Shown in pieces: positions 1-64,000 of a stretch of 64,000 nt of DNA. Position 1 is the stretch's first letter. The number at the start of each line of letters is the position of its first letter. Source of the stretch: Tribonema minus (Eukaryota; Sar; Xanthophyceae; Tribonematales; Tribonemataceae); assembly GCA_017506865.1 (NCBI GenBank), contig JAFCMP010000068.1:1240001-1304000 (forward strand). The letters run 5' to 3'. Below the pieces are notes generated by a model, which made no database searches, was not told the DNA's origin, and worked only from the letters and a program-made list of their open reading frames with translations. A program made the position numbers and the translations under genes.

Positions 1-225
1 CCCAACTTCAGACGCGCGGGGCCGGCGGCGGCGGCGCCGCAGCAGCCCCCCCATGTTATTTCAGATGTTCAACATGCCTGTGGTGCCGCCTGTGGCGCCG
101 CGGCCACCGCCACCGCCGCAATCCATGCCAATAGTAGCAGTGCTCACCGCACCCATGTCAATGACCTCGAGTCCGCAATCGGTAATGGCACTGTGCCAAG
201 CAACAGCGGTGCCGGCGGCACTGAC
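1..225 (+). CDS. Possible C-terminal end of an alanine-rich protein running in from the left edge
   Basis: Frame 1 is open from the first base to a TAA at 223-225. It encodes an Ala/Asn/Ser/Gly-rich stretch ending in Gly-Gly-Thr-Asp. A second frame (positions 2-247) is also open and gives a proline-rich reading with a PPPPP run. I cannot tell which frame, if either, is real. The GCC/GGC-rich composition differs from the AT-richer DNA after 250. No domain is recognisable, so this may be a terminal exon of a gene whose body lies outside the window, or chance in low-complexity DNA. Confidence 0.25.
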
Positions 226-247
226 TAACTGTCAGCCAGAGAGTTGA

Positions 248-1081
248 AAGTGAGTCTCCTAGTAGTAGTTGCTGAGTGCACCGTGCGCAGCTAGCTCTGT
301 GCAGCATTGTTGTTTTGCAAGCAGCCAATTGCATTCCCAGTGCTGTTTTATTAGTACTGCTGCAGTGAGTGCGGCACCTGCTGCACTATGTAGGCCCGAA
401 AAGCTCAAATTGAGCAGGCTATTGATGAAAGTCAGTTGCTTCTGAACACTGTGCTGACAGCCACTCTGCAATGTTTACGCTGCACAATTTTTGATAGGTT
501 AGACTCTGTTTTAGTATTGCGAGCCCCCTTGTGGCTTCTGTTACAGTTGCCTACTGCACGAGCACCCATCATGTAGAGCTACAGTGTTTCAAAATCTTTC
601 GTTGCACTGATCAATGACACTCAGGCTTATTGTGACACAACAGACATGGCACCGAAGCGTGTTGCAATCACACAATGATCATCATTCAAGTCAAACCGAT
701 GTTCAGGCACATCACACGTCATCATGCATGGCAGTGCCACTAGCTGAGCGGCCAGTGGTAAATTCATAGGCCTTGTGATCGCTACAGGCCTTGTGATCAC
801 TACCATGGCATCTGTACGCCCCCGGTCTGCATGGCAGCACAGAACGCACGCAGCCTACATTGCAATTGCATGTGGCATGCATGCAGCACGAACAGCATAA
901 GCGCACAGATTTAGACATGGTCTGTAAATGCAGTGTCTGACACATCTGTATATTACTAATGTATACTAATAATAATAACGTCGTGCCTGTACATGCCCCG
1001 AGTCAGGCGTTGACTCAGAGCATGCCCAGATATTCCTCAAGGGCGGGAGGTCGTACGCTGAAGCACTCTGCCACGATGAAA
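248..1081. other. Intergenic stretch, no gene seen
   Basis: Only short overlapping ORFs without family resemblance occur here. There is a small direct repeat of 'aggccttgtgatc' near 768-800 and an AT-rich run near 950-980. It may hold the 3' flank of the transposase relic that follows on the minus strand, but I could not find convincing terminal inverted repeats. Confidence 0.4.
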
Positions 1082-2305
1082 TCATACATACAGGCATGTG
1101 TGGCAATTTGTGAGTAGCACTGCCATGGCGTAAATGTGCCCCAGCGGTTGCAGGAACAGCTTCAAGTTCTTCCTGTTATCACAGAAAGCAAAAAGCTGCA
1201 ACATCTTCCCAAACCCCCACTCCACGCTGATGCGTGCGGACGACATCCGCTTGTTGCACAGCCTCTGCAGATCGGTGAGGGTAACCCCCCTGAATCCCCT
1301 GTCTACATGTGACAAAAAAAATGGCATAGGCGGCATCCCCGTACACTTTGTATTGCACTGGACGGCCTACTTGTGCCGCGGCAAGGCGGCCATTCAAGTT
1401 GGTGCGCACCAGTACAAAGCTGTCGTGCCTACGGCCCGAGTACGGGCCCCACATATCATGTCTGCAAGAATTCCATTGGGCAACATGACATTTTGCCACT
1501 TCAAACCATGAGTGCGCTTGTACCCTGAATAAATCTCTCTCTGGATATCAGGGAACCCTGTTGCGGAACGAGGGCCAGGGCGAGCACAAGGGCGCAACTC
1601 ACCATCGACAAAGCCCATGACGTGCCGGCGCCCAGCTGGCGTTCGACTTGTCCTGTGGATGGCATCACTGAACTCTGGAAACCTCTCCACCCAATGACCG
1701 ATGCTGTCGTGCAACAGCGGCGGCCACCTGTCGTACAAGAAGTTGACCATTCATAGAAAGATCCTGCTGAGCTGTGTCTCCTCTCTCCCGAATGTTTCCT
1801 TGACGTCGGTGAGCCGTGAAGGCCGCGACAAGCGATGGAGAAAGATGAGCAAGGCCTCGTCGCCGTCGTCTTTGCTGCGATTAGGCAGCACCACGACGTC
1901 TGGCACCCCCAACGCGCGCCTCAGCCGCTGTATGTGCTCTTTGCGGAATCGGAACTGCATCCAGCATGCGTCCTCAGCGAAGCTGACGAGGGTGCGATTG
2001 AGGCGGCGGATGGGGGCATACTCGATAGGGCGCTGAACCGCAATGCTTCGTCGCGCAAGAAGCATGGCAAACACCAAAGTGGGCAAGACCCGAAGCTTTC
2101 CCCTCTTGTCCCTCAGTGCCAGTAATCGCCGCGGTCCGCCAGCAGCAGCGCGCCGTGCCTTCCTCCTCTCGCGTCGACGATGAGCCAGCAGGCACACGGC
2201 AGCACAGCGCAAGAGGGACCGCATTCGCAGCCGCTCCTCCGCGCAGAGGGCCCCTGCTCTGTTGCGCAGTGAGACATCCCTGATTTTACGCCTATACATA
2301 TCCAT
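1082..2305 (-). pseudogene. PIF/Harbinger-type DDE transposase pseudogene
   Basis: Read on the minus strand, three pieces line up with a PIF/Harbinger (DDE_Tnp_4) transposase. 2305-1751 is the N-terminal and helix-turn-helix part, rich in Arg. 1750-about 1455 carries FVDGELRP (first catalytic Asp) and the QREIYSGYKRTHGLKWQ motif. About 1455-1320 carries GPYSGRRHDSFVL and YGDAAYA (second Asp). 1336-1082 carries RISVEWGFG (catalytic Glu) and the C terminus. The copy is dead: an in-frame TGA at 1751-1753 splits FL from MVNFLYDRW, one frameshift falls near 1450-1460, and a compensating one near 1320-1335. Such transposases cut and paste with a Myb-like partner protein; none is visible here. The domain order and all three acidic residues remain, so decay looks fairly recent. 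Confidence 0.85.
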
Positions 2306-3987
2306 GGCGGCGCGCTCTAGTCATTCAGCTTTGTTTGTTCGTCAAAACGAGGGACGTAAAATTGTTTTGACGCCAAACCCCATTTTCACTAGGGTTTCAG
2401 GTTCGTCGCCGGCGTAAAAACCCAGATTTGAGCCTCGGCGGCCGTTTTCAGGTCAAAACTGAGGTTAAAACCAAGTTGCGCAATCACTCTGTTGACGACT
2501 ACTGTACAACAACCGCGGGTACCGCAGAAGAGGCCGAGAGCTGCCCTGTGTTGAGCTGGAACCTGTTGCTGACCACCGTGAGGGGTCACGAGGTAGAACA
2601 GAGCCGGTGGGGTGACAGAGGGAGAATTTAAGAGCAGCAGACGACTTGAACGACCGAGCATATGAAATTTGCATTAATGCACCACAAGACGAACAGTGGT
2701 TTGTTGAGACAGTGCTTGTACGCTAGGTGGTACGATGCTTTAGCCGGATACATACCATTCTAGTACCCAGGTGATCATTGTGATGAAACGTATACGGCGC
2801 ACACTACGCCGAAAGTTTTCACGCGGCGCAGCGGGTTCAGGGTAGAAGTGAGGATGGGAGTGCATATATCTCTCCCTGATGGTTAACGCTGATCCCATAA
2901 GATCTTGACGGTTCTCTGGGGACAGGACAGACGGGACAGAGAAAACTCGAGAAGGGGGAGTCGTCACGGTTTTGATATATGTCTTCTGCACAATGAGTCA
3001 CTTCGCGGTATATGATGAGCAGTTTCTGGTATCCGGTCATACTCAAGGGTTTCAGAAAGCAGCGGTTAGACATGGCTTGAGGTTCCAAAGGGAACAAGTT
3101 CAAGACCTCCCAGAGGGGTTTGAACTTGGGGCCTGGGGAAGTTTCAGTTGTTCTGATCACAGCAGTACTGGGATCCTTGGAGACTGAGAGACAAGCACGG
3201 AAGCTGGCCCTGATACCAGCCCAACAGCCCAAATGGCTCCCCCAAGTAAGCACAGTCTCAACCATAATTACCACACGTCTCACGTTCGTAACCCGAAGAG
3301 TTGAGAAGAACCGCCATATCGAGAACTTCTGTAGACCTGATCGCGATGGGGGGGGGTCATCGTAGGGCAGCCTTTGCTTAGGAGCGACTGTCGCAGAGCG
3401 CCCGGAGGCCAGATGGTTGACGCTTAAGCAGCCCCCTCAGCACAGTGCCCCCCGTATCGAGAGTGGGTGCAATCGAAGCGTCTTGTTGTTTCCAATCGAC
3501 TGGTAGAAGCATGCCACCATCGTGTTGGTCGTTGCGAGAAACTTTCAAGATTGTGCTTATTTGGAGAAAGTCACTGCAGCCACGGACAGTCAAAATTGTT
3601 TGCAGCAGAACTCTCTCCTAACGCCTGTCTGTCTTTTGCCGAGAGCAATACTCTAATGCCTTCAATTGATCATGAGAGGTAATTGATTGCGCACACATAG
3701 GGATCCACAAAAAGAATGACACCAGGCACATGATCATGCAGCGAGGCATCAAGGTCTTGACTTGAGCAACAACACAAATGGGCAATCAGTGTGCTTTATC
3801 ATGCGTACTTTCAAGCATGTACGCTGTGTGCTAAAATCATCATGACAATGCATGTGCATCATGCGCAATGAATGCAAGGACACATGCACAAAAAAGGTCA
3901 TTCGATGTTTTGTGGCAGAGGCTATATTCAGAAAGCAATACACCACTCTGTCAGTTCCATCGCTGGTACATGGGCGGCCTTTGTGCA
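2306..3987. other. Intergenic stretch of unusual composition
   Basis: This 1.7 kb lies between the transposase relic and the 3' end of the acyltransferase gene. The part from about 2740 to 3660 differs from the rest of the window: it has few of the CA/TG-rich words common elsewhere and several overlapping ORFs on both strands (for example 2837-3283 minus). None matches a family I recognise, and I see no ribosomal RNA signature. It may be an unclassified repeat or foreign fragment. Confidence 0.35.
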
Positions 3988-6900
3988 TCATAGCTCCTTC
4001 TTCATTGTAGCAGCACCATTTTCACCTTTTGCTGGCATGGGCGGCTTCAGCACAAAGCGACCCAGAATATACAAAACTGCGATGGCGATATGGGGGAAGT
4101 AATGGAAGCTGCCCCATACGGCTGTAGACCTCTCCCAGGAGAGCATTTGGAAGGGGATCACCAGGTAGTTGATGAACATACTGTTGATGATGATGCAGGT
4201 GTAATGGTACACCTGCTCAACTGTCTTGTTCTTGTAGAAATGGGGGGATATCGACTTGCGGGCAACACGCAGTGTCTGCTGTGCAAGTGGCAAGGACATG
4301 AAGAACAGGTAATAGCCAGGGTAGAACCCGTGCCAGAAGGCACTGACAAAGTATGTGGCCATGAGGGAGTTGTTGGTACGGGTGTATACGTACTTCTCCA
4401 GCCATGACTGCGTCATCTTGTTCCATGCACGCGAGTTGCCCGTCATGTTCTGCAAAACAGCGATATATGCACCGCGAATGAGCGAAGTAAGTTGTGTGGT
4501 CTGTGTGTGCGGTCCAACGAGTGTATTTCCTCATGCAATGCCACATGTGCGTACAGTTGCTTCAGAGTAGGAGATGTTATTATAAGCGCACACGCACATG
4601 CGGCCTTCTTCTGATGACATGGCACACATCACAAGGCACACATTGTGTGTTAAATAGGTGCGGTGTGCTCCGGAATTGCGCCGCTGCTACTGCTTGTTAT
4701 CATAGGTAAGCACTGCATTGTGCAACAATGCCTTAAGTCAAGGTTATTGCATACGGCTGCACGGCTGCCGTCCGCTGCAGGGCGGACCATGAACAACCTG
4801 AAAACATGAGTGCTGATCATACTCCGCCGTGTATGGGTAGTTGCACTTGGCAAGCTCGGTAAGTGTACCGCAAAATATAGGCCTCTTTGCATCCATGGTA
4901 ACCTATGAAGTGGCCTTGAAGTTTTTCTCCATTCTATGCATTTTGATTGCCATGAACATACTCTGCATGTACTCAGTCGAATGGTACATGTAGGTACCAA
5001 ATCAGCATATGCCATGAGATTGAGCGTTACAACCTTCATCACGTCAGAGCTTCCGCGTGTAGTCCGTTCCCATTGCCAAAATGCCGGTTTTGCAGTGCCA
5101 TGTATTGTGCCTACATAAAACCCAAGGTAGGCTTTGGGGTGTAAAGGGTCTTTCTACAATCATCAGTCAGGCCATTCACGCTAAAGAGGTCTGGACACAC
5201 CCTTCCATCGATTCTAAAATCTCTCGAAGTTCGAATAAGAATATCATCAGTTGGCTTTCTTTCAGATGAGTGATCCAAAACCATTGTACTCATAAAGCCA
5301 TCTTTTATGAGGCACAAAAGTCCCATCCAAAACGGATCGGGTGTCGCCGCATTGAGCCTGTGCCATGCAAACGTCAGCAGTTCTGCGCCTGTTCGTCTCA
5401 AAGAGTCCGTGCCCGATTTGCGTGGCCGTTCTGTTTGCCTCATTTTCACGCAAAAGTCCAGGTCACTTCTTCGAAGCTGGCGTGGATTTAAAAGGGGCGT
5501 TTGGGCCCCGATTTCAATCGCCCGATTTGATTGCCATAAAAGACGGCCTAATGAATAACATCACAGATTCAAAATTCAACTTGGGACTGCAGCAGTTGAC
5601 AAGTAAATTCATGGAATTCCAAATCCGTAACGGTCAGCACAAAGCACCAGATCATGGTGATCTGCTTTGGCAAACCGTCACAAATTGGTGTGTTGTATGT
5701 GACTGCCACAGCATGTTTGACTGCCAGAAACTCTTATTGGCTGAAGTGTGTCAGGTGCAACATGCGTACTGGCACCACCTTGTGTGCAGTGGTGTCTGCT
5801 GGCACGGTATCAGTAACACACTTGCCCCAAATACACTTCTCCAAATGAGATTCACATTGTGTGCCAGCCTCATTTGCAGTTCACGGTTTGTGGACAGAAT
5901 TGTAGATGCATAACCTGGCCACCCACAAGGTGAATCATCAAGGCCAATGTTAGATGGCAGTGAGGAGTCATGCACAACATTCAAGCGCTTACCTCTGCAG
6001 TTTCAAAGTCTATGATGTCCATGTTGTTGACTCCATTCCATTTTGGCTTCCCATTGTCATCAGTGCCCTCATATCCAAACCCACACAGAACAGCAGCTCC
6101 ATCAGCCACCTGCGGAGGACACAGGATGATGTACTGAATATTGATGCTACTGATGCCCTTGCTCACCCCCCACAAAAACCTTCAAAATCACTTGTTGATG
6201 CTCAGCTTGGGGGTTGGGGTGTTTGCAAGTCTCCAATCGGCAACATCGGTCAGAACGACGGTAGCGACACACACTTGTGTGTCGCTACTTATCACATAAT
6301 GCCTTGCACAACAACCCTGGGCGATGCTACATTCAACTAATATACAGCAGCAGCACAGTGTTGCGCTTTCACGTGCTTCATATGATACTATGATGCTACA
6401 ACAATGCCTACATAGCAGGTATCTTCTGTTATTGAAACAAAACGAGCGTCCTCATGTGGAGCATCATCACACAATGCGAGCGATACAGGCATAATCTCAT
6501 CATCATGTCAGCCATAAAATAAAGTCCACAGCCAACGAAGTTGGTTGTATCTTGATTGCATCATAGTAATACATCACAACCATAGACTCTAGGGGAGAGT
6601 TATGAGCAATCGGGGTTCGGGTCGAAATGAATTTCAAAAGTGGGTTGGTCGGTCGACTCAAACCAAACCTATTTGTCAAACCGATACCGGCCAAAATCGA
6701 CTACATTCGGTGATGTCCGGTGACACTAACTTCATGCTGCCTGTCATAACCTCACAGGTATGGTTCAGAGCAAGTGCCGTGATGTCAGTCGCCAACCCAG
6801 GCGTGTGAGCTTAGGGCTAGGGCTGTTTGGGCTAGGGTTTAGCGTTAGGGTTAGGGTAAGTAGGGTTAGGGCTGGAATAATCTGTGGAACTTTCCTTGAA

Positions 6901-9900
6901 CGCATTCCCCGGGTTACCACCATCGCGACGACGAACAGCGGGCGATGGCGATACAGTCACTACGGTAGCGCTGCTGTGCTTCATCACCATACCCCCTGCA
7001 GCGTGGTCAGCTCTCAATGTCTGAGAGTCGGCGGCACAATTTACAATTCGTACCACCTTCCTTTGCTCCCGCTGGTTGCGCTAGGAACAGTGCACCTCGG
7101 TTGTGCCTGGCGCCCTTAAAGGTTGCTGATGATCAAAGACTCTAGGCAGAGTTGCCTGCACCAGCAGCTCATCAGCCCAAAGCTACGGCCCTGTGGACCC
7201 AGCCGTGCTGTCGTAAATCAGCATATGCACGGGAGACTTCATGATGAGCAGCAGCTGCTAGCGTCTCCACAGACTCTATACGTAGCTGTGCGGCAAGGGG
7301 TCCCGGAGCTGATATCTCAAGGTTTTGGAGGTTTGAGACTGTTTGAGGTTTGTCAGGTCGGGGGCCGAAAACTGGGTCGGGCGTCGACCCGAATCCCAAT
7401 TGCTCATACCTCTCCCCCTAGAGTGGTTTCATGAAAGTAGGTACACAAAAATCAAATGCCAACTACTAATCATATCTGTAGCCTGTTTGCTACAGGAGGC
7501 CGCATTCATTGTGCTATGCTCGACAAGGCGACAGTGAAAAATCCAAATGTGTGTACCTTGACAAGTGTAGATTCACAACCCCATGCATCTTACCTTCCAT
7601 GCAAAGTAGTACTTCATCCTGCAGCACAGCAGGCATATCCACATCAGCCCATAGCGTTGTAGAGGTGGCATTGCCAGTGTTTCAGGTGCAACCATCCGGT
7701 CGATGGGATATGTGGCCCCTCCCACCTGTACAGACACACAAATCCAGCTGACATTGAGCACCAGCTGATATATCACCACATTCATATAGTCTGAACCATG
7801 CTCACATCACAGTAAACCTTTTTGATCACAAACAACACAGCACGCTGCAGCATGCTGAAATTCCTGGATAATGTGATGTAAATTACTTATTGCATATAGT
7901 AGTGATCACTGATGCCTGCATGGTGCTGGAGTGTAGGTGGCGTTGAGCACTAGGTGCGTTCATGCCATAGACAAGGCTATGTAGCACGTCTGCCCGATGT
8001 TGATGACACCTTCCAACGGTGCTGCTCAAGCATGCATAGCGCTCTACATACGCATGTGATCGATACTAATGACCTTGCTCCCAAAGTGGTCAGTTACTGT
8101 AGCATGTCGAACACCTGCGCGAGTGCGTATCTAACCCTACGGCCAAAGCCGCTGTCTAGGCTTACTGTATTGAGGTCAATTGTTGCATCACCTGTGCAAT
8201 ACTCCCAGCACAAGCTGAATTACTCATTTGACAAGCCAGCCCAAGATACAGATATGTTCCATACCTTGTAATACACATAAGCGGTACATACACATGAGCA
8301 GGTACTGATTGAGGATACAGTGCTTACCTGGTGAACAACAACACACAGCAGGCCTGTGGCGAGTTTGCTGAGCACAGGCAGAGCCCTTGGTGGGATCGTA
8401 TATGATGCGGTGCTGCTGTTGGCGTCGCCACCGTTGCCGTTGCTGGTAGAGACGGACCTGAATCTCTCACCAGTAATTGTGGCAATATATTCCTTGTATT
8501 CAAAGGCTGGCCCTGCCAGTATCCTGCGCAAAAAATGACGGCAATTGTCAATTTCTTTCTGCAGCAGATGACATTGATAGTGTCACAGGCGGAAGACATG
8601 ATATATGTGACCGTGGTTGCACGTCCATGCAGTAAAGGTACTTGATGAACATCATACTTTTGGTTTGGCAATGCTGATGTGGCTTCAGCATGAATAGGGC
8701 ACTTGCGGCTAACCATCCCTTGTCACCTAGAGCTCTACGATCTTTTGATTCGTTTTCATATGGTAAATATATTCCTGCATGAATATATGTTGGCGCACAT
8801 TCTGTTGCAACAGCATGTATGTGCGATTAAATCGTACATCATCTACTGGGTAATTCGCAAAAAATGTATAGCTAGAAGTTTCCGGTGTTCAGCAAGTGCT
8901 GTTGCTCCAGTGGTCAACATACGGCGCACACCATCTGCACTGTATTTCACACAAAGTTGACGCAGGGGCATCAAAATTATAAGCAAACAAGTTCAAAGAC
9001 CTGACTGGGTGAGTGCACTTTAGGAACTACAGCAAGGCAAAACGTTTTGCATACATGAGGAGACAACCAGCCACAAAGCTGATGAAGACACAGTTGCCTA
9101 GCCCCAGTAGATTGAGGCGCAGTGAGGGAGATGCTTGCTTGCTAACCATTTGCACTTGACCTTATGGAGATGCCTATTACAGGCCAGCCGTGTCAAAAAG
9201 CTGAAGTTGTGTCTCCATAAAGAAAACTCCAGACCAAAACTTGTGCCATCTGCCGCAATACCACCATGCTGCATGCAAAGTGTGTAGTTGGAATCCTGCT
9301 TCATCGCAATGTGGGGTTTTCATACACCAAATACCTACAATTAAGTGCCGCAATTTGAACTGATGCTCAATGTAAAAATTTCAATAGCTTTTGGCCGCAC
9401 CAGTTAGTGCCTGTGCCTGCATTACTAGAGAGACGAGTATAGTGTGAGCCCACCCAAAAGACGAAACTGTGCGTTCGATGCGTGCACACCTCACAAACTG
9501 TATTATGACACAACACAATGTGTACTCAGACATAGTCGTACATGGAGCTGCTATGCCCTAGACAAGGCAAAAGCACTTACGTGGCAAAGCAGTACGTGTA
9601 TCCCATGTACTCCAGCGGGCCAGGGACCTCCCGCAATGCCACTTTGGCCCTTTGCTTGTTGACTTTGTCCTTCCTCTCATTGCCAGTGCTCGCAGTAAGC
9701 TTTTCGTAGATACGTCCATCCGCCACATTGTATGCAAACGCACTGAGCTTGATGGTCAGCAGCATCTGTGGCCCTGTGAAGTCCAGCGACCATCCCATGT
9801 AGTCCACGTACATGCGGTAAATGTGCGACCCGCATATGTATGACAGCAGGAATGCAAATACCACCTTGGGCATGATCCTGCAATGGAAACGCAAAACAAA

Positions 9901-10546
9901 GGATGTGCAACAGCCATCAGGCATGAATGAATTGATGCGATTACAACAATCTGGAAGTGCGTGCGCAAAGTGGCAGGACGAACCACACGCTCTTTGGGCA
10001 CTCACTTGTTGGGTAGGGCGAGCACCAGGATATAGGTCACCATTGCAGAGATGAACGAGTGTATCCATTGGCTCAAGAAGATGTTCTGCGACGGCAAAGC
10101 ACACACGAAACAGGCGCATGTATGAGTGTGGAGTGAAATGAGGCAATCGATGAGCACGCACAGCAACCAGTCAGGGCGCACCTGCATCATCCAGAGGCCA
10201 ACCAGGCAGCTGTACGCATGCTTCAGTGTTGGACTCGGCAGCTTGGCGAAGATGACGGCCAGAGGGTAGCCAGCCAGGAGCAGCACCAGGTACTGCAAAG
10301 CGAGCAAGAAAAGCGCGCGTCGACAAATTATCCAGCATGAGTAATCGGCTTTTGCGATGAAGGGCATTAGTCAGCACGCACGCGAGCACTTGCCTTGAGA
10401 GTGCCAGCATCCATGCCGACCTGCAGCGACAGGTCATCGAATGCGTTATTGAACGCTGGGGTGAGGAACACCAAGCTTCTGGACCCAATCCACTCATGCT
10501 CGCCACAGAAAGTGACGAACCTGTCCAGCAACGCAATTTCAATCAT
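3988..10546 (-). CDS. MBOAT-family lysophospholipid acyltransferase, eight exons
   Basis: This membrane-bound O-acyltransferase transfers acyl chains from acyl-CoA to lysophospholipids in the ER (LPCAT/ALE1/MBOAT1-2-like Lands-cycle remodelling). Exons on the minus strand: 10546-10394, 10292-10182, 10085-10006, 9877-9581, 8523-8328, 7725-7594, 6109-5993 and 4449-3988. They total 1,548 nt (515 residues), and every junction keeps phase. Motifs include GPLEYMGY and ILAGPAFEYKEY, then NSRAWNKMTQSWLEKYVY with the conserved Asn region, and SAFWHGFYPGYY with the catalytic His. Many hydrophobic segments are present. The C terminus is KKEL, a dilysine (KKXX) ER-retrieval signal. Intron 1 has a GC donor (CAAG|GCAAGT). 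Intron 6 (6110-7593) holds a TIR element with TTAGGG-like repeats. The start at 10546 gives the usual short MBOAT N terminus; an in-frame ATG at 10660 would add 38 residues. Which lysolipid it prefers cannot be told. Confidence 0.93.
4450..5992. other. Last intron of the MBOAT gene (1.5 kb), with an unexplained ORF
   Basis: The intron runs from donor GAG|GTAAGC (exon end 5993) to acceptor TTTTGCAG (before 4449). A minus-strand ORF at 5111-5449 (112 codons) has protein-like composition, with words such as WHRLNAATPDPFWMG, but I cannot assign a family. It may be a fragment of an old mobile element. Confidence 0.4.
6586..7425. mobile_element. Non-autonomous element with ~40 bp terminal inverted repeats, inside an MBOAT intron
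   Basis: The left end (6586-6625, starting ACTCTAGGGGAGAG) is matched by the reverse complement of the right end (7384-7425). They share the words TATGAGCAAT and TTCGGGTCGA with a few mismatches. The inner sequence (about 760 bp) has no transposase and contains a TTAGGG-like tract at 6826-6872. I see no clear target-site duplication. It lies wholly within MBOAT intron 6, so it is spliced out. Confidence 0.65.
6826..6872 (+). repeat. Degenerate TTAGGG telomere-like tract
   Basis: Runs such as GTTAGGGTTAGGGTAAG and AGGGTTTAGCG occur with variants GGGCTAGGG. They match vertebrate/protist-type telomere repeats but are short and imperfect, so this is an interstitial remnant rather than a telomere. 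Confidence 0.6.
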
Positions 10547-10765
10547 GGTGCAGCAGCGCCCTCTCGCCAGGGGGCGACAGACTGCGTCGGGTCTGAATGT
10601 AATGTTCACACGTCTGTCGCCCCTTTTTGGGGGGGTTGAAGTTAATTTGAGGTGTTCCAAGAAAAAGCTGTCTGCTGCATCTCCGAGTGCACCAAGATTT
10701 TTTTGACAGCCGCCTGGTGTCCTCCCCAGCTCTAGTGCTGACCTACCCCAGCAACCGGCGTGGAC
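10547..10765. promoter_or_regulatory. Shared upstream region of two divergent genes
   Basis: Only 219 bp separate the start codons of the MBOAT gene (minus) and the methyltransferase gene (plus), so this stretch should carry both promoters. It includes a C/G-homopolymer run near 10621-10637 and a T-run near 10697-10705. No TATA box is evident at a sensible distance. Confidence 0.5.
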
Positions 10766-11452
10766 ATGGCTACGAGCATGCTACAACACAATGCAGTACC
10801 TACCGACGCCCACGTTGACATACCGCTGGCGCAGGCAGGCAGCGCAGTTGTGACCCTATCGATCAAATGTGACTGGGGAGTTGGCATCGGTGGGCATCTG
10901 TGGAGCTGTGCTATGCTCATGATCCGCTACATGCAGCAGGAGAGGGAGTTGTTTTCTCGCATTCTCGACGGCGCACGCGTCTTGGAGCTGGGGGCAGGCA
11001 CCGGCATGCTTTCATTGGCATCGGCCGCGCTGTATGATCCTAGATCCATTATCATTACAGATCAACTGAGCCACATTGACATCTGTCAGCACAACGTCGA
11101 CCGCAACAGCCACAACATGTTCAACAAGTCCTTAGAGATTGAAGCCAGGGCATTCAGTTGGGGCGACGGAAATGTGCCTGCGCTGATCAGCAGCGATTCG
11201 GCAGAGCGAGGAGCAGCCAGTTTTGACGTCGTGCTGGGTGCAGATCTTGCATATTTCAGCCACCTTTATCAACCCCTGATTGCTGCGCTGGTTGATGTGG
11301 TGGGACCAAAGACAGTTGTTTTCCTGGGTGTAACAAAAGCAGATACTGACCCCACCTTTTTCCGTCTGCTTGATGAAGCCGGTTTTAGGTTCTACGACAT
11401 GTCCAGTGGTGCTGACACGGCCAACTTCACAATATTCACAATATTCAGGTGA
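10766..11452 (+). CDS. Family-16 (METTL21-like) S-adenosylmethionine methyltransferase
   Basis: This intronless gene of 228 codons starts at the first ATG, in a favourable context (GACATGG); upstream in-frame codons are not ATG. The protein is a seven-beta-strand methyltransferase of the Methyltransf_16 group, which mostly methylates protein lysines. SAM-binding motif I reads VLELGAGTGMLSL (about residues 71-83). An acidic strand-2 end follows at IITDQ. The post-motif DVVLGADLAYF (about 155-165) replaces the family's D-(V/I)-D/Y segment. The N-terminal GGHLWSCAMLM corresponds to the G-x-x-x-W-x-(S/A) substrate-side motif. The substrate is not predictable from sequence. Confidence 0.85.
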   Translation: MATSMLQHNAVPTDAHVDIPLAQAGSAVVTLSIKCDWGVGIGGHLWSCAMLMIRYMQQERELFSRILDGARVLELGAGTGMLSLASAALYDPRSIIITDQLSHIDICQHNVDRNSHNMFNKSLEIEARAFSWGDGNVPALISSDSAERGAASFDVVLGADLAYFSHLYQPLIAALVDVVGPKTVVFLGVTKADTDPTFFRLLDEAGFRFYDMSSGADTANFTIFTIFR

Positions 11453-12926
11453 CAGAATTTGCTCATTCATTGTGGAGCTCTGCTTTATGAAGGTCAAATG
11501 TTGCTTGCTGCTTGCTCCGTTCCATGTCCTGCAACCTTGGCTTGACTTTTTACCCACTGGACTGCTCATTATATATTGCAAGGCCTTCGTTGACTGCATG
11601 TGGTTTCGGGTCAAATTGGTACATGGCCAGTGCCTACCTTTCATGCAAAATCCTTGTAAAGAATTGTCTGCTCCTTATGGACTGTCTGCTCATGCAAGTC
11701 ATCTCAGATGTACTGTCATCAGGTACTTGTATTGTGTTAGCGTTGGGCATCGTGCTGTGCTGCGCAGGAGGCTTTTTTGACCATGGCTAGTGAGCTCATT
11801 AGGACCAGGGAGGCACGGGCCGCCCAGCAGGCGGAATCATCTGGGTTATCATCACCCACAGTGCAGCTGAGGTCAGGAGGGGCAGCAGGGTCATCAGCAT
11901 CGGGCATGTGTTGCGGATGATAAGGGGAGAGTCTGTTGCTTAAAGCACGCTTTTGGCTTGTTTGGCAGAAGGGCATGTGGCGCTCATCATGACACGAGCA
12001 CCACATTGCATGTGTTGTCTGTTGTGTATGCCGCAAGGCACTTGAGTCAATTGGACAGTCAGGCAGGCAATGGTTGTACCTGCCTGTGCCTAAGAGGTGA
12101 AATCACCACCCTGAATTGTAATACATCATGTGATGATAACTGCACATGCGTTACCAAGCGGCCGTCAAATGCCTTTCTTTCCAAATACTGTGCCGTTGGG
12201 AGAAACCAGTGCTTTGTTTCCTGTTTGTCTTGAGCCTGTTGCCGATTGGGACCACAAATGTAGGAAAGCATCACGCCCGTAGGGTTAGGCGGTCAAGGCA
12301 GTTTCATGCTTGATCAGCATTTCTGCCACTAACACAAGAATTGCCAGCACGGTGACCATGTCTGCTCCCCCCCCAAGATTTGTGATGTAGGGGCACCATT
12401 TCTTGTCCTGCGCGTTGAAAGATCTCTTTTGTAAACAGATAAAGCACGATGGCATGGTGACACTGAAACGTTTTGCTAGAGTGTGTAGGGCACATCACGT
12501 ATCGCCATCAAAGGCACATTTGCTCCCCTTGTCCTGTGGGCCATGTGTGTGACCTGCCACGTCAGCTTGCTAATGCGTCTAGCTATAAGATATATCTGGA
12601 TGCGCATGCTGCTACAGACAGGTGTGTAGGCAACCACAACATGGGCACAACTCTCAAAAGATGTAGTATTAATTTTGAAGAACATGATCTGCCCGCATGT
12701 TTGGGCAGCTACAAACGCATTCGATATGCAGCTTATGCAGGTCCCAGCCGCTTGAAACAGCCGCACTCTTGGTACGATGCATAGGTGACAGCACTCTAAT
12801 GGGGGGATGCATGAGTGACCCAGCTTCAAACCTGCTTTTCCTCGCGTTCAAATCTCCCGCCGCATTTGAAGTTTTGTGGCTAGCTAGAGAGGACGCCGTT
12901 GCTGCTAGGGCGGCAAGTGGGTGAGG
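11453..12926. other. Intergenic stretch, no gene seen
   Basis: About 1.5 kb lies between the methyltransferase stop and the proposed first exon of the TRIP13-like gene. It should contain the methyltransferase 3' UTR and the TRIP13 promoter. ORFs on both strands are short and without family resemblance. Confidence 0.5.
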
Positions 12927-15900
12927 ATGGCCGGCGTGCAGCAGGTGCCTGTGCACGGTGAGGACACAGTTGTTGCTAACTTTGCTGCAAAGCTTCGCGG
13001 TCGCCTTTGTGCCCAGCAAGCTGCATACTCGGTGTGCTTGCCATGCCTCGCCAGCTGTGGACAAGAGCTATGAGGTTGCCTGCTACGTTGTGGTGTTAGA
13101 GGACCACGCGTCTTGCAGATGACGCGGCTGAGGCACGACCTTTAAGATCGATTTCGCTAAAGCAGTATGATGCAGCAGTCATTCAACTCCGCAAGCCACT
13201 TGCTGAGTTCAGCTGTTCGAGCTCGCTCTGGCGCAATTGAGTCCCACAAAAATGTGGGCCTGCGCTGAAGGGTGGAGTGAACACACCAGGATTGACGAGC
13301 CGTCTCGTACGTGTTGGCTGCATGATGATTTGGTCAGCGTTTGCCAACGCCGTGGTATGGTGGTTTGTCCTCAGACATGAGTATAAATCACTGTGTCGAC
13401 ATTTTTTGCATTAGACCTCAGTAGAATAGCTGATTGCTGAACAGTGAGCCAGGCATGACTTGTGCCACTGCTTCGCCCCCGTTGTGCAATTTTGTTGCGT
13501 CATGTACCACCATCCTCATTGCTTGCCCTGTGCTGTGCAGTGGAGGTGGCATTGCAGCCCAGCTGCGCACTGGAGTTCAGTGAGATTGAGCAAGAGGTCC
13601 GCCGGCTGATTCACGGCGGAGGCAGCACTACCATACGTGATGGCCCCATAGATGTGTCCACATCGAGGGTGCTAAGTGAAAACGTGCTGACAGCCAAGGT
13701 GACCGGACTCACGGACAGTGGAGTGGACAAGGTACCATTCTGGCACTGCGATCCCTGCGTGCATGCTTTCCAGCTCTCTCCTTGTGGCGTGGAGAGAGAA
13801 GTGCTGGATGGCGATGGCGACGGCGAGGATGTAGCCGCATTTGACCAGTGGGTGCTGCCTGCTCAAGAGCTGGAAGGGCTGTGGGAGAGCTTGCTGCTGG
13901 AGGACACCATAAAAGCACAGCTGCTGGACTATGCCACCAGTGCGCTGCTGTTTTCGGACAGACAGGTTTCCAAGCACATCATTTCATGGAACAGGTATGT
14001 ACCGTTTTTGGCAACTGCACACTTGGCTTCAAAACAGATCTGCGCAACGCAAATGGCCTTCCTCAGATATCCTCGCATGCATGCCCAGGGGATGCACGTG
14101 TGTGGCTTACACTTGCAGCATCAGTCTCAGTTTTCAGGGTTTCAGTACAACTGATGCACACCAAGAAGCCAGTGCTGCCCAAGACCTTTCCTGCAAGTTT
14201 TTCGAGAGTGTTCACAACACACTCTTTCAACCTGAAAGCTCTGAGCAGGCTTCAGATTTTGGTAGTTGAGGGCACAATACCCACTGCAATGTGGCGCTCG
14301 CTTGCGGTGAAGCAATGACGTGCCGTGCAATGTATGAGTGTACATGCATAGTGTACCTGTCCATTAAGAAAGGATGGTGTGGGTTCTGGATGTCTGGGTT
14401 CACCCAACATATCGTCACACTCCGTTCCAGACCAGTAGCAGCAGTACAGCTCGGCATCTGTGGTCTGAGATCTGACATTACTGCAGCACCATTCACTGCC
14501 TTGTTTGATACACATGGCCCCCTACCGCAGGGTCATACTACAACAGCCTCGAAGCTCATCAGTGACCGCTACTGTGGTGTGCCTGACACTCTAATGTGAT
14601 GCAACAAGGGCAAGCATGCTTTGAGATAAACAGTATACGACCTCTGCTGTCTACAACATGTCTGGCAACACCATGCGCTGACAGCAGCATGGGTGCAAGC
14701 AGAAGATGCAAATACTTTATGCTGGTGAAACTCTCAAAAAGTCCACAATGCAAATCTCTCTTTCACCTGGAGGCAACCAGATTCGCAGCCCACTCAGCCT
14801 TTTATACGAGGCTGGTTTTCATAGTATGTTTGCTCTCTGTTTCACCCTTTCAGCCTCATCATTTTTGCAACACGATTACACAACCAATATTGAGACCATA
14901 GTTGCGCGCTATTGCTTCAGCATTCGCTCATTCTGGATCACATCCTATGTAGGACAACAGACCCTCAGATGTTGAACGTGCACGACACATATCATGGCCG
15001 TAACAATATATTGCATCAGTCGGCGCCGCTCACGTCGTACCAGAATTTCATGCAAGTCCAAGTGGCATCAATTATCACAATGCTGCCCCAATGCACTTAC
15101 CTACTAGCCCTGATATTGTTGCTCTTGCGACAATATCTTGTGATACCCCGCAGGGTCGTGCTCTTACATGGACCACCAGGGACAGGCAAGACCAGCCTCT
15201 GCAAGGCATTGGCCCACAAGCTAGCCATCAGGCTGGGGGGACGTTTTCAAGCGGCACAACTGCTGGAGATCAACGCCCATAGCCTGTTCAGCAAGGCAAG
15301 TCTCCCAGCGAAAGCATGATTCGGGTAGCAACACACTGCTGCGCTTCTCAGCAGACCGTGAGGGGGCCCATGTCACAGTGCGAGTTTGCAAACCGCAGCT
15401 CTTGTCTTTATCACAGCGCTCTCCCCGTGCTTGTGTTCGCTATGGACCAGTTCATAGCTGACGTCCATGCTGACTGTCCTGTCCACTTTTGTTTGTTCAC
15501 AGTGGTTCTCTGAGTCTGGCAAACTGGTGGGGCGGCTGTTTGGTCATATCGCGGAACTGGCGGAGGACGAATCGACCCTGGTGTGCATCCTTGTGGACGA
15601 GGTATACAACATAACATGAACTCGTGTCGATACTGTTCTTCATGCATGGCAATTTGGTCCACTGACCGAGACAAAAGTAGAAGCAAGTTTGTGCCTGCCA
15701 GTTGAGGCGCATCAGCGCATACAAATACTGCGCACTGAATGCGGCTCGCAGCATGTAAGCAGCTAGAAGATCGCTGAGGCGGATAGTGGCAATAGTAACT
15801 GTATGATGCACTGACATACAAGAGGACCATCTAGAAAGGTGGACTTTTGACGCAGCAGGAACAAATAACATACTTCGAAGTACTTGCATCCAACTACCTA

Positions 15901-18310
15901 GTGGAGTCAACCCAGGCATTCTGTCGCGTTCATACCGGCAGCGGGTGGTGTTCGTCCCATAGCAAATAATGACCTGCTGAACGCTGGTCTCAGTGTTGTC
16001 GCTGATGGACATGACCCGACTCTTGCCTACTGCAAAGACACTTACGGCGCTAGCTCGCTTGTCGGCGATTGCCAAGCAGCTAGCTTGCCGTGTGCTGCTT
16101 ACTCCTAGTCCAGCACCTATGTGTCAATGTTTGAATGTTGTTTGGCTCAAGTGAAGCCATTCAGCAGCCGTCGCCGTCATTGTTGCCATGTGCTGCATGC
16201 AAGTGCTTGTACTTCGTATTGCTGCTTGACGGCATGTTGCATATCTCTGATAAGCATTCGCAATTGTGCCTCACAGGTAGAGAGTTTGACAACCGCCCGG
16301 TCTGCAGCCATGTCCGGCAACGAGCCAAGCGATGCAGTGAGAGTGGTCAACGCAGTGCTGACCCAAATCGACAGTCTGAGGGCGAGAGACAACGTGCTGG
16401 TGCTCACCACCAGCAATGTCAGCAAAGCCATTGATCTTGCTTTTGTCGACAGGTCAGCCCCAATTGCATGTGGCCATGTTGTGGGCTGTATCTGTTTGTG
16501 CACATTGTGTTCTCTGTGCGCTGGCAGTGCCAGATCCGCCTGATGCTACAAAACTGCGTAGACCCGACTTGTACACTGTTCTGTGCGTACCATGCGCCGG
16601 AGCTGTTTTTCGCAAGTGAAGAAAACACACGGCCCCTGGGAGGGTATCCTGGTCAACATTGTCACTCACTGCGCTTATCATCAGTGATTGACAAAGTGAA
16701 ACGGTAGTGGTCAATGCTCTTTGCTCAAGGGAGACTAAGCGAATTTGTTATGCAGGCTGAGAAGTCCCATACCGTACCAGTGGCACACCCGCTGGCAGAG
16801 TGCCAGACTTGCGCTACCACTGTCAGCAGCAACTGTGTGTGCCGAAGCAGCTCCCTGCTGCATGGTGTAAATGAAAACTGCCATGTGGTGTAAAATACAA
16901 CTTGTCAATTGCCAAGGCCTGGTGCTCCGAGAATTCTGCTTCTCTTTAGTACCTCTTACTTCTGAATGTACGCACAAGAAACTGCCGTTGTTTCCTACAG
17001 TACAATTTGAGTGCCAAATAACGGTGGTATCCATCACAGATCCAGTGGCATGACAGAGCCACCTCATAGCACATTGCTGCCATTGCATATGAATGACTTC
17101 ATGTGCATTATGCGCCTCTATGCTGACTTGAATTGCAATTTTGTACCATGTACCTTTGCAGAGCTGACATCAAGATGCTGATTGGTCTACCTGGAGTTCA
17201 AGCCCGCTACAGCATCTTGCAATCATGCCTCGCAGAGTTGATGCGCACTGGCATCATAGACCCACCTCAGCACGTACCAGATTGTGCCAGTGCACAGGCC
17301 GCAGCGCAACAGGCAGGCTGTGCCATTGGCAACGGCAGTAGGACATCTGGCTCACTTTCACAGGTGAGCTGGTGCGCACTGCTCTGCATACTAGCTGCGA
17401 TATGGGGGTGCTTGCACCTGCCCGTATAGGTGAGGGCTTTATCCAACTGTCGTACTTCGGAGTACTTCTTTTCAAGACTGTTGGCATGAGCAGTGCCACA
17501 GGTTGTCGGGTCATGAGCATGGGTGTGAAGCAAACCCTTGCATTAACGGCACACAATGTGATGCGGAGGCTCCAAGTAATTGCATTCTAAGAAAGGGCTT
17601 ACATACATGCATGCTTCTAGTGTTGCCATAGACAAAACGCTGCTGGCGGTGTTTGCCTTTCTCGTCGGTGCATGGTGAGCTATAGTTGAAGCGGTGCAGT
17701 TGAAATGTCCCATACGACTGCTGTTCACTTTTGTACGCTGATGGACAACAGAGCTTGAAGCTTGTATCCGAGATGCTTCCGTGCTTGCTGCGTTTGTCTA
17801 GCAAACGGTACTTTGAATAACTTTGAAGTGTATGGTTTGTCCTGTCGTCCCACATGCACACAAGTACTTGGAAATTTATATAATCATCTATGACTTGCTG
17901 TGCCTTGACCCTTGAGCACAACTGATTACCCACCAGTCTTACATTATACTTCAATTGATGTTGTAACAGTTGCGCAGCCCTCTGGCTGCCGCTCGCAGAC
18001 ATGCACACACTGCGGCCAGAGCACTGGGCACCTGCTCACAGGACCAGCAGCGCCCACTGCCATGAACAACACCACAATGGCCCCAGGAGGTGCGACGGGC
18101 GGCTACAGCATAGGGATCTTGCTGCTGCAAGTGGCAGCTCTTGCGCAAGGACTCAGCGGCCGTGCACTGCGCAAGCTGCCGTTCCAGGCGCATGCATTTT
18201 TTGTGCACCGATCAAGCACCACCCTGCACCACTATCTGGATGCATTGCTGCAGGCAGTCAGGACGGAGCTGCAGCGACGTGCTCAGCTTGAGACAGGCTC
18301 ACCGGTGTAG
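12927..18310 (+). CDS. TRIP13/Pch2 AAA+ ATPase, seven exons
   Basis: TRIP13/Pch2 uses ATP to remodel HORMA-domain proteins (Mad2, meiotic HORMADs), acting in the spindle checkpoint and meiotic recombination. Exons: 12927-12957, 13541-13994, 15154-15295, 15503-15601, 16277-16452, 17162-17363 and 17978-18310. They total 1,437 nt (478 residues), all in phase. The short first exon ([10 protein letters not shown]) was chosen because it supplies the split codon before VEVALQPS and an AC(G)|GTGAGG donor. Motifs: Walker [16 protein letters not shown] (about 167-181), the family-specific NAHSLFSK and WFSESGKLV, Walker B CILVDE (about 237-242), sensor [10 protein letters not shown] and arginine-finger FVDRADIK, then [20 protein letters not shown]. 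Intron 3 has a GC donor (AGCAAG|GCAAGT), fixed by the SLFSKWFSES continuity. A Thr/Gly/Ala-rich insert precedes the C-terminal helix bundle ([11 protein letters not shown]). Exon 1 and the exon 7 start are the least certain. Confidence 0.93.
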
Positions 18311-19689
18311 GTGCAGGGCACAGCAACCATGTCTAAACCCATGCAGCAGCATTGCAGAACGAAGCATCAAAGGGGTCGCACTGACTGCAGACGATGCCAA
18401 GAACCGATTTGAAAGCTAGGGACAAGGGTCTGTCTCAAGTGCAGCTACGGGGTCATTCCTTGCGTTCAACAAAGCTCTGAGGCACCGAGGCGACTTGGGG
18501 GAATGTCGGGTTTGTCAAGACTGCGTTTGATACCAAGCTGTTCAAAGCCATCTGTCAGTGCCAGCACTCATCTATGGTCTATCGCAGGTTCAAGCAACCA
18601 TTGGCATGAGGTCACTCGCCAATGGGCCGCTCCCATGTCACATCAACAGCACTTGCAGCCTCAGTGCTAGTGCATGGCCCCGGCGTGATGTGATACATGA
18701 TCTATTGACGCTGACACTGACGGCTACCATACGGGTGATGCACTACCTGTTTGGAATCAATGAAAATCACCGCACAATGAGACTGTGTGGCATTTTCTGC
18801 TTTGTCCTGTTGTTGCAATACATGGGCTGATTGCAAGCCAGAGAGTATGTTGGTCCTTGAGCATATGAAGTGTCAACAGGCTACAGTGCTTAAAAGAGTG
18901 GTTTGTTGCTGGTGTTTGGGCAGGTGCGATACTTGGACCTACTCATACTGTCACGCTGTCCATATGCGCAAGCTCAATGTTGCCTCGTGCATCAACTGCG
19001 TTGACATGTGGCAGTATTCGCAAGAGTTTCCTCAAAAAAGTATAGCACAACAGCATCAATGGGTCACATGCTGTGCATGCATCTTTTGGTCAAAATGACG
19101 CAAGATACGCGGTTCTTCCGTTGCGCAAACGCACGGCCCGAGGTTCCTGCGTATGTGCGGTGCAAGGTGCCAGTGCATGCAATGACCGTGATTTTGTTGG
19201 CGCGCCGCGGTCAACATGGACATGTGCGGCGTGGCGACCCCAGGTCTTACATATGCCCGCAGGTGCGCCTAACCCTAACCCTAACCCTCAGCGATGGTCG
19301 AAGCAGAGGAAATCCCAGGGAGGAGGCCGTGGACCTCAGAGGAGATGCAGACAGTGGAGCAAAAAGCTCTGCAGAAGCAAGGTGCGGCTGTACTGCAACA
19401 GGCGGGCACACTGCGCTTAGCTGTGGGGCTGGTAAAAAAGGAAGAGGTGCGCCAGGCCAACGCAGCGTTCGCATGGACCGTGCAGCGATGAAGAGCCATA
19501 AGTTCCGGCGCGGGGGACGTCTGCGAGGTTTGTCAAGTGGAGAACGAGTCAAGCGGAGAACGAGGTGGCTGGAACTGATCTGCTTTACAACTTCAACTTC
19601 ATTCAAAAATCAATGCATACGGTACTCCTGATAAAAGTGCTGACGTTTGTGTGATAGCCGGAGGTGGTGCTACGCTCAAAGCCATCACC
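18311..19689. other. Intergenic stretch with a short telomere-like tract
   Basis: It separates the TRIP13 stop from the elongase start. A 65-codon ORF at 19294-19491 (charged, with KKEEVRQANAAF) begins right after a CCCTAA tract; no family is recognised. The rest shows no coding signal. The sequence just before the elongase ATG (from about 19500) presumably holds its promoter and 5' UTR. Confidence 0.45.
19268..19288 (-). repeat. Short (CCCTAA)n telomere-like tract
   Basis: About three and a half perfect units of CCTAAC are visible on the plus strand (TTAGGG on minus), about 400 bp upstream of the elongase ATG. It is too short to be a telomere. It is an interstitial repeat with the same unit as the tract at 6826-6872. 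Confidence 0.75.
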
Positions 19690-20508
19690 ATGGGTGGCAC
19701 GACTCTGGAGAGCAGCATCAACAGCGTGGGCACCAGGATCATCGAGTGGGCCACCAATGACCGTAAGGCAGGGCCAACTGCCGACTGGCCAATGGCCGAC
19801 TTCTACTCTGCCGTGATGGTGGTGGCGGCGTACTTGGGGTTCATTTTCGTGGGCAGCTTCGTGATGAAGTTCGTCCAGCCGCTAGATGCCCCGACGTACC
19901 CCTTCCGATTCATCTACAACATCGTCCAGATAATGCTCTGCTCCTACATGTGCCTGGAGGCGGGCATCATCGCGCACCGAAACAACTACGGCATCCTGCC
20001 CTGCGTGCCGTTCAACGTCCAGAACCCCCCTGTTGGTAACGTGCTGTGGCTGTTCTACATCAGCAAGATTCTTGATTTCGCAGACACTGTCTTCATCGTG
20101 CTGCGCAAGAAGTGGAAGCAGCTATCGTTCCTGCACGTGTACCACCACACCACCATCTTCCTCTTCTATTGGCTCAACATCAACGTGGGATACGATGGAG
20201 ATATCTATCTGACCATTGTCCTCAATGGTTTCATCCACACCGTCATGTACACGTACTACTTCGTAAGCATGCACACGGACAAGATATGGTGGAAGAGCAG
20301 CTTGACCGCCATGCAGATGGTGCAGTTTGTCACCATGATTTCGCAGGCCCTTTATCTCCTGACCACGGGGTGCACCACATATCCGCCACGTGTTACACAG
20401 GCATACTGCTTGTACATTTTCTCGTTGCTAATCCTGTTCGGCAATTTCTTCATCAAGAGTTACATGCCCAAACAGGGGGGCAAGAAGCGGGGCAGCAAGA
20501 GCGAGTAG
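19690..20508 (+). CDS. ELO-family long-chain polyunsaturated fatty acid elongase
   Basis: This is the condensing enzyme (3-ketoacyl-CoA synthase) of microsomal fatty acid elongation, an ER multi-pass protein. The gene is intronless, with 272 codons. The start at 19690 is the first ATG, in a strong context (ATCACCATGG); the upstream open frame has no ATG. Motifs: ILDFADTVFIVLRKK (about 127-141), the histidine box HVYHH at 149-153, YWLNINVGYDGDIYLT, and NGFIHTVMYTYYF (about 179-191), followed by IWWKSSLTAMQMVQF. Seven hydrophobic spans are evident. The C terminus ends in a Lys/Arg-rich tail (GGKKRGSKSE), usual for ER retrieval in this family. The wording around the histidine box resembles delta-5/delta-6 PUFA elongases of marine protists. 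Substrate length and desaturation cannot be fixed from sequence. Confidence 0.95.
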   Translation: MGGTTLESSINSVGTRIIEWATNDRKAGPTADWPMADFYSAVMVVAAYLGFIFVGSFVMKFVQPLDAPTYPFRFIYNIVQIMLCSYMCLEAGIIAHRNNYGILPCVPFNVQNPPVGNVLWLFYISKILDFADTVFIVLRKKWKQLSFLHVYHHTTIFLFYWLNINVGYDGDIYLTIVLNGFIHTVMYTYYFVSMHTDKIWWKSSLTAMQMVQFVTMISQALYLLTTGCTTYPPRVTQAYCLYIFSLLILFGNFFIKSYMPKQGGKKRGSKSE

Positions 20509-23500
20509 ATGCTAGGCATGCCTAAGCAACAATCGATGGCACACCAACACAGACAATGAAATTACACTTTCCGGTACAATTGCACTAATGTGCTGCCACC
20601 ATGTGCATCAATGGCGTTCTGCGTGGTGTGTGTTTGCTGCAGCAATGTTGTCACGCTTGCTTTGACACCTGCAGGGAGGTATGCAGTGCTTGTGTTTGTG
20701 CTCGATGGCATGCTGTTGTGCTGTGATAAACACGCAGGCCTACGGACTCATTACAGCCGCTGCAGGAGCATCATGGCCGAGGCGGGAGTGCGTGATATGC
20801 ATCATCTCTGCTGCAACGGGTATGGTGGGTGGTGAACGGGATGCCGTGGAGTATGACTCATCAGCTTATTGGCGGTGCATCAGGTTGCGAGTGCAGAGAC
20901 AAAGGTGAGCGTTACATTTGTGTAAGGCCTGCATGAACTGCATACACATTCACACATACTGTTTCCTTAGAGCAACCGTTCGGGTCAGCAGTTTATGGGA
21001 GAGCCTGTTGCATACAATCAGGATTGAGCATGCACCAGTGCACGGAGTCAGCTGAATTGTGTTGCATTCACCCGTAGATGCTGCTGCATTCATCAGTGAT
21101 TGTGTAAGATGAGCTGTTTGCGTGCTGGTCATGCTTGGGCATCCTGCCCTAGTGGTGGCACTGCACAGATGCTCTAGCCCTACTAGCATTGGTGATCAAG
21201 GGCTTGCAAATTTTGACAAATTTACAGAAGACAAGACTCTGCAATCATTCGTAAACATGTTATTTTCAGCAAAGCTCATGACTGATCTGCATGACCAATA
21301 CAGAATACGCTGCTGTGGCTTGCGGGCAGAGATGCGAGTAGAACTTTGAACCTAAGCAAGCCTTGCATGTTGTCATTAAGTCAGGAAACTCGCTGGTACA
21401 AGTCATGCGTGGCTTGCTGTCACGATGGCATGTGACAGGCATACTACATGCTGCCACAATTGCTGATTGGCAGCAGCATTCCTTCCGCCTGAGCAACAGC
21501 GCATATAGAATGTGCAAAGCAACTCAATGGAGTAGAGAGTATGAGTTGTGCAAGCACAACCAACATCGTTGTAATCCTCAAAAGTTACAGTGCAAGCAGC
21601 ACATGCTCAATCAACCATTTACTGCACCTGACTCACAGCAACAGTATTGATGATGCCGCCTAACAGCGTAAATCAACATCATTGGTATCAGCAGAGCCTA
21701 CTCACACCTCAGAAGTCTTTGTCTGGATTCCATTCTCATTGGTGTGATTGGTCAGTTACTGCTGAAGGAGCCCTGTACAACAAATTTAACTGGAAAGCAT
21801 GACGAGGCAAGAATTTGCATCATTGTGTGCTCATCTCATTTGCTGCCCATGACACTGTTGATGGAAAGCAGCAATAAGGGCATGTCATGATGCTTTGTTA
21901 TTTGAACTGCATGGCACAGAGCAGCGTTTGAGCACGTGCTCATTCTTTGGACTGCACAGCATGGCACAAAGCAGCAGTGGTGGACCAAAAAGCACATGCT
22001 TCGTTGCACATGCAGACTACTCACGCTAGCGAACACAGACCCCACTTCACTTTGTTGAGCTTGGCCTGTTCCGGCAATGCATTCATGAACTGGCAAGCAA
22101 CCTGGCTGTCAGTGTGTACGGAAGGCAGGCGGGCCTGAATTCAGTGAATTGTATGATGTTGACCTCAATCGATGACCGTGCACAGCAGACAGACAAGCCC
22201 GGCACTTGCTGTCTGTAGTGTTGGAAGAAGAAGTGAGTCAAGAAAGCGCGGAGTTGCAGCATGCTGTGGGCTGCTGAGCAGCTCGCACGTGGTTGAAGTT
22301 GGCGCCCTCCCAGGTCAGAGGTAGACTCATAGAGCCCTCATTCAGACATTGGTGGAGGAATCCAGCCAATGAAGCAAGTGACCATGCCCGCCCCCCCTCT
22401 CAAGAAGCTCGCAGTGCATACCCGAGTCCAAAAGACCTCCCAGGGGCTATGTAGGCGATTCCCCCACATCCACACATATGTATGCTATAGTAGTAGGCAA
22501 ATTCCACATACCCTTTGACGCATCAACGCTGGCGGCTTCAGGTGCAGGTGTTGAAGAGCAACATCTTACATTGAAGCTGACTGCATAGCATACATCAACA
22601 GCAGATAACTCAACAGCAGCGGTACGTATAGCCACTAGTAGGTGAAACTCTTGATGGTGCCATAGCGCTCACGATACATTCAGTGATTGCAGCCGGCTTC
22701 AGGCGTTACGTACACCACAACATAGACTGAATGGTAAACTTAGTGGCCCGCAACCAGCATGTACACTGAACAGAAGGTGAACACTGATACGAGGCGCCAG
22801 TATGATGCGGAAGCCGGGCGTTATAGTGCGGCGGCGATGATGTTGACGCGGTGCCACTGGCAGGTGCAGCCGGAGGCCAAGGTATTATACCTAAAGATCC
22901 TGCCACATATGATCGGGATGCCCCCTCAAGTTGATGATGATCCCATGGGCATCGCATGAGAGAAAATCCAGGAAGAGTGCTGGCTGTAAATGGAGTGGTG
23001 CGATTGGCGCGCAGTTGAAGTGCCACAGTGGAAGTGCATTGCTCAAAGGTACCGCATTGATGATGTGTGCACGTTGATGATAACTGCGGCAGCGCAATGC
23101 CGAAGTGGCATGTGTGGCGGCGTATACGCAGCGGCCATTGCTACACAGTCACTTCAAAATAGTATATATACTGCAGTTTATTACATACTATTTGACAGGC
23201 CGCAATTGGCATGCTCGTCGTTGCGCTTGTCGTTGTCGTAGCTGTTGGTGTGGTCGTCGTCATAGTTATTGCCGTCATAGCTGTCAGTGTAGTCCTGATA
23301 GGCGCAATTGTCCGACATAGCTCAGGCTGGCGGCATCATAATCATAATCGAACGTGAGTACTCTGGTGCACCATGCATGGTGCGGTGGCGGTGGCAGCCA
23401 GAGCCTGAGGCCGCTGCACTGGCTGCTCACGGCGGTGTACGGGCCTAGGGCATGCGTTGTGAATGGTGGCAGTCGTCCAAGTTCTTGTCGGCACGGCTGT

Positions 23501-24236
23501 CACAGTATGTTGCGCGGGTGGCGGCTGCATTGTAGCGGGGCGCTTCCGCCGCTGCCGTCACGGCGCCAGTACGACCACACCCTAGCGCTCCTCGCCGCTA
23601 CCACCAGCGCCAAGCAGCCGCTGCGATGTACACTACAATGGCGGCAGGGCACCGCCGGCTGCGTCAATCACAGTGCGCAGGCTGTACGCTCAGTCACACC
23701 CTCCGCGCACGCTTGGAGTGGCAGCGCATGCAGTACCCTGGCCACACCGCACGCTCGCCACCACGTGTGCCCACGTGCCTGCCGCTCGCACCACGTGTGC
23801 CCACGTGGGCCCCCTCAAAAAACTTGCTAGTGGAGCACGCGCTCTGTAGCATGGCGGCGCGGCCACGTGTGGGCATGCACCGAGGACGCAGCCAGTGAGC
23901 GGTGCTTCGACCAGATACAGCCGGAGCAGCGCCGGCGCGCCGATATGTACCGCCAGAGTAGCGCGCTACATGCCGTGTCGTGAACTCCGCCGACAGCATG
24001 ATGCTGCTGCGTCACCCTAGAGGCCGCCCCCCGCAACGACTCAAATGGTGACAATTGGATAAAGCGGCTCGACGCTGTAGCATACCGCATCTTTCCCTCG
24101 GTGCAGGACCTCGCTGGCAGCACCTTTGCTCTGCTCCTGCACTGGGATTGGCGGAGAATGCCCCACTTAGTTCAGCCGAGTAATCAATACATACCCTGCC
24201 TCATGACAGATCAGAACTCACAGTGCGGGAGGAGCC
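20509..24236. other. Long spacer between elongase and acyl-CoA synthetase, with scattered exon-like ORFs
   Basis: This 3.7 kb holds no recognisable gene. Two plus-strand stretches look exon-like because they are open between a good acceptor and donor. One is 20738-20904 (acceptor CACGCAG, donor CAAAG|GTGAGC; words ECVICIISAATG and YWRCIRLRV). The other is 22774-22881 (acceptor GAACAG, donor GCCAAG|GTATTA; words RRQYDAEAGRY and CHWQVQPEAK). A third possibility ends at about 23048 (WCDWRAVEVPQWK). I could not chain them in phase. From about 23350 to 24130 the DNA becomes GC-richer and contains a cluster of CACGTG palindromes. Confidence 0.35.
23762..23869. promoter_or_regulatory. Cluster of five CACGTG palindromes upstream of the acyl-CoA synthetase
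   Basis: CACGTG occurs at 23762-23767, 23772-23777, 23792-23797, 23802-23807 and 23864-23869. Two pairs form an exact duplicated word, CCACGTGTGCCCACGTG. CACGTG is the E-box/G-box core bound by bHLH and bZIP factors. The cluster ends about 370 bp before the acyl-CoA synthetase ATG, so a role in its promoter is plausible but only inferred. Confidence 0.45.
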
Positions 24237-27200
24237 ATGTCAGCCACCAAGACGTGGGTCACGGAGCCTGATGAGGTCATTCCAATTCGTATGGGTGCAG
24301 AAGGCGTCGCGGCACGGCCGTCTCGCACCATGTGCGAGGTTTTCAAAAGCGCTCTTGCGAACTTTGGCACTCACCCTGCCCTCAAATATCAGGCTGAGGG
24401 CATTGAAGGCCCATGGAGCACGTTGACGTGGACGGACTACTACAATGAATCCGTCAAGTTCGCCAAAACGCTCATGTCGCTGGGGTTCGCCCCACATCGC
24501 TGTGTCAACATAATCGGCTTCAACAGGTACATTCCGCCCCCCCTGATCAAGCATTAATTAGAAGTACATCCCGTTTCCGAGCGCCACAAAGGCCGTGCCA
24601 GCCGCCACTGCCTCTCGCAATATGGCTAGAGGACATCGGTGCTGCTTAGTGTGAGGTGTTAGTTGGGAGCGATTGCTGTCGTTGAAGTTTACAAACTCAA
24701 CTTTTTTGTCTTGTCTCTCTGGTGATGCAGTGTGGAGTGGTTTGTAGCTGAGATGGGCTGCATACTGGCGGGCGGTATTGCAGCTGGCATCTATACCACC
24801 AACCTGCCTGAGGTAATACAAAGACACTGCAGGTGTGCCTTGGTGGCTGGTGTTGTTTCATGGCATCGTCCACGTTCACGCAAGCTGACATGTGTGCTGC
24901 GCTTGTGATGTGTCTGTATACTCGCACTCGCAGGCATGCCGTTACATCTCAGATCACTCACAGGCGGAGGTGGTAGTGGTGGAAGGTGCTCTGCAACTAA
25001 AAAAGTACATTTCCATAGCGGGCCAGCTCAAGCACCTCAAGGCCATTGTGGTCTATGGCAACGAGACTCTGGCGCCTGTGCCGGACTGCCCTGTTCCGGT
25101 TTACACCTGGTCTGACTTTCAGCAGCTTGGCAAGGTAATTCTTCATTTAATGTGCAGGTGCATCATATTGCAACGACCATGAACGCGACTGTTGTCTCAT
25201 AAATGGCATGACTTGCTTTTTGCTGTTTCTGTGCCTGGAATGTTGCACCAATTGTGTCATGGTTTCATGCAGGTTATGCAAGGATCATGCATTGTAGTCA
25301 TTACTGGTATGTTGACCGCGCAGCTTAAGGCCTCACTGAACTGTACTACGGTTCACATCCTACTGTACTTACATCTGTACTGGCGCTGCTGCTGTGATGA
25401 TGTTTGGTGCTGATAGGATGTGGGTGACGCTCAAGTAGAGGAGCGGATGGCAGGACAACAGCCAGGACACTGCTGCTGCCTGATATACACGAGCGGCACC
25501 ACTGGCACCCCCAAGGCCGTCATGCTCTCTCATGACAACATCACGTGGACGGCTCAGACGGCTCTCATGCACTTCTCCTTCAAGATTGGCGACAGGAGCA
25601 TCTCCTATCTCCCTTTGAGCCACATTGCTGCGCAGATATTGGACATGTATGGTCCAATGCTGTGCGGCAGCTGCGTGTACTTTGCGCAACCAGATGCGCT
25701 GAGGGGCTCACTGGGTGCGACCCTCAAGGCTGTCAGGCCAACACTCTTTCTGGGCGTGCCACGTGTGTGGGAGAAGGTGAGTAGTGTACTCGACACGACC
25801 TCAATTGACATTGTGCTATGGTCGCATCTTGTTTTGCACAAATATCAAACAGCTCCCATGTGTTTTGTGCTAATAATCAGTGAAACGAACTATGCGGTGC
25901 CATGAATAAACTCAACGGTGATGTTCATTGGTGTCTGAAGCAACGTGCGCTGCAAGTTGCACCATCAGACACATGCATCTGGTATATAATCGAGACGCCT
26001 GCAATGTATGCACAAGACAAGCAACTAGACACAACGCAGGCATTTGTCTACTGCAGCTGTGCTGACAAGTGCAATATCAACTCCGGTGCGACCAATGCAG
26101 ATCTACGAGAAGATGCAGGAGGTGGGCAAGAAAACGGTTGGCACCAAGAAGAAGATAGCCACATGGGCCAAGCAGAAGGGCGCGGAGCATACTCGCATGT
26201 GCCAGTATGGAGGTGGGGGCGGTGAGCCATGCGGCTACAATGTGGCCAACAAAGTGGTCTTCACAAAGGCAAGCCAAATGGGAGCGTAACTGTCATGTGT
26301 AAGTTTCCATTGTGGATACTATGAGCAATGAGTGCTGCACACAAGTAGTATGTATGATCACATGTCATCAACAATGATTGAATGATTGGGACAGCATGTG
26401 TCATGAATCATTCTGTCGGGATGACAAGTGCAGCTAGAGTTACATGCAAGAATGCCAGGCCAGAACAGCAAGACACCAAAGCGGAAGAGAGAAGAGCGAC
26501 ATGGAAGGACTGGGAAATCGATTCGGTTTGCATTTACATGAGTGTATGCTACAAACTCAATAATCAAATAGCAAAAATGAAGCACCTTAGAGGAACAAAT
26601 GAACTCATGAATCATGGTGTTCCTTGGGTTTTTGCTGCTTGACAGGTGAAGGAGAACCTGGGTTTGGACCAGGCCAAGGGATGCTTCAGTGCAGCAGCGC
26701 CCATATCAACGGAGATCCTGGAGTACTTTGGCTCGCTGGACCTGCCCATCTACGAGGTGTTTGGCCAATCAGAGTGCACTGGGCCGCACACCATCAACGA
26801 CCCTGAGGGCTGGTTAATTGGTACCTGCGGGAGACCCATGCGTGGCACAGAGAACAAGATTGTGGCAGACACGGGAGAGCTGTGGTAAGCTGACATGAAC
26901 CTGAATAATGTGCTTCGAAGTATGTCATGAGAAGGCGCCCCCACGCTTTGTACATAGTGGTCAGTAAACCACTCAACCAGCAGACACCATGTTGTTTATC
27001 GTGTGCAGACGCCGTCAACAAGAGACACATGTGACATAGAATGTGTAGGTATGCAGTTGTTGAAAGGGGGCAACATTTCATCCGAGGGGAACAACAGCCA
27101 ACAGAACACTACGCTGTCCGATGGGGCATGTGCGGCTGCGTATCCTTGTTGCAAGTATGTAGCCAGTGCAGTCGTGAAATCACGCCTTTCTTGCTTTGTA

Positions 27201-30130
27201 GTTGGATTCGTGATGCTCCTCTGAGCACAACACTTTGGTATTTGCACACACACTTTCAAGGCATGCAGCGTGGTTTGTGATCAATCTGAACGCTTTGCAT
27301 GTTTGCATTTGGATGTGCCGTAGCATAGCAGGCTTCACACATGGCTAGCCGACTGAGTCTACAAGTAGCTGGATCTTGCATCTTCAAGGTCGTACAACGC
27401 CAGGCCTGGCTCCTCTGTCCTGGGCATTGGTAGTGACTGTGACTTTGAGGTGGGTGGCGCTACGTAATCACGACACTACATAATCACAATGTGTACTGAC
27501 CTATCATTGTGTTATTGCACCGATGGTCACAGCTCTCTGCCGGACAACTGACAGCCGCTAGCCACTGATGTACTGCTGTGCAATGTTCTTGTTGCTGCAC
27601 TTGCAGCTACCGCGGTCGGCACATCTTCATGGGGTACATGCACGACCCTGAGAAGGTAAGGATCATGTAGTCTAGTCTACAGCTACTTCAAATTGCCCCA
27701 GAAAATTCCTCTGGTGGTGTGCTGTGAGCTTGCAGTTCTGTGAGTTCTGTCGCTGCCCTTTCTGAAACAGGCGCATAACGGACAAGCGCGTTGATGTTTT
27801 GTCAGATGTAAGATTAGCTATTTAGCTATTTAGAGAGTAGAGGAATTGCCCGCGTAGTGGAGTAACTTCACTTCAAGGCACATGTGCCCTGTGCTGGTTG
27901 TTGGTGGTGTACTGCAAAATATGAAGCATGTTGCCGCTCATGCACACGCTCACGTACATGATTAGCTGACAGCCAGATCGCTACATGGTACCTGTCATGC
28001 CAGTATTGATGTCAATCATACCCGCAAGATTTCCTTGGATGATTTGCAGTGATATGTTCTGATACATCAAGCGTTCGCCATCACCTGCACAATTGCACAT
28101 GCAGACGGCAGAGACAATTGACGAGGAAGGCTGGCTTCACTCTGGAGATGTGGCAACGTTTGATGACAACAACCGCACAGATATGCCTGCACCCAGCGGC
28201 TTCATGCGCATCACGGGTCGCATCAAAGAGCTCATAATCACTGCAGGAGGCGAAAATGTAGCGCCTGTGCTCATTGAGAATGAGTTCAAGAAGGCTCTGC
28301 CCAGCCTCTCCAACTGCATGGTGGTCGGCGACAAGCGCAAGGTGCAGTACCGTTGCTTGATATTGCATCACATGACATCACGTCAGCCAACTCATCTTGC
28401 AGCTTGTGCCAGCTAGCCACTCTCTTGCTGTATGAGGTAGACAAAATGTTCATTGAGACATTACATAAGCCTGCAGTGGCTATGTATGGGACCACTGCAA
28501 GTGACTTTGCTGTGCTTTACCAGTTTATAACACAGCGCAATTAAGTGTTCAAGGTTGATTTGCTGCAGTGGTGCCTGAAAAGCCGCACTGCGAAAGAATA
28601 AAGCATCGCCGCCGCCTTCACAGTAAATTGTAATGCGGGCTTAATATGGGAATAGATGATCAATGCCATGTGATACTGACATGTTGGAACCCCCCCCTTG
28701 TGCTTCCCCCTTGCAGTACCTGACCATCCTGTTGTCCCTCAAAACTGAGCTCAATGAAGCTGAGGGCATCCCAACGGACAAGCTTGCTGGCACCGCGCTG
28801 GAGACCTCGAAAGCCATTGGCTCAGAGGCCACTACCGTACCCGAAGCGGCAACATGTCCCAAGTGGCGCGAGCATATCGAGGCTGCTCGCTCAAAAGTCA
28901 ACGAGGAAGCTCCCAGCAGGGCGCAGGTGCGTCACCCACAAGTGCAATGGGGTTCACTTGCAGAAGTCGTAATCGATCTACTTGTGTTGCCATTTTACTG
29001 GTGGTTCAGACTCAGACTCAAAAAAATGACTAATTCCCGTTCAGGCAGTGCGCAGACAAAGCAACTTTGATGAATTCGATAATCGAAGTGGCAGCAGCAT
29101 CGCACGGAGCTTCAGTGGGTAGCTGTAGCCAATTAATTTGTGCTGTTGTTAGGCTATAGTTTTGATCCATAATTATGTCCTTGCACGTTTCCAGTGACCG
29201 CAAAGCCTGTGCTGGCCAGCCCATATTGCGCATGTAGGTGTTGGCTGTGCTAGCCAGTGCAACAGCGAATGTGCATGTTTGAGACTCTGTGTACAACGCG
29301 TTGATTTGATGGTCTTGAGCCGGTTTCAATGCCAATCACTTAGGCCAAGCCCACCAACGGGCTGGACCGGCTGAGCCAATCCTGGTTTGGCGGTCTTGAA
29401 GACAGGAGGCTTTTCTTCCACATGTGTTTCTCTCAGCCAAACAACAACTACAGAAACAAGCCCTAACATGCCTATGCATGCCAGCAGAGGATATTATGTA
29501 ACGTTCAACAACCACGTGCAGTACAAGAGACATCGTTGAGGAAAATGATCATGTGCAGGCAAATCACCATTTGCAGACAATCGCCGCTCTGCAGACTTGT
29601 CTGAAAATGCGTCTTTGCATACCCTATTGCAGTCAAATGCAGGTAGTTGAGGAATGCTAATCTGCGTTTGAGAGCAAAGGTGATGTAATGCCAGCAGCAC
29701 CGTTTTTGTGTCCCCATTCGCTTGGCTACCGCATCATGCGTTCGTGCTACTTTGCTTGTTGCATGCATCAAGAAGTGCAGCTGCGTGCTAAGGCTGTACC
29801 GCAAATTGATCCACTGCGTCAGACTGCTAGAATCCATCAAGAAGCGTCACAACATCATGCCCAACAGCATCTGATGGTAGGCCTTGACAAAAGTGAAGCA
29901 AGTGCAATTACCCATGTGGTGCAACTACCCTAGAATCATGTGATTGCAATTTGTACTAACCCTGAGTACTCCACTGGGCGCTCCTTGCTGAGCAGGTGAT
30001 TCAAAAGTGGGCACTTCTGCCAATGGACTTCAGTGAAAAGGGTGGCGAGCTGACACCTACCCTCAAGCTCAAGAGGGGACCTACTGCAGACAAGCACAGG
30101 GACATCATTGATGCTCTTTACAAGGAGTGA
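24237..30130 (+). CDS. Bubblegum-type (ACSBG) long-chain acyl-CoA synthetase, ten exons
   Basis: It activates long-chain fatty acids to acyl-CoA through an acyl-AMP intermediate. Exons: 24237-24526, 24731-24812, 24934-25134, 25417-25776, 26101-26268, 26646-26884, 27607-27655, 28105-28341, 28717-28926 and 29996-30130. They total 1,971 nt (656 residues), all in phase. Motifs: P-loop YTSGTTGTPKAVMLSHDN (about 215-232), YLPLSHIAAQ, adenine-binding YEVFGQSECTGPH, then GWLHSGD and FMRITGRIKELIITAGGENVAP, which is characteristic of the bubblegum subfamily, and the C-terminal KWALLPMDFSEKGGELTPTLKLKR. An eight-residue insert (about TDMPAPSG) sits between HSGDVATFDDNNR and FMRITGR. Intron 5 has a GC donor (ACAAAG|GCAAGC). 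The last intron (28927-29995) contains an exon-like piece I left out because the flanking exons join perfectly without it. There is no signal peptide; it is probably cytosolic or peripheral on the ER. Confidence 0.95.
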
Positions 30131-31277
30131 TCGGCCGGCCGCCCCTGCGAGTTGTGTGTGCCGTTGCAGAGCTGTATGAACGAGAGTGTCCTGGGAGTGT
30201 ATCGCAAATTCAAGCGGCAGCGAGAAACGGTGACGATATGCGCAGCTGCATGTGTAGCGCATCGGCACCTGGGTGGTGTTGCAGCTGGTGCTGGCTTTGC
30301 TGACCGTCTGTGAAATCATGTATTCAGTTGAAGACACCACAAACGTTCAGCTTTTCACACACAGAGATTATGACAGGACGTTTGGCTATGATGTGAACAA
30401 ACCACGCATGCATCTTGGTGTTCTGTTCCAGTGTTCTGTGTTTGTCGCATGAAGAGCTGCGTTCTTTGTTTTTCCCTGAGAATTGGGTTGCGACAAGAGG
30501 CACTTCATCATTTGCCGTTGTGTTTAGTTTCGCATGAACACCTGCATTACTCCAACACCTTTGAAGTAGCGTGAGCGCCGAAATCTGGAGGTTTCGTAGT
30601 AAGGTCCCGACCTTTAGGTCTGACAGGTATCCATGCCGAAGGCATCACCACCACCTGCCACCCAGGGTCCAGGGCTAGGGTAGGGGTTGTGGGTGGGTGA
30701 GGGCTTAGGGGGGGGGGTGGATGCGAAATGTGACGCTGAGCAATGATCAGGCTGCCGACATATCAGTTGAAAGTGGTGTGCAAATCCACAATCATGCACA
30801 GCATGGCGTCAAAGCACTAGTGGGAGTCCTCCAACGAGTGTCAACGGTCCAATCTGATGGTGCTAACTCAGACACTGTGTTAGACCCGGTTTTGGGAATG
30901 CCGCATAGGTTTATGCGCGCATCAACTAGCCATTCAACTGCCGTAACTTCAATGGCCCGCATTGCAAAGTGTGGTTTTTTGGCAAGATGTCAGGATGGCA
31001 TACTGTGCTGGTAAACGTCTAACAATCGATACCATACATCGCTATGAAAACTGGAGAAGTGTCAAAAATTGAGTTTTACCACCCAGCTGTGGCAATACTT
31101 TTTTTTATTTTGGCCAAAAGTGATCAATAGAATGCGGCACCAGTGCCTGAAGATGACGGTTGAGTTGAGGTGAAAAAAATGGAAGCAACAGCAATCCTAA
31201 GTAATTATGCTCAAGTAGTATATGCTAAATGAGGCTACTTACCCAAATCCCAAGTATCTAGTCTCCAAGTAGTACAC
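30131..31277. other. Intergenic stretch, no gene seen
   Basis: This is the 3' flank of the acyl-CoA synthetase up to the first retrotransposon fragment. It contains G-rich degenerate repeats at about 30667-30720 (GGGCTAGGGTAGGGG and a run of nine G). No ORF with family resemblance is present. Confidence 0.5.
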
Positions 31278-32240
31278 GCCACTGCAGCAGCAACCACCTA
31301 CGCAGCAGCCGCCGCTGCGGCCGACAGCAGGTGCGCTGTGCCATGTACTCCACAACGGCTTCGTTCGATGGCCTATCCTGGCAGCTGGCCGTCAAACGCG
31401 CCATCGGAGTAGAGGAGCAGACGGCAGGCTGCAAGCTGTGCGGGAAGTCGCCGGGCGGCACCCTGCATGCACGGCTGTGTCAAGCGCCACGCGTCAAGGC
31501 GCACGACACCATTGTCCACAATAGCGTCAAGAGGGCCACGCAGCGCCTCCTGCGGCAATACCTCAAAACGGGACTGGTGGACGAGGACTACACGCCGTTT
31601 CTGGGGTCCGCCGGGCCGCTGGGGAGTATGATGGACATCGTGCTGCCTGCCGACGCCTTCCCGGTGACCGGCTACGACGACCCGACACGCCACCTACCGC
31701 TCATGGTGGACGTTACCTGCTTCGAGGCACAGGTGGCGTCGCGGGCGGCGAAGACTGCAGCAGACCCCGAGCGATGCTGCCGCGACCAAGAGGCCGCCAT
31801 GACTACCCACTATTCTGGTCATTATGATCAGAATTGCTACAAACTTGCCACTTTGGCAATAGGGTTATTTGGCAGCATCGGGGAGCAGGGGCGGAAGCTG
31901 CTGGAGGCTGTGGCGACGGAGTATGCCAGCAGGATGTCAGTGCCCGGAGGAGCGCGCCCTAAAGCTCTCAAGGGCATCGCCCTGGCGCGCTGACGCTCGG
32001 CACTGTCGGCAGCGCTCCACATGGCGTACTCTGGCCGTGTCATGACACACATGGCAGAATCCAGGGGGGGGGGGCACATGGAGGAGGACGTAGGGGAGGA
32101 CCCCGAGATGCGGCGGCGGCGTTTGAGTGGTCGTCGTTGCGACACTTTCAGACTGTCATACGACATGTAGATTCCTTACAGCTAGATGCCAATCATCTGG
32201 GCTTTTTCGCGCCCTGAGCGAGAATTAATAAAAAGTACAC
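31278..32240 (+). mobile_element. Retrotransposon copy 1: 5'-truncated, internally deleted fragment of the RLE-LINE
   Basis: The sequence matches the 3' part of the complete copy at 45355-50880. It starts at the equivalent of 49682, then jumps at 31331 from the equivalent of about 49734 to about 49972 (a loss near 240 bp with a 10-bp filler). It continues through the endonuclease region to the common 3' tail. The endonuclease frame 31331-31993 ends at a TGA (31991-31993) that copy 2 shares but copy 3 lacks. A substitution and short deletion at 31618-31632 replace PPGSRRMD by PLGSMMD. AGTACAC flanks the copy on both sides (31271-31277 and 32234-32240) and may be a target-site duplication. Confidence 0.85.
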
Positions 32241-32732
32241 TGGGCACTATGGGGGGGTGACCTACAGCTTGGCTCAACACATTGTAATGTTGCACTCTCT
32301 ATCACTCCTTATTTACGGCGCAGAAAGCCCAGATGATCCATACCATGCACACGATGAGTACCTTGAAAGCAATTGCACAATGCCAGAGGACGCTGAGAGT
32401 TTGCAGAGCAACTTCAAGGCAGCGACGGCAAACTTCTGCGCTCATGCTTTTATTTATCAGCTCCTGTTACTACTTTGAAGTATGACGACGTGATGTTGTG
32501 TGCCTGCTGCACAGGCGCATTTCACAGTAAGTGAAGTTCATGCCTACAGAGCACAATGTGGTACTTTTCTTGAGTTCTCACTTAAGCCTAGGGTGCGGAA
32601 AATGCCAATTGATTGATGTCAAGCCTGCTACCACAGTCTACATAATGCTTTACGAAAGCGTCTCAAGGCACATTGACGATCACTCTTCAGCGACCAAGCC
32701 AAGTGGCATCTCGCAACCAACTGCATGTACTT
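32241..32732. other. Spacer between retrotransposon copies 1 and 2, with a decayed tail fragment
   Basis: About 490 bp without a gene. At about 32305-32345 a minus-strand fragment resembles the element's 3' tail (GCGCAGAAAGCCCAGATGAT versus GCGCGAAAAAGCCCAGATGAT). This suggests a further old tail-only insertion. The left copy of the CATGTACTT repeat that flanks copy 2 is at 32724-32732. Confidence 0.5.
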
Positions 32733-35700
32733 ATTGTGAATTCTCGCTCAGGGCGCGAAAAAGCCCAGATGATTGATATCAACTGCATGTACTCTTTATT
32801 ATTCTCGCTCAGGGCGCGAAAAAGCCCAGATGATTGGCATCTAGCTGTAAGGAATCTACATGTCGTATGACAGTCTGAAAGTGTCGCAACGACAACCACT
32901 CAAACGCCGCCGCCGCCAAATGGCATCTCGGGGTCCTCCCCTACGTCCTCCTCCATGTGCCCCCCCCCCCTGGATTCTGCCATGTGTGTCATGACACGGC
33001 CAGAGTACGCCATGTGGAGCGCTGCCGACAGTGCCGAGCGTCAGCGCGCCAGGGCGATGCCCTTGAGAGCTTTAGGGCGCGCTCCTCCGGGCACTGACAT
33101 CCTGCTGGCATACTCCGTCGCCACAGCCTCCAGCAGCTTCCGCCCCTGCTCCCCGATGCTGCCAAATGACCCTATTGCCAAAGTGGCAAGTTTGTAGCAA
33201 TTCTGATCATAATGACCAGAATAGTGGGTAGTCTTGGCGGCCTCTTGGTCGCGGCAGCATCGCTCGGGGTCTGCTGCAGTCTTCGCCGCCCGCGACGCCA
33301 CCTGTGCCTCGAAGCAGGTAACGTCCACCATGAGCGGTAGGTGGCGTGTCGGGTCATCGTAGCCGGTCACCGGGAAGGCGTCGGCAGGCAGCACGATGTC
33401 CATCCTGCGACTCCCCGGCGGCCCGGCGGACCCCAGAAACGGCGTGTAGTCCTCGTCCACCAGTCCCGTTTTGAGATATTGCCGCAGGATGTGCTGCGTG
33501 GCCCTCTTGACGCTATTGTGGACGATGGTGTCGTGCGCCTTGACGCGTGGCGCTTGACACAGCCGTGCATGCAGGGTGCCGCCCGGCGACTTCCCGCACA
33601 GCTTGCAGCCTGCCGTCTGCTCCTCTACTCCGATGGCGCGTTTGACGGCCAGCTGCCAGGATAGGCCATCGAACGAAGCCGTTGTGGAGTACATGGGCTC
33701 GTTGAAGAATGCCATGCCGATTGAGTGCATGTGGCGCTGCGACCGGAATTGAGCAAGTGCTTGCGTGCATTGCGTGCCCTGCGGCAGCTGTTCAGGTCCG
33801 CCTCCACCTTATCTGCAAGCTCGGTAGCGACGGCATCTGCAAGCGCACTCTGATTGGGGCGCTTCAGGCTACACTGCAACTGCAGAGCACTGGCGTCAAG
33901 TACGCAAGCAGCATCCGCACCAGTGCCACCACCTGCTGTCGGCCGCAGCGGCGGCTGCTGCGTAGGTGGTTGCTGCTGCAGTGGCGTTAGCGCTGGTGGC
34001 AGTATATGTTCCAGCTTGTCACCTGTTGCTGCACGTAGAGATGTGGCAGCTGTGGCGATCGTCCGCATGAGGGGCAGGCGCGCCACCTCTGCTGCTGCTG
34101 CGCCTTGTAGCATTGCTGGTGTGGAACGCGCAGCGCCTGCATTGACGGCTGCCGCTGCTGCGTGCGCTGGTGCTGCAGCTGCGCCGCCTGCCGTTGCTGC
34201 TGCTGCCAGTGGTGTTGCTGCTGCCGCAGGTGTTGGTGCAGCAGCTGCCGCATTGGCCGCTGCCACCGCCATTGCCGCTGTCGCAGCCGGCACGGTTGCG
34301 GCGCCGCCTGCCGACGCTGCTCCTGTTGCAGGTGCTGCAGCAGCCCTTAGGCTAGTAGGGCCTGTAGCAGCTGTGTTGCCTATGCCCGCAGCCGCTGCTG
34401 TTGATGCTGCAGTTAGTGATGCCGCCGAGGCCACTTGAGGTGCAACATGTGCTGCCGCTGCTGCAGCAGCCTCTGATGCTGGAGCAGCTGCTGCTGCCGC
34501 CGCTGCTGCTGCCGCCGAAGTAGTTGCGCCGTGCGCCGCCGCTGCTGCTGCTGCCGCTGGTGCCGCCTGTGCTGCCGCCGCGGCCCCTGATCCAGCGGCA
34601 GCTGCGTCGTGTGTTGCCGGAATGGCTGCGCCATAAGCGCGGCCAGCCGCTGCTGCAGTTGCCGCTGCCGGAGCTGTCGCGCCTCCACTGGCAACCGCCG
34701 CTGCCGCTGTAACAGTTGCCGCTGCTGATGCTGCTGGTGCTGGTGCTGCTGCCGCTGCTGCCGGTGCCGCTTGTGTTGCCGCATCCTCAGCAGCGTTGTC
34801 TGCAGCCGCTTGAGGAGCCGCCTGCTGCAGCACCCCCGCCCATCCAGAGAGTGCTGGTTGCAGCGCTTGCAACGTGCCCGCCACATACGCAGCGTCAGCG
34901 ATGTCGCAGGCGCTGGTAATGCCAAGGCCGCCATGCCGTGTTGGGAGTCGCGCTTGCTGTAAGGCTGGGCCGTGCGCTGCCAGATGGAAGTGGGCCCCAC
35001 TTTGCTCAAACTGGCGCCAGGTCTGGCCTGGTGGCTGCAGGCCCATTGAGTGCTCAAGCACCCACTGCGTGACCCGATCCCACTCCTTGGCGGCTGGCGC
35101 TGTCTGCGTAGTGGGAATGGTGCGCAGGCAGTACGTCATGCGAGGCACCACGCAGTAGCGCAGTAACCTGAACATAGCCCTCGGAGATGTCAGGCGCGCG
35201 CATCGCTCTGCAAATCGAGCCCCTGCCCCGCCTGCACCCGCTTCCCTGCGCAGCCATGCGTCCACAAAGCTGCTGTGGCCCACCGGCACCCCCAGCAACA
35301 CAGCTCCACGGTTCTGATTTTCATCCGTATCCCCCACTAGCTGAACGCCCAGCTGCTGCAGCAGTTGCCGCTCGTGGTCTGTCACCACATGCCCCCTGCC
35401 AGGCAGCGCGCGTGACTTGGTGAGGTTTAGCTCCAGCCCCACCACCGCAAAGTGTTGTTTGAGCTGCGCCACCGCCTGTATGTCATCCTGAGTCAGCGTG
35501 CAAGCGCCTGTTCGGACGTTGGCATCGTCCATGTAGGCGCCCATCCGCCTCCGCGCGCGCTGCGCGGCCGCCGCCTCATTGAACCGTTTCAAGCACTGAG
35601 CAATGGCGCCGCAGAAGAGCATCGGTGCCGCGGGGTCCCCCTGCTTAAACCCGCGCTGAGACATGATGATGCGCGTGGAGCCGTCGACGTGCTGGAACAG

Positions 35701-37824
35701 CAGGCGTGGCCGAGTGCGAACGTATGTGCCGATGAAGTAGTCGAGGAAGTCCGGCAGCTGTGCTGCTACCCATTCCGCTGCCGCCAGGACGAACACCATG
35801 TTGAAGGCATTCTTGAGGTCCAGCATGAACTGCCAGTGACCGAGCTCATACGCGAGTTTGCCGGCCATGGCCGCTTTCTCCGCTCCTGCTGAGACGGCTA
35901 CCCCATACTGCCCGTCTGGCTCAAGGAGCTCCGCCAGGAAGTCTTTGCGGTCTGCCACGTACACCGAAGTGCATAGTCGCTGCAGCACCTCGCCGCAAAC
36001 GATGGGCCGCTGCTTAGCTGTACCATCTTCCTGTTGTTCTGCAAGTGGCGTCAGGCGCCCCGCGCCATGCAACTGCCAGAAGGCATCCGGCAGCCGCGCA
36101 GCCTCCCGCATAACGGTCTGAAGCCACCGTGTGAGGACAGCAGCAAACTCATGCCGTCCCCAGCTAGTGCGTAGCGCATCCTGCAGGTGGCTGTAGCGCA
36201 GCCCCGATGGGCCTGCTCCACTGTAAGGGCTTGCTCGCTGGATGAGCTTGGCAACCGTCTCTGGCTCAATTCCCTCCCCCTGTAACAGGCTGAGTTCTGC
36301 TGGCATGTCGGCTGCTTTCGCCACAAGCTGATCAACCATGCCGGATAGCTCATGGAGTTGTTCCCCTGGCGCAGCGGGGGGGTGTTTGGACTGCATGGCG
36401 GCAAAGCAGTCATCATCAGGTATCGCCACCGTTTTGGGCTGAAGGAAACGCGCTGCCTGCTGTAGCCCCCCCCGTGTGCCCATGCACTGTAGGACGTAGG
36501 CGTTGATCGCTGCCTCCGTTTGCTGGCGCGCGCGCCAGCGCCGGTGCGCACGCGCGTGTGCGAGGAGCGCTGGCACCAACCGGTCAAGCTCACCGCGTGC
36601 CAACATTCTGATTCTGTCGGAGCGAGTGATGCCAGGTGCGCCATCGGTGGAGGTGATGAGTGATGGCATGCGGTGGTGTAGAATCGTGGATCTTTGCAGT
36701 CGCTGCACCCGCCCTGCGGAATCTGGTTCCCGCGCCGCATTGACGAACATCGTCATTGTGTATGCCAACAGATGTGTTGCTGCGTTCTCCAGTGCAGCTC
36801 CCACATAGCGACGATTGCGTGGTCTAGCAAGGCTTCTAGTTGTCGCGAACTGCAGCTTGCACAGCTCATCGAGGCTGATGCTGTCAAGCACTGCTGCGAC
36901 TGCGGGGGTTGAGATGGTCCACGTGAAAAGCCCACCTGCCCCACCTGCTGCGCCTGCAGGGCCTGGCGCTGCCGCTGCTGTCGCCGCACCTGCCGCTCTG
37001 GGGCCCCCTCCGCCGCCGCCGCGGCCGCCACGACCACAGCCTCGTCCGCCGCTGTCGCTGCTGCGACCGCTGCCACGGCCACCGCGGCCGTTTTGAGTTC
37101 GCGCGCCACTGCCGCTGTTGCTAGCACCGCCGCTGCGGCTGCTGGCATCACTGCTGCGGCCGTTGCCAGCGCCGCTGTCCTTAGTACCGGCTGCACTGCC
37201 GCCGCCGGCACCGCTGCTGCTGCCGCCTCCGGTTCTGCTGCCGCTAGTCGCTCTGCTACTGCTGATGTCTGCATCATTGCTGCCGCTGCGAACGCGTCCT
37301 CCATTGCCACGTCCGCGCCCTCCACTGCGACCCCGACCCCCTCGTGTAGCACTGCTGCCCCCGCGTTCCGGCCTCTTTGAGCTGCCAGAGGAGCTGCTGC
37401 CACCAGCCTGAGCAGCAGGTGCCTGCTGCGCGTGCGCTGGTCCCTTTGCGTAGGGGTTGCCGATGGGTGTGCACGCCGGTTGCTGCTGTGGCAGCGACGT
37501 GGTAGCTGTTGCCGTCGATGCATCAGGTGCTAGCGGTGCTGCTGATGCTGTTGTTGACAATGTTGCCGCCACTGCAGCGGGTGAAGTGATAGGCCTGCAG
37601 TTGCGGCAGTGCTTGCCCGCGCTGGCATCGCTGCTGTCCACTCTGAATGTCTTGTTGGCATGAAACAGGTTTTTGCACAAGGCACACTCGGTGTAGATGG
37701 TTTGCAAGTGCGAGGTGCTGAGGGCGGAGCGCTCCAGGAACGTTGTTGCTGTCCCACTGTGGTGTTTGCGCTGGTGCTTCGCCGCGATGTGGGCGTTTAA
37801 CCTCTGCTGTAACGAGAGCAGCAA
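32733..37824 (-). mobile_element. Retrotransposon copy 2: 5'-truncated, inverted, nearly full RLE-LINE
   Basis: On the minus strand this copy runs from the zinc-finger region to the common 3' tail and is nearly identical to copy 3. It lacks about the first 140 codons: homology starts at the equivalent of 45845. The main ORF (37827-33625) covers the low-complexity N-terminal region, reverse transcriptase and Ala-rich linker. A one-base deletion near 33792 then shifts the frame (GACCTGAACAGC versus GACCTGCAACAGC), and the endonuclease continues in the frame 33730-33041, so the copy is inactive. The 3' tail unit is present twice in tandem (about 32733-32783 and 32795-32840). CATGTACTT flanks the copy at 32724-32732 and 37825-37833. 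Confidence 0.9.
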
Positions 37825-37833
37825 CATGTACTT

Positions 37834-39155
37834 GTTATTAATTCTCGCTCAGGGCGCGAAAAATGTACTAGTGATTCTCGCTTGGAGCACGGAAACCCAG
37901 TGGTTGATGTAAAACTCAAGCTTGAGTTTGCTTCCATGACAAAATGTCTCGATTCACATTGACCATCACTTATGAATGCCATCGCCAAATGGCATTCCCC
38001 CCCCCACTACATCATCGTCCATCTGTCTGCCCCCACTCCGCGATGTGTGTCATGATGCGCAAGGAGTACGCCATATGGAGCTGTCAAGAGAGCGGAGCGT
38101 ATGCCACCAGTGCTATGCGTCTCAAAGCCAGAGGACTGGCTGCTCTGGAACCCGACCTGTGTACTGCTTGCGTATTCGTAGCGACGGCCTCCAGCAGCAA
38201 CTGCAGCAGCTGCAGAGCAATGACATGCTGCAAGTAAACCATGATGCAGCTGTTGTCGGCGGAGCACTGCCACCTGCATAACCGTGGTGCTGCCAGTGCT
38301 GCCACCGCTGAAGTAGCTGTGCCTGCGCCCGTCGCCACTGGTGCAGATGCCGAGGCCATAATGGCTGCGCCACCAATGGCCGAGTAGCGACGCCGACTGG
38401 CCATTGCCGCTGGTCTGTAACTGTTGCCGATACTGGGGCAGCAGCGCCAGGCGGCGGTGCCGCCAACCGCCGACCGCAACTGCCGCTGTCACCGCTGCCA
38501 CCGCTCGAAAAGCTGCGCTGCCTGCAGCGTTGCTCCCGCTGCCGCCGGCGCACTGCCAGCTACGCTGCGTGCGTCCGCTCGAACTGTCAGCCGCGCTGCG
38601 TGCATCCGCTGCTCTCGCCGCCTGTGCTGCTGCAGCCTGAGCACCACTCTCTACGGCTTGAGTCGCCTGCTTCACAAGCTGGCCCACCCAGGAAGTGCTG
38701 ACTACAGCGCTTGCCACGTACGCAGCACCAGATGTGTTGCAGGCGACGGTGATCATAGAATGCTGCCGAGGCCGCCATGACGCGCTGGAAGCCGCGCCTG
38801 TTGAACAGCTGAGCCGTTCGCTGCCAGATGGAAATGGGGACCACATTGCTGAATAATTAGCGCCAGATCTGGACTGGCGGCTGGACCCACTGCTTTGAGT
38901 GTTCACTGCTTGGACTCTTTGGTGGCGGGGCAGGTGCCAAATTGAAATGGTGCGCGTCATGGGTGGCACGCCGTAACACGAACATCGCCATCGGTGATGT
39001 GAGGCGTGCGCAGTGCTCTGCACCTGGAACCCTTACCCCGCGTGCACCGCTTTGCAGCCTCCCACTGCCAGCGCTGGGCACCAAGACAACGCAGCTGCGC
39101 GGTTCTCAGTGGCCCCCCACCAGCTGTACGCGCAGCTGCTGCTTCAGTTGCCCTG
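37834..39155 (-). mobile_element. Older, diverged relative of the RLE-LINE, into whose tail copy 2 inserted
   Basis: Minus-strand reading shows decayed matches to the middle of the element. These include the SVRTY-to-Ala-rich segment: the counterpart of SAGHFHLAAHGP reads as SIWQRTAQLFNRRGFQ in one frame, with Ala-rich runs and frameshifts throughout. Homology spans from about 39155 (equivalent of about 48300 in copy 3) to the 3' tail at about 37835-37900, where two tail-like units with GTAC junctions are seen. No long reading frame survives. The relic's end lies only about 160 bp upstream of the G-alpha start codon. Confidence 0.75.
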
Positions 39156-39315
39156 CTTTTGTGCGTCTGAGTGGTGTCGATGCAACACATCTCGGTACCT
39201 GGTGCTCTCTTCCACAAGGGGTAAGGTCAGATGAGAAGTTGGTAACTGCACTTCAATTGTTCGGATACATACCCAAAAACTCGAGGGGGAAAGTGCCTTA
39301 GCAGAAAAGCTGAGC

Positions 39316-42300
39316 ATGGGGTGCGCGAGCAGCACCGGCGCGGGCGGTGCTGTGGATGGGAATCAGAAGAATGCCGTGGATAAGCTGCTCGAGGCAGAGG
39401 CAGAAAAAGAAAAGTTCATCTACAAGGTGTTGTTGCTTGGAGCAGGCGAGAGCGGCAAAAGCACGTTCAGCAAGCAGCTCAGGCTCATCTACAAACAGGT
39501 GTGCGAATCAGCTGCTTGCTGGATGGTCAGCACCATGCGCACAGAGTTCATTGGTGCTTCGCCGCTTTCAAACTCCGCCAACAGGCAATTAGCGCGCGGG
39601 AGAGAGAGGCGTCTGCTACGGCGCTCCGCTTCAATGTGTTGGAGAGCATGGGCGTGCTCCTGGAGGCGATGCATCAGCAGCTTGAAATACCGCTGGCGGA
39701 CTCTGCCCTGGCGCCTGCTGCTCAACGCGTGCTGATGCAACGAGACGGGTGCCTCACGGTGGAATTGGCCCAGGACGTTCAGGCGCTCTGGCAGGTATTG
39801 TCGCTCGCCGATGATTGCTGTGTCCTTTGCCATTATCTTCTCGCACGTAATTACAGTATGATTTCATCGCTTGCGCCTGCTGGCGTTTGCAGCAACGACC
39901 GCTCACCTTGCGATCTGCCGCCGCATGCACGCAGGACGAGGGCGTTCAAGCGGCGTGGGCACAGCGAGGAAAATTTCACATCCTGGATGCGTCGCCCTTC
40001 TACTTCCGTGAAGCTGTGCGCATTGCTGATCCTGCCTTTGAGATCACCGAGGAGGACCTGATCATGAGGTGATAATTACCTGGTCACACATTGGCTACTT
40101 GACAGTTGTCATTTGTGCATCTTTCTATGTGTGGTCCCCCCATCGCTTTATGTGCACATCCCATATGTGTAAGAACTCATATGATTGCGGCACATTGCTG
40201 CCAGTGTCAATAGTGAATGGCTCACCATGTATATGAAAGTGTAAACGTGTATTCTTGCTCGTACTGCTTGTGTTTAGTGGCCGGCCCGTGAACTCAGATG
40301 ACATTGAACATGGTCCCCAACAGAGTACTCTGACCTGCTTTGGTTTTGCGTTGATGTGTGCTGTTCTGCAGCCGTTCGACCACAACTGGGGTTAAAGTGG
40401 CCACTTTGCCGGAGCCTCCTTTTGAGTTCAGCGTGGTAAGTGGTGGTTGTCCTGCTGGGTGCTGGAGTTGAGCGCTGGTGGTGTGATTGATCATGCCCTG
40501 ATCATTTCTCACCTTGTTCGACACCTGTTGTGTGTCCTTTTTTCTTTTTGCTAGGTCAATCAAGCTTTTCGTACAACTTTTTAGACATGGTCAGCCAGCA
40601 GATGCTGTAGGGTCATAACCTCTTCATCGTGCTTCTTGTTGCTCCTGCTTCATTCGGCCAGGTTGATGTGGGCGGGCAGCGGAATGAGCGGAAAAAGTGG
40701 ATACACATATTCGACGATGTGAAAGCGGTGGTCTTTGTTGTCAGCCTGGTGGGCTACAGCCAGGTCATGTTTGAGGACCCCACCAAGAACAGGATGCACG
40801 AGAGCCTGGAGCTTTTTGAGCAGATTGTGTCCAACCCGCTGTTTGAAGGCGTGCACATCTTTCTGCTGCTCAATAAGAAGGACCTCTTTGAGCAGGCCAT
40901 ACAACATGTCAGCCTCAAGACCTGCTTCCCAGAGGTGAGTGGTCATGATCATGTGTATTCTTTTGTCATGCATGAAACTACTTTTGTCATGCATGAAACT
41001 ACTCATGTCACACATGGCAGCAATAACTCTTCCTATCAACTGATTGGGTCTTCAAGCCTTCTTGCCAGTAGTAATGCCGATGCGCCAGCTATTGGACATC
41101 CGAGGCTAGCCTCTGGGGTCCCCCGGGCTTAGCACGACAGGCTGTAACCTGCTTCTGACCATGTGGTTGGCTGCATACCTTTTACATGACCAGTATGTGT
41201 TTTCTGCGCATGATTGCATTGACAGTATGTGGGGCTAGTTCTAGTCTGTTACAGAGAACACTAAGTCAATGCAGTCATGGTGTCTGTCCTGCACTGGACT
41301 GAAGGGTTACAACTCATGCTCACATATCGTGTGACCAGTGGCAGTGCTTATGTTCAGTGTGGGTGTCGCGGTTAAAGCATATGTTTGTAGAGCACAACAT
41401 CAGCTGCTGAACAGTTGCTGCACTCATCAGCGATTAATGTCTGTGTGTCAGCAGTCGTTGTCTGTGTGTGATAGCAAGTGTGTCGCATCATTCATACGTG
41501 TGCTACGCCTAGACCACTAATAAGGCATAGCAAATCCACTACAAACACTCGCATATCTGCACAAAGCATCGTACATGTATCTATGATTGTAACCGTCCCA
41601 AGCATGCACTCATGATGCCTGATGTCTCCAGGAGTCGCGTACAGTAGAGCTTACATCACTTCGTGTATGCAGAAGTAGTAGCTGAATTGTACACATGCGA
41701 CCATACCATGTTTGTGTCACAAATGGTACTGGTTTGTGTATATGCATAGATGACCTGACTTTCATGTTTATGTCTCTTGTCACATGCTGCAATGGTGATG
41801 CCAGTATGAGGGCGAGGACGGCAATGTGATGGCTGCCATTGAATTTGTGGAGAACAAGTTCAGGGGCGTCATGGCACAGGCTACACCTGGAAAGCCCTTG
41901 ACCACACACTGCATGGCGGCACGGTAAGTCAAGAGATCTAGCACAATGAAGTGTGATGAATACCGAGGAGTGCCATTGGTATATATTTATTTACAGCATT
42001 CATTAGGGTTGGCAAAAACCGTATATTGAGATTTCATATACGGGTAGAAATACATATTGTAGCGTATTTTCCGTATATACGTATATGAAATCCGTATCTG
42101 ACAAACCCAAATCGATGGAACAGGCACTTCCCGACGTAACTTCAAGTTGAAAAAGCAAGTGATTTTGGTGCAATATAAGATGACCACACAGGCAGAAAGA
42201 CATTGACATTATGATGCTGTTGACGTGTTTAACGGGCACATGCCCAATACCCCCGTCCGCCCCCCCCACCTCCCCTTGGAGCCCCCCCCCCCCACGACAT

Positions 42301-43702
42301 GCACATGCCCAATCCAATTCAGTGTGAGGGAATTAGTAGTGAGGTCGATGCCATCAGGCTACCGCGTGATCTTTGTTGAATCGCTACAGCGGACTCGCAA
42401 ATACCCGAGACATTACTGTCCGATCTACGTGGCTGGTCACGCTAGCTATGAAACTCGCGTCATATTGTCGCCGCCACACCACAGTAGCGTGTGGTAACAG
42501 CACACACTCATCCTTCCACCTTCCTTCTGTTTAACCTGTTAGCTGCATGCGTGTTAGCTGCCAGGCGCAGCCCCAGCCCTGCGACTGCTACTGCACTGGT
42601 AGCAACAGCCGCCATGCTGCGAGGCGCAGTATTTCAATGATCTCCAGTTGCGTAGAGCGTCTACACAACAGCGTGCAACTTCAAGAGCGAAGAAACTAAT
42701 GAGCCGAGAGTGTCAGAAACGGAGGAGGTCTGCCGCAGTACGCGAGGCCTTGTCGGCTCAGGCAGAGACGGGATGACCAGTAGTACCCATCGCAACGTGC
42801 ATCAAGGCAGCTGATAAACCCCAAATTACGGATTTATACGGATTTCGCAGGCCAAATTTTGAGATACGGGTATATATACGCGTATTTACCGATATACGGT
42901 GTATCTACGGAATACGGATTTGCCAACCCTATACAGCATCATGGCACACAGCATGTGGCGGCTGCCTGGCGTGAACTAGGTTGTGCACTATGGAGCTATA
43001 GATACATTCACATGGTGTGTTCTGACTGAAGCACAATACGCTCATGGTAGAGGGTATGTGCGCAGAAGTGTCTAGGGGTACTCTGTAATGCATCAACATT
43101 TGTGGTGATGGTCAAACGTGGTGATGCTCAAGCTTTGTGTTGTGTAGACTACATTCTTCTGTAGTGGCATTGCATGCACCAACACACTCACATACTTCAG
43201 TACGCACACACCTGATGATGCTTCTGTTAGTTCAGCCATGACATGGAATGCTCAATTTTTGCAAGCGTTCCAGCATGAGTTGTGGTGCTTTCTCCTGCGG
43301 GACCTAGAAGTTCAAGTTCAACATAAAATCACTGACAACTCGTCACTTGGGCAACGCCTGTTGCACAATGTTTTTCAGATCAATCACTGGCCATCCAAAT
43401 ACATGCGTAACTTGACGTTATACTAAACTCATGATTGTGATTACGACTGCAATGTGCATGCACGACTGCAATGCTGCTGCCGCCTTGCCAGGGTGAGGAT
43501 GGAGTGCCGTCAGGGATGGAATGACATTATGCAAGGCATCAAAGGGGAGAAGGGGGGCAAGGGGACACTATCACCTTTTTCAAAGCACTCCCCACAGCCA
43601 GGGCTCCTCGGTTCACCCAATAAGGTTACTGCCTCCTCTCCTGGCATGCGCAAGGCAGATGAGTCTCGAGCAGCACTTGTTACTGCACAGCCGGCGGAGT
43701 GA
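39316..43702 (+). CDS. Heterotrimeric G-protein alpha subunit, seven exons (3' end uncertain)
   Basis: This GTP-binding signalling subunit couples receptors to effectors at the membrane. Exons: 39316-39498, 39585-39794, 39935-40068, 40372-40435, 40662-40934, 41805-41923 and 43492-43702, in phase (397 residues). The N terminus MGCASS carries Gly2 for myristoylation and Cys3 for palmitoylation. G1 is GAGESGKST, switch I carries the R-x-TTTG segment (RSTTTGV), G3 is DVGGQR with the catalytic Gln, KKWIHIFDD follows, and G4 is LLLNKKDLF. The helical domain is compact. The G5 TCAT motif is not clean: THCMAAR ends exon 6. In this model the last exon gives a helix (CRQGWNDIMQGIK) and a Ser/Pro/Lys-rich tail instead of the usual NNLKxCGLF end. 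Alternatively exon 7 stops at 43624 (AATAAG|GTTACT) and joins the exons at 44730-44825 and 45230-45307. Intron 6 holds a hAT-like element. Confidence 0.88.
42004..42931. mobile_element. hAT-like non-autonomous DNA element with TIRs and target duplication, in a G-alpha intron
   Basis: The left end TAGGGTTGGCAAA at 42004 pairs with the right end TTTGCCAACCCTA ending at 42931. Both subterminal regions (about 110 bp) are crowded with CCGTAT/ATACGG words, as expected for transposase-binding subterminal repeats. TACAGCAT occurs at 41992-41999 and again directly after the right end (42932-42939); four extra bases (TCAT) separate the left copy from the TIR. An 8-bp duplication and a TAGGG-type TIR fit the hAT superfamily. 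No transposase is present; the interior has C-rich runs near 42261-42293. Confidence 0.8.
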
Positions 43703-45354
43703 GGGGGTGCCATAGCATGACTACACCCTGTTGTCATGTTATGCTACCCAGTCTGATGATACACACCTGCTACACATCTGCTGCACATCACTGCACCAGC
43801 AACTCCCAGCTGCGTGTGGTGCGGTGTGATATCAACAACACCAGCACACAAGCGCCCCGCCGTGACGGTATCATGCAGCGTTACTCAGCCTCTGCGCCGT
43901 CAGATTGCAAACATTTGCATCCAGTGCTTGGGACACAGATGCCACACAAGTAGAGTGTGTCACAGCCTGGGGTGGGGGTCTGCATGGCAGCCTATACGTA
44001 CACCACACTCCCGTTGGCCAGACGTTCTACTTGGGTAGCATGGTGCTGTTTTTGTCCTTTACTCTCTCGCGCTTGTGTTGGACAGAGTGTGTGGATACCC
44101 TGTTACAGCTGCTGTCAAACAAAGTACTGCACTTGTCTTGCGATAGGCATGTACCGTGAGCCACTCATTACACATCACGGCTCCAATCATTTTGGCTAGG
44201 AGTTCTTCTTGTACTCTGCTGCTTGCCTCTGTGCTATGGTTATGCTGGCATGAAGGTGCAATGTGATACCGGCTTGAAGGTGCAAAGTGGTACTGCAGCA
44301 TTTACGTTCATGGCTGACAGCAGATTTTGTACCAGTCACGTGTGCTACGCTCTTGAAGTGTATTTGCAATGTGCACCTTCGTGACATGCATTTCGGCGGG
44401 GCCTTCGTGACATGAATGTCGGAGGAACTGGCACAAAATTGTGCATGTCTGTTCCTAACCCTTGCTTGCAATGCATGTCGTCATCTTCTTTTTTGAACTG
44501 TCACAGCGCATGATATGCTGAGTGCAGAGTGCCGCCTCGAAGTACGAGTTCGCCTATGAGCGTCGACACGCAGTTGAACACCAGTACACCTACAGTACAC
44601 CTATGTACCACTGGCCAGCAGTCCATCAGCAAGCATTCATCAAGGAACTCACAACATGCAATGGATGATGAGTGCAGTTGCATACTGTAATGCAGTTTGT
44701 TTTTGTGTGCGGACATCCACAAGCCCCAGTTGATGTGTGCAGCGTATGATGCTGAGACACAACATTTGCTGGACGTGCGCAAAGGGCAAATGGGCAAGGA
44801 GCCGACTGATGGGTATACTTGCAAGGTATGCTGCCAGATCACCATCGCCTAGTAGTGGCAGCATCTCAGGCAAGCTTATGCCAAAGATGCATTGCGGTGC
44901 TTGCATGTGAACTTGTCCAGGTGCAACAAAGCACTTTGTTGACAATGTGGGCCAGTATCAACATGTATATGCTGCCAGTGTCCATACTCTCTCAGATACT
45001 ACTAGTTCCAAGGAACGTGCAGCTGATGCCGAGGCGCCCCCCCCCCCCCACACACACACACTAACCCCGTTCTGGAATCAGAACCAACCCAAAAAGTGTT
45101 CTGTTGGTTCAGTCGCGAGTCAACAGGACGATACTCGCGAGCACCCTAGGCCTTCACAATTCCCTCCTGCATGCAGCTATGCTGGTGCTGCAGCAGATAC
45201 TAAAACACTGATGTTGTCATGATTGCCAGGATGAGTCTTCGTTCCATGAACAAGAACAGTACAACATGTTTGACGCCGCTATGCTTTTCATGTCCACTAT
45301 ACTGTAGATGTCCCGCATGTACAACACAGTAGGTACCGAGTGAGGAAGTACAGG
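43703..45354. other. Region between G-alpha model 1 and the full-length retrotransposon
   Basis: 1.65 kb with no recognised independent gene. It contains the two candidate exons described in the next entry, a (CA)n run at about 45050-45061 next to a C-run, and otherwise short ORFs. An open stretch at about 44528-44668 (SKYEFAYERRHAV) follows an acceptor-like site but lacks a good in-phase donor. Confidence 0.4.
44730..45307 (+). CDS. Two candidate terminal exons, possibly the true 3' end of the G-alpha gene
   Basis: 44730-44825 (32 codons, acceptor GCCCCAG, donor TGCAAG|GTATGC) joins in phase 0 to 45230-45307 (26 codons with stop, acceptor GATTGCCAG). The join reads DGYTCK then DESSFHEQEQ and YNMFDAAMLFMSTIL. 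TC followed by FDAAMLFM resembles the G5-to-alpha-5 arrangement of G-alpha proteins (TCAT...FDAVTDVI). If G-alpha exon 7 ended at 43624 the phases would match, giving about 429 residues with a long insert. Alternatively these exons belong to an unrelated small gene. RNA evidence would settle this. Confidence 0.4.
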
Positions 45355-48300
45355 AATCTAGTAGGCCTCCACGAGATGCGGATAGGTATGTAGCTGTAGC
45401 ATGTAGCACCATGGCGTAGCAGAGATCATGAAAAGAATATCATGGCGGCGGCGGGAGGCCCGTATTGCCAACTCTGAATCAGCGCAGAAATGCAAGGAAT
45501 CCGATCTAGCGTGCGCACAAGCGCAGGATATTAGCACCAGTGCTGCAGATGGCAATGGCGCTTGTCAACAGGACGATGGCACGAGTGGCAGCAGCAGAGC
45601 AACTGGAGACGGACGCGCAGCGCACAAACGCAAGAGGGTACAGAATGACGGTTGGTCAATTTCCGATCAAACAGGCGAAGGGGAGCACACGGGCGGGCAA
45701 AGTGCAGTCAAGCGCTCTAGAACAGGTCATAACAGTCTGGAACAGCAACGTCTGATGCTAGACGACGAAGCTGGAGGTGGAGGCAGTGCGGACCCGGAGT
45801 ACAAGTGCAACTTATGCGACCTCGTGGTGAAGAAGGGCATGTCGCTGCTCTCGTTACAGCAGAGGTTAAACGCCCACATCGCGGCGAAGCACCAGCGCAA
45901 ACACCACAGTGGGACAGCAACAACGTTCATGGAGCGCTCCGACCTCAGCACGTCGCACTTGCAAACCATCTACACCGAGTGTGCCTTGTGCAAAAACCTG
46001 TTTCATGCCAACAAGACATTCAGAGTGGACAGCAGCGATGCCAGCGCGGGCAAGCACTGCCGCAAATGCAGGCCTATCACTTCACCCGCTGCAGTGGCGG
46101 CAACATTGTCAACAACAGCATCAGCAGCACCGCTAGCACCTGATGCATCGACGGCAACAGCTACCACGTCGCTGCCACAGCAGCAACCGGCGTGCACACC
46201 CATCGGCAACCCCTACGCAAAGGGACCAGCGCACGCGCAGCAGGCACCTGCTGCTCAGGCTGGTGGCAGCAGCTCCTCCGGCAGCTCAAAGAGGCCGGAA
46301 CGCGGGGGCAGCAGTGCTACACGAGGGGGTCGGGGTCGCAGTGGAGGGCGCGGACGTGGCAATGGAGGACGCGTTCGCAGCGGCAGCAATGATGCAGACG
46401 TCAGCAGTAGCAGAGCGACTAGCGGCAGCAGAACCGGAGGCGGCAGCAGCAGCGGTGCCGGCGGCGGCAGTGCAGCCGGTACTAAGGACAGCGGCGCTGG
46501 CAACGGCCGCAGCAGTGATGCCAGCAGCCGCAGCGGCGGTGCTAGCAACAGCGGCAGTGGCGCGCGAACTCAAAACGGCCGCGGTGGCCGTGGCAGCGGT
46601 CGCAGCAGCGACAGCGGCGGACGAGGCTGTGGTCGTGGCGGCCGCGGCGGCGGCGGAGGGGGCCCCAGAGCGGCAGGTGCGGCGACAGCAGCGGCAGCGC
46701 CAGGCCCTGCAGGCGCAGCAGGTGGGGCAGGTGGGCTTTTCACGTGGACCATCTCAACCCCCGCAGTCGCAGCAGTGCTTGACAGCATCAGCCTCGATGA
46801 GCTGTGCAAGCTGCAGTTCGCGACAACTAGAAGCCTTGCTAGACCACGCAATCGTCGCTATGTGGGAGCTGCACTGGAGAACGCAGCAACACATCTGTTG
46901 GCACACACAATGACGATGTTCGTCAATGCGGCGCGGGAGCCAGATTCCGCAGGGCGCGTGCAGCGACTGCAAAGATCCACGATTCTACACCACCTCATGC
47001 CATCACTCATCACCTCCACCGATGGCGCACCTGGCATCACTCGCTCCGACAGAATCAGAATGTTGGCACGCGGTGAGCTTGACCGGTTGGTGCCAGCGCT
47101 CCTCGCACACGCGCGTGCGCACCGGCGCTGGCGCGCGCGCCAGCAAACGGAGGCAGCGATCAACGCCTACGTCCTACAGTGCATGGGCACACGGGGGGGG
47201 CTACAGCAGGCAGCGCGTTTCCTTCAGCCCAAAACGGTGGCGATACCTGATGATGACTGCTTTGCCGCCATGCAGTCCAAACACCCCCCCGCTGCGCCAG
47301 GGGAACAACTCCATGAGCTATCCGGCATGGTTGATCAGCTTGTGGCGAAAGCAGCCGACATGCCAGCAGAACTCAGCCTGTTACAGGGGGAGGGAATTGA
47401 GCCAGAGACGGTTGCCAAGCTCATCCAGCGAGCAAGCCCTTACAGTGGAGCAGGCCCATCGGGGCTGCGCTACAGCCACCTGCAGGATGCGCTACGCACA
47501 AGCTGGGGACGGCATGAGTTTGCTGCTGTCCTCACACGGTGGCTTCAGACCGTTATGCGGGAGGCTGCGCGGCTGCCGGATGCCTTCTGGCAGTTGCATG
47601 GCGCGGGGCGCCTGACGCCACTTGCAGAACAACAGGAAGATGGTACAGCTAAGCAGCGGCCCATCGTTTGCGGCGAGGTGCTGCAGCGACTATGCACTTC
47701 GGTGTACGTGGCAGACCGCAAAGACTTCCTGGCGGAGCTCCTTGAGCCAGACGGGCAGTATGGGGTAGCCGTCTCAGCAGGAGCGGAGAAAGCGGCCATG
47801 GCCGGCAAACTCGCGTATGAGCTCGGTCACTGGCAGTTCATGCTGGACCTCAAGAATGCCTTCAACATGGTGTTCGTCCTGGCGGCAGCGGAATGGGTAG
47901 CAGCACAGCTGCCGGACTTCCTCGACTACTTCATCGGCACATACGTTCGCACTCGGCCACGCCTGCTGTTCCAGCACGTTGACGGCTCCACGCGCATCAT
48001 CATGTCTCAGCGCGGGTTTAAGCAGGGGGACCCCGCGGCACCGATGCTCTTCTGCGGCGCCATTGCTCAGTGCTTGAAACGGTTCAATGAGGCGGCGGCT
48101 GCGCAGCGCGCGCGGAGGCGGATGGGCGCCTACATGGACGATGCCAACGTCCGAACAGGCGCTTGCACGCTGACTCAGGATGACATACAGGCGGTGGCGC
48201 AGCTCAAACAACACTTTGCGGAGGTGGGGCTGGAGCTAAACCTCACCAAGTCACGCGCGCTGCCTGGCAGGGGGCATGTGGTGACAGACCACGAGCGGCA

Positions 48301-50880
48301 ACTGCTGCAGCAGCTGGGCGTTCAGCTAGTGGGGGATACGGATGAAAATCAGAACCGTGGAGCTGTGTTGCTGGGGGTGCCGGTGGGCCACAGCAGCTTT
48401 GTGGACGCATGGCTGCGCAGGGAAGCGGGTGCAGGCGGGGCAGGGGCTCGATTTGCAGAGCGATGCGCGCGCCTGACATCTCCGAGGGCTATGTTCAGGT
48501 TACTGCGCTACTGCGTGGTGCCTCGCATGACGTACTGCCTGCGCACCATTCCCACTACGCAGACAGCGCCAGCCGCCAAGGAGTGGGATCGGGTCACGCA
48601 GTGGGTGCTTGAGCACTCAATGGGCCTGCAGCCACCAGGCCAGACCTGGCGCCAGTTTGAGCAAAGTGGGGCCCACTTCCATCTGGCAGCGCACGGCCCA
48701 GCCTTACAGCAAGCGCGACTCCCAACACGGCATGGCGGCCTTGGCATTACCAGCGCCTGCGACATCGCTGATGCTGCGTATGTGGCGGGCACGTTGCAAG
48801 CGCTGCAACCAGCACTCTCTGGATGGGCGGGGGTGCTGCAGCAGGCGGCTCCTCAAGCGGCTGCAGACAACGCTGCTGAGGATGCGGCAACACAAGCGAC
48901 ACCGGCAGCAGCGGCAGCAGCACCAGCACCAGCAGCATCAGCAGCGGCAACTGTTACAGCGGCAGCGGCGGTTGCCAGTGGAGGCGCGACCGCTCCGGCA
49001 GCGGCAACTGCATCAGCGGCTGGCCGCGCTTATGGCGCAGCCATTCCGGCAACACACGACGCAGCTACCGCTGGATCAGGGGCCGCGGCGGCAGCACAGG
49101 CGGCACCAGCGGCAGCAGCAGCAGCGGCGGCGCACGGCGCAACTACTCCGGCGGCAGCAGCAGCGGCGGCAGCAGCAGCTGCTCCAGCATCAGAGGCTGC
49201 TGCAGCAGCGGCAGCACATGTTGCACCTCAAGTGGCCTCGGCGGCATCACTAACTGCAGCATCAACAGCAGCGGCTGCGGGCATAGGCAATACAGCTGCT
49301 ACAGGCCCTACTAGCCTAAGGGCTGCTGCAGCACCTGCAACAGGAGCAGCGTCGGCAGGCGGCGCCGCAACCGTGCCGGCTGCGACAGCGGCAATGGCGG
49401 TGGCAGCGGCCAATGCGGCAGGTGCTGCACCAACACCTGCGGCAGCAGCAACACCACTGGCAGCAGCAGCAACGGCAGGCGGCACAGCTGCAGCACCAGC
49501 GCACGCAGCAGCGGCAGCCGTCAATGCAGGCGCTGCGCGTTCCACACCAGCAATGCTACAAGGCGCAGCAGCAGCAGAGGTGGCGCGCCTGCCCCTCATG
49601 CGGACGATCGCCACAGCTGCCACATCTCTACGTGCAGCAACAGGTGACAAGCTGGAACATTTACTGCCACCAGCGCTAACGCCACTGCAGCAGCAACCAC
49701 CTACGCAGCAGCCGCCGCTGCGGCCGACAGCAGGTGGTGGCACTGGTGCGGATGCTGCTTGCGTACTTGACGCCAGTGCTCTGCAGTTGCAGTGTAGCCT
49801 GAAGCGCCCCAATCAGAGTGCGCTTGCAGATGCCGTCGCTACCGAGCTTGCAGATAAGGTGGAGGCGGACCTGCAACAGCTGCCGCAGGGCACGCAACGC
49901 ACGCAAGCACTTGCTCGATTCCGGTCGCAGCGCCACATGCACTCGATCGGCATGGCATTCCTCAACGAGCCCATGTACTCCACAACGGCTTCGTTCGATG
50001 GCCTATCCTGGCAGCTGGCCGTCAAACGCGCCATCGGAGTAGAGGAGCAGACGGCAGGCTGCAAGCTGTGCGGGAAGTCGCCGGGCGGCACCCTGCATGC
50101 ACGGCTGTGTCAAGCGCCACGCGTCAAGGCGCACGACACCATTGTCCACAATAGCGTCAAGAGGGCCACGCAGCGCCTCCTGCGGCAATACCTCAAAACG
50201 GGACTGGTGGACGAGGACTACACGCCGTTTCTGGGGTCCGCCGGGCCGCCGGGGAGTCGCAGGATGGACATCGTGCTGCCTGCCGACGCCTTCCCGGTGA
50301 CCGGCTACGACGACCCGACACGCCACCTACCGCTCATGGTGGACGTTACCTGCTTCGAGGCACAGGTGGCGTCGCGGGCGGCGAAGACTGCAGCAGACCC
50401 CGAGCGATGCTGCCGCGACCAAGAGGCCGCCAAGACTACCCACTATTCTGGTCATTATGATCAGAATTGCTACAAACTTGCCACATTGGCAATAGGGTCA
50501 TTTGGCAGCATCGGGGAGCAGGGGCGGAAGCTGCTGGAGGCTGTGGCGACGGAGTATGCCAGCAGGATGTCAGTGCCCGGAGGAGCGCGCCCTAAAGCTC
50601 TCAAGGGCATCGCCCTGGCGCGCTTACGCTCGGCACTGTCGGCAGCGCTCCACATGGCGTACTCTGGCCGTGTCATGACACACATGGCAGAATCCAGGGG
50701 GGGGGGGCACATGGAGGAGGACGTAGGGGAGGACCCCGAGATGCCATTTGGCGGCGGCGGCGTTTGAGTGGTTGTCGTTGCGACACTTCCAGACTGTCAT
50801 ACGACATGTAGATTCCTTACAGCTAGATGCCAATCATCTGGGCTTTTTCGCGCCCTGAGCGAGAATTAATAAAAAGTACA
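45355..50880 (+). mobile_element. Retrotransposon copy 3: full-length RLE-class non-LTR retrotransposon
   Basis: This is the most complete member of the family. It carries one unbroken ORF (45428-50767) and a 3' tail from about 50768 to 50880 ending AATTAATAAAAAGTACA. There are no long terminal repeats. The 5' end is not fixed. AAGTACA occurs at 45348-45354 and again at the 3' end, so the element may begin just after it, leaving a short 5' UTR of about 70 bp. The tail and coding regions match copies 1 and 2 almost base for base, pointing to recent activity. It is oriented opposite to copy 2, with the G-alpha gene between them. Confidence 0.9.
45428..50767 (+). CDS. Retrotransposon polyprotein: zinc fingers, reverse transcriptase, Ala-rich linker, restriction-like endonuclease
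   Basis: 1,779 residues, uninterrupted. Order: basic N terminus; C2H2 finger YKCNLCD...NAHIAAKH (about 124-153); a second Cys cluster ECALCKNLF...KHCRKC (about 183-215); Ser/Gly/Arg-rich region (about 238-437); and SGAGPSGLRYSHLQ. The reverse transcriptase spans about 650-950, with palm motifs MLDLKNAFN (Asp), RGFKQGDPAAPMLF, YMDD at about 901 and GLELNLTKS. An extreme Ala-rich linker follows (about 1134-1381). At the C terminus is CKLCGKSPGGTLHARLC, a CX2CX8HX3C finger (about 1544), then RRMDIVLP and LMVDVTC, which fit the PD-(D/E)XK restriction-like endonuclease of R2/NeSL/CRE-type LINEs. It would bind and nick target DNA and prime reverse transcription there. No apurinic-type endonuclease or RNase H is seen. 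The C terminus is 47 codons longer than in copies 1 and 2, which have TGA where this copy has TTA (50624-50626). Confidence 0.92.
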   Translation: MKRISWRRREARIANSESAQKCKESDLACAQAQDISTSAADGNGACQQDDGTSGSSRATGDGRAAHKRKRVQNDGWSISDQTGEGEHTGGQSAVKRSRTGHNSLEQQRLMLDDEAGGGGSADPEYKCNLCDLVVKKGMSLLSLQQRLNAHIAAKHQRKHHSGTATTFMERSDLSTSHLQTIYTECALCKNLFHANKTFRVDSSDASAGKHCRKCRPITSPAAVAATLSTTASAAPLAPDASTATATTSLPQQQPACTPIGNPYAKGPAHAQQAPAAQAGGSSSSGSSKRPERGGSSATRGGRGRSGGRGRGNGGRVRSGSNDADVSSSRATSGSRTGGGSSSGAGGGSAAGTKDSGAGNGRSSDASSRSGGASNSGSGARTQNGRGGRGSGRSSDSGGRGCGRGGRGGGGGGPRAAGAATAAAAPGPAGAAGGAGGLFTWTISTPAVAAVLDSISLDELCKLQFATTRSLARPRNRRYVGAALENAATHLLAHTMTMFVNAAREPDSAGRVQRLQRSTILHHLMPSLITSTDGAPGITRSDRIRMLARGELDRLVPALLAHARAHRRWRARQQTEAAINAYVLQCMGTRGGLQQAARFLQPKTVAIPDDDCFAAMQSKHPPAAPGEQLHELSGMVDQLVAKAADMPAELSLLQGEGIEPETVAKLIQRASPYSGAGPSGLRYSHLQDALRTSWGRHEFAAVLTRWLQTVMREAARLPDAFWQLHGAGRLTPLAEQQEDGTAKQRPIVCGEVLQRLCTSVYVADRKDFLAELLEPDGQYGVAVSAGAEKAAMAGKLAYELGHWQFMLDLKNAFNMVFVLAAAEWVAAQLPDFLDYFIGTYVRTRPRLLFQHVDGSTRIIMSQRGFKQGDPAAPMLFCGAIAQCLKRFNEAAAAQRARRRMGAYMDDANVRTGACTLTQDDIQAVAQLKQHFAEVGLELNLTKSRALPGRGHVVTDHERQLLQQLGVQLVGDTDENQNRGAVLLGVPVGHSSFVDAWLRREAGAGGAGARFAERCARLTSPRAMFRLLRYCVVPRMTYCLRTIPTTQTAPAAKEWDRVTQWVLEHSMGLQPPGQTWRQFEQSGAHFHLAAHGPALQQARLPTRHGGLGITSACDIADAAYVAGTLQALQPALSGWAGVLQQAAPQAAADNAAEDAATQATPAAAAAAPAPAASAAATVTAAAAVASGGATAPAAATASAAGRAYGAAIPATHDAATAGSGAAAAAQAAPAAAAAAAAHGATTPAAAAAAAAAAAPASEAAAAAAAHVAPQVASAASLTAASTAAAAGIGNTAATGPTSLRAAAAPATGAASAGGAATVPAATAAMAVAAANAAGAAPTPAAAATPLAAAATAGGTAAAPAHAAAAAVNAGAARSTPAMLQGAAAAEVARLPLMRTIATAATSLRAATGDKLEHLLPPALTPLQQQPPTQQPPLRPTAGGGTGADAACVLDASALQLQCSLKRPNQSALADAVATELADKVEADLQQLPQGTQRTQALARFRSQRHMHSIGMAFLNEPMYSTTASFDGLSWQLAVKRAIGVEEQTAGCKLCGKSPGGTLHARLCQAPRVKAHDTIVHNSVKRATQRLLRQYLKTGLVDEDYTPFLGSAGPPGSRRMDIVLPADAFPVTGYDDPTRHLPLMVDVTCFEAQVASRAAKTAADPERCCRDQEAAKTTHYSGHYDQNCYKLATLAIGSFGSIGEQGRKLLEAVATEYASRMSVPGGARPKALKGIALARLRSALSAALHMAYSGRVMTHMAESRGGGHMEEDVGEDPEMPFGGGGV

Positions 50881-51291
50881 AGTAGTCTTCAACCATCAGA
50901 TGACAGGTACCTACAAATAGCTTCGCTGTGACACAAATAGAAAAGCTTTAGAGGCGTGGACGTGACGTTGCAATATATATTATAAATGCACTGGCAGCCG
51001 CCACATGGTGCGCAGCCAAACCAACTGCAACGCTTGCCAGAAATGTGCATTGCACACATGACCGCTGTTTGAATCTAAAAATAAATTGAAAAGCTGGTGA
51101 AAGAAACGCCAAGACATCCAACCCTGGTGAATGCACGAGCTACTGATCGTTTTCACAAACTTCACTCTCAACATACACGAGGAAAGAAAACACAGATGTT
51201 GACATTATGAACAAACATATTACATTTGAAGATTGTGGCGCATCTGTGATAATCTGGCGGCCCACAATGGCCTTGGACTTGTAGTCCAAAC
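50881..51291. other. Short intergenic stretch
   Basis: It lies between the retrotransposon tail and the stop codon of the carotenoid isomerase gene. It contains AT-rich runs (about 50975-50985 and 51074-51086) that probably belong to the 3' UTR of the minus-strand gene. Nothing else is seen. Confidence 0.5.
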
Positions 51292-54200
51292 CTATACTTC
51301 TAGCTTGTTGAGCTCTTCAAGACCAACCTGCATGAAGCAGTGTTCACAGACACCACAGCACATCACAATCATGAGTCATGTTCAGGCAAGGTAGCATGTT
51401 CAGGCGTGGTGCACCGCGCTATCATGCGAACATAAGCACATGCAGCTATGAAATACGCCAACAGATGGTGTGCAGCACCAATCACCGATCAAGAAAACTG
51501 GACAAAGACAAATCAACAGCATCACGCAGATGCAAGTATTCTTGTGTGTAGAACATGCACATTCATAGTCGCCGAGTTGCTGCTGGTGGTTATGTACGGC
51601 TGCAGAGACATAGGATCAATCACACAGTATGCGCCATGCGTCCAAGTATCCAAACTCGGAGCGATGCTCTCATGGAGATGATTTTTACTACTGTAGCACA
51701 CAAATAAATGCATGCCAGCATACCGCTGCATGACATGCTTGATGAGCAAGGCAAGCCGTACCGAGGCCAGTCACTGTGATGCTCTGTGTACCAGTACTTT
51801 CAACTCGGAGAAGTATGCATTACTGTGCCTACAACTACAGGTACTTTAGGGATGCAATGCATGATATAGATGCATATCCGCCCAGAATCAATCTGGTTTG
51901 CATGATGCTGGATAAGCGCTGATGTTTTGACGATTTTTCTCTTTGAACGAACTTCAAACTATCATAAGCGCTCCGTCTGAAACACAAGACCTTACAATAC
52001 GCAGCATCATGACGTGCAGAACACTCATTGCTTCATATGGCTGCGAATAAACAAAACATGCACTGCTTGCCATGAACTGAAACGAAAGACAGAAGGGCTG
52101 GGTGGCCGACACACTCCACTGGCATGCGTGGTAGAGCTCTTTCCAACAGCATTGCTGCGCTCACCTTATGACAAAGTCGTTTGGTGGATGCTTTGTTGGG
52201 ACACTGCTCGAAGCATGCCACTGCAAACACCTGCAGATAGCAGAACCACCACACAAGGCGCAATAGTTGTGCCTACTGTTGATATCACACATGTCATGCT
52301 GCAAATAAGTTCACGACGGGCATGTGTAGCAGCAACTAGTCTAGTACAAGCACCGTCAGACCATCGTGTGACATAATTGTAAAAAAGTGTTGGAGTACAA
52401 GCATGCCGTCTTTCCATCTTGCAGGGCGAAAAACAGCAGAAAATGCAAGCCTGCCGTGCTTCCATGATGCTGGATAAAACATTATTGCTAGCAGCAGCTG
52501 CAATGCAACAATCGATAACAGGAACAAAATGCATTGTGGGAATAATTGCTGCCAACAAAAGGCCAGTGTCTGTGCACTCTCCAAACAGTATTACAGCGAT
52601 TGTACTTGCACACTGCATGTAGTCTAATCTTGCAACAGATCAAGGCGGCACTCACACATTTATAACCACTCGAACTCCTGCTATGGGCGTTATGGTTAAA
52701 TTCACGCCACCAAGGCACTACTGTGTGTTTCAAAATAGGCCACTACGCCGCTTACCTCATCTTGTTCAGGTTCCAGCGGAATTTTGCCAAAGCTGAACTG
52801 GCAGCTGCAACAACGATAGTACAGAAGCACAGGAGCAGAGCATGCGCGCATTGCTATTGCGAAACGTGTGTTGACGTGGACTCATGTACAAAGTGCTCAG
52901 TGGGTATCACGAGCCTCAGGGTGTGCGCCTGCGGAGCATAACACACCACCTCAAGCGATGGCGAACATGCACCCCATATGGTTTGCGTCAGGGCTTGAAT
53001 AAATCAAATGGGGACTCAGGCCATTTCACGGGCTCGAACAGGAAGGAAAGGCTAAGACAGATTGTTCTTGGAATAAGCAATGTATCAGCACACACAATGT
53101 GCTCAATATGCATCGACCTTACTAGTAAGACGCCTGGCCGTAGTTGGTGCATTCACAAGCCCACTTGCACATGCAGAGGCAATGACAAACTGTGGACTTT
53201 CACGACCACTGTGGCCTGTTGTTCCCAACGCATTGCTTGCCGTAATCAAGCAGTGACATCTACTCCTGCGGCTGAAGGTTGCCTAAAGCACGAGCCCACA
53301 GCATTTTGCTTCCCGGCGTCTTACTGCCATTGCCTGGCATATAGGTATGTCACTGGGCTTTCGTGGAGCCATCGAGTGCATTGCAAGGACAAGCTGGAGG
53401 GCACACCACTGCCCTTGAAGTTGTTGCAGTTCAAGTGGTGGGGTTGCTACACAATGGCCTGCAGCTAGATTGAGCAAAGCGAGCGAAGCTGAAAATCGGC
53501 AACGGTCGCTCTGTCCATCCAAACAAGCGTGCCTGCTGTACAGTACCTGAAGTCATCATAGTCCGGTGTCATCTGCAAAGGCAGCCCCATGTCCTTCATG
53601 AAGAACTGCAGCAGCAAGATGTCCAGGCATGCGGATGATGATCAGAGTGGTTATCATTATATGCCAGGTGGCGCAGGATGTATGCACGGCGTCAAAATAT
53701 ATACTTGTCATAACCTGACTACCTTATGAGCTGCATGGCAACATCTTGTGCTCACTGCAGTGTGCCCACATACAGTTTCGGAAAACATGATTGCAAAGCT
53801 GTACTTAGTGTACCACAGCCTTCTGAGCAGTGGTTCGTGTGCACACACTGAAATCTCGAAGTACCAATAGCTGCATGATTCATTTCAGAGTTCGCCAGGC
53901 TCAATTCACGCAATGTTCGTTTTGTTCCCCACACGAACAAATAGGAGCAGTTCCGTACCTCTTGTGTGGGTATTTTGCATGTATTGACACACACACTGGC
54001 ACAGCCTGCCTCTTCCAGGTATCTGCAGCGCTTGACCAGCAGGCCATGCCCAACGCCCATCTGCAATACGATCACCAGCATCATGGTAGGAACGAGGTGA
54101 CTGATGCACCATGTTGGCATGTACAGTTCAAGTGAGCACAGGAGGTACCGAGGCTACATAACACGATACCAAGCAGCAGGGGGTCAAATCATTGCATGCA

Positions 54201-56728
54201 TGACTTACTGCGCAAACGTTCTTCAAAGGCAAGACGTGCAGCGATCAACAAGATGCGAGAAGAAAACGCCAGGCATCATGGGCAATTTGACACGGTCAAC
54301 GCACTCAATAGCTTGATGCCAAGTGTGTAATGTACACTGCAGTACATTTGACTGTGTGACATGACCTCACCTGCCCGCCGTCAATCTCCACGTCGTTGAT
54401 CTGTGAGCAGCAAGCAACGGGAACACGAGTGGTTATGCTACCAATTTGCCTCATATGGTACCTCATGGGCTGGCCAGTATGCCAGAGCACTATCACATAA
54501 CAGCTCCTGGTTCAGAGATGTCATGAAGGGCATGGCAATGGTAGTAATGCCTGATGGTGTGTGTTTGTCCCACATGGTAGACACATGAGACGTGCATAAG
54601 CTGAAATCGCATTGCATGAAGCATGCTCTTAGGGGATGGTCAAAGCACTTTGTGATGTATCAACACACATGTGCTACATTTTGATGCGATGTCCAAAGTA
54701 GTGTTTAGCTCATCAGACCAGCGACACACACTGTTGAGCAACATTTCGTTTTCATCATTGCATGCCGCAGGCAACGTGCAAGACACTTACAGCTCAATAC
54801 CTACAGCAGCTTCATTGAATTGCAGTGTGCATGCCACCAGATGCGTTCCGCAACCATCACAAATTGAGAGAGGCAACCAAGCGGGCTAGTCAGGCACGTA
54901 CACATCTTAGGCCATACTTTTTGTACATGTGAAGTAATTTCGTAGGGTTGACATGATGAGCTCACCTTGCTGGGGCCCATGAGCCACTGGCTGGCCACCA
55001 GTGTCACCCACGCGTTCATTCGACAGGAAAATTGAGGAAAGGGCTTGCTGAACATCACCGCAAATGCTGCAGAGCAGAACAAGCACAACATGACCATGAC
55101 ACGTATTAACTCAAACATACTTCAAAGAATAAATGAGAGGCCAACACCACGCCAGTGTGTGCAGTTTAAGCTGGTAGCGGTAGTGGACACTACGAGCCAT
55201 CAGCCCCAAGCAGCACCAAGCTGATCTTATATCGATTGAATCTAGGTCCAGCCACCAGGCCGATCTTATACTGTGACTGCTCCTATATCGAGCGCCCTTG
55301 TATAGTAGCCGCCCTTGTGGCGCACATGACGTCCATACATATATATATATCTGCTTTCATTTATGTTACAACAGATCTGCTCACCTCCTGGTAACCACGG
55401 GGGAAATAATGACTGGAGTACCTGCATCAACAACAACACCAACGACCGCCAATCGCTTCAACATCATGTACAGTTGTAATGATGATGGTGACAATAAACC
55501 GACTGCAGGCTGATGCTTAGCTATGCTTAGCTACATCGCACAAAATGTGTACTGTGTACCGTACTGTACACTGCATGTGCTTGGGCTATCAAATCAGCAT
55601 GATGCAAGCAGAAACGTGAAGCTCGGTCATAAGCTCTGTCATCCACAGGCTGTCAATGCAGTGAGGTGCACAATACAGTACAGCAAATTCGCCTGCACGC
55701 TGACGGCCTCGGCATACATACCACTACAATCGCACTTGGAAGCGTGTACATACTGAGGATTCTTAGCACCTTGTATGTACAATCATCACATCAGACAATT
55801 GACCCAGCACAGCTCGCAGTTTCTTGCAAACTCGGATTTGATATTGTGTTGCTTGAAGCGAAATCGCACCTTGCGAGCCGCCTGCTGCGTGTCATGAGCC
55901 GTAGGATAGCCAGGCCCATCGTTCAGCGACCGTATCATCTCAATCAGGCCTGCATAGCCAGGATCGCTGCCATCGTACTGTAGCTCCGCGGCCAGCTGCG
56001 TACCCACCACCAGCCCACATGCACATGCAAAAACAGATAATCGAGGCCAGCACAGTCAAATAGGCAATGATTTCAATCCATTGGGCCAGCTGTCTGGTCC
56101 CAAAGTAGCGCAAAGTGAACACACACAAGCAAACAAGAACTTTGCGGGAACAACGACATGCAGTATGTCAACTAGTTCCACCAGCCTTCGCTTGTTTAGA
56201 GATGCTTTTGACAATGCTACAGATATCCAGACGTAGCGTACATTGTCGATCGCGGGCATGGCAATCTGCAGCACGTGAGATGGACACTAGATGCACTAGC
56301 AGCCTAGGGCATGCTCGACGACCAGTGCATGCGAAGTCCGTGCTGTCGCTGTGCACACAACCGATTTCAAAGTTCCCATGCTGCGAAAAATGGTGCTCTA
56401 GTGCACATAGTATAGAGTATGTGAGTGAGTTGGTGCATGTGCGTACCGACAAACACCATGGGCTGAGCACATGTAGCAAACGGTGCCCAGCACTTGCCTT
56501 TTTCCTGAATAGTCCCAGCAGCATTCTATCCAACAACCCAGAGTCGTCATATTCAGGCGGCGGGTTCGAAGCAAGGCTTGGCCCTGCCCTCCCCACCACT
56601 CGCACATGGCTGCTGTCTGCTGCCATGCAGAGCTGTGATGTGTGTCTTCGCACACATGCACCGGATGTCGCAAACGAACTCACCGACGGCACTACTGCTA
56701 CTACCACTAGTGGCAATATCCATCTCAT
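51292..56728 (-). CDS. DWARF27-like carotenoid isomerase (DUF4033), ten exons, with plastid-type presequence
   Basis: D27 proteins are iron-containing isomerases of beta-carotene (all-trans/9-cis) in plastids, feeding strigolactone-type apocarotenoids in plants. Exons on minus: 56728-56498, 55995-55870, 55421-55385, 55066-54966, 54400-54371, 54060-53959, 53605-53547, 52804-52756, 52230-52165 and 51327-51292. They total 837 nt (278 residues), all in phase. The N terminus MRWILPLVVVAVVPSVSS-FA is a signal peptide followed by Phe, like the ASAFAP motif of red-derived secondary plastids, then a Ser/Arg-rich transit region. Core motifs: GYAGLIEMIR, the 37-nt exon VLQSLFPPWLPG, WLMGPSK, the 30-nt exon INDVEIDGGQ, KRCRYLEEAGCASVCVNTCKIPTQ, FFMKDMGLPLQMTPDYDDF, CQFSFGKIPL and ACFEQCPN. 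Intron 1 has a GC donor (AAAAAG|GCAAGT). The isomer it acts on here is unknown. Confidence 0.93.
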
Positions 56729-56851
56729 GGGCCTCTGCCAGCCTCAGCCGCGTTCGCCGGTTGGGGCCAGAGGTTCTTCGCGATTGAAGTTTGACGTAAC
56801 AGTCTTGAAGTTGATTCTGAAATTGTGAGCAGAACAGGCGCTCTGGAGTGC
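56729..56851. promoter_or_regulatory. Very short shared upstream region of two divergent genes
   Basis: Only 123 bp separate the start codons of the carotenoid isomerase (minus) and the P5B ATPase (plus). The two genes must share or overlap promoters and both 5' UTRs must be very short, unless one starts at a more distal exon. No TATA box is evident. Confidence 0.5.
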
Positions 56852-59800
56852 ATGGGCGCTAGGGGGGAGGAGCGGTCAGCACCTGGCTCGAAGCAGGGCA
56901 AGGACAAATCTCAGGCTGGTGCATCAGCGAGGACTCCCACACCCAGTTTGAGGGAGCGTCTCAATAGGCCTGTGGGCCTGTACTCCTGCCTTACCTCACC
57001 GCAACCGCGCGTGAAGGGTGGTCGGTACGGTTCTATGGCTGCCAGGACTACGGTGGACGGTGGCAGTGGCTTGTGTGCCCTGGCGGTGCCTAAGGTTAGT
57101 GCAATCAAGTTGCAGGCAGCATGGTTGGACATGGCTCAGTGAGGTGACGAGCGCAAGTGTTATCATTGTCATCTCATTGGTCATGCATGTCTTGACGTCT
57201 TGTCTGCCTGGCCACAGGGCCCTCCGACGGTCACCGCGCAGCATGAAACTGGAGCTTTGGGTCCTTTTCCCAGCGACGACGACGAGAGGATTCTCACAGT
57301 CAAATCGGCAGCATTTTACAGGCCCAGGCAAGTACTCCGCCAATGACAAGTCTGGGCTTCAAAATGCCACCAATGTGGGGACTGCTGTTGCTGGGTGATC
57401 TGCTCGGCATGAACTTGTTGTTTAGTTACCTGAGCTGCTGCCACCACAAGCACTCTTCCTTGCAGTAGCCATCATCAAGTCAGTGCCTTTATTCTGAAGT
57501 GCATGAGACGCCCATTGTACTTTGTCTGTGCAGCCTCATCCGGGAGGCAGCATGGTGGCTGTCCGTGTTCCTGACAGGAGGGATTCTGCATGTGGTCATG
57601 AGCTGGCTGCCACGGCTGAAGGCTACTCTGCGCTACAAGCGGGTGGATTGCGATGATACAGATGCCCAAGTGGTGGTGATACAGGTACTGTACCTGTGCA
57701 GCTGGATCATGACTGATCCAGAGTGCTTCAACAGCTATGCAGGTCTGCACAAAAGCAGAACCAACTGGTGCCATGCCACCCATTTGCTTCTCACAGTGCG
57801 CCACGGATGATGTTGCAAGAAAAGGTATGCATGTATGCGTACCCCGTGCTTGTGAGAGACTTTGATCGACAGCATTGCACTCGTTGCTGCTGCCAATAAA
57901 AATGTTGCAAGCGGTGTGTAGCAGTATTGTAACTGTTCTAGTATACTCAGGAACCCAGGAGAGCGGGCGATAGGTTAGTGAGAGAGAATCAATCTAGTCA
58001 GCAATATCTCTAATCACGCACACATTCCCATTTAGTATATTCCACATGCTTGCCACATGCAATGTGCCAGCTGTCATGTGCTTATGCGTATCGTCATCAC
58101 AAGGCACGCCAAAGCTCAAGTTTGAACCACTTAGCACCTGTCTTTACGTGCAGGCAGCTGATGGCATATTTGAAATAGTGGACATCCATGAACTGAAGGA
58201 CAGCAGCAACACTGAGGAGGATGGTGGGGCAGGGTATTCAGCGTGGGTCGATGTTAGCCATGCCACTGGGAGCAAGACGCCAGGTGATGCCTTGGGCACA
58301 ATACTGTTGTCATGTTCTTTGCTGCTTTGAATGGCATAGCGAGTCATGAGTGACTCTAGTGGGGTACCTACACATGATGATGTGAGTGATTGGTAGAAGA
58401 ATGACTTGAATGACCACTGGGCAATGGTGAGCATGTCGTAGTAGAAACAAAATCATGTGTGCACGATATTCAATCCTGACGCTGTGGTGTCTGATGAAGA
58501 TGCTGGAACAAGCCGACCTGGTTTTGCTTGATCAGTCCCATGTGCAACGTCCGAAGGGGTGCTTGTGAATACGCTGTCATGAACTACATGGGCTACACGC
58601 ACTCCGGCTCAATAAAATTCGTTGTCACCAATCAGTATCAATACTGGCACAACTGTTTCTGAAGCATTGGTGGCATTCGTTGAGGAGTACTAGTAAATCC
58701 ATGCCTTGGTGGATTGGGTTGCGTGTCGTTCAAGTTACTGCCATCATATAGGTAACATGCATTGATACCATAAGAATGAGTGTATACTGGTGGGCATACT
58801 GCCATCTGCTGATAACGAAAGCTGAGAGCTACTTAGTGCATCTGACCATGTCCTATGAGCAAGAGAGGTCATTTGAAATGCAACCATCACATTTGCCGAT
58901 TGTACTGTGGCTTGCAGCTATGTGTGAAAGCTGAGATTAAAGGTTTAGCTGAGCTTGAAGGTTTGGCTGAGCTTGAAGGATACACCTCTGCTGATGTTTG
59001 ACGTTGGCGAACAATTAAGCATTTCAGCACGCTAAGCCTGTGCAACCCCTTGTTAGTTAAATGGTTACACGTACTTACGGAAGCATGTCATGCTATGCGA
59101 TGCAGGCAGATGCAATAGGTCAGCCATCAGCATATGTTACATGCACTCACAACAATACATGCACCATTGTGTTCTGCCGTATGTAACGCGCAGATGGTTG
59201 GAGCGGGGGCAGGCGCAAGGGCACAGGCACAGGGTCTGACAGTGGGTGTGTGGCAGTGACAAGGCAGCGCTCAACATCAGATGGGGCAGCAGACAGAACT
59301 ATCATGGGCTCAAGCCCGGGGGATGAGGTGCATGGTGGTACTAGTAGTGTGCCAACGGCCAAGCTGCTGTCAGGCAAGTGCTTATGCATTGCGGCTTTGG
59401 CACTGTTGTTAGATGTGACTCATTGGCTGTCCATGTAAGTGTGTAAGTGGGTGTGCAAGTTGCAGTCACATGCTATGCTTTTCTCAAGCTACGTGTTGAG
59501 CAAGCAGCGTTGTTGCGTCCTTATGACATCCATGTGCCACTACAGCCACGAAAGCTTAGTCAAGATGTAACACGGGTGCCAATGCTAGCCCTAACCCCAA
59601 GTGCTGCAATTCTGCTCAATGAGCAGGCAGGCATGACCAGGCATCACCCGGCTTTCCAGGAGATGATGCAGTGGATGGGAGAGGAGAGGCGTATAAACCA
59701 TCAATGGCAGGGGCACAAACAGGTCAAGAGGCACCAAAGCTGCGCATGTTCTACTGGCGGTACGAGCGGTTCTTTGCACTGCCAGGGGTGCCAGGTGAGT

Positions 59801-62800
59801 CCCCTATATATACCTAATCATGACATGTGCATCAAACTTTGATATTGTCTGATGTGACGGGAGCTTGAGATGATCTGTTGCGAAAATTTTGCACAGCTGC
59901 CTGACACTTGGATGCAAGGTAAATCAAGCTGGTGATTCTCGTGGCATTGCTGCTGAAGGCCGGCTTGCTTGGTACCGTCTTGTTGCTAATTAGGCCTGCG
60001 CAGACCGGCATTTATTTTCATTGGGTAAGTGAATTCAACGAAGCCGTGAATTCCAGGCTTTTATATATATTACATAGCCTGTGGAGTGGCCCTTTACGCA
60101 GCACAGCACACACCAGCCCCATGGTGCGTCTCCCGCAGTGTTAATGATCATGGGTGAGCAGTGAGTAAAGGGATTGAGAGTACTCACGGCACTCATGGCC
60201 AACCCTACTTGCTCACCAGCTGACTGTAAGGTTGGGTCAGCATTAGGGTTAGATCAGCATGGCAGGCGCCTACACAATGCGCGAGCGTGTCCGACAGATG
60301 CGCGCAAATGGAGCAGCACTCACACTATGCAAATGTGAAGCTCAAGTTGCAGTATTTCACAAAGTTGTGCAACCCTGCTTTTGCCAGCAGCAGCCTTGGG
60401 CTTCCTGGCTGCTGCTGCCACTTCGTTGTCTGCCAGCTTCTGCACGTCTGCTTTCAGGTCTTCCTTGCTGCTGCATGGTGTAATGCCTTGCCCTGCCGTT
60501 GCACCTCCAGCCGATGCAGCTGCCTTTTTAAAAGAGCTTCAGCAGAAGATGCACTGCTAGGCATCAAAACCAGCTGCGTCTGTAATGATGCCACTAGTTT
60601 CTTGCAAATGCAAAATGGGCCCATGTGTTGTAACGCTTCAGAAGTTTGCTTCGATTCATTTGTCTCAGTTGCTCTGGCTCTGCATTCCCGTCTCCATGTC
60701 TTGTTTGTTGCAGGCTGGACTCGGCTGTCCTTTGGCCTGTCAGGCAGGGGCCCCACAGAGCTGCACCGTGTTGCTGCGCGGCAGTTGCAAGCTACTATGG
60801 GACAGCAGTCATCAGTGGTTGTCAGCAATGCTACGCGCAGGCGCACTTTTGGGCAGAACCTTGTGGACATCAAGGTGGACTCGCTGGGCACCATAGTGGC
60901 TGTAGCGGTGACCACGCCATTCTTCTGCTTTCAACTCTTCTCCATGTTTACATGGCTTGCAGGTATGTGCACGTCTGTGCTGTGCTGCGCAGTGCATCAT
61001 TCACAAACATGCACATGTACCCGCAGCAATATTCACATGCATGCATTTCTGAAGCAGCATACCTACGGTTTATCCATACCCGGTGGACACAATAACTGTT
61101 GACCCTCAACACCCCCGCAGTGAGATTGTACTGTGGCAAGCACGACTGTCAGCTTTGTGATGATCATGAGCGACTCTTCGAGGCGACTGCCCTTCCAGCA
61201 GTGTTAATGTTGCCTGAAGCAATAGTTTTTCAAGCATCGCAAACATGAAGAGCTATGAGACTATCATGTTGGTGACGTCCAATCATGTAAAACAGTGTTG
61301 CACTTAAGCATTACAAGCAAATCATGTTGCACCCCAAGATGTCGATCTTGCACCGGCATATTTGTTGCAGTAGCATGCATTACGTTGCACCTGGCATTGC
61401 TGGTCGGTTGCTGTGGTGTAGTGATTGCTTGTACTCTTTGTATTAGTGCTATGGGGCAGGGCAGTAGCAATCATGTGGTGAAATGTGATGCATTGACTTG
61501 TCTTAATACTGCCACCAATGCTTACACTGCAATGCATGACAGATGGGCAAGGTCCCCGGTGTTTTTGGTGCCTTTCCTCATGGTCATTGTGGGATCAGCA
61601 GTGTAGTGCTTGAGTATGATTCATAAGTGCTGATGTAAGAAATGTGCTTCTACGTATAGCAGCAATACACAGCAAGGTGTGCTTGTGCTTTCTGGTGTCA
61701 CAATACACAATGGCATGCCTTGCAATGCGCGCTGACGCTACAGTATCTTGTTGTGTTTGCATCATGTACGCATGTCTGCTGTTGGTGCACTGCTCTGTCC
61801 GCAGAGGGATATCGGATCTACGCCCTCGTCATAATCTGGATAACAACGCTCAGCCTCGTGCAGGCAAGCACCAGCAGCCATAACACGTTTACGTCTTATC
61901 GATAATCAAGGCCACTGGACGTTTTATTCTACCCAGCGTAAAAAGGGGGGGTGGACGTGAATATATGGTGCGAGTAAAAAAGGTGGACGCATTTAACATC
62001 CAGCACGAAGCTTAGTGTCCTGCACTTCTGTCGTGGAGTGCTGTCCGGCAGCCGGAAGTTTACCGTCACCGACTTTTTCAGGGTTACGCTTGAAGTTGGT
62101 GGTTCTGAGCAAAGCCTCAAGACCCAGGCTCTGATAAAGCCAAGATGGCTGCTATGCAGTTAACGCTGCTTGTTGCTGCTCTTGATCAGCGTTTCTGAGG
62201 CTCCAGTTGAACTGCCAGCAGCACATGAAAGCCTCGCGCTAACGCTACATCTGGTGGGCGAAGCGACTGCAGGGTGAAAAAATGGGGGGGGGGTGAACGT
62301 ACTTTAGTGCAGCTCAAGAAAGGGTGACCTCTATTTATGTTGCTGTGATAAAAAGTACTAATAAAGCGTCCAGTGGCCTTAATTATCGATACGACGGTAC
62401 CTAAACAGCATCGCACACTTCAGAAGAAGCTGCCACAGCTTTGTTGTTTCTCGCTGCATACTCGAGTGTGGCTTTGTAGCATTTGAAACTTTGATGACTA
62501 AGTAGAAGAGTACACCACAGCTCGTTGTCTGAAAATTGTCAGCTCGAAGGTGTTTTGGTGTGCATGACGATGTGCACTTCTGTAGTACCACACAATATGT
62601 ATTTGTAAACTGCATTGTGAAGTATTTCCCAGTGCGTCAGCATGTATTTACCAGTATCATGGGACGGTTCTGGTCTATGATTGGCTAACAATGACTTGTA
62701 CACCGCTGCCAGTTAGTGTCAGAGTTTGGCTTACTAATGCTATGTACACCCGAACTTTTTGATGAGAAGACTGCCATGCGGGATTTATCTGCACCAACCA

Positions 62801-64000
62801 CAACAGGCGTTTTTGTGCAGACTGCCATGTGGACCACTATCAAATGCTTGACTTCATCATGGGTGACTGCACTGGCCAATGCCCAGTCAAGTGCAGAATT
62901 GTCGCCTTACTGTCTGAAGATTGTGGGTAACAATCACTTCACGACTGCCACACCATTAATAACAGCAGCAATCTAACACAGGAGGATCGCCAGTCCTCAT
63001 GAGCCATGGTGGCTTTGTTCTTTTGTTGCATGCAATTTTTAATCCCATTCGTTCTGACCCATTCAGTGATGTTTCTTTGCCAGAGCACTTGTTGAAAAAA
63101 GCACTTGTTGTGGGCATGATATGTACTCTCAGTGGGCTATACTCACAGCTGTACCTATGTGGTGATGGTGCTGTTGCATGTGAGCAGGAGGCTTTGCAGG
63201 TCAGAAAGAACCAGCGATCACTGCAGAAGATAGCAGGCACGCAGGTCCCAGTGGAGCGAGCTGTGGTGCGCATGTCACAAAGGGCACACACACACACACA
63301 TTCAGCAGCTGCTCTGGGGGTGCAACCAGTGGTGCCATCAGGAGTGCAAACCGACATTTCACTTGCAATCGAAACGGTCATGTCAGCGGACCTGATGCCA
63401 GGAGATGTCGTTCGCATCAGGACTGGGGAGCAGTGCCCCTGTGACCTGGTGCTGCTGGCTGGGCAGCTCGTGGTCAGCGAGGTGCGTGAGTAGTGGTGCA
63501 CATCTGCTTGTACACATCTTAGTTCACACTCCAAATGTTCATGTGCTTGGCGCATTGTTTCTGCCATTGCAGCATGTGCACACTGGGGGTAGGTTGTTGC
63601 AGTACTGCAGTAGCTATTTGCACAACGGCTAATGGTTCACAAGCGGTCTTAATGCGCTGCTTGGTGGTGCTTGATGTGATGCATGCTGAAGCTGCAGTTC
63701 ATGTACCCGAGGCCTTGCGATATTCTGCTAATACATGTACATGTACAATGGGTTGTCTGATTCAATGAAGATGATTGACTGCACGTGTCATCTGCAAAGC
63801 ATGCATGGCCTCTGGCAGGATTATGTGTACTGTCATTATTGCCTACCTTACATGTGGAAGTATGAGTGCCGCTTATCCGATCGTGAGGCAACCTGCATAA
63901 TGATTGTTGATCACGTTACAGGCGATGCTGACTGGCGAGTCTGCGCCTGTGGTCAAGTACTCACTGCCACTGGAGCCCGTTTCTGGCTCGCCTCCTGGCT
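56852..64000 (+). CDS. P5B-type (ATP13A2-like) transport ATPase, N-terminal part, cut by the window end
   Basis: P5B ATPases sit in endolysosomal or vacuolar membranes; animal ATP13A2 exports polyamines. Exons: 56852-57094, 57218-57327, 57534-57684, 58154-58283, 59194-59373, 59723-59794, 60714-60962, 61805-61863, 63200-63481 and 63922 onward, all in phase. Visible parts: a variable Ser/Arg-rich N tail; an N-terminal membrane hairpin (EAAWWLSVFLTGGILHVVMSWLPR, typical of P5 pumps); LRMFYWRYERFFALPG; RRRTFGQNLVDIKV and TTPFFCFQLFSMFTW (first transport helices); GYRIYALVIIWITTLSL; then the actuator segment LMPGDVVRI, CPCDLVLLAG and the dephosphorylation motif MLTGESAPV just before the window ends. 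The phosphorylation DKTGT and the rest lie outside. Introns 2, 5 and 8 have GC donors. Exon 9 encodes HTHTH from a (CA)n run. Exon 1 is the least certain; ATG 56852 is the first in frame. Confidence 0.9.

What the first reader, a model, noticed from the sequence alone, without database searches (positions are those of the whole stretch)
45355..50880. Intact RLE-class retrotransposon with an unusual architecture
The 1,779-residue ORF joins N-terminal zinc fingers, a Ser/Gly/Arg-rich domain, a reverse transcriptase, a roughly 250-residue almost pure alanine linker and a CCHC plus PD-(D/E)XK endonuclease. The RLE domain places it with R2/NeSL/CRE-type LINEs, usually site-specific. The Ala-rich linker between RT and endonuclease and the RRMD in place of the usual K/R-PD core are not features I know from described clades. 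The frame is unbroken, so it may be active.
Basis: partly seen in the sequence, partly recalled or inferred. Interest (0 to 1): 0.75.

Follow-up and report, generated by a model that had tools for sequence, protein, structure and literature searches.

The report
Retrotransposon family inserting at AGTACA sites
This is an uninterrupted copy of a self-copying mobile element (a LINE that seems to carry a restriction-enzyme-like cutter) in a eukaryotic genome, and its copies in this stretch sit at the short DNA word AGTACA, three of them stacked head to tail behind an older relative.

Summary
The 1,779-residue frame at 45428-50767 is real: two N-terminal zinc-finger-like clusters, a Gly/Ser/Arg-rich stretch, a reverse transcriptase (Pfam RVT_1, E 2e-10), a 260-residue stretch that is 53% alanine (not "almost pure"), a CCHC knuckle and, in order, the motifs of a LINE restriction-like endonuclease (RLE). 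RMD instead of R/KPD is not strange: MoTeR1 and FoTeR are published with RAD. The endonuclease fold was not confirmed (single-sequence AlphaFold2, pLDDT 38).

New here: the window holds more copies. B (99.1% identical, 5'-truncated, frameshifted) and C (97.9%, 5'-truncated, internally deleted) share a stop codon that A lacks; there are also two 3'-end stubs (~30 and ~45 bases) and a decayed relative, D. All six 3' ends run into AGTACA; B, C and both stubs also start at AGTACA. B and both stubs stand in one direction directly behind D. I read this as target-primed reverse transcription at AGTACA, each insertion restoring the site. A and C are not stacked. Duplication lengths beyond the hexamer are mostly at chance level.

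Genome-wide counts and clade could not be tested: 36 calls to the genome server did not complete.

The parts
45347..45352 (+). AGTACA upstream of copy A; candidate 5' target repeat
   Evidence: shares AGTACA plus one preceding A with the 3' site; weak by itself, because the 5' end of A is not fixed by a second full-length copy
45353..45427 (+). putative 75-base 5' leader of copy A
   Evidence: inference from the AGTACA at 45347 and the ATG at 45428
45428..50767 (+). copy A, single 1,779-aa open reading frame
45806..45892 (+). N-terminal CxxC...HxxxxH cluster (residues 127-155), C2H2-like by eye
   Evidence: read from the sequence; no Pfam zinc-finger match
45980..46069 (+). CxxC...CxxC cluster (residues 185-214)
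   Evidence: read from the sequence
46253..46762 (+). Gly/Ser/Arg-rich stretch (residues 276-445)
   Evidence: 55 G, 34 S, 24 A, 21 R of 170
47648..48262 (+). reverse transcriptase core (residues 741-945), YMDD at 902-905
   Evidence: Pfam RVT_1, E 2.1e-10; motif positions
48833..49612 (+). Ala-rich linker (residues 1136-1395), 139 of 260 Ala, mostly GCA/GCG codons
   Evidence: no length change in copy B
50060..50110 (+). CCHC knuckle CX2CX8HX3C (residues 1545-1561)
   Evidence: compare CX2-3CX7-8HX4C and C[X1-3]C[X7-8]H[X3-4]C
50144..50506 (+). restriction-like endonuclease motifs VHN, E1596, R1612-M-D1614, D1639, K1669-TTH-Y1673 (about residues 1573-1693)
   Evidence: assigned by eye; fold not confirmed
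50768..50874 (+). 3' untranslated tail ending GCGAGAAT + TAATAAAA
   Evidence: five matches to the 113-base tail in the window (A itself included), all ending in AGTACA
50875..50880 (+). AGTACA at the 3' junction of copy A
31271..32239 (+). copy C: AGTACAC, 5'-truncated and internally deleted element, AGTACAC; stop at residue 1733, R1612 and K1669 replaced by M
32788..37832 (-). copy B: AGTACATG, 5'-truncated element (from about residue 136), AGTACATG; frameshift near residue 1482 and stop at 1733
37827..37869 (-). short 3'-end stub (about 30 bases) between two AGTACAT
32726..32793 (-). second 3'-end stub (about 45 bases) between two AGTACATGCAGTTG (14 shared bases)
37870..39152 (-). D: decayed relative (65% DNA identity to A over 620 aligned columns; RHGGLG-like and C-terminal pieces recognisable), tail GCGAGAATCACT before AGTACAT; its 5' end was not determined

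Best explanation
Copy A is an uninterrupted member of a family of RLE-encoding LINEs. Its protein probably binds the element RNA and DNA through its zinc-finger and Gly/Ser/Arg-rich parts, nicks the bottom strand next to AGTACA with the C-terminal restriction-like endonuclease, and primes reverse transcription from the nick (TPRT). The cDNA is often incomplete, giving 5'-truncated copies and stubs. The second cut lies some bases further on, so AGTACA is kept on both sides of the insert. Because an insert ends next to an AGTACA, a further copy can go in at the same place, giving a same-direction stack. Shown: the frame, the RT match, the motif order, the copies, the truncations, the AGTACA junctions. 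Inferred: the nuclease fold and activity, TPRT, the order of cuts, the serial stacking. The Ala-rich linker is most likely a flexible, expanded spacer between the RT/thumb part and the knuckle/endonuclease part, with no sequence-specific job (inference).
For: Frame and RT. Motif order against the published REL consensus; K-x2-x-Y against the KX2KY of PMC5678591 (passages). Copies B, C, two stubs and D. Six of six GCGAGAAT tails in the window run into AGTACA after 4-8 bases; the other six of the 12 GCGAGAA hits have no AGTACA within 25 bases. Same-strand order D, stub, B, stub with AGTACA at every joint. B against A: 15 silent of 39 changes, 26% expected without selection.
Against: Beyond the hexamer, the five pairs (A, C, B, short stub, long stub) share 0, 1, 2, 1 and 8 bases; unrelated AGTACA pairs in the window (1,176 pairs of 49 sites) share 6 bases in all in 883, 7 in 214, 8 in 51. 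So only the 14-base pair stands out, and duplication lengths are not proven. The 14-base pair could instead be a tandem duplication (one search lists a 61-base period, 1.9 copies, 91% match). The stack is one locus, and neighbouring insertions share junction sites, so the events are not independent. The 5' ends of A and D are not fixed. The endonuclease fold was not obtained. In my reading the R of RH(D/N) is V, the spacer before it is 11 instead of 9-10, and the spacer R-x-D to D/E is 24 instead of 12-14.
Confidence: 0.7

Rival explanations
1. AGTACA is the last hexamer of the element itself, not target DNA; the element inserts without sequence preference, and the 5' AGTACA sites are chance or a by-product of recombination between tails.
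For: All six 3' ends carry AGTACA, as an element end would; beyond the hexamer the matches are mostly at chance level.
Against: Four copies or stubs truncated at different element positions all begin at AGTACA, which occurs about once per 2,250 bases per strand here (57 sites on both strands).
Confidence: 0.12
2. The stacked cluster arose by tandem duplication or unequal recombination of an old insertion, not by repeated insertion at one site.
For: The 61-base period at 32718-32836; the 14 shared bases around the second stub.
Against: The stub tails differ from B's in the bases between GCGAGAAT and AGTACA while the rest is nearly identical; B is 99% like A but D only about 65%, so D and B did not arise by one recent duplication; C and A lie apart, on the other strand, with AGTACA at their ends too.
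Confidence: 0.2
3. The element belongs squarely to a described RLE clade (for example CRE with Cnl1, MoTeR and FoTeR) and differs only in a low-complexity spacer, so nothing here is new beyond a further member. This does not exclude the insertion mechanism above.
For: A like domain order; RAD in MoTeR1/FoTeR is close to RMD, and HX3C in their knuckle as here; Cnl1 is said to prefer inserting into copies of itself, with 0-13-base duplications (passages); Utopia has a linker insertion (passages).
Against: None that tests it: no reference sequences could be fetched, and the RT gives no PDB RT by phmmer. The junction word AGTACA is not a telomere repeat of the kinds named in the papers read.
Confidence: 0.45
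4. The C-terminus is not a working endonuclease and the family moves with help from another element.
For: Poor single-sequence model; no family match; B and C share a stop at residue 1733 yet were copied.
Against: R-x-D, D and K-x2-x-Y are present in A and in B; the shared stop lies after these motifs; in decayed copy C the R and the K are lost.
Confidence: 0.12

Closest known systems
MoTeR1 (Magnaporthe) and FoTeR (Fusarium) telomeric RLE LINEs, related to CRE
   Same: RT followed by a CX2CX6HX3C knuckle and an R-A-D core; C2H2 fingers near the N-terminus in several FoTeR proteins. MoTeR copies stand head to tail with target sequence between them (passages)
   Different: Their target is the telomere repeat; an Ala-rich linker is not mentioned in the parts read; here the junction word is AGTACA, the knuckle has X8 instead of X6, and the R-x-D to D/E spacer is 24 instead of 12
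Cnl1 of Cryptococcus neoformans
   Same: Reported to insert preferentially into copies of itself; 5'-truncated insertions; 0-13-base duplications (passages)
   Different: Subtelomeric arrays; duplications contain CACCCCT; a frame of about 2.5 kb against 5.3 kb here
R2, R4, NeSL, HERO clades and the Utopia lineage
   Same: Zinc fingers, RT, knuckle and RLE in this order
   Different: Clade could not be tested; the targets named are rRNA, snRNA and spliced-leader genes and microsatellites
Dualen/RandI (green algae by recall)
   Same: An RLE in the element
   Different: Dualen also encodes an APE; no APE match here

Membership tests
RLE-class LINE (group) | Non-LTR reverse transcriptase | tested here: met
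   RVT_1 E 2.1e-10; LINE type rather than another RT type is inferred from domain order and 5' truncation, not from phylogeny
RLE-class LINE (group) | CCHC knuckle upstream of the endonuclease | tested here: met
   CX2CX8HX3C at 1545-1561 against C[X1-3]C[X7-8]H[X3-4]C
RLE-class LINE (group) | RH(D/N)...E...R/KPD...D/E...KX2KY order and spacing | tested here: inconclusive
   VHN (X11 after the knuckle; published X9-10), X20 E, X15 RMD, X24 D, then K1669-X2-H-Y; V for R, M for P (A in MoTeR1) and a longer spacer
RLE-class LINE (group) | PD-(D/E)XK fold | tested here: inconclusive
   AlphaFold2 on a single sequence, mean pLDDT 37.8; second job not accepted
RLE-class LINE (group) | TPRT marks: 5' truncation with a constant 3' end | tested here: met
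   for the copies in this window only
RLE-class LINE (group) | Target-site duplications (where the clade makes them) | tested here: inconclusive
   AGTACA on both sides of five insertions, but further shared bases exceed chance in one pair only
CRE clade | RT phylogeny | not testable with these tools
   no reference RT sequences could be fetched; genome server unanswered in 36 tries
CRE clade | Insertion into telomere repeats or spliced-leader exons | tested here: inconclusive
   junctions read AGTACA in a gene-bearing region; the rest of the genome and the contig's length were not seen
Dualen | APE plus RLE in one element | tested here: not met
   no APE family match in the 1,779 aa (E up to 1)
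Utopia (oomycete members) | RNase H upstream of the RT | tested here: not met
   no RNase H match; other Utopia members lack it too, so this excludes only that branch
R2 / R4 / NeSL / HERO | RT phylogeny | not testable with these tools
   as for CRE

The most novel reading that the evidence does not exclude
The family prefers its own 3' ends as target: the endonuclease favours AGTACA when it follows an element tail (GCGAGAAT + 4-8 bases), so each insertion builds a preferred target for the next and the family grows as same-direction stacks inside gene-bearing DNA. In the one stack seen, three younger insertions (B and two stubs) went in directly behind the tail of the old relative D. Against it: A and C, two of the five insertions, stand at AGTACA sites with no tail before them.
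Probability: 0.2. Interest if true: 0.6.

Novelty: new member of a known kind. Interest (0 to 1): 0.4.

Why it matters
RLE LINEs branch early among LINEs (PMC4640811), and how their target choice arises is an open question; some are being developed as tools for targeted gene insertion (recalled). A family that cuts at a short word and restores it with every insertion would be a simple intermediate between scattered and strictly site-specific insertion, and the constant 3' tail next to the word makes the idea directly testable.

Tried and rejected
Family and structure searches: Pfam and NCBIfam beyond the RT gave nothing useful; PDB phmmer with the whole protein, the RT part and the C-terminal part gave weak, unrelated hits or none. 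Relatives were sought with two scans of viral contigs, one of genome contigs and one tblastn of plasmids: none found; the scans use six short peptides each, so distant relatives would be missed. Rfam (gathering threshold) and tRNA scans of the window: none. The 3' tail does not fold better than shuffles (z -0.89), so no structured 3' end is claimed. AlphaFold2 on residues 1470-1779 was useless, and I drew nothing from it. The ten paper searches were made; others returned no paper. The claim that RMD is unprecedented was dropped. The idea that duplication lengths are proven was dropped after the control.

The organism was not identified. From recall of elongase sequences I thought of an alga or other protist, because of the fatty-acid elongase at 19.6 kb, and from recall of RT motifs of algal and cnidarian elements I thought the RT not unfamiliar; no call tests either, and no conclusion rests on them.

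Full report
WHAT IS THERE. The frame at 45428-50767 is open for 1,779 residues. Pfam finds one family in it, RVT_1 at 741-945, E 2.1e-10. CxxC lies at 127, 185, 211 and 1545. Residues 276-445 are rich in Gly, Ser and Arg (55, 34 and 21 of 170). Residues 1136-1395 hold 139 Ala in 260 (53%), 220 of 260 being A, T, P, G, S or V, and the longest Ala run is 11. The codons are mainly GCA and GCG.

THE ENDONUCLEASE. PMC12857005 (section 16 read; other passages) gives the published order C[X1-3]C[X7-8]H[X3-4]C[X9-10]RHD/N.X19-33.E.X9-21.R/KPD.X12-14.D/E, and RAD in place of R/KPD in MoTeR1 and FoTeR. PMC5678591 (passages) puts the catalytic lysine of LINE endonucleases in a KX2KY motif further on. Copy A reads C1545-X2-C1548-X8-H1557-X3-C1561-X11-V1573-H-N1575-X20-E1596-X15-R1612-M-D1614-X24-D1639, then K1669-T-T-H-Y1673 (positions and the sequence; my assignment by eye; AHD at 1568-1570 is another candidate for the RHD/N place). 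This fits apart from V for R, one extra residue before it and the longer spacer before D1639. No family or PDB sequence matched this part, and AlphaFold2 without relatives gave pLDDT 37.8. The fold is therefore inferred.

MORE COPIES. Within the window, blastn finds copy B on the minus strand (37836-32782, 99.1% over 5,057 bases), copy C (31341-32239, 97.9%, with a further 58-base piece at 31276-31333) and a decayed relative D (65% to A over 620 columns, and a second piece of 228 columns). Against A, B has 39 coding changes, 15 of them silent (38%; 26% expected at random); four of the others lie at the 5' joint. B has a frameshift near residue 1482 and a stop at 1733; C has the same stop (read). 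A shared stop suggests that B and C come from one source that is not A. The linker shows no length change between A and B, so it is not expanding quickly. D keeps RHGGLG-like and C-terminal pieces with Ala-type coding between them, but lacks most of the length between them; it suggests, weakly, that the Ala-rich stretch is old in this family.

THE ENDS. The 113-base tail has five matches in the window, all ending in AGTACA: A, B, C and two stubs. With D there are six tails; all six GCGAGAAT run into AGTACA after 4-8 bases, and of the 12 GCGAGAA in the window the six others have no AGTACA within 25 bases. At the 5' side, B, C and both stubs begin at AGTACA: C at AGTACAC, B at AGTACATG, the short stub at AGTACAT, the long one at AGTACATGCAGTTG followed by four unmatched bases. 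For A, AGTACA lies 75 bases before the ATG; this fits but is not proven. The 5' end of D was not determined. Control against my reading: outside the hexamer, four of five pairs match no further than unrelated AGTACA pairs do. So the hexamer is supported, the duplication lengths are not.

THE STACK. Read in the direction of the elements, minus strand: D tail, AGTACAT, stub, AGTACATG, copy B, AGTACATGCAGTTG, stub, AGTACATGCAGTTGG. The simplest order is D first, then the long stub, then B, then the short stub, each into the AGTACA directly behind D. This order is inferred. Tandem duplication could explain the long stub, but hardly D and B. A and C are not part of a stack: the AGTACA at their 5' side has no tail before it.

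HOW IT LIKELY WORKS. Bottom-strand nick at the 5' edge of AGTACA, priming by ...TGTACT-3'OH, reverse transcription from the tail, early stops giving truncated copies, top-strand cut some bases on. The last bases before AGTACA contain AATAAA in A, B and C, so transcripts may run into AGTACA and pair with the primer; this is speculation. The mechanism is TPRT by analogy with R2-group elements and MoTeR (PMC3636483 and PMC7367193, passages).

COMPARISON. RLE LINEs are divided into CRE, R2, R4, NeSL and HERO, besides Dualen (PMC4640811, sections 3 and 9 and passages). MoTeR forms head-to-tail arrays at telomeres, and Cnl1 is said to prefer copies of itself (PMC12810828, passages). So stacking has a precedent. 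What differs here is the word AGTACA, in a stretch that also holds a fatty-acid elongase, a methyltransferase and a TRIP13 N-terminal domain, and the 260-residue Ala-rich linker. The stack lies at least 24 kb from either end of the window; the contig's length and the distance to a telomere are not known. I found no paper naming such a linker, but only one search looked for it, and the library lacks most subscription journals. Clade membership is untested.

VERDICT.

Noticed in passing
window 19579-20505 (+): Single open frame for a fatty-acid elongase (Pfam ELO, E 8.7e-56, profile positions 1-240 of 242), so no intron in this stretch.
   Followed up: no
window 10742-11449 (+) and 13459-14151 (+): Lysine methyltransferase family (PF10294, E 2.2e-26) and a TRIP13 N-terminal domain (PF23563, E 5.1e-10); 3 of the 10 neighbouring frames tried had a Pfam match at E 0.01 or better.
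   Followed up: no
L001, L003 (own genome, C59 and C7): Two of the top-scoring RT loci of the genome have long open frames of LTR type (Ty3-like by eye); many rows have identical scores, which suggests recent copies.
   Followed up: no
window 31276-31345: Copy C lacks 234 bases of the element just inside its 5' end, with a few unrelated bases at the joint, a rearrangement close to the truncation point.
   Followed up: no
window 40960-41010 and 58929-58979: Short tandem arrays (21- and 18-base units), outside the element copies.
   Followed up: no
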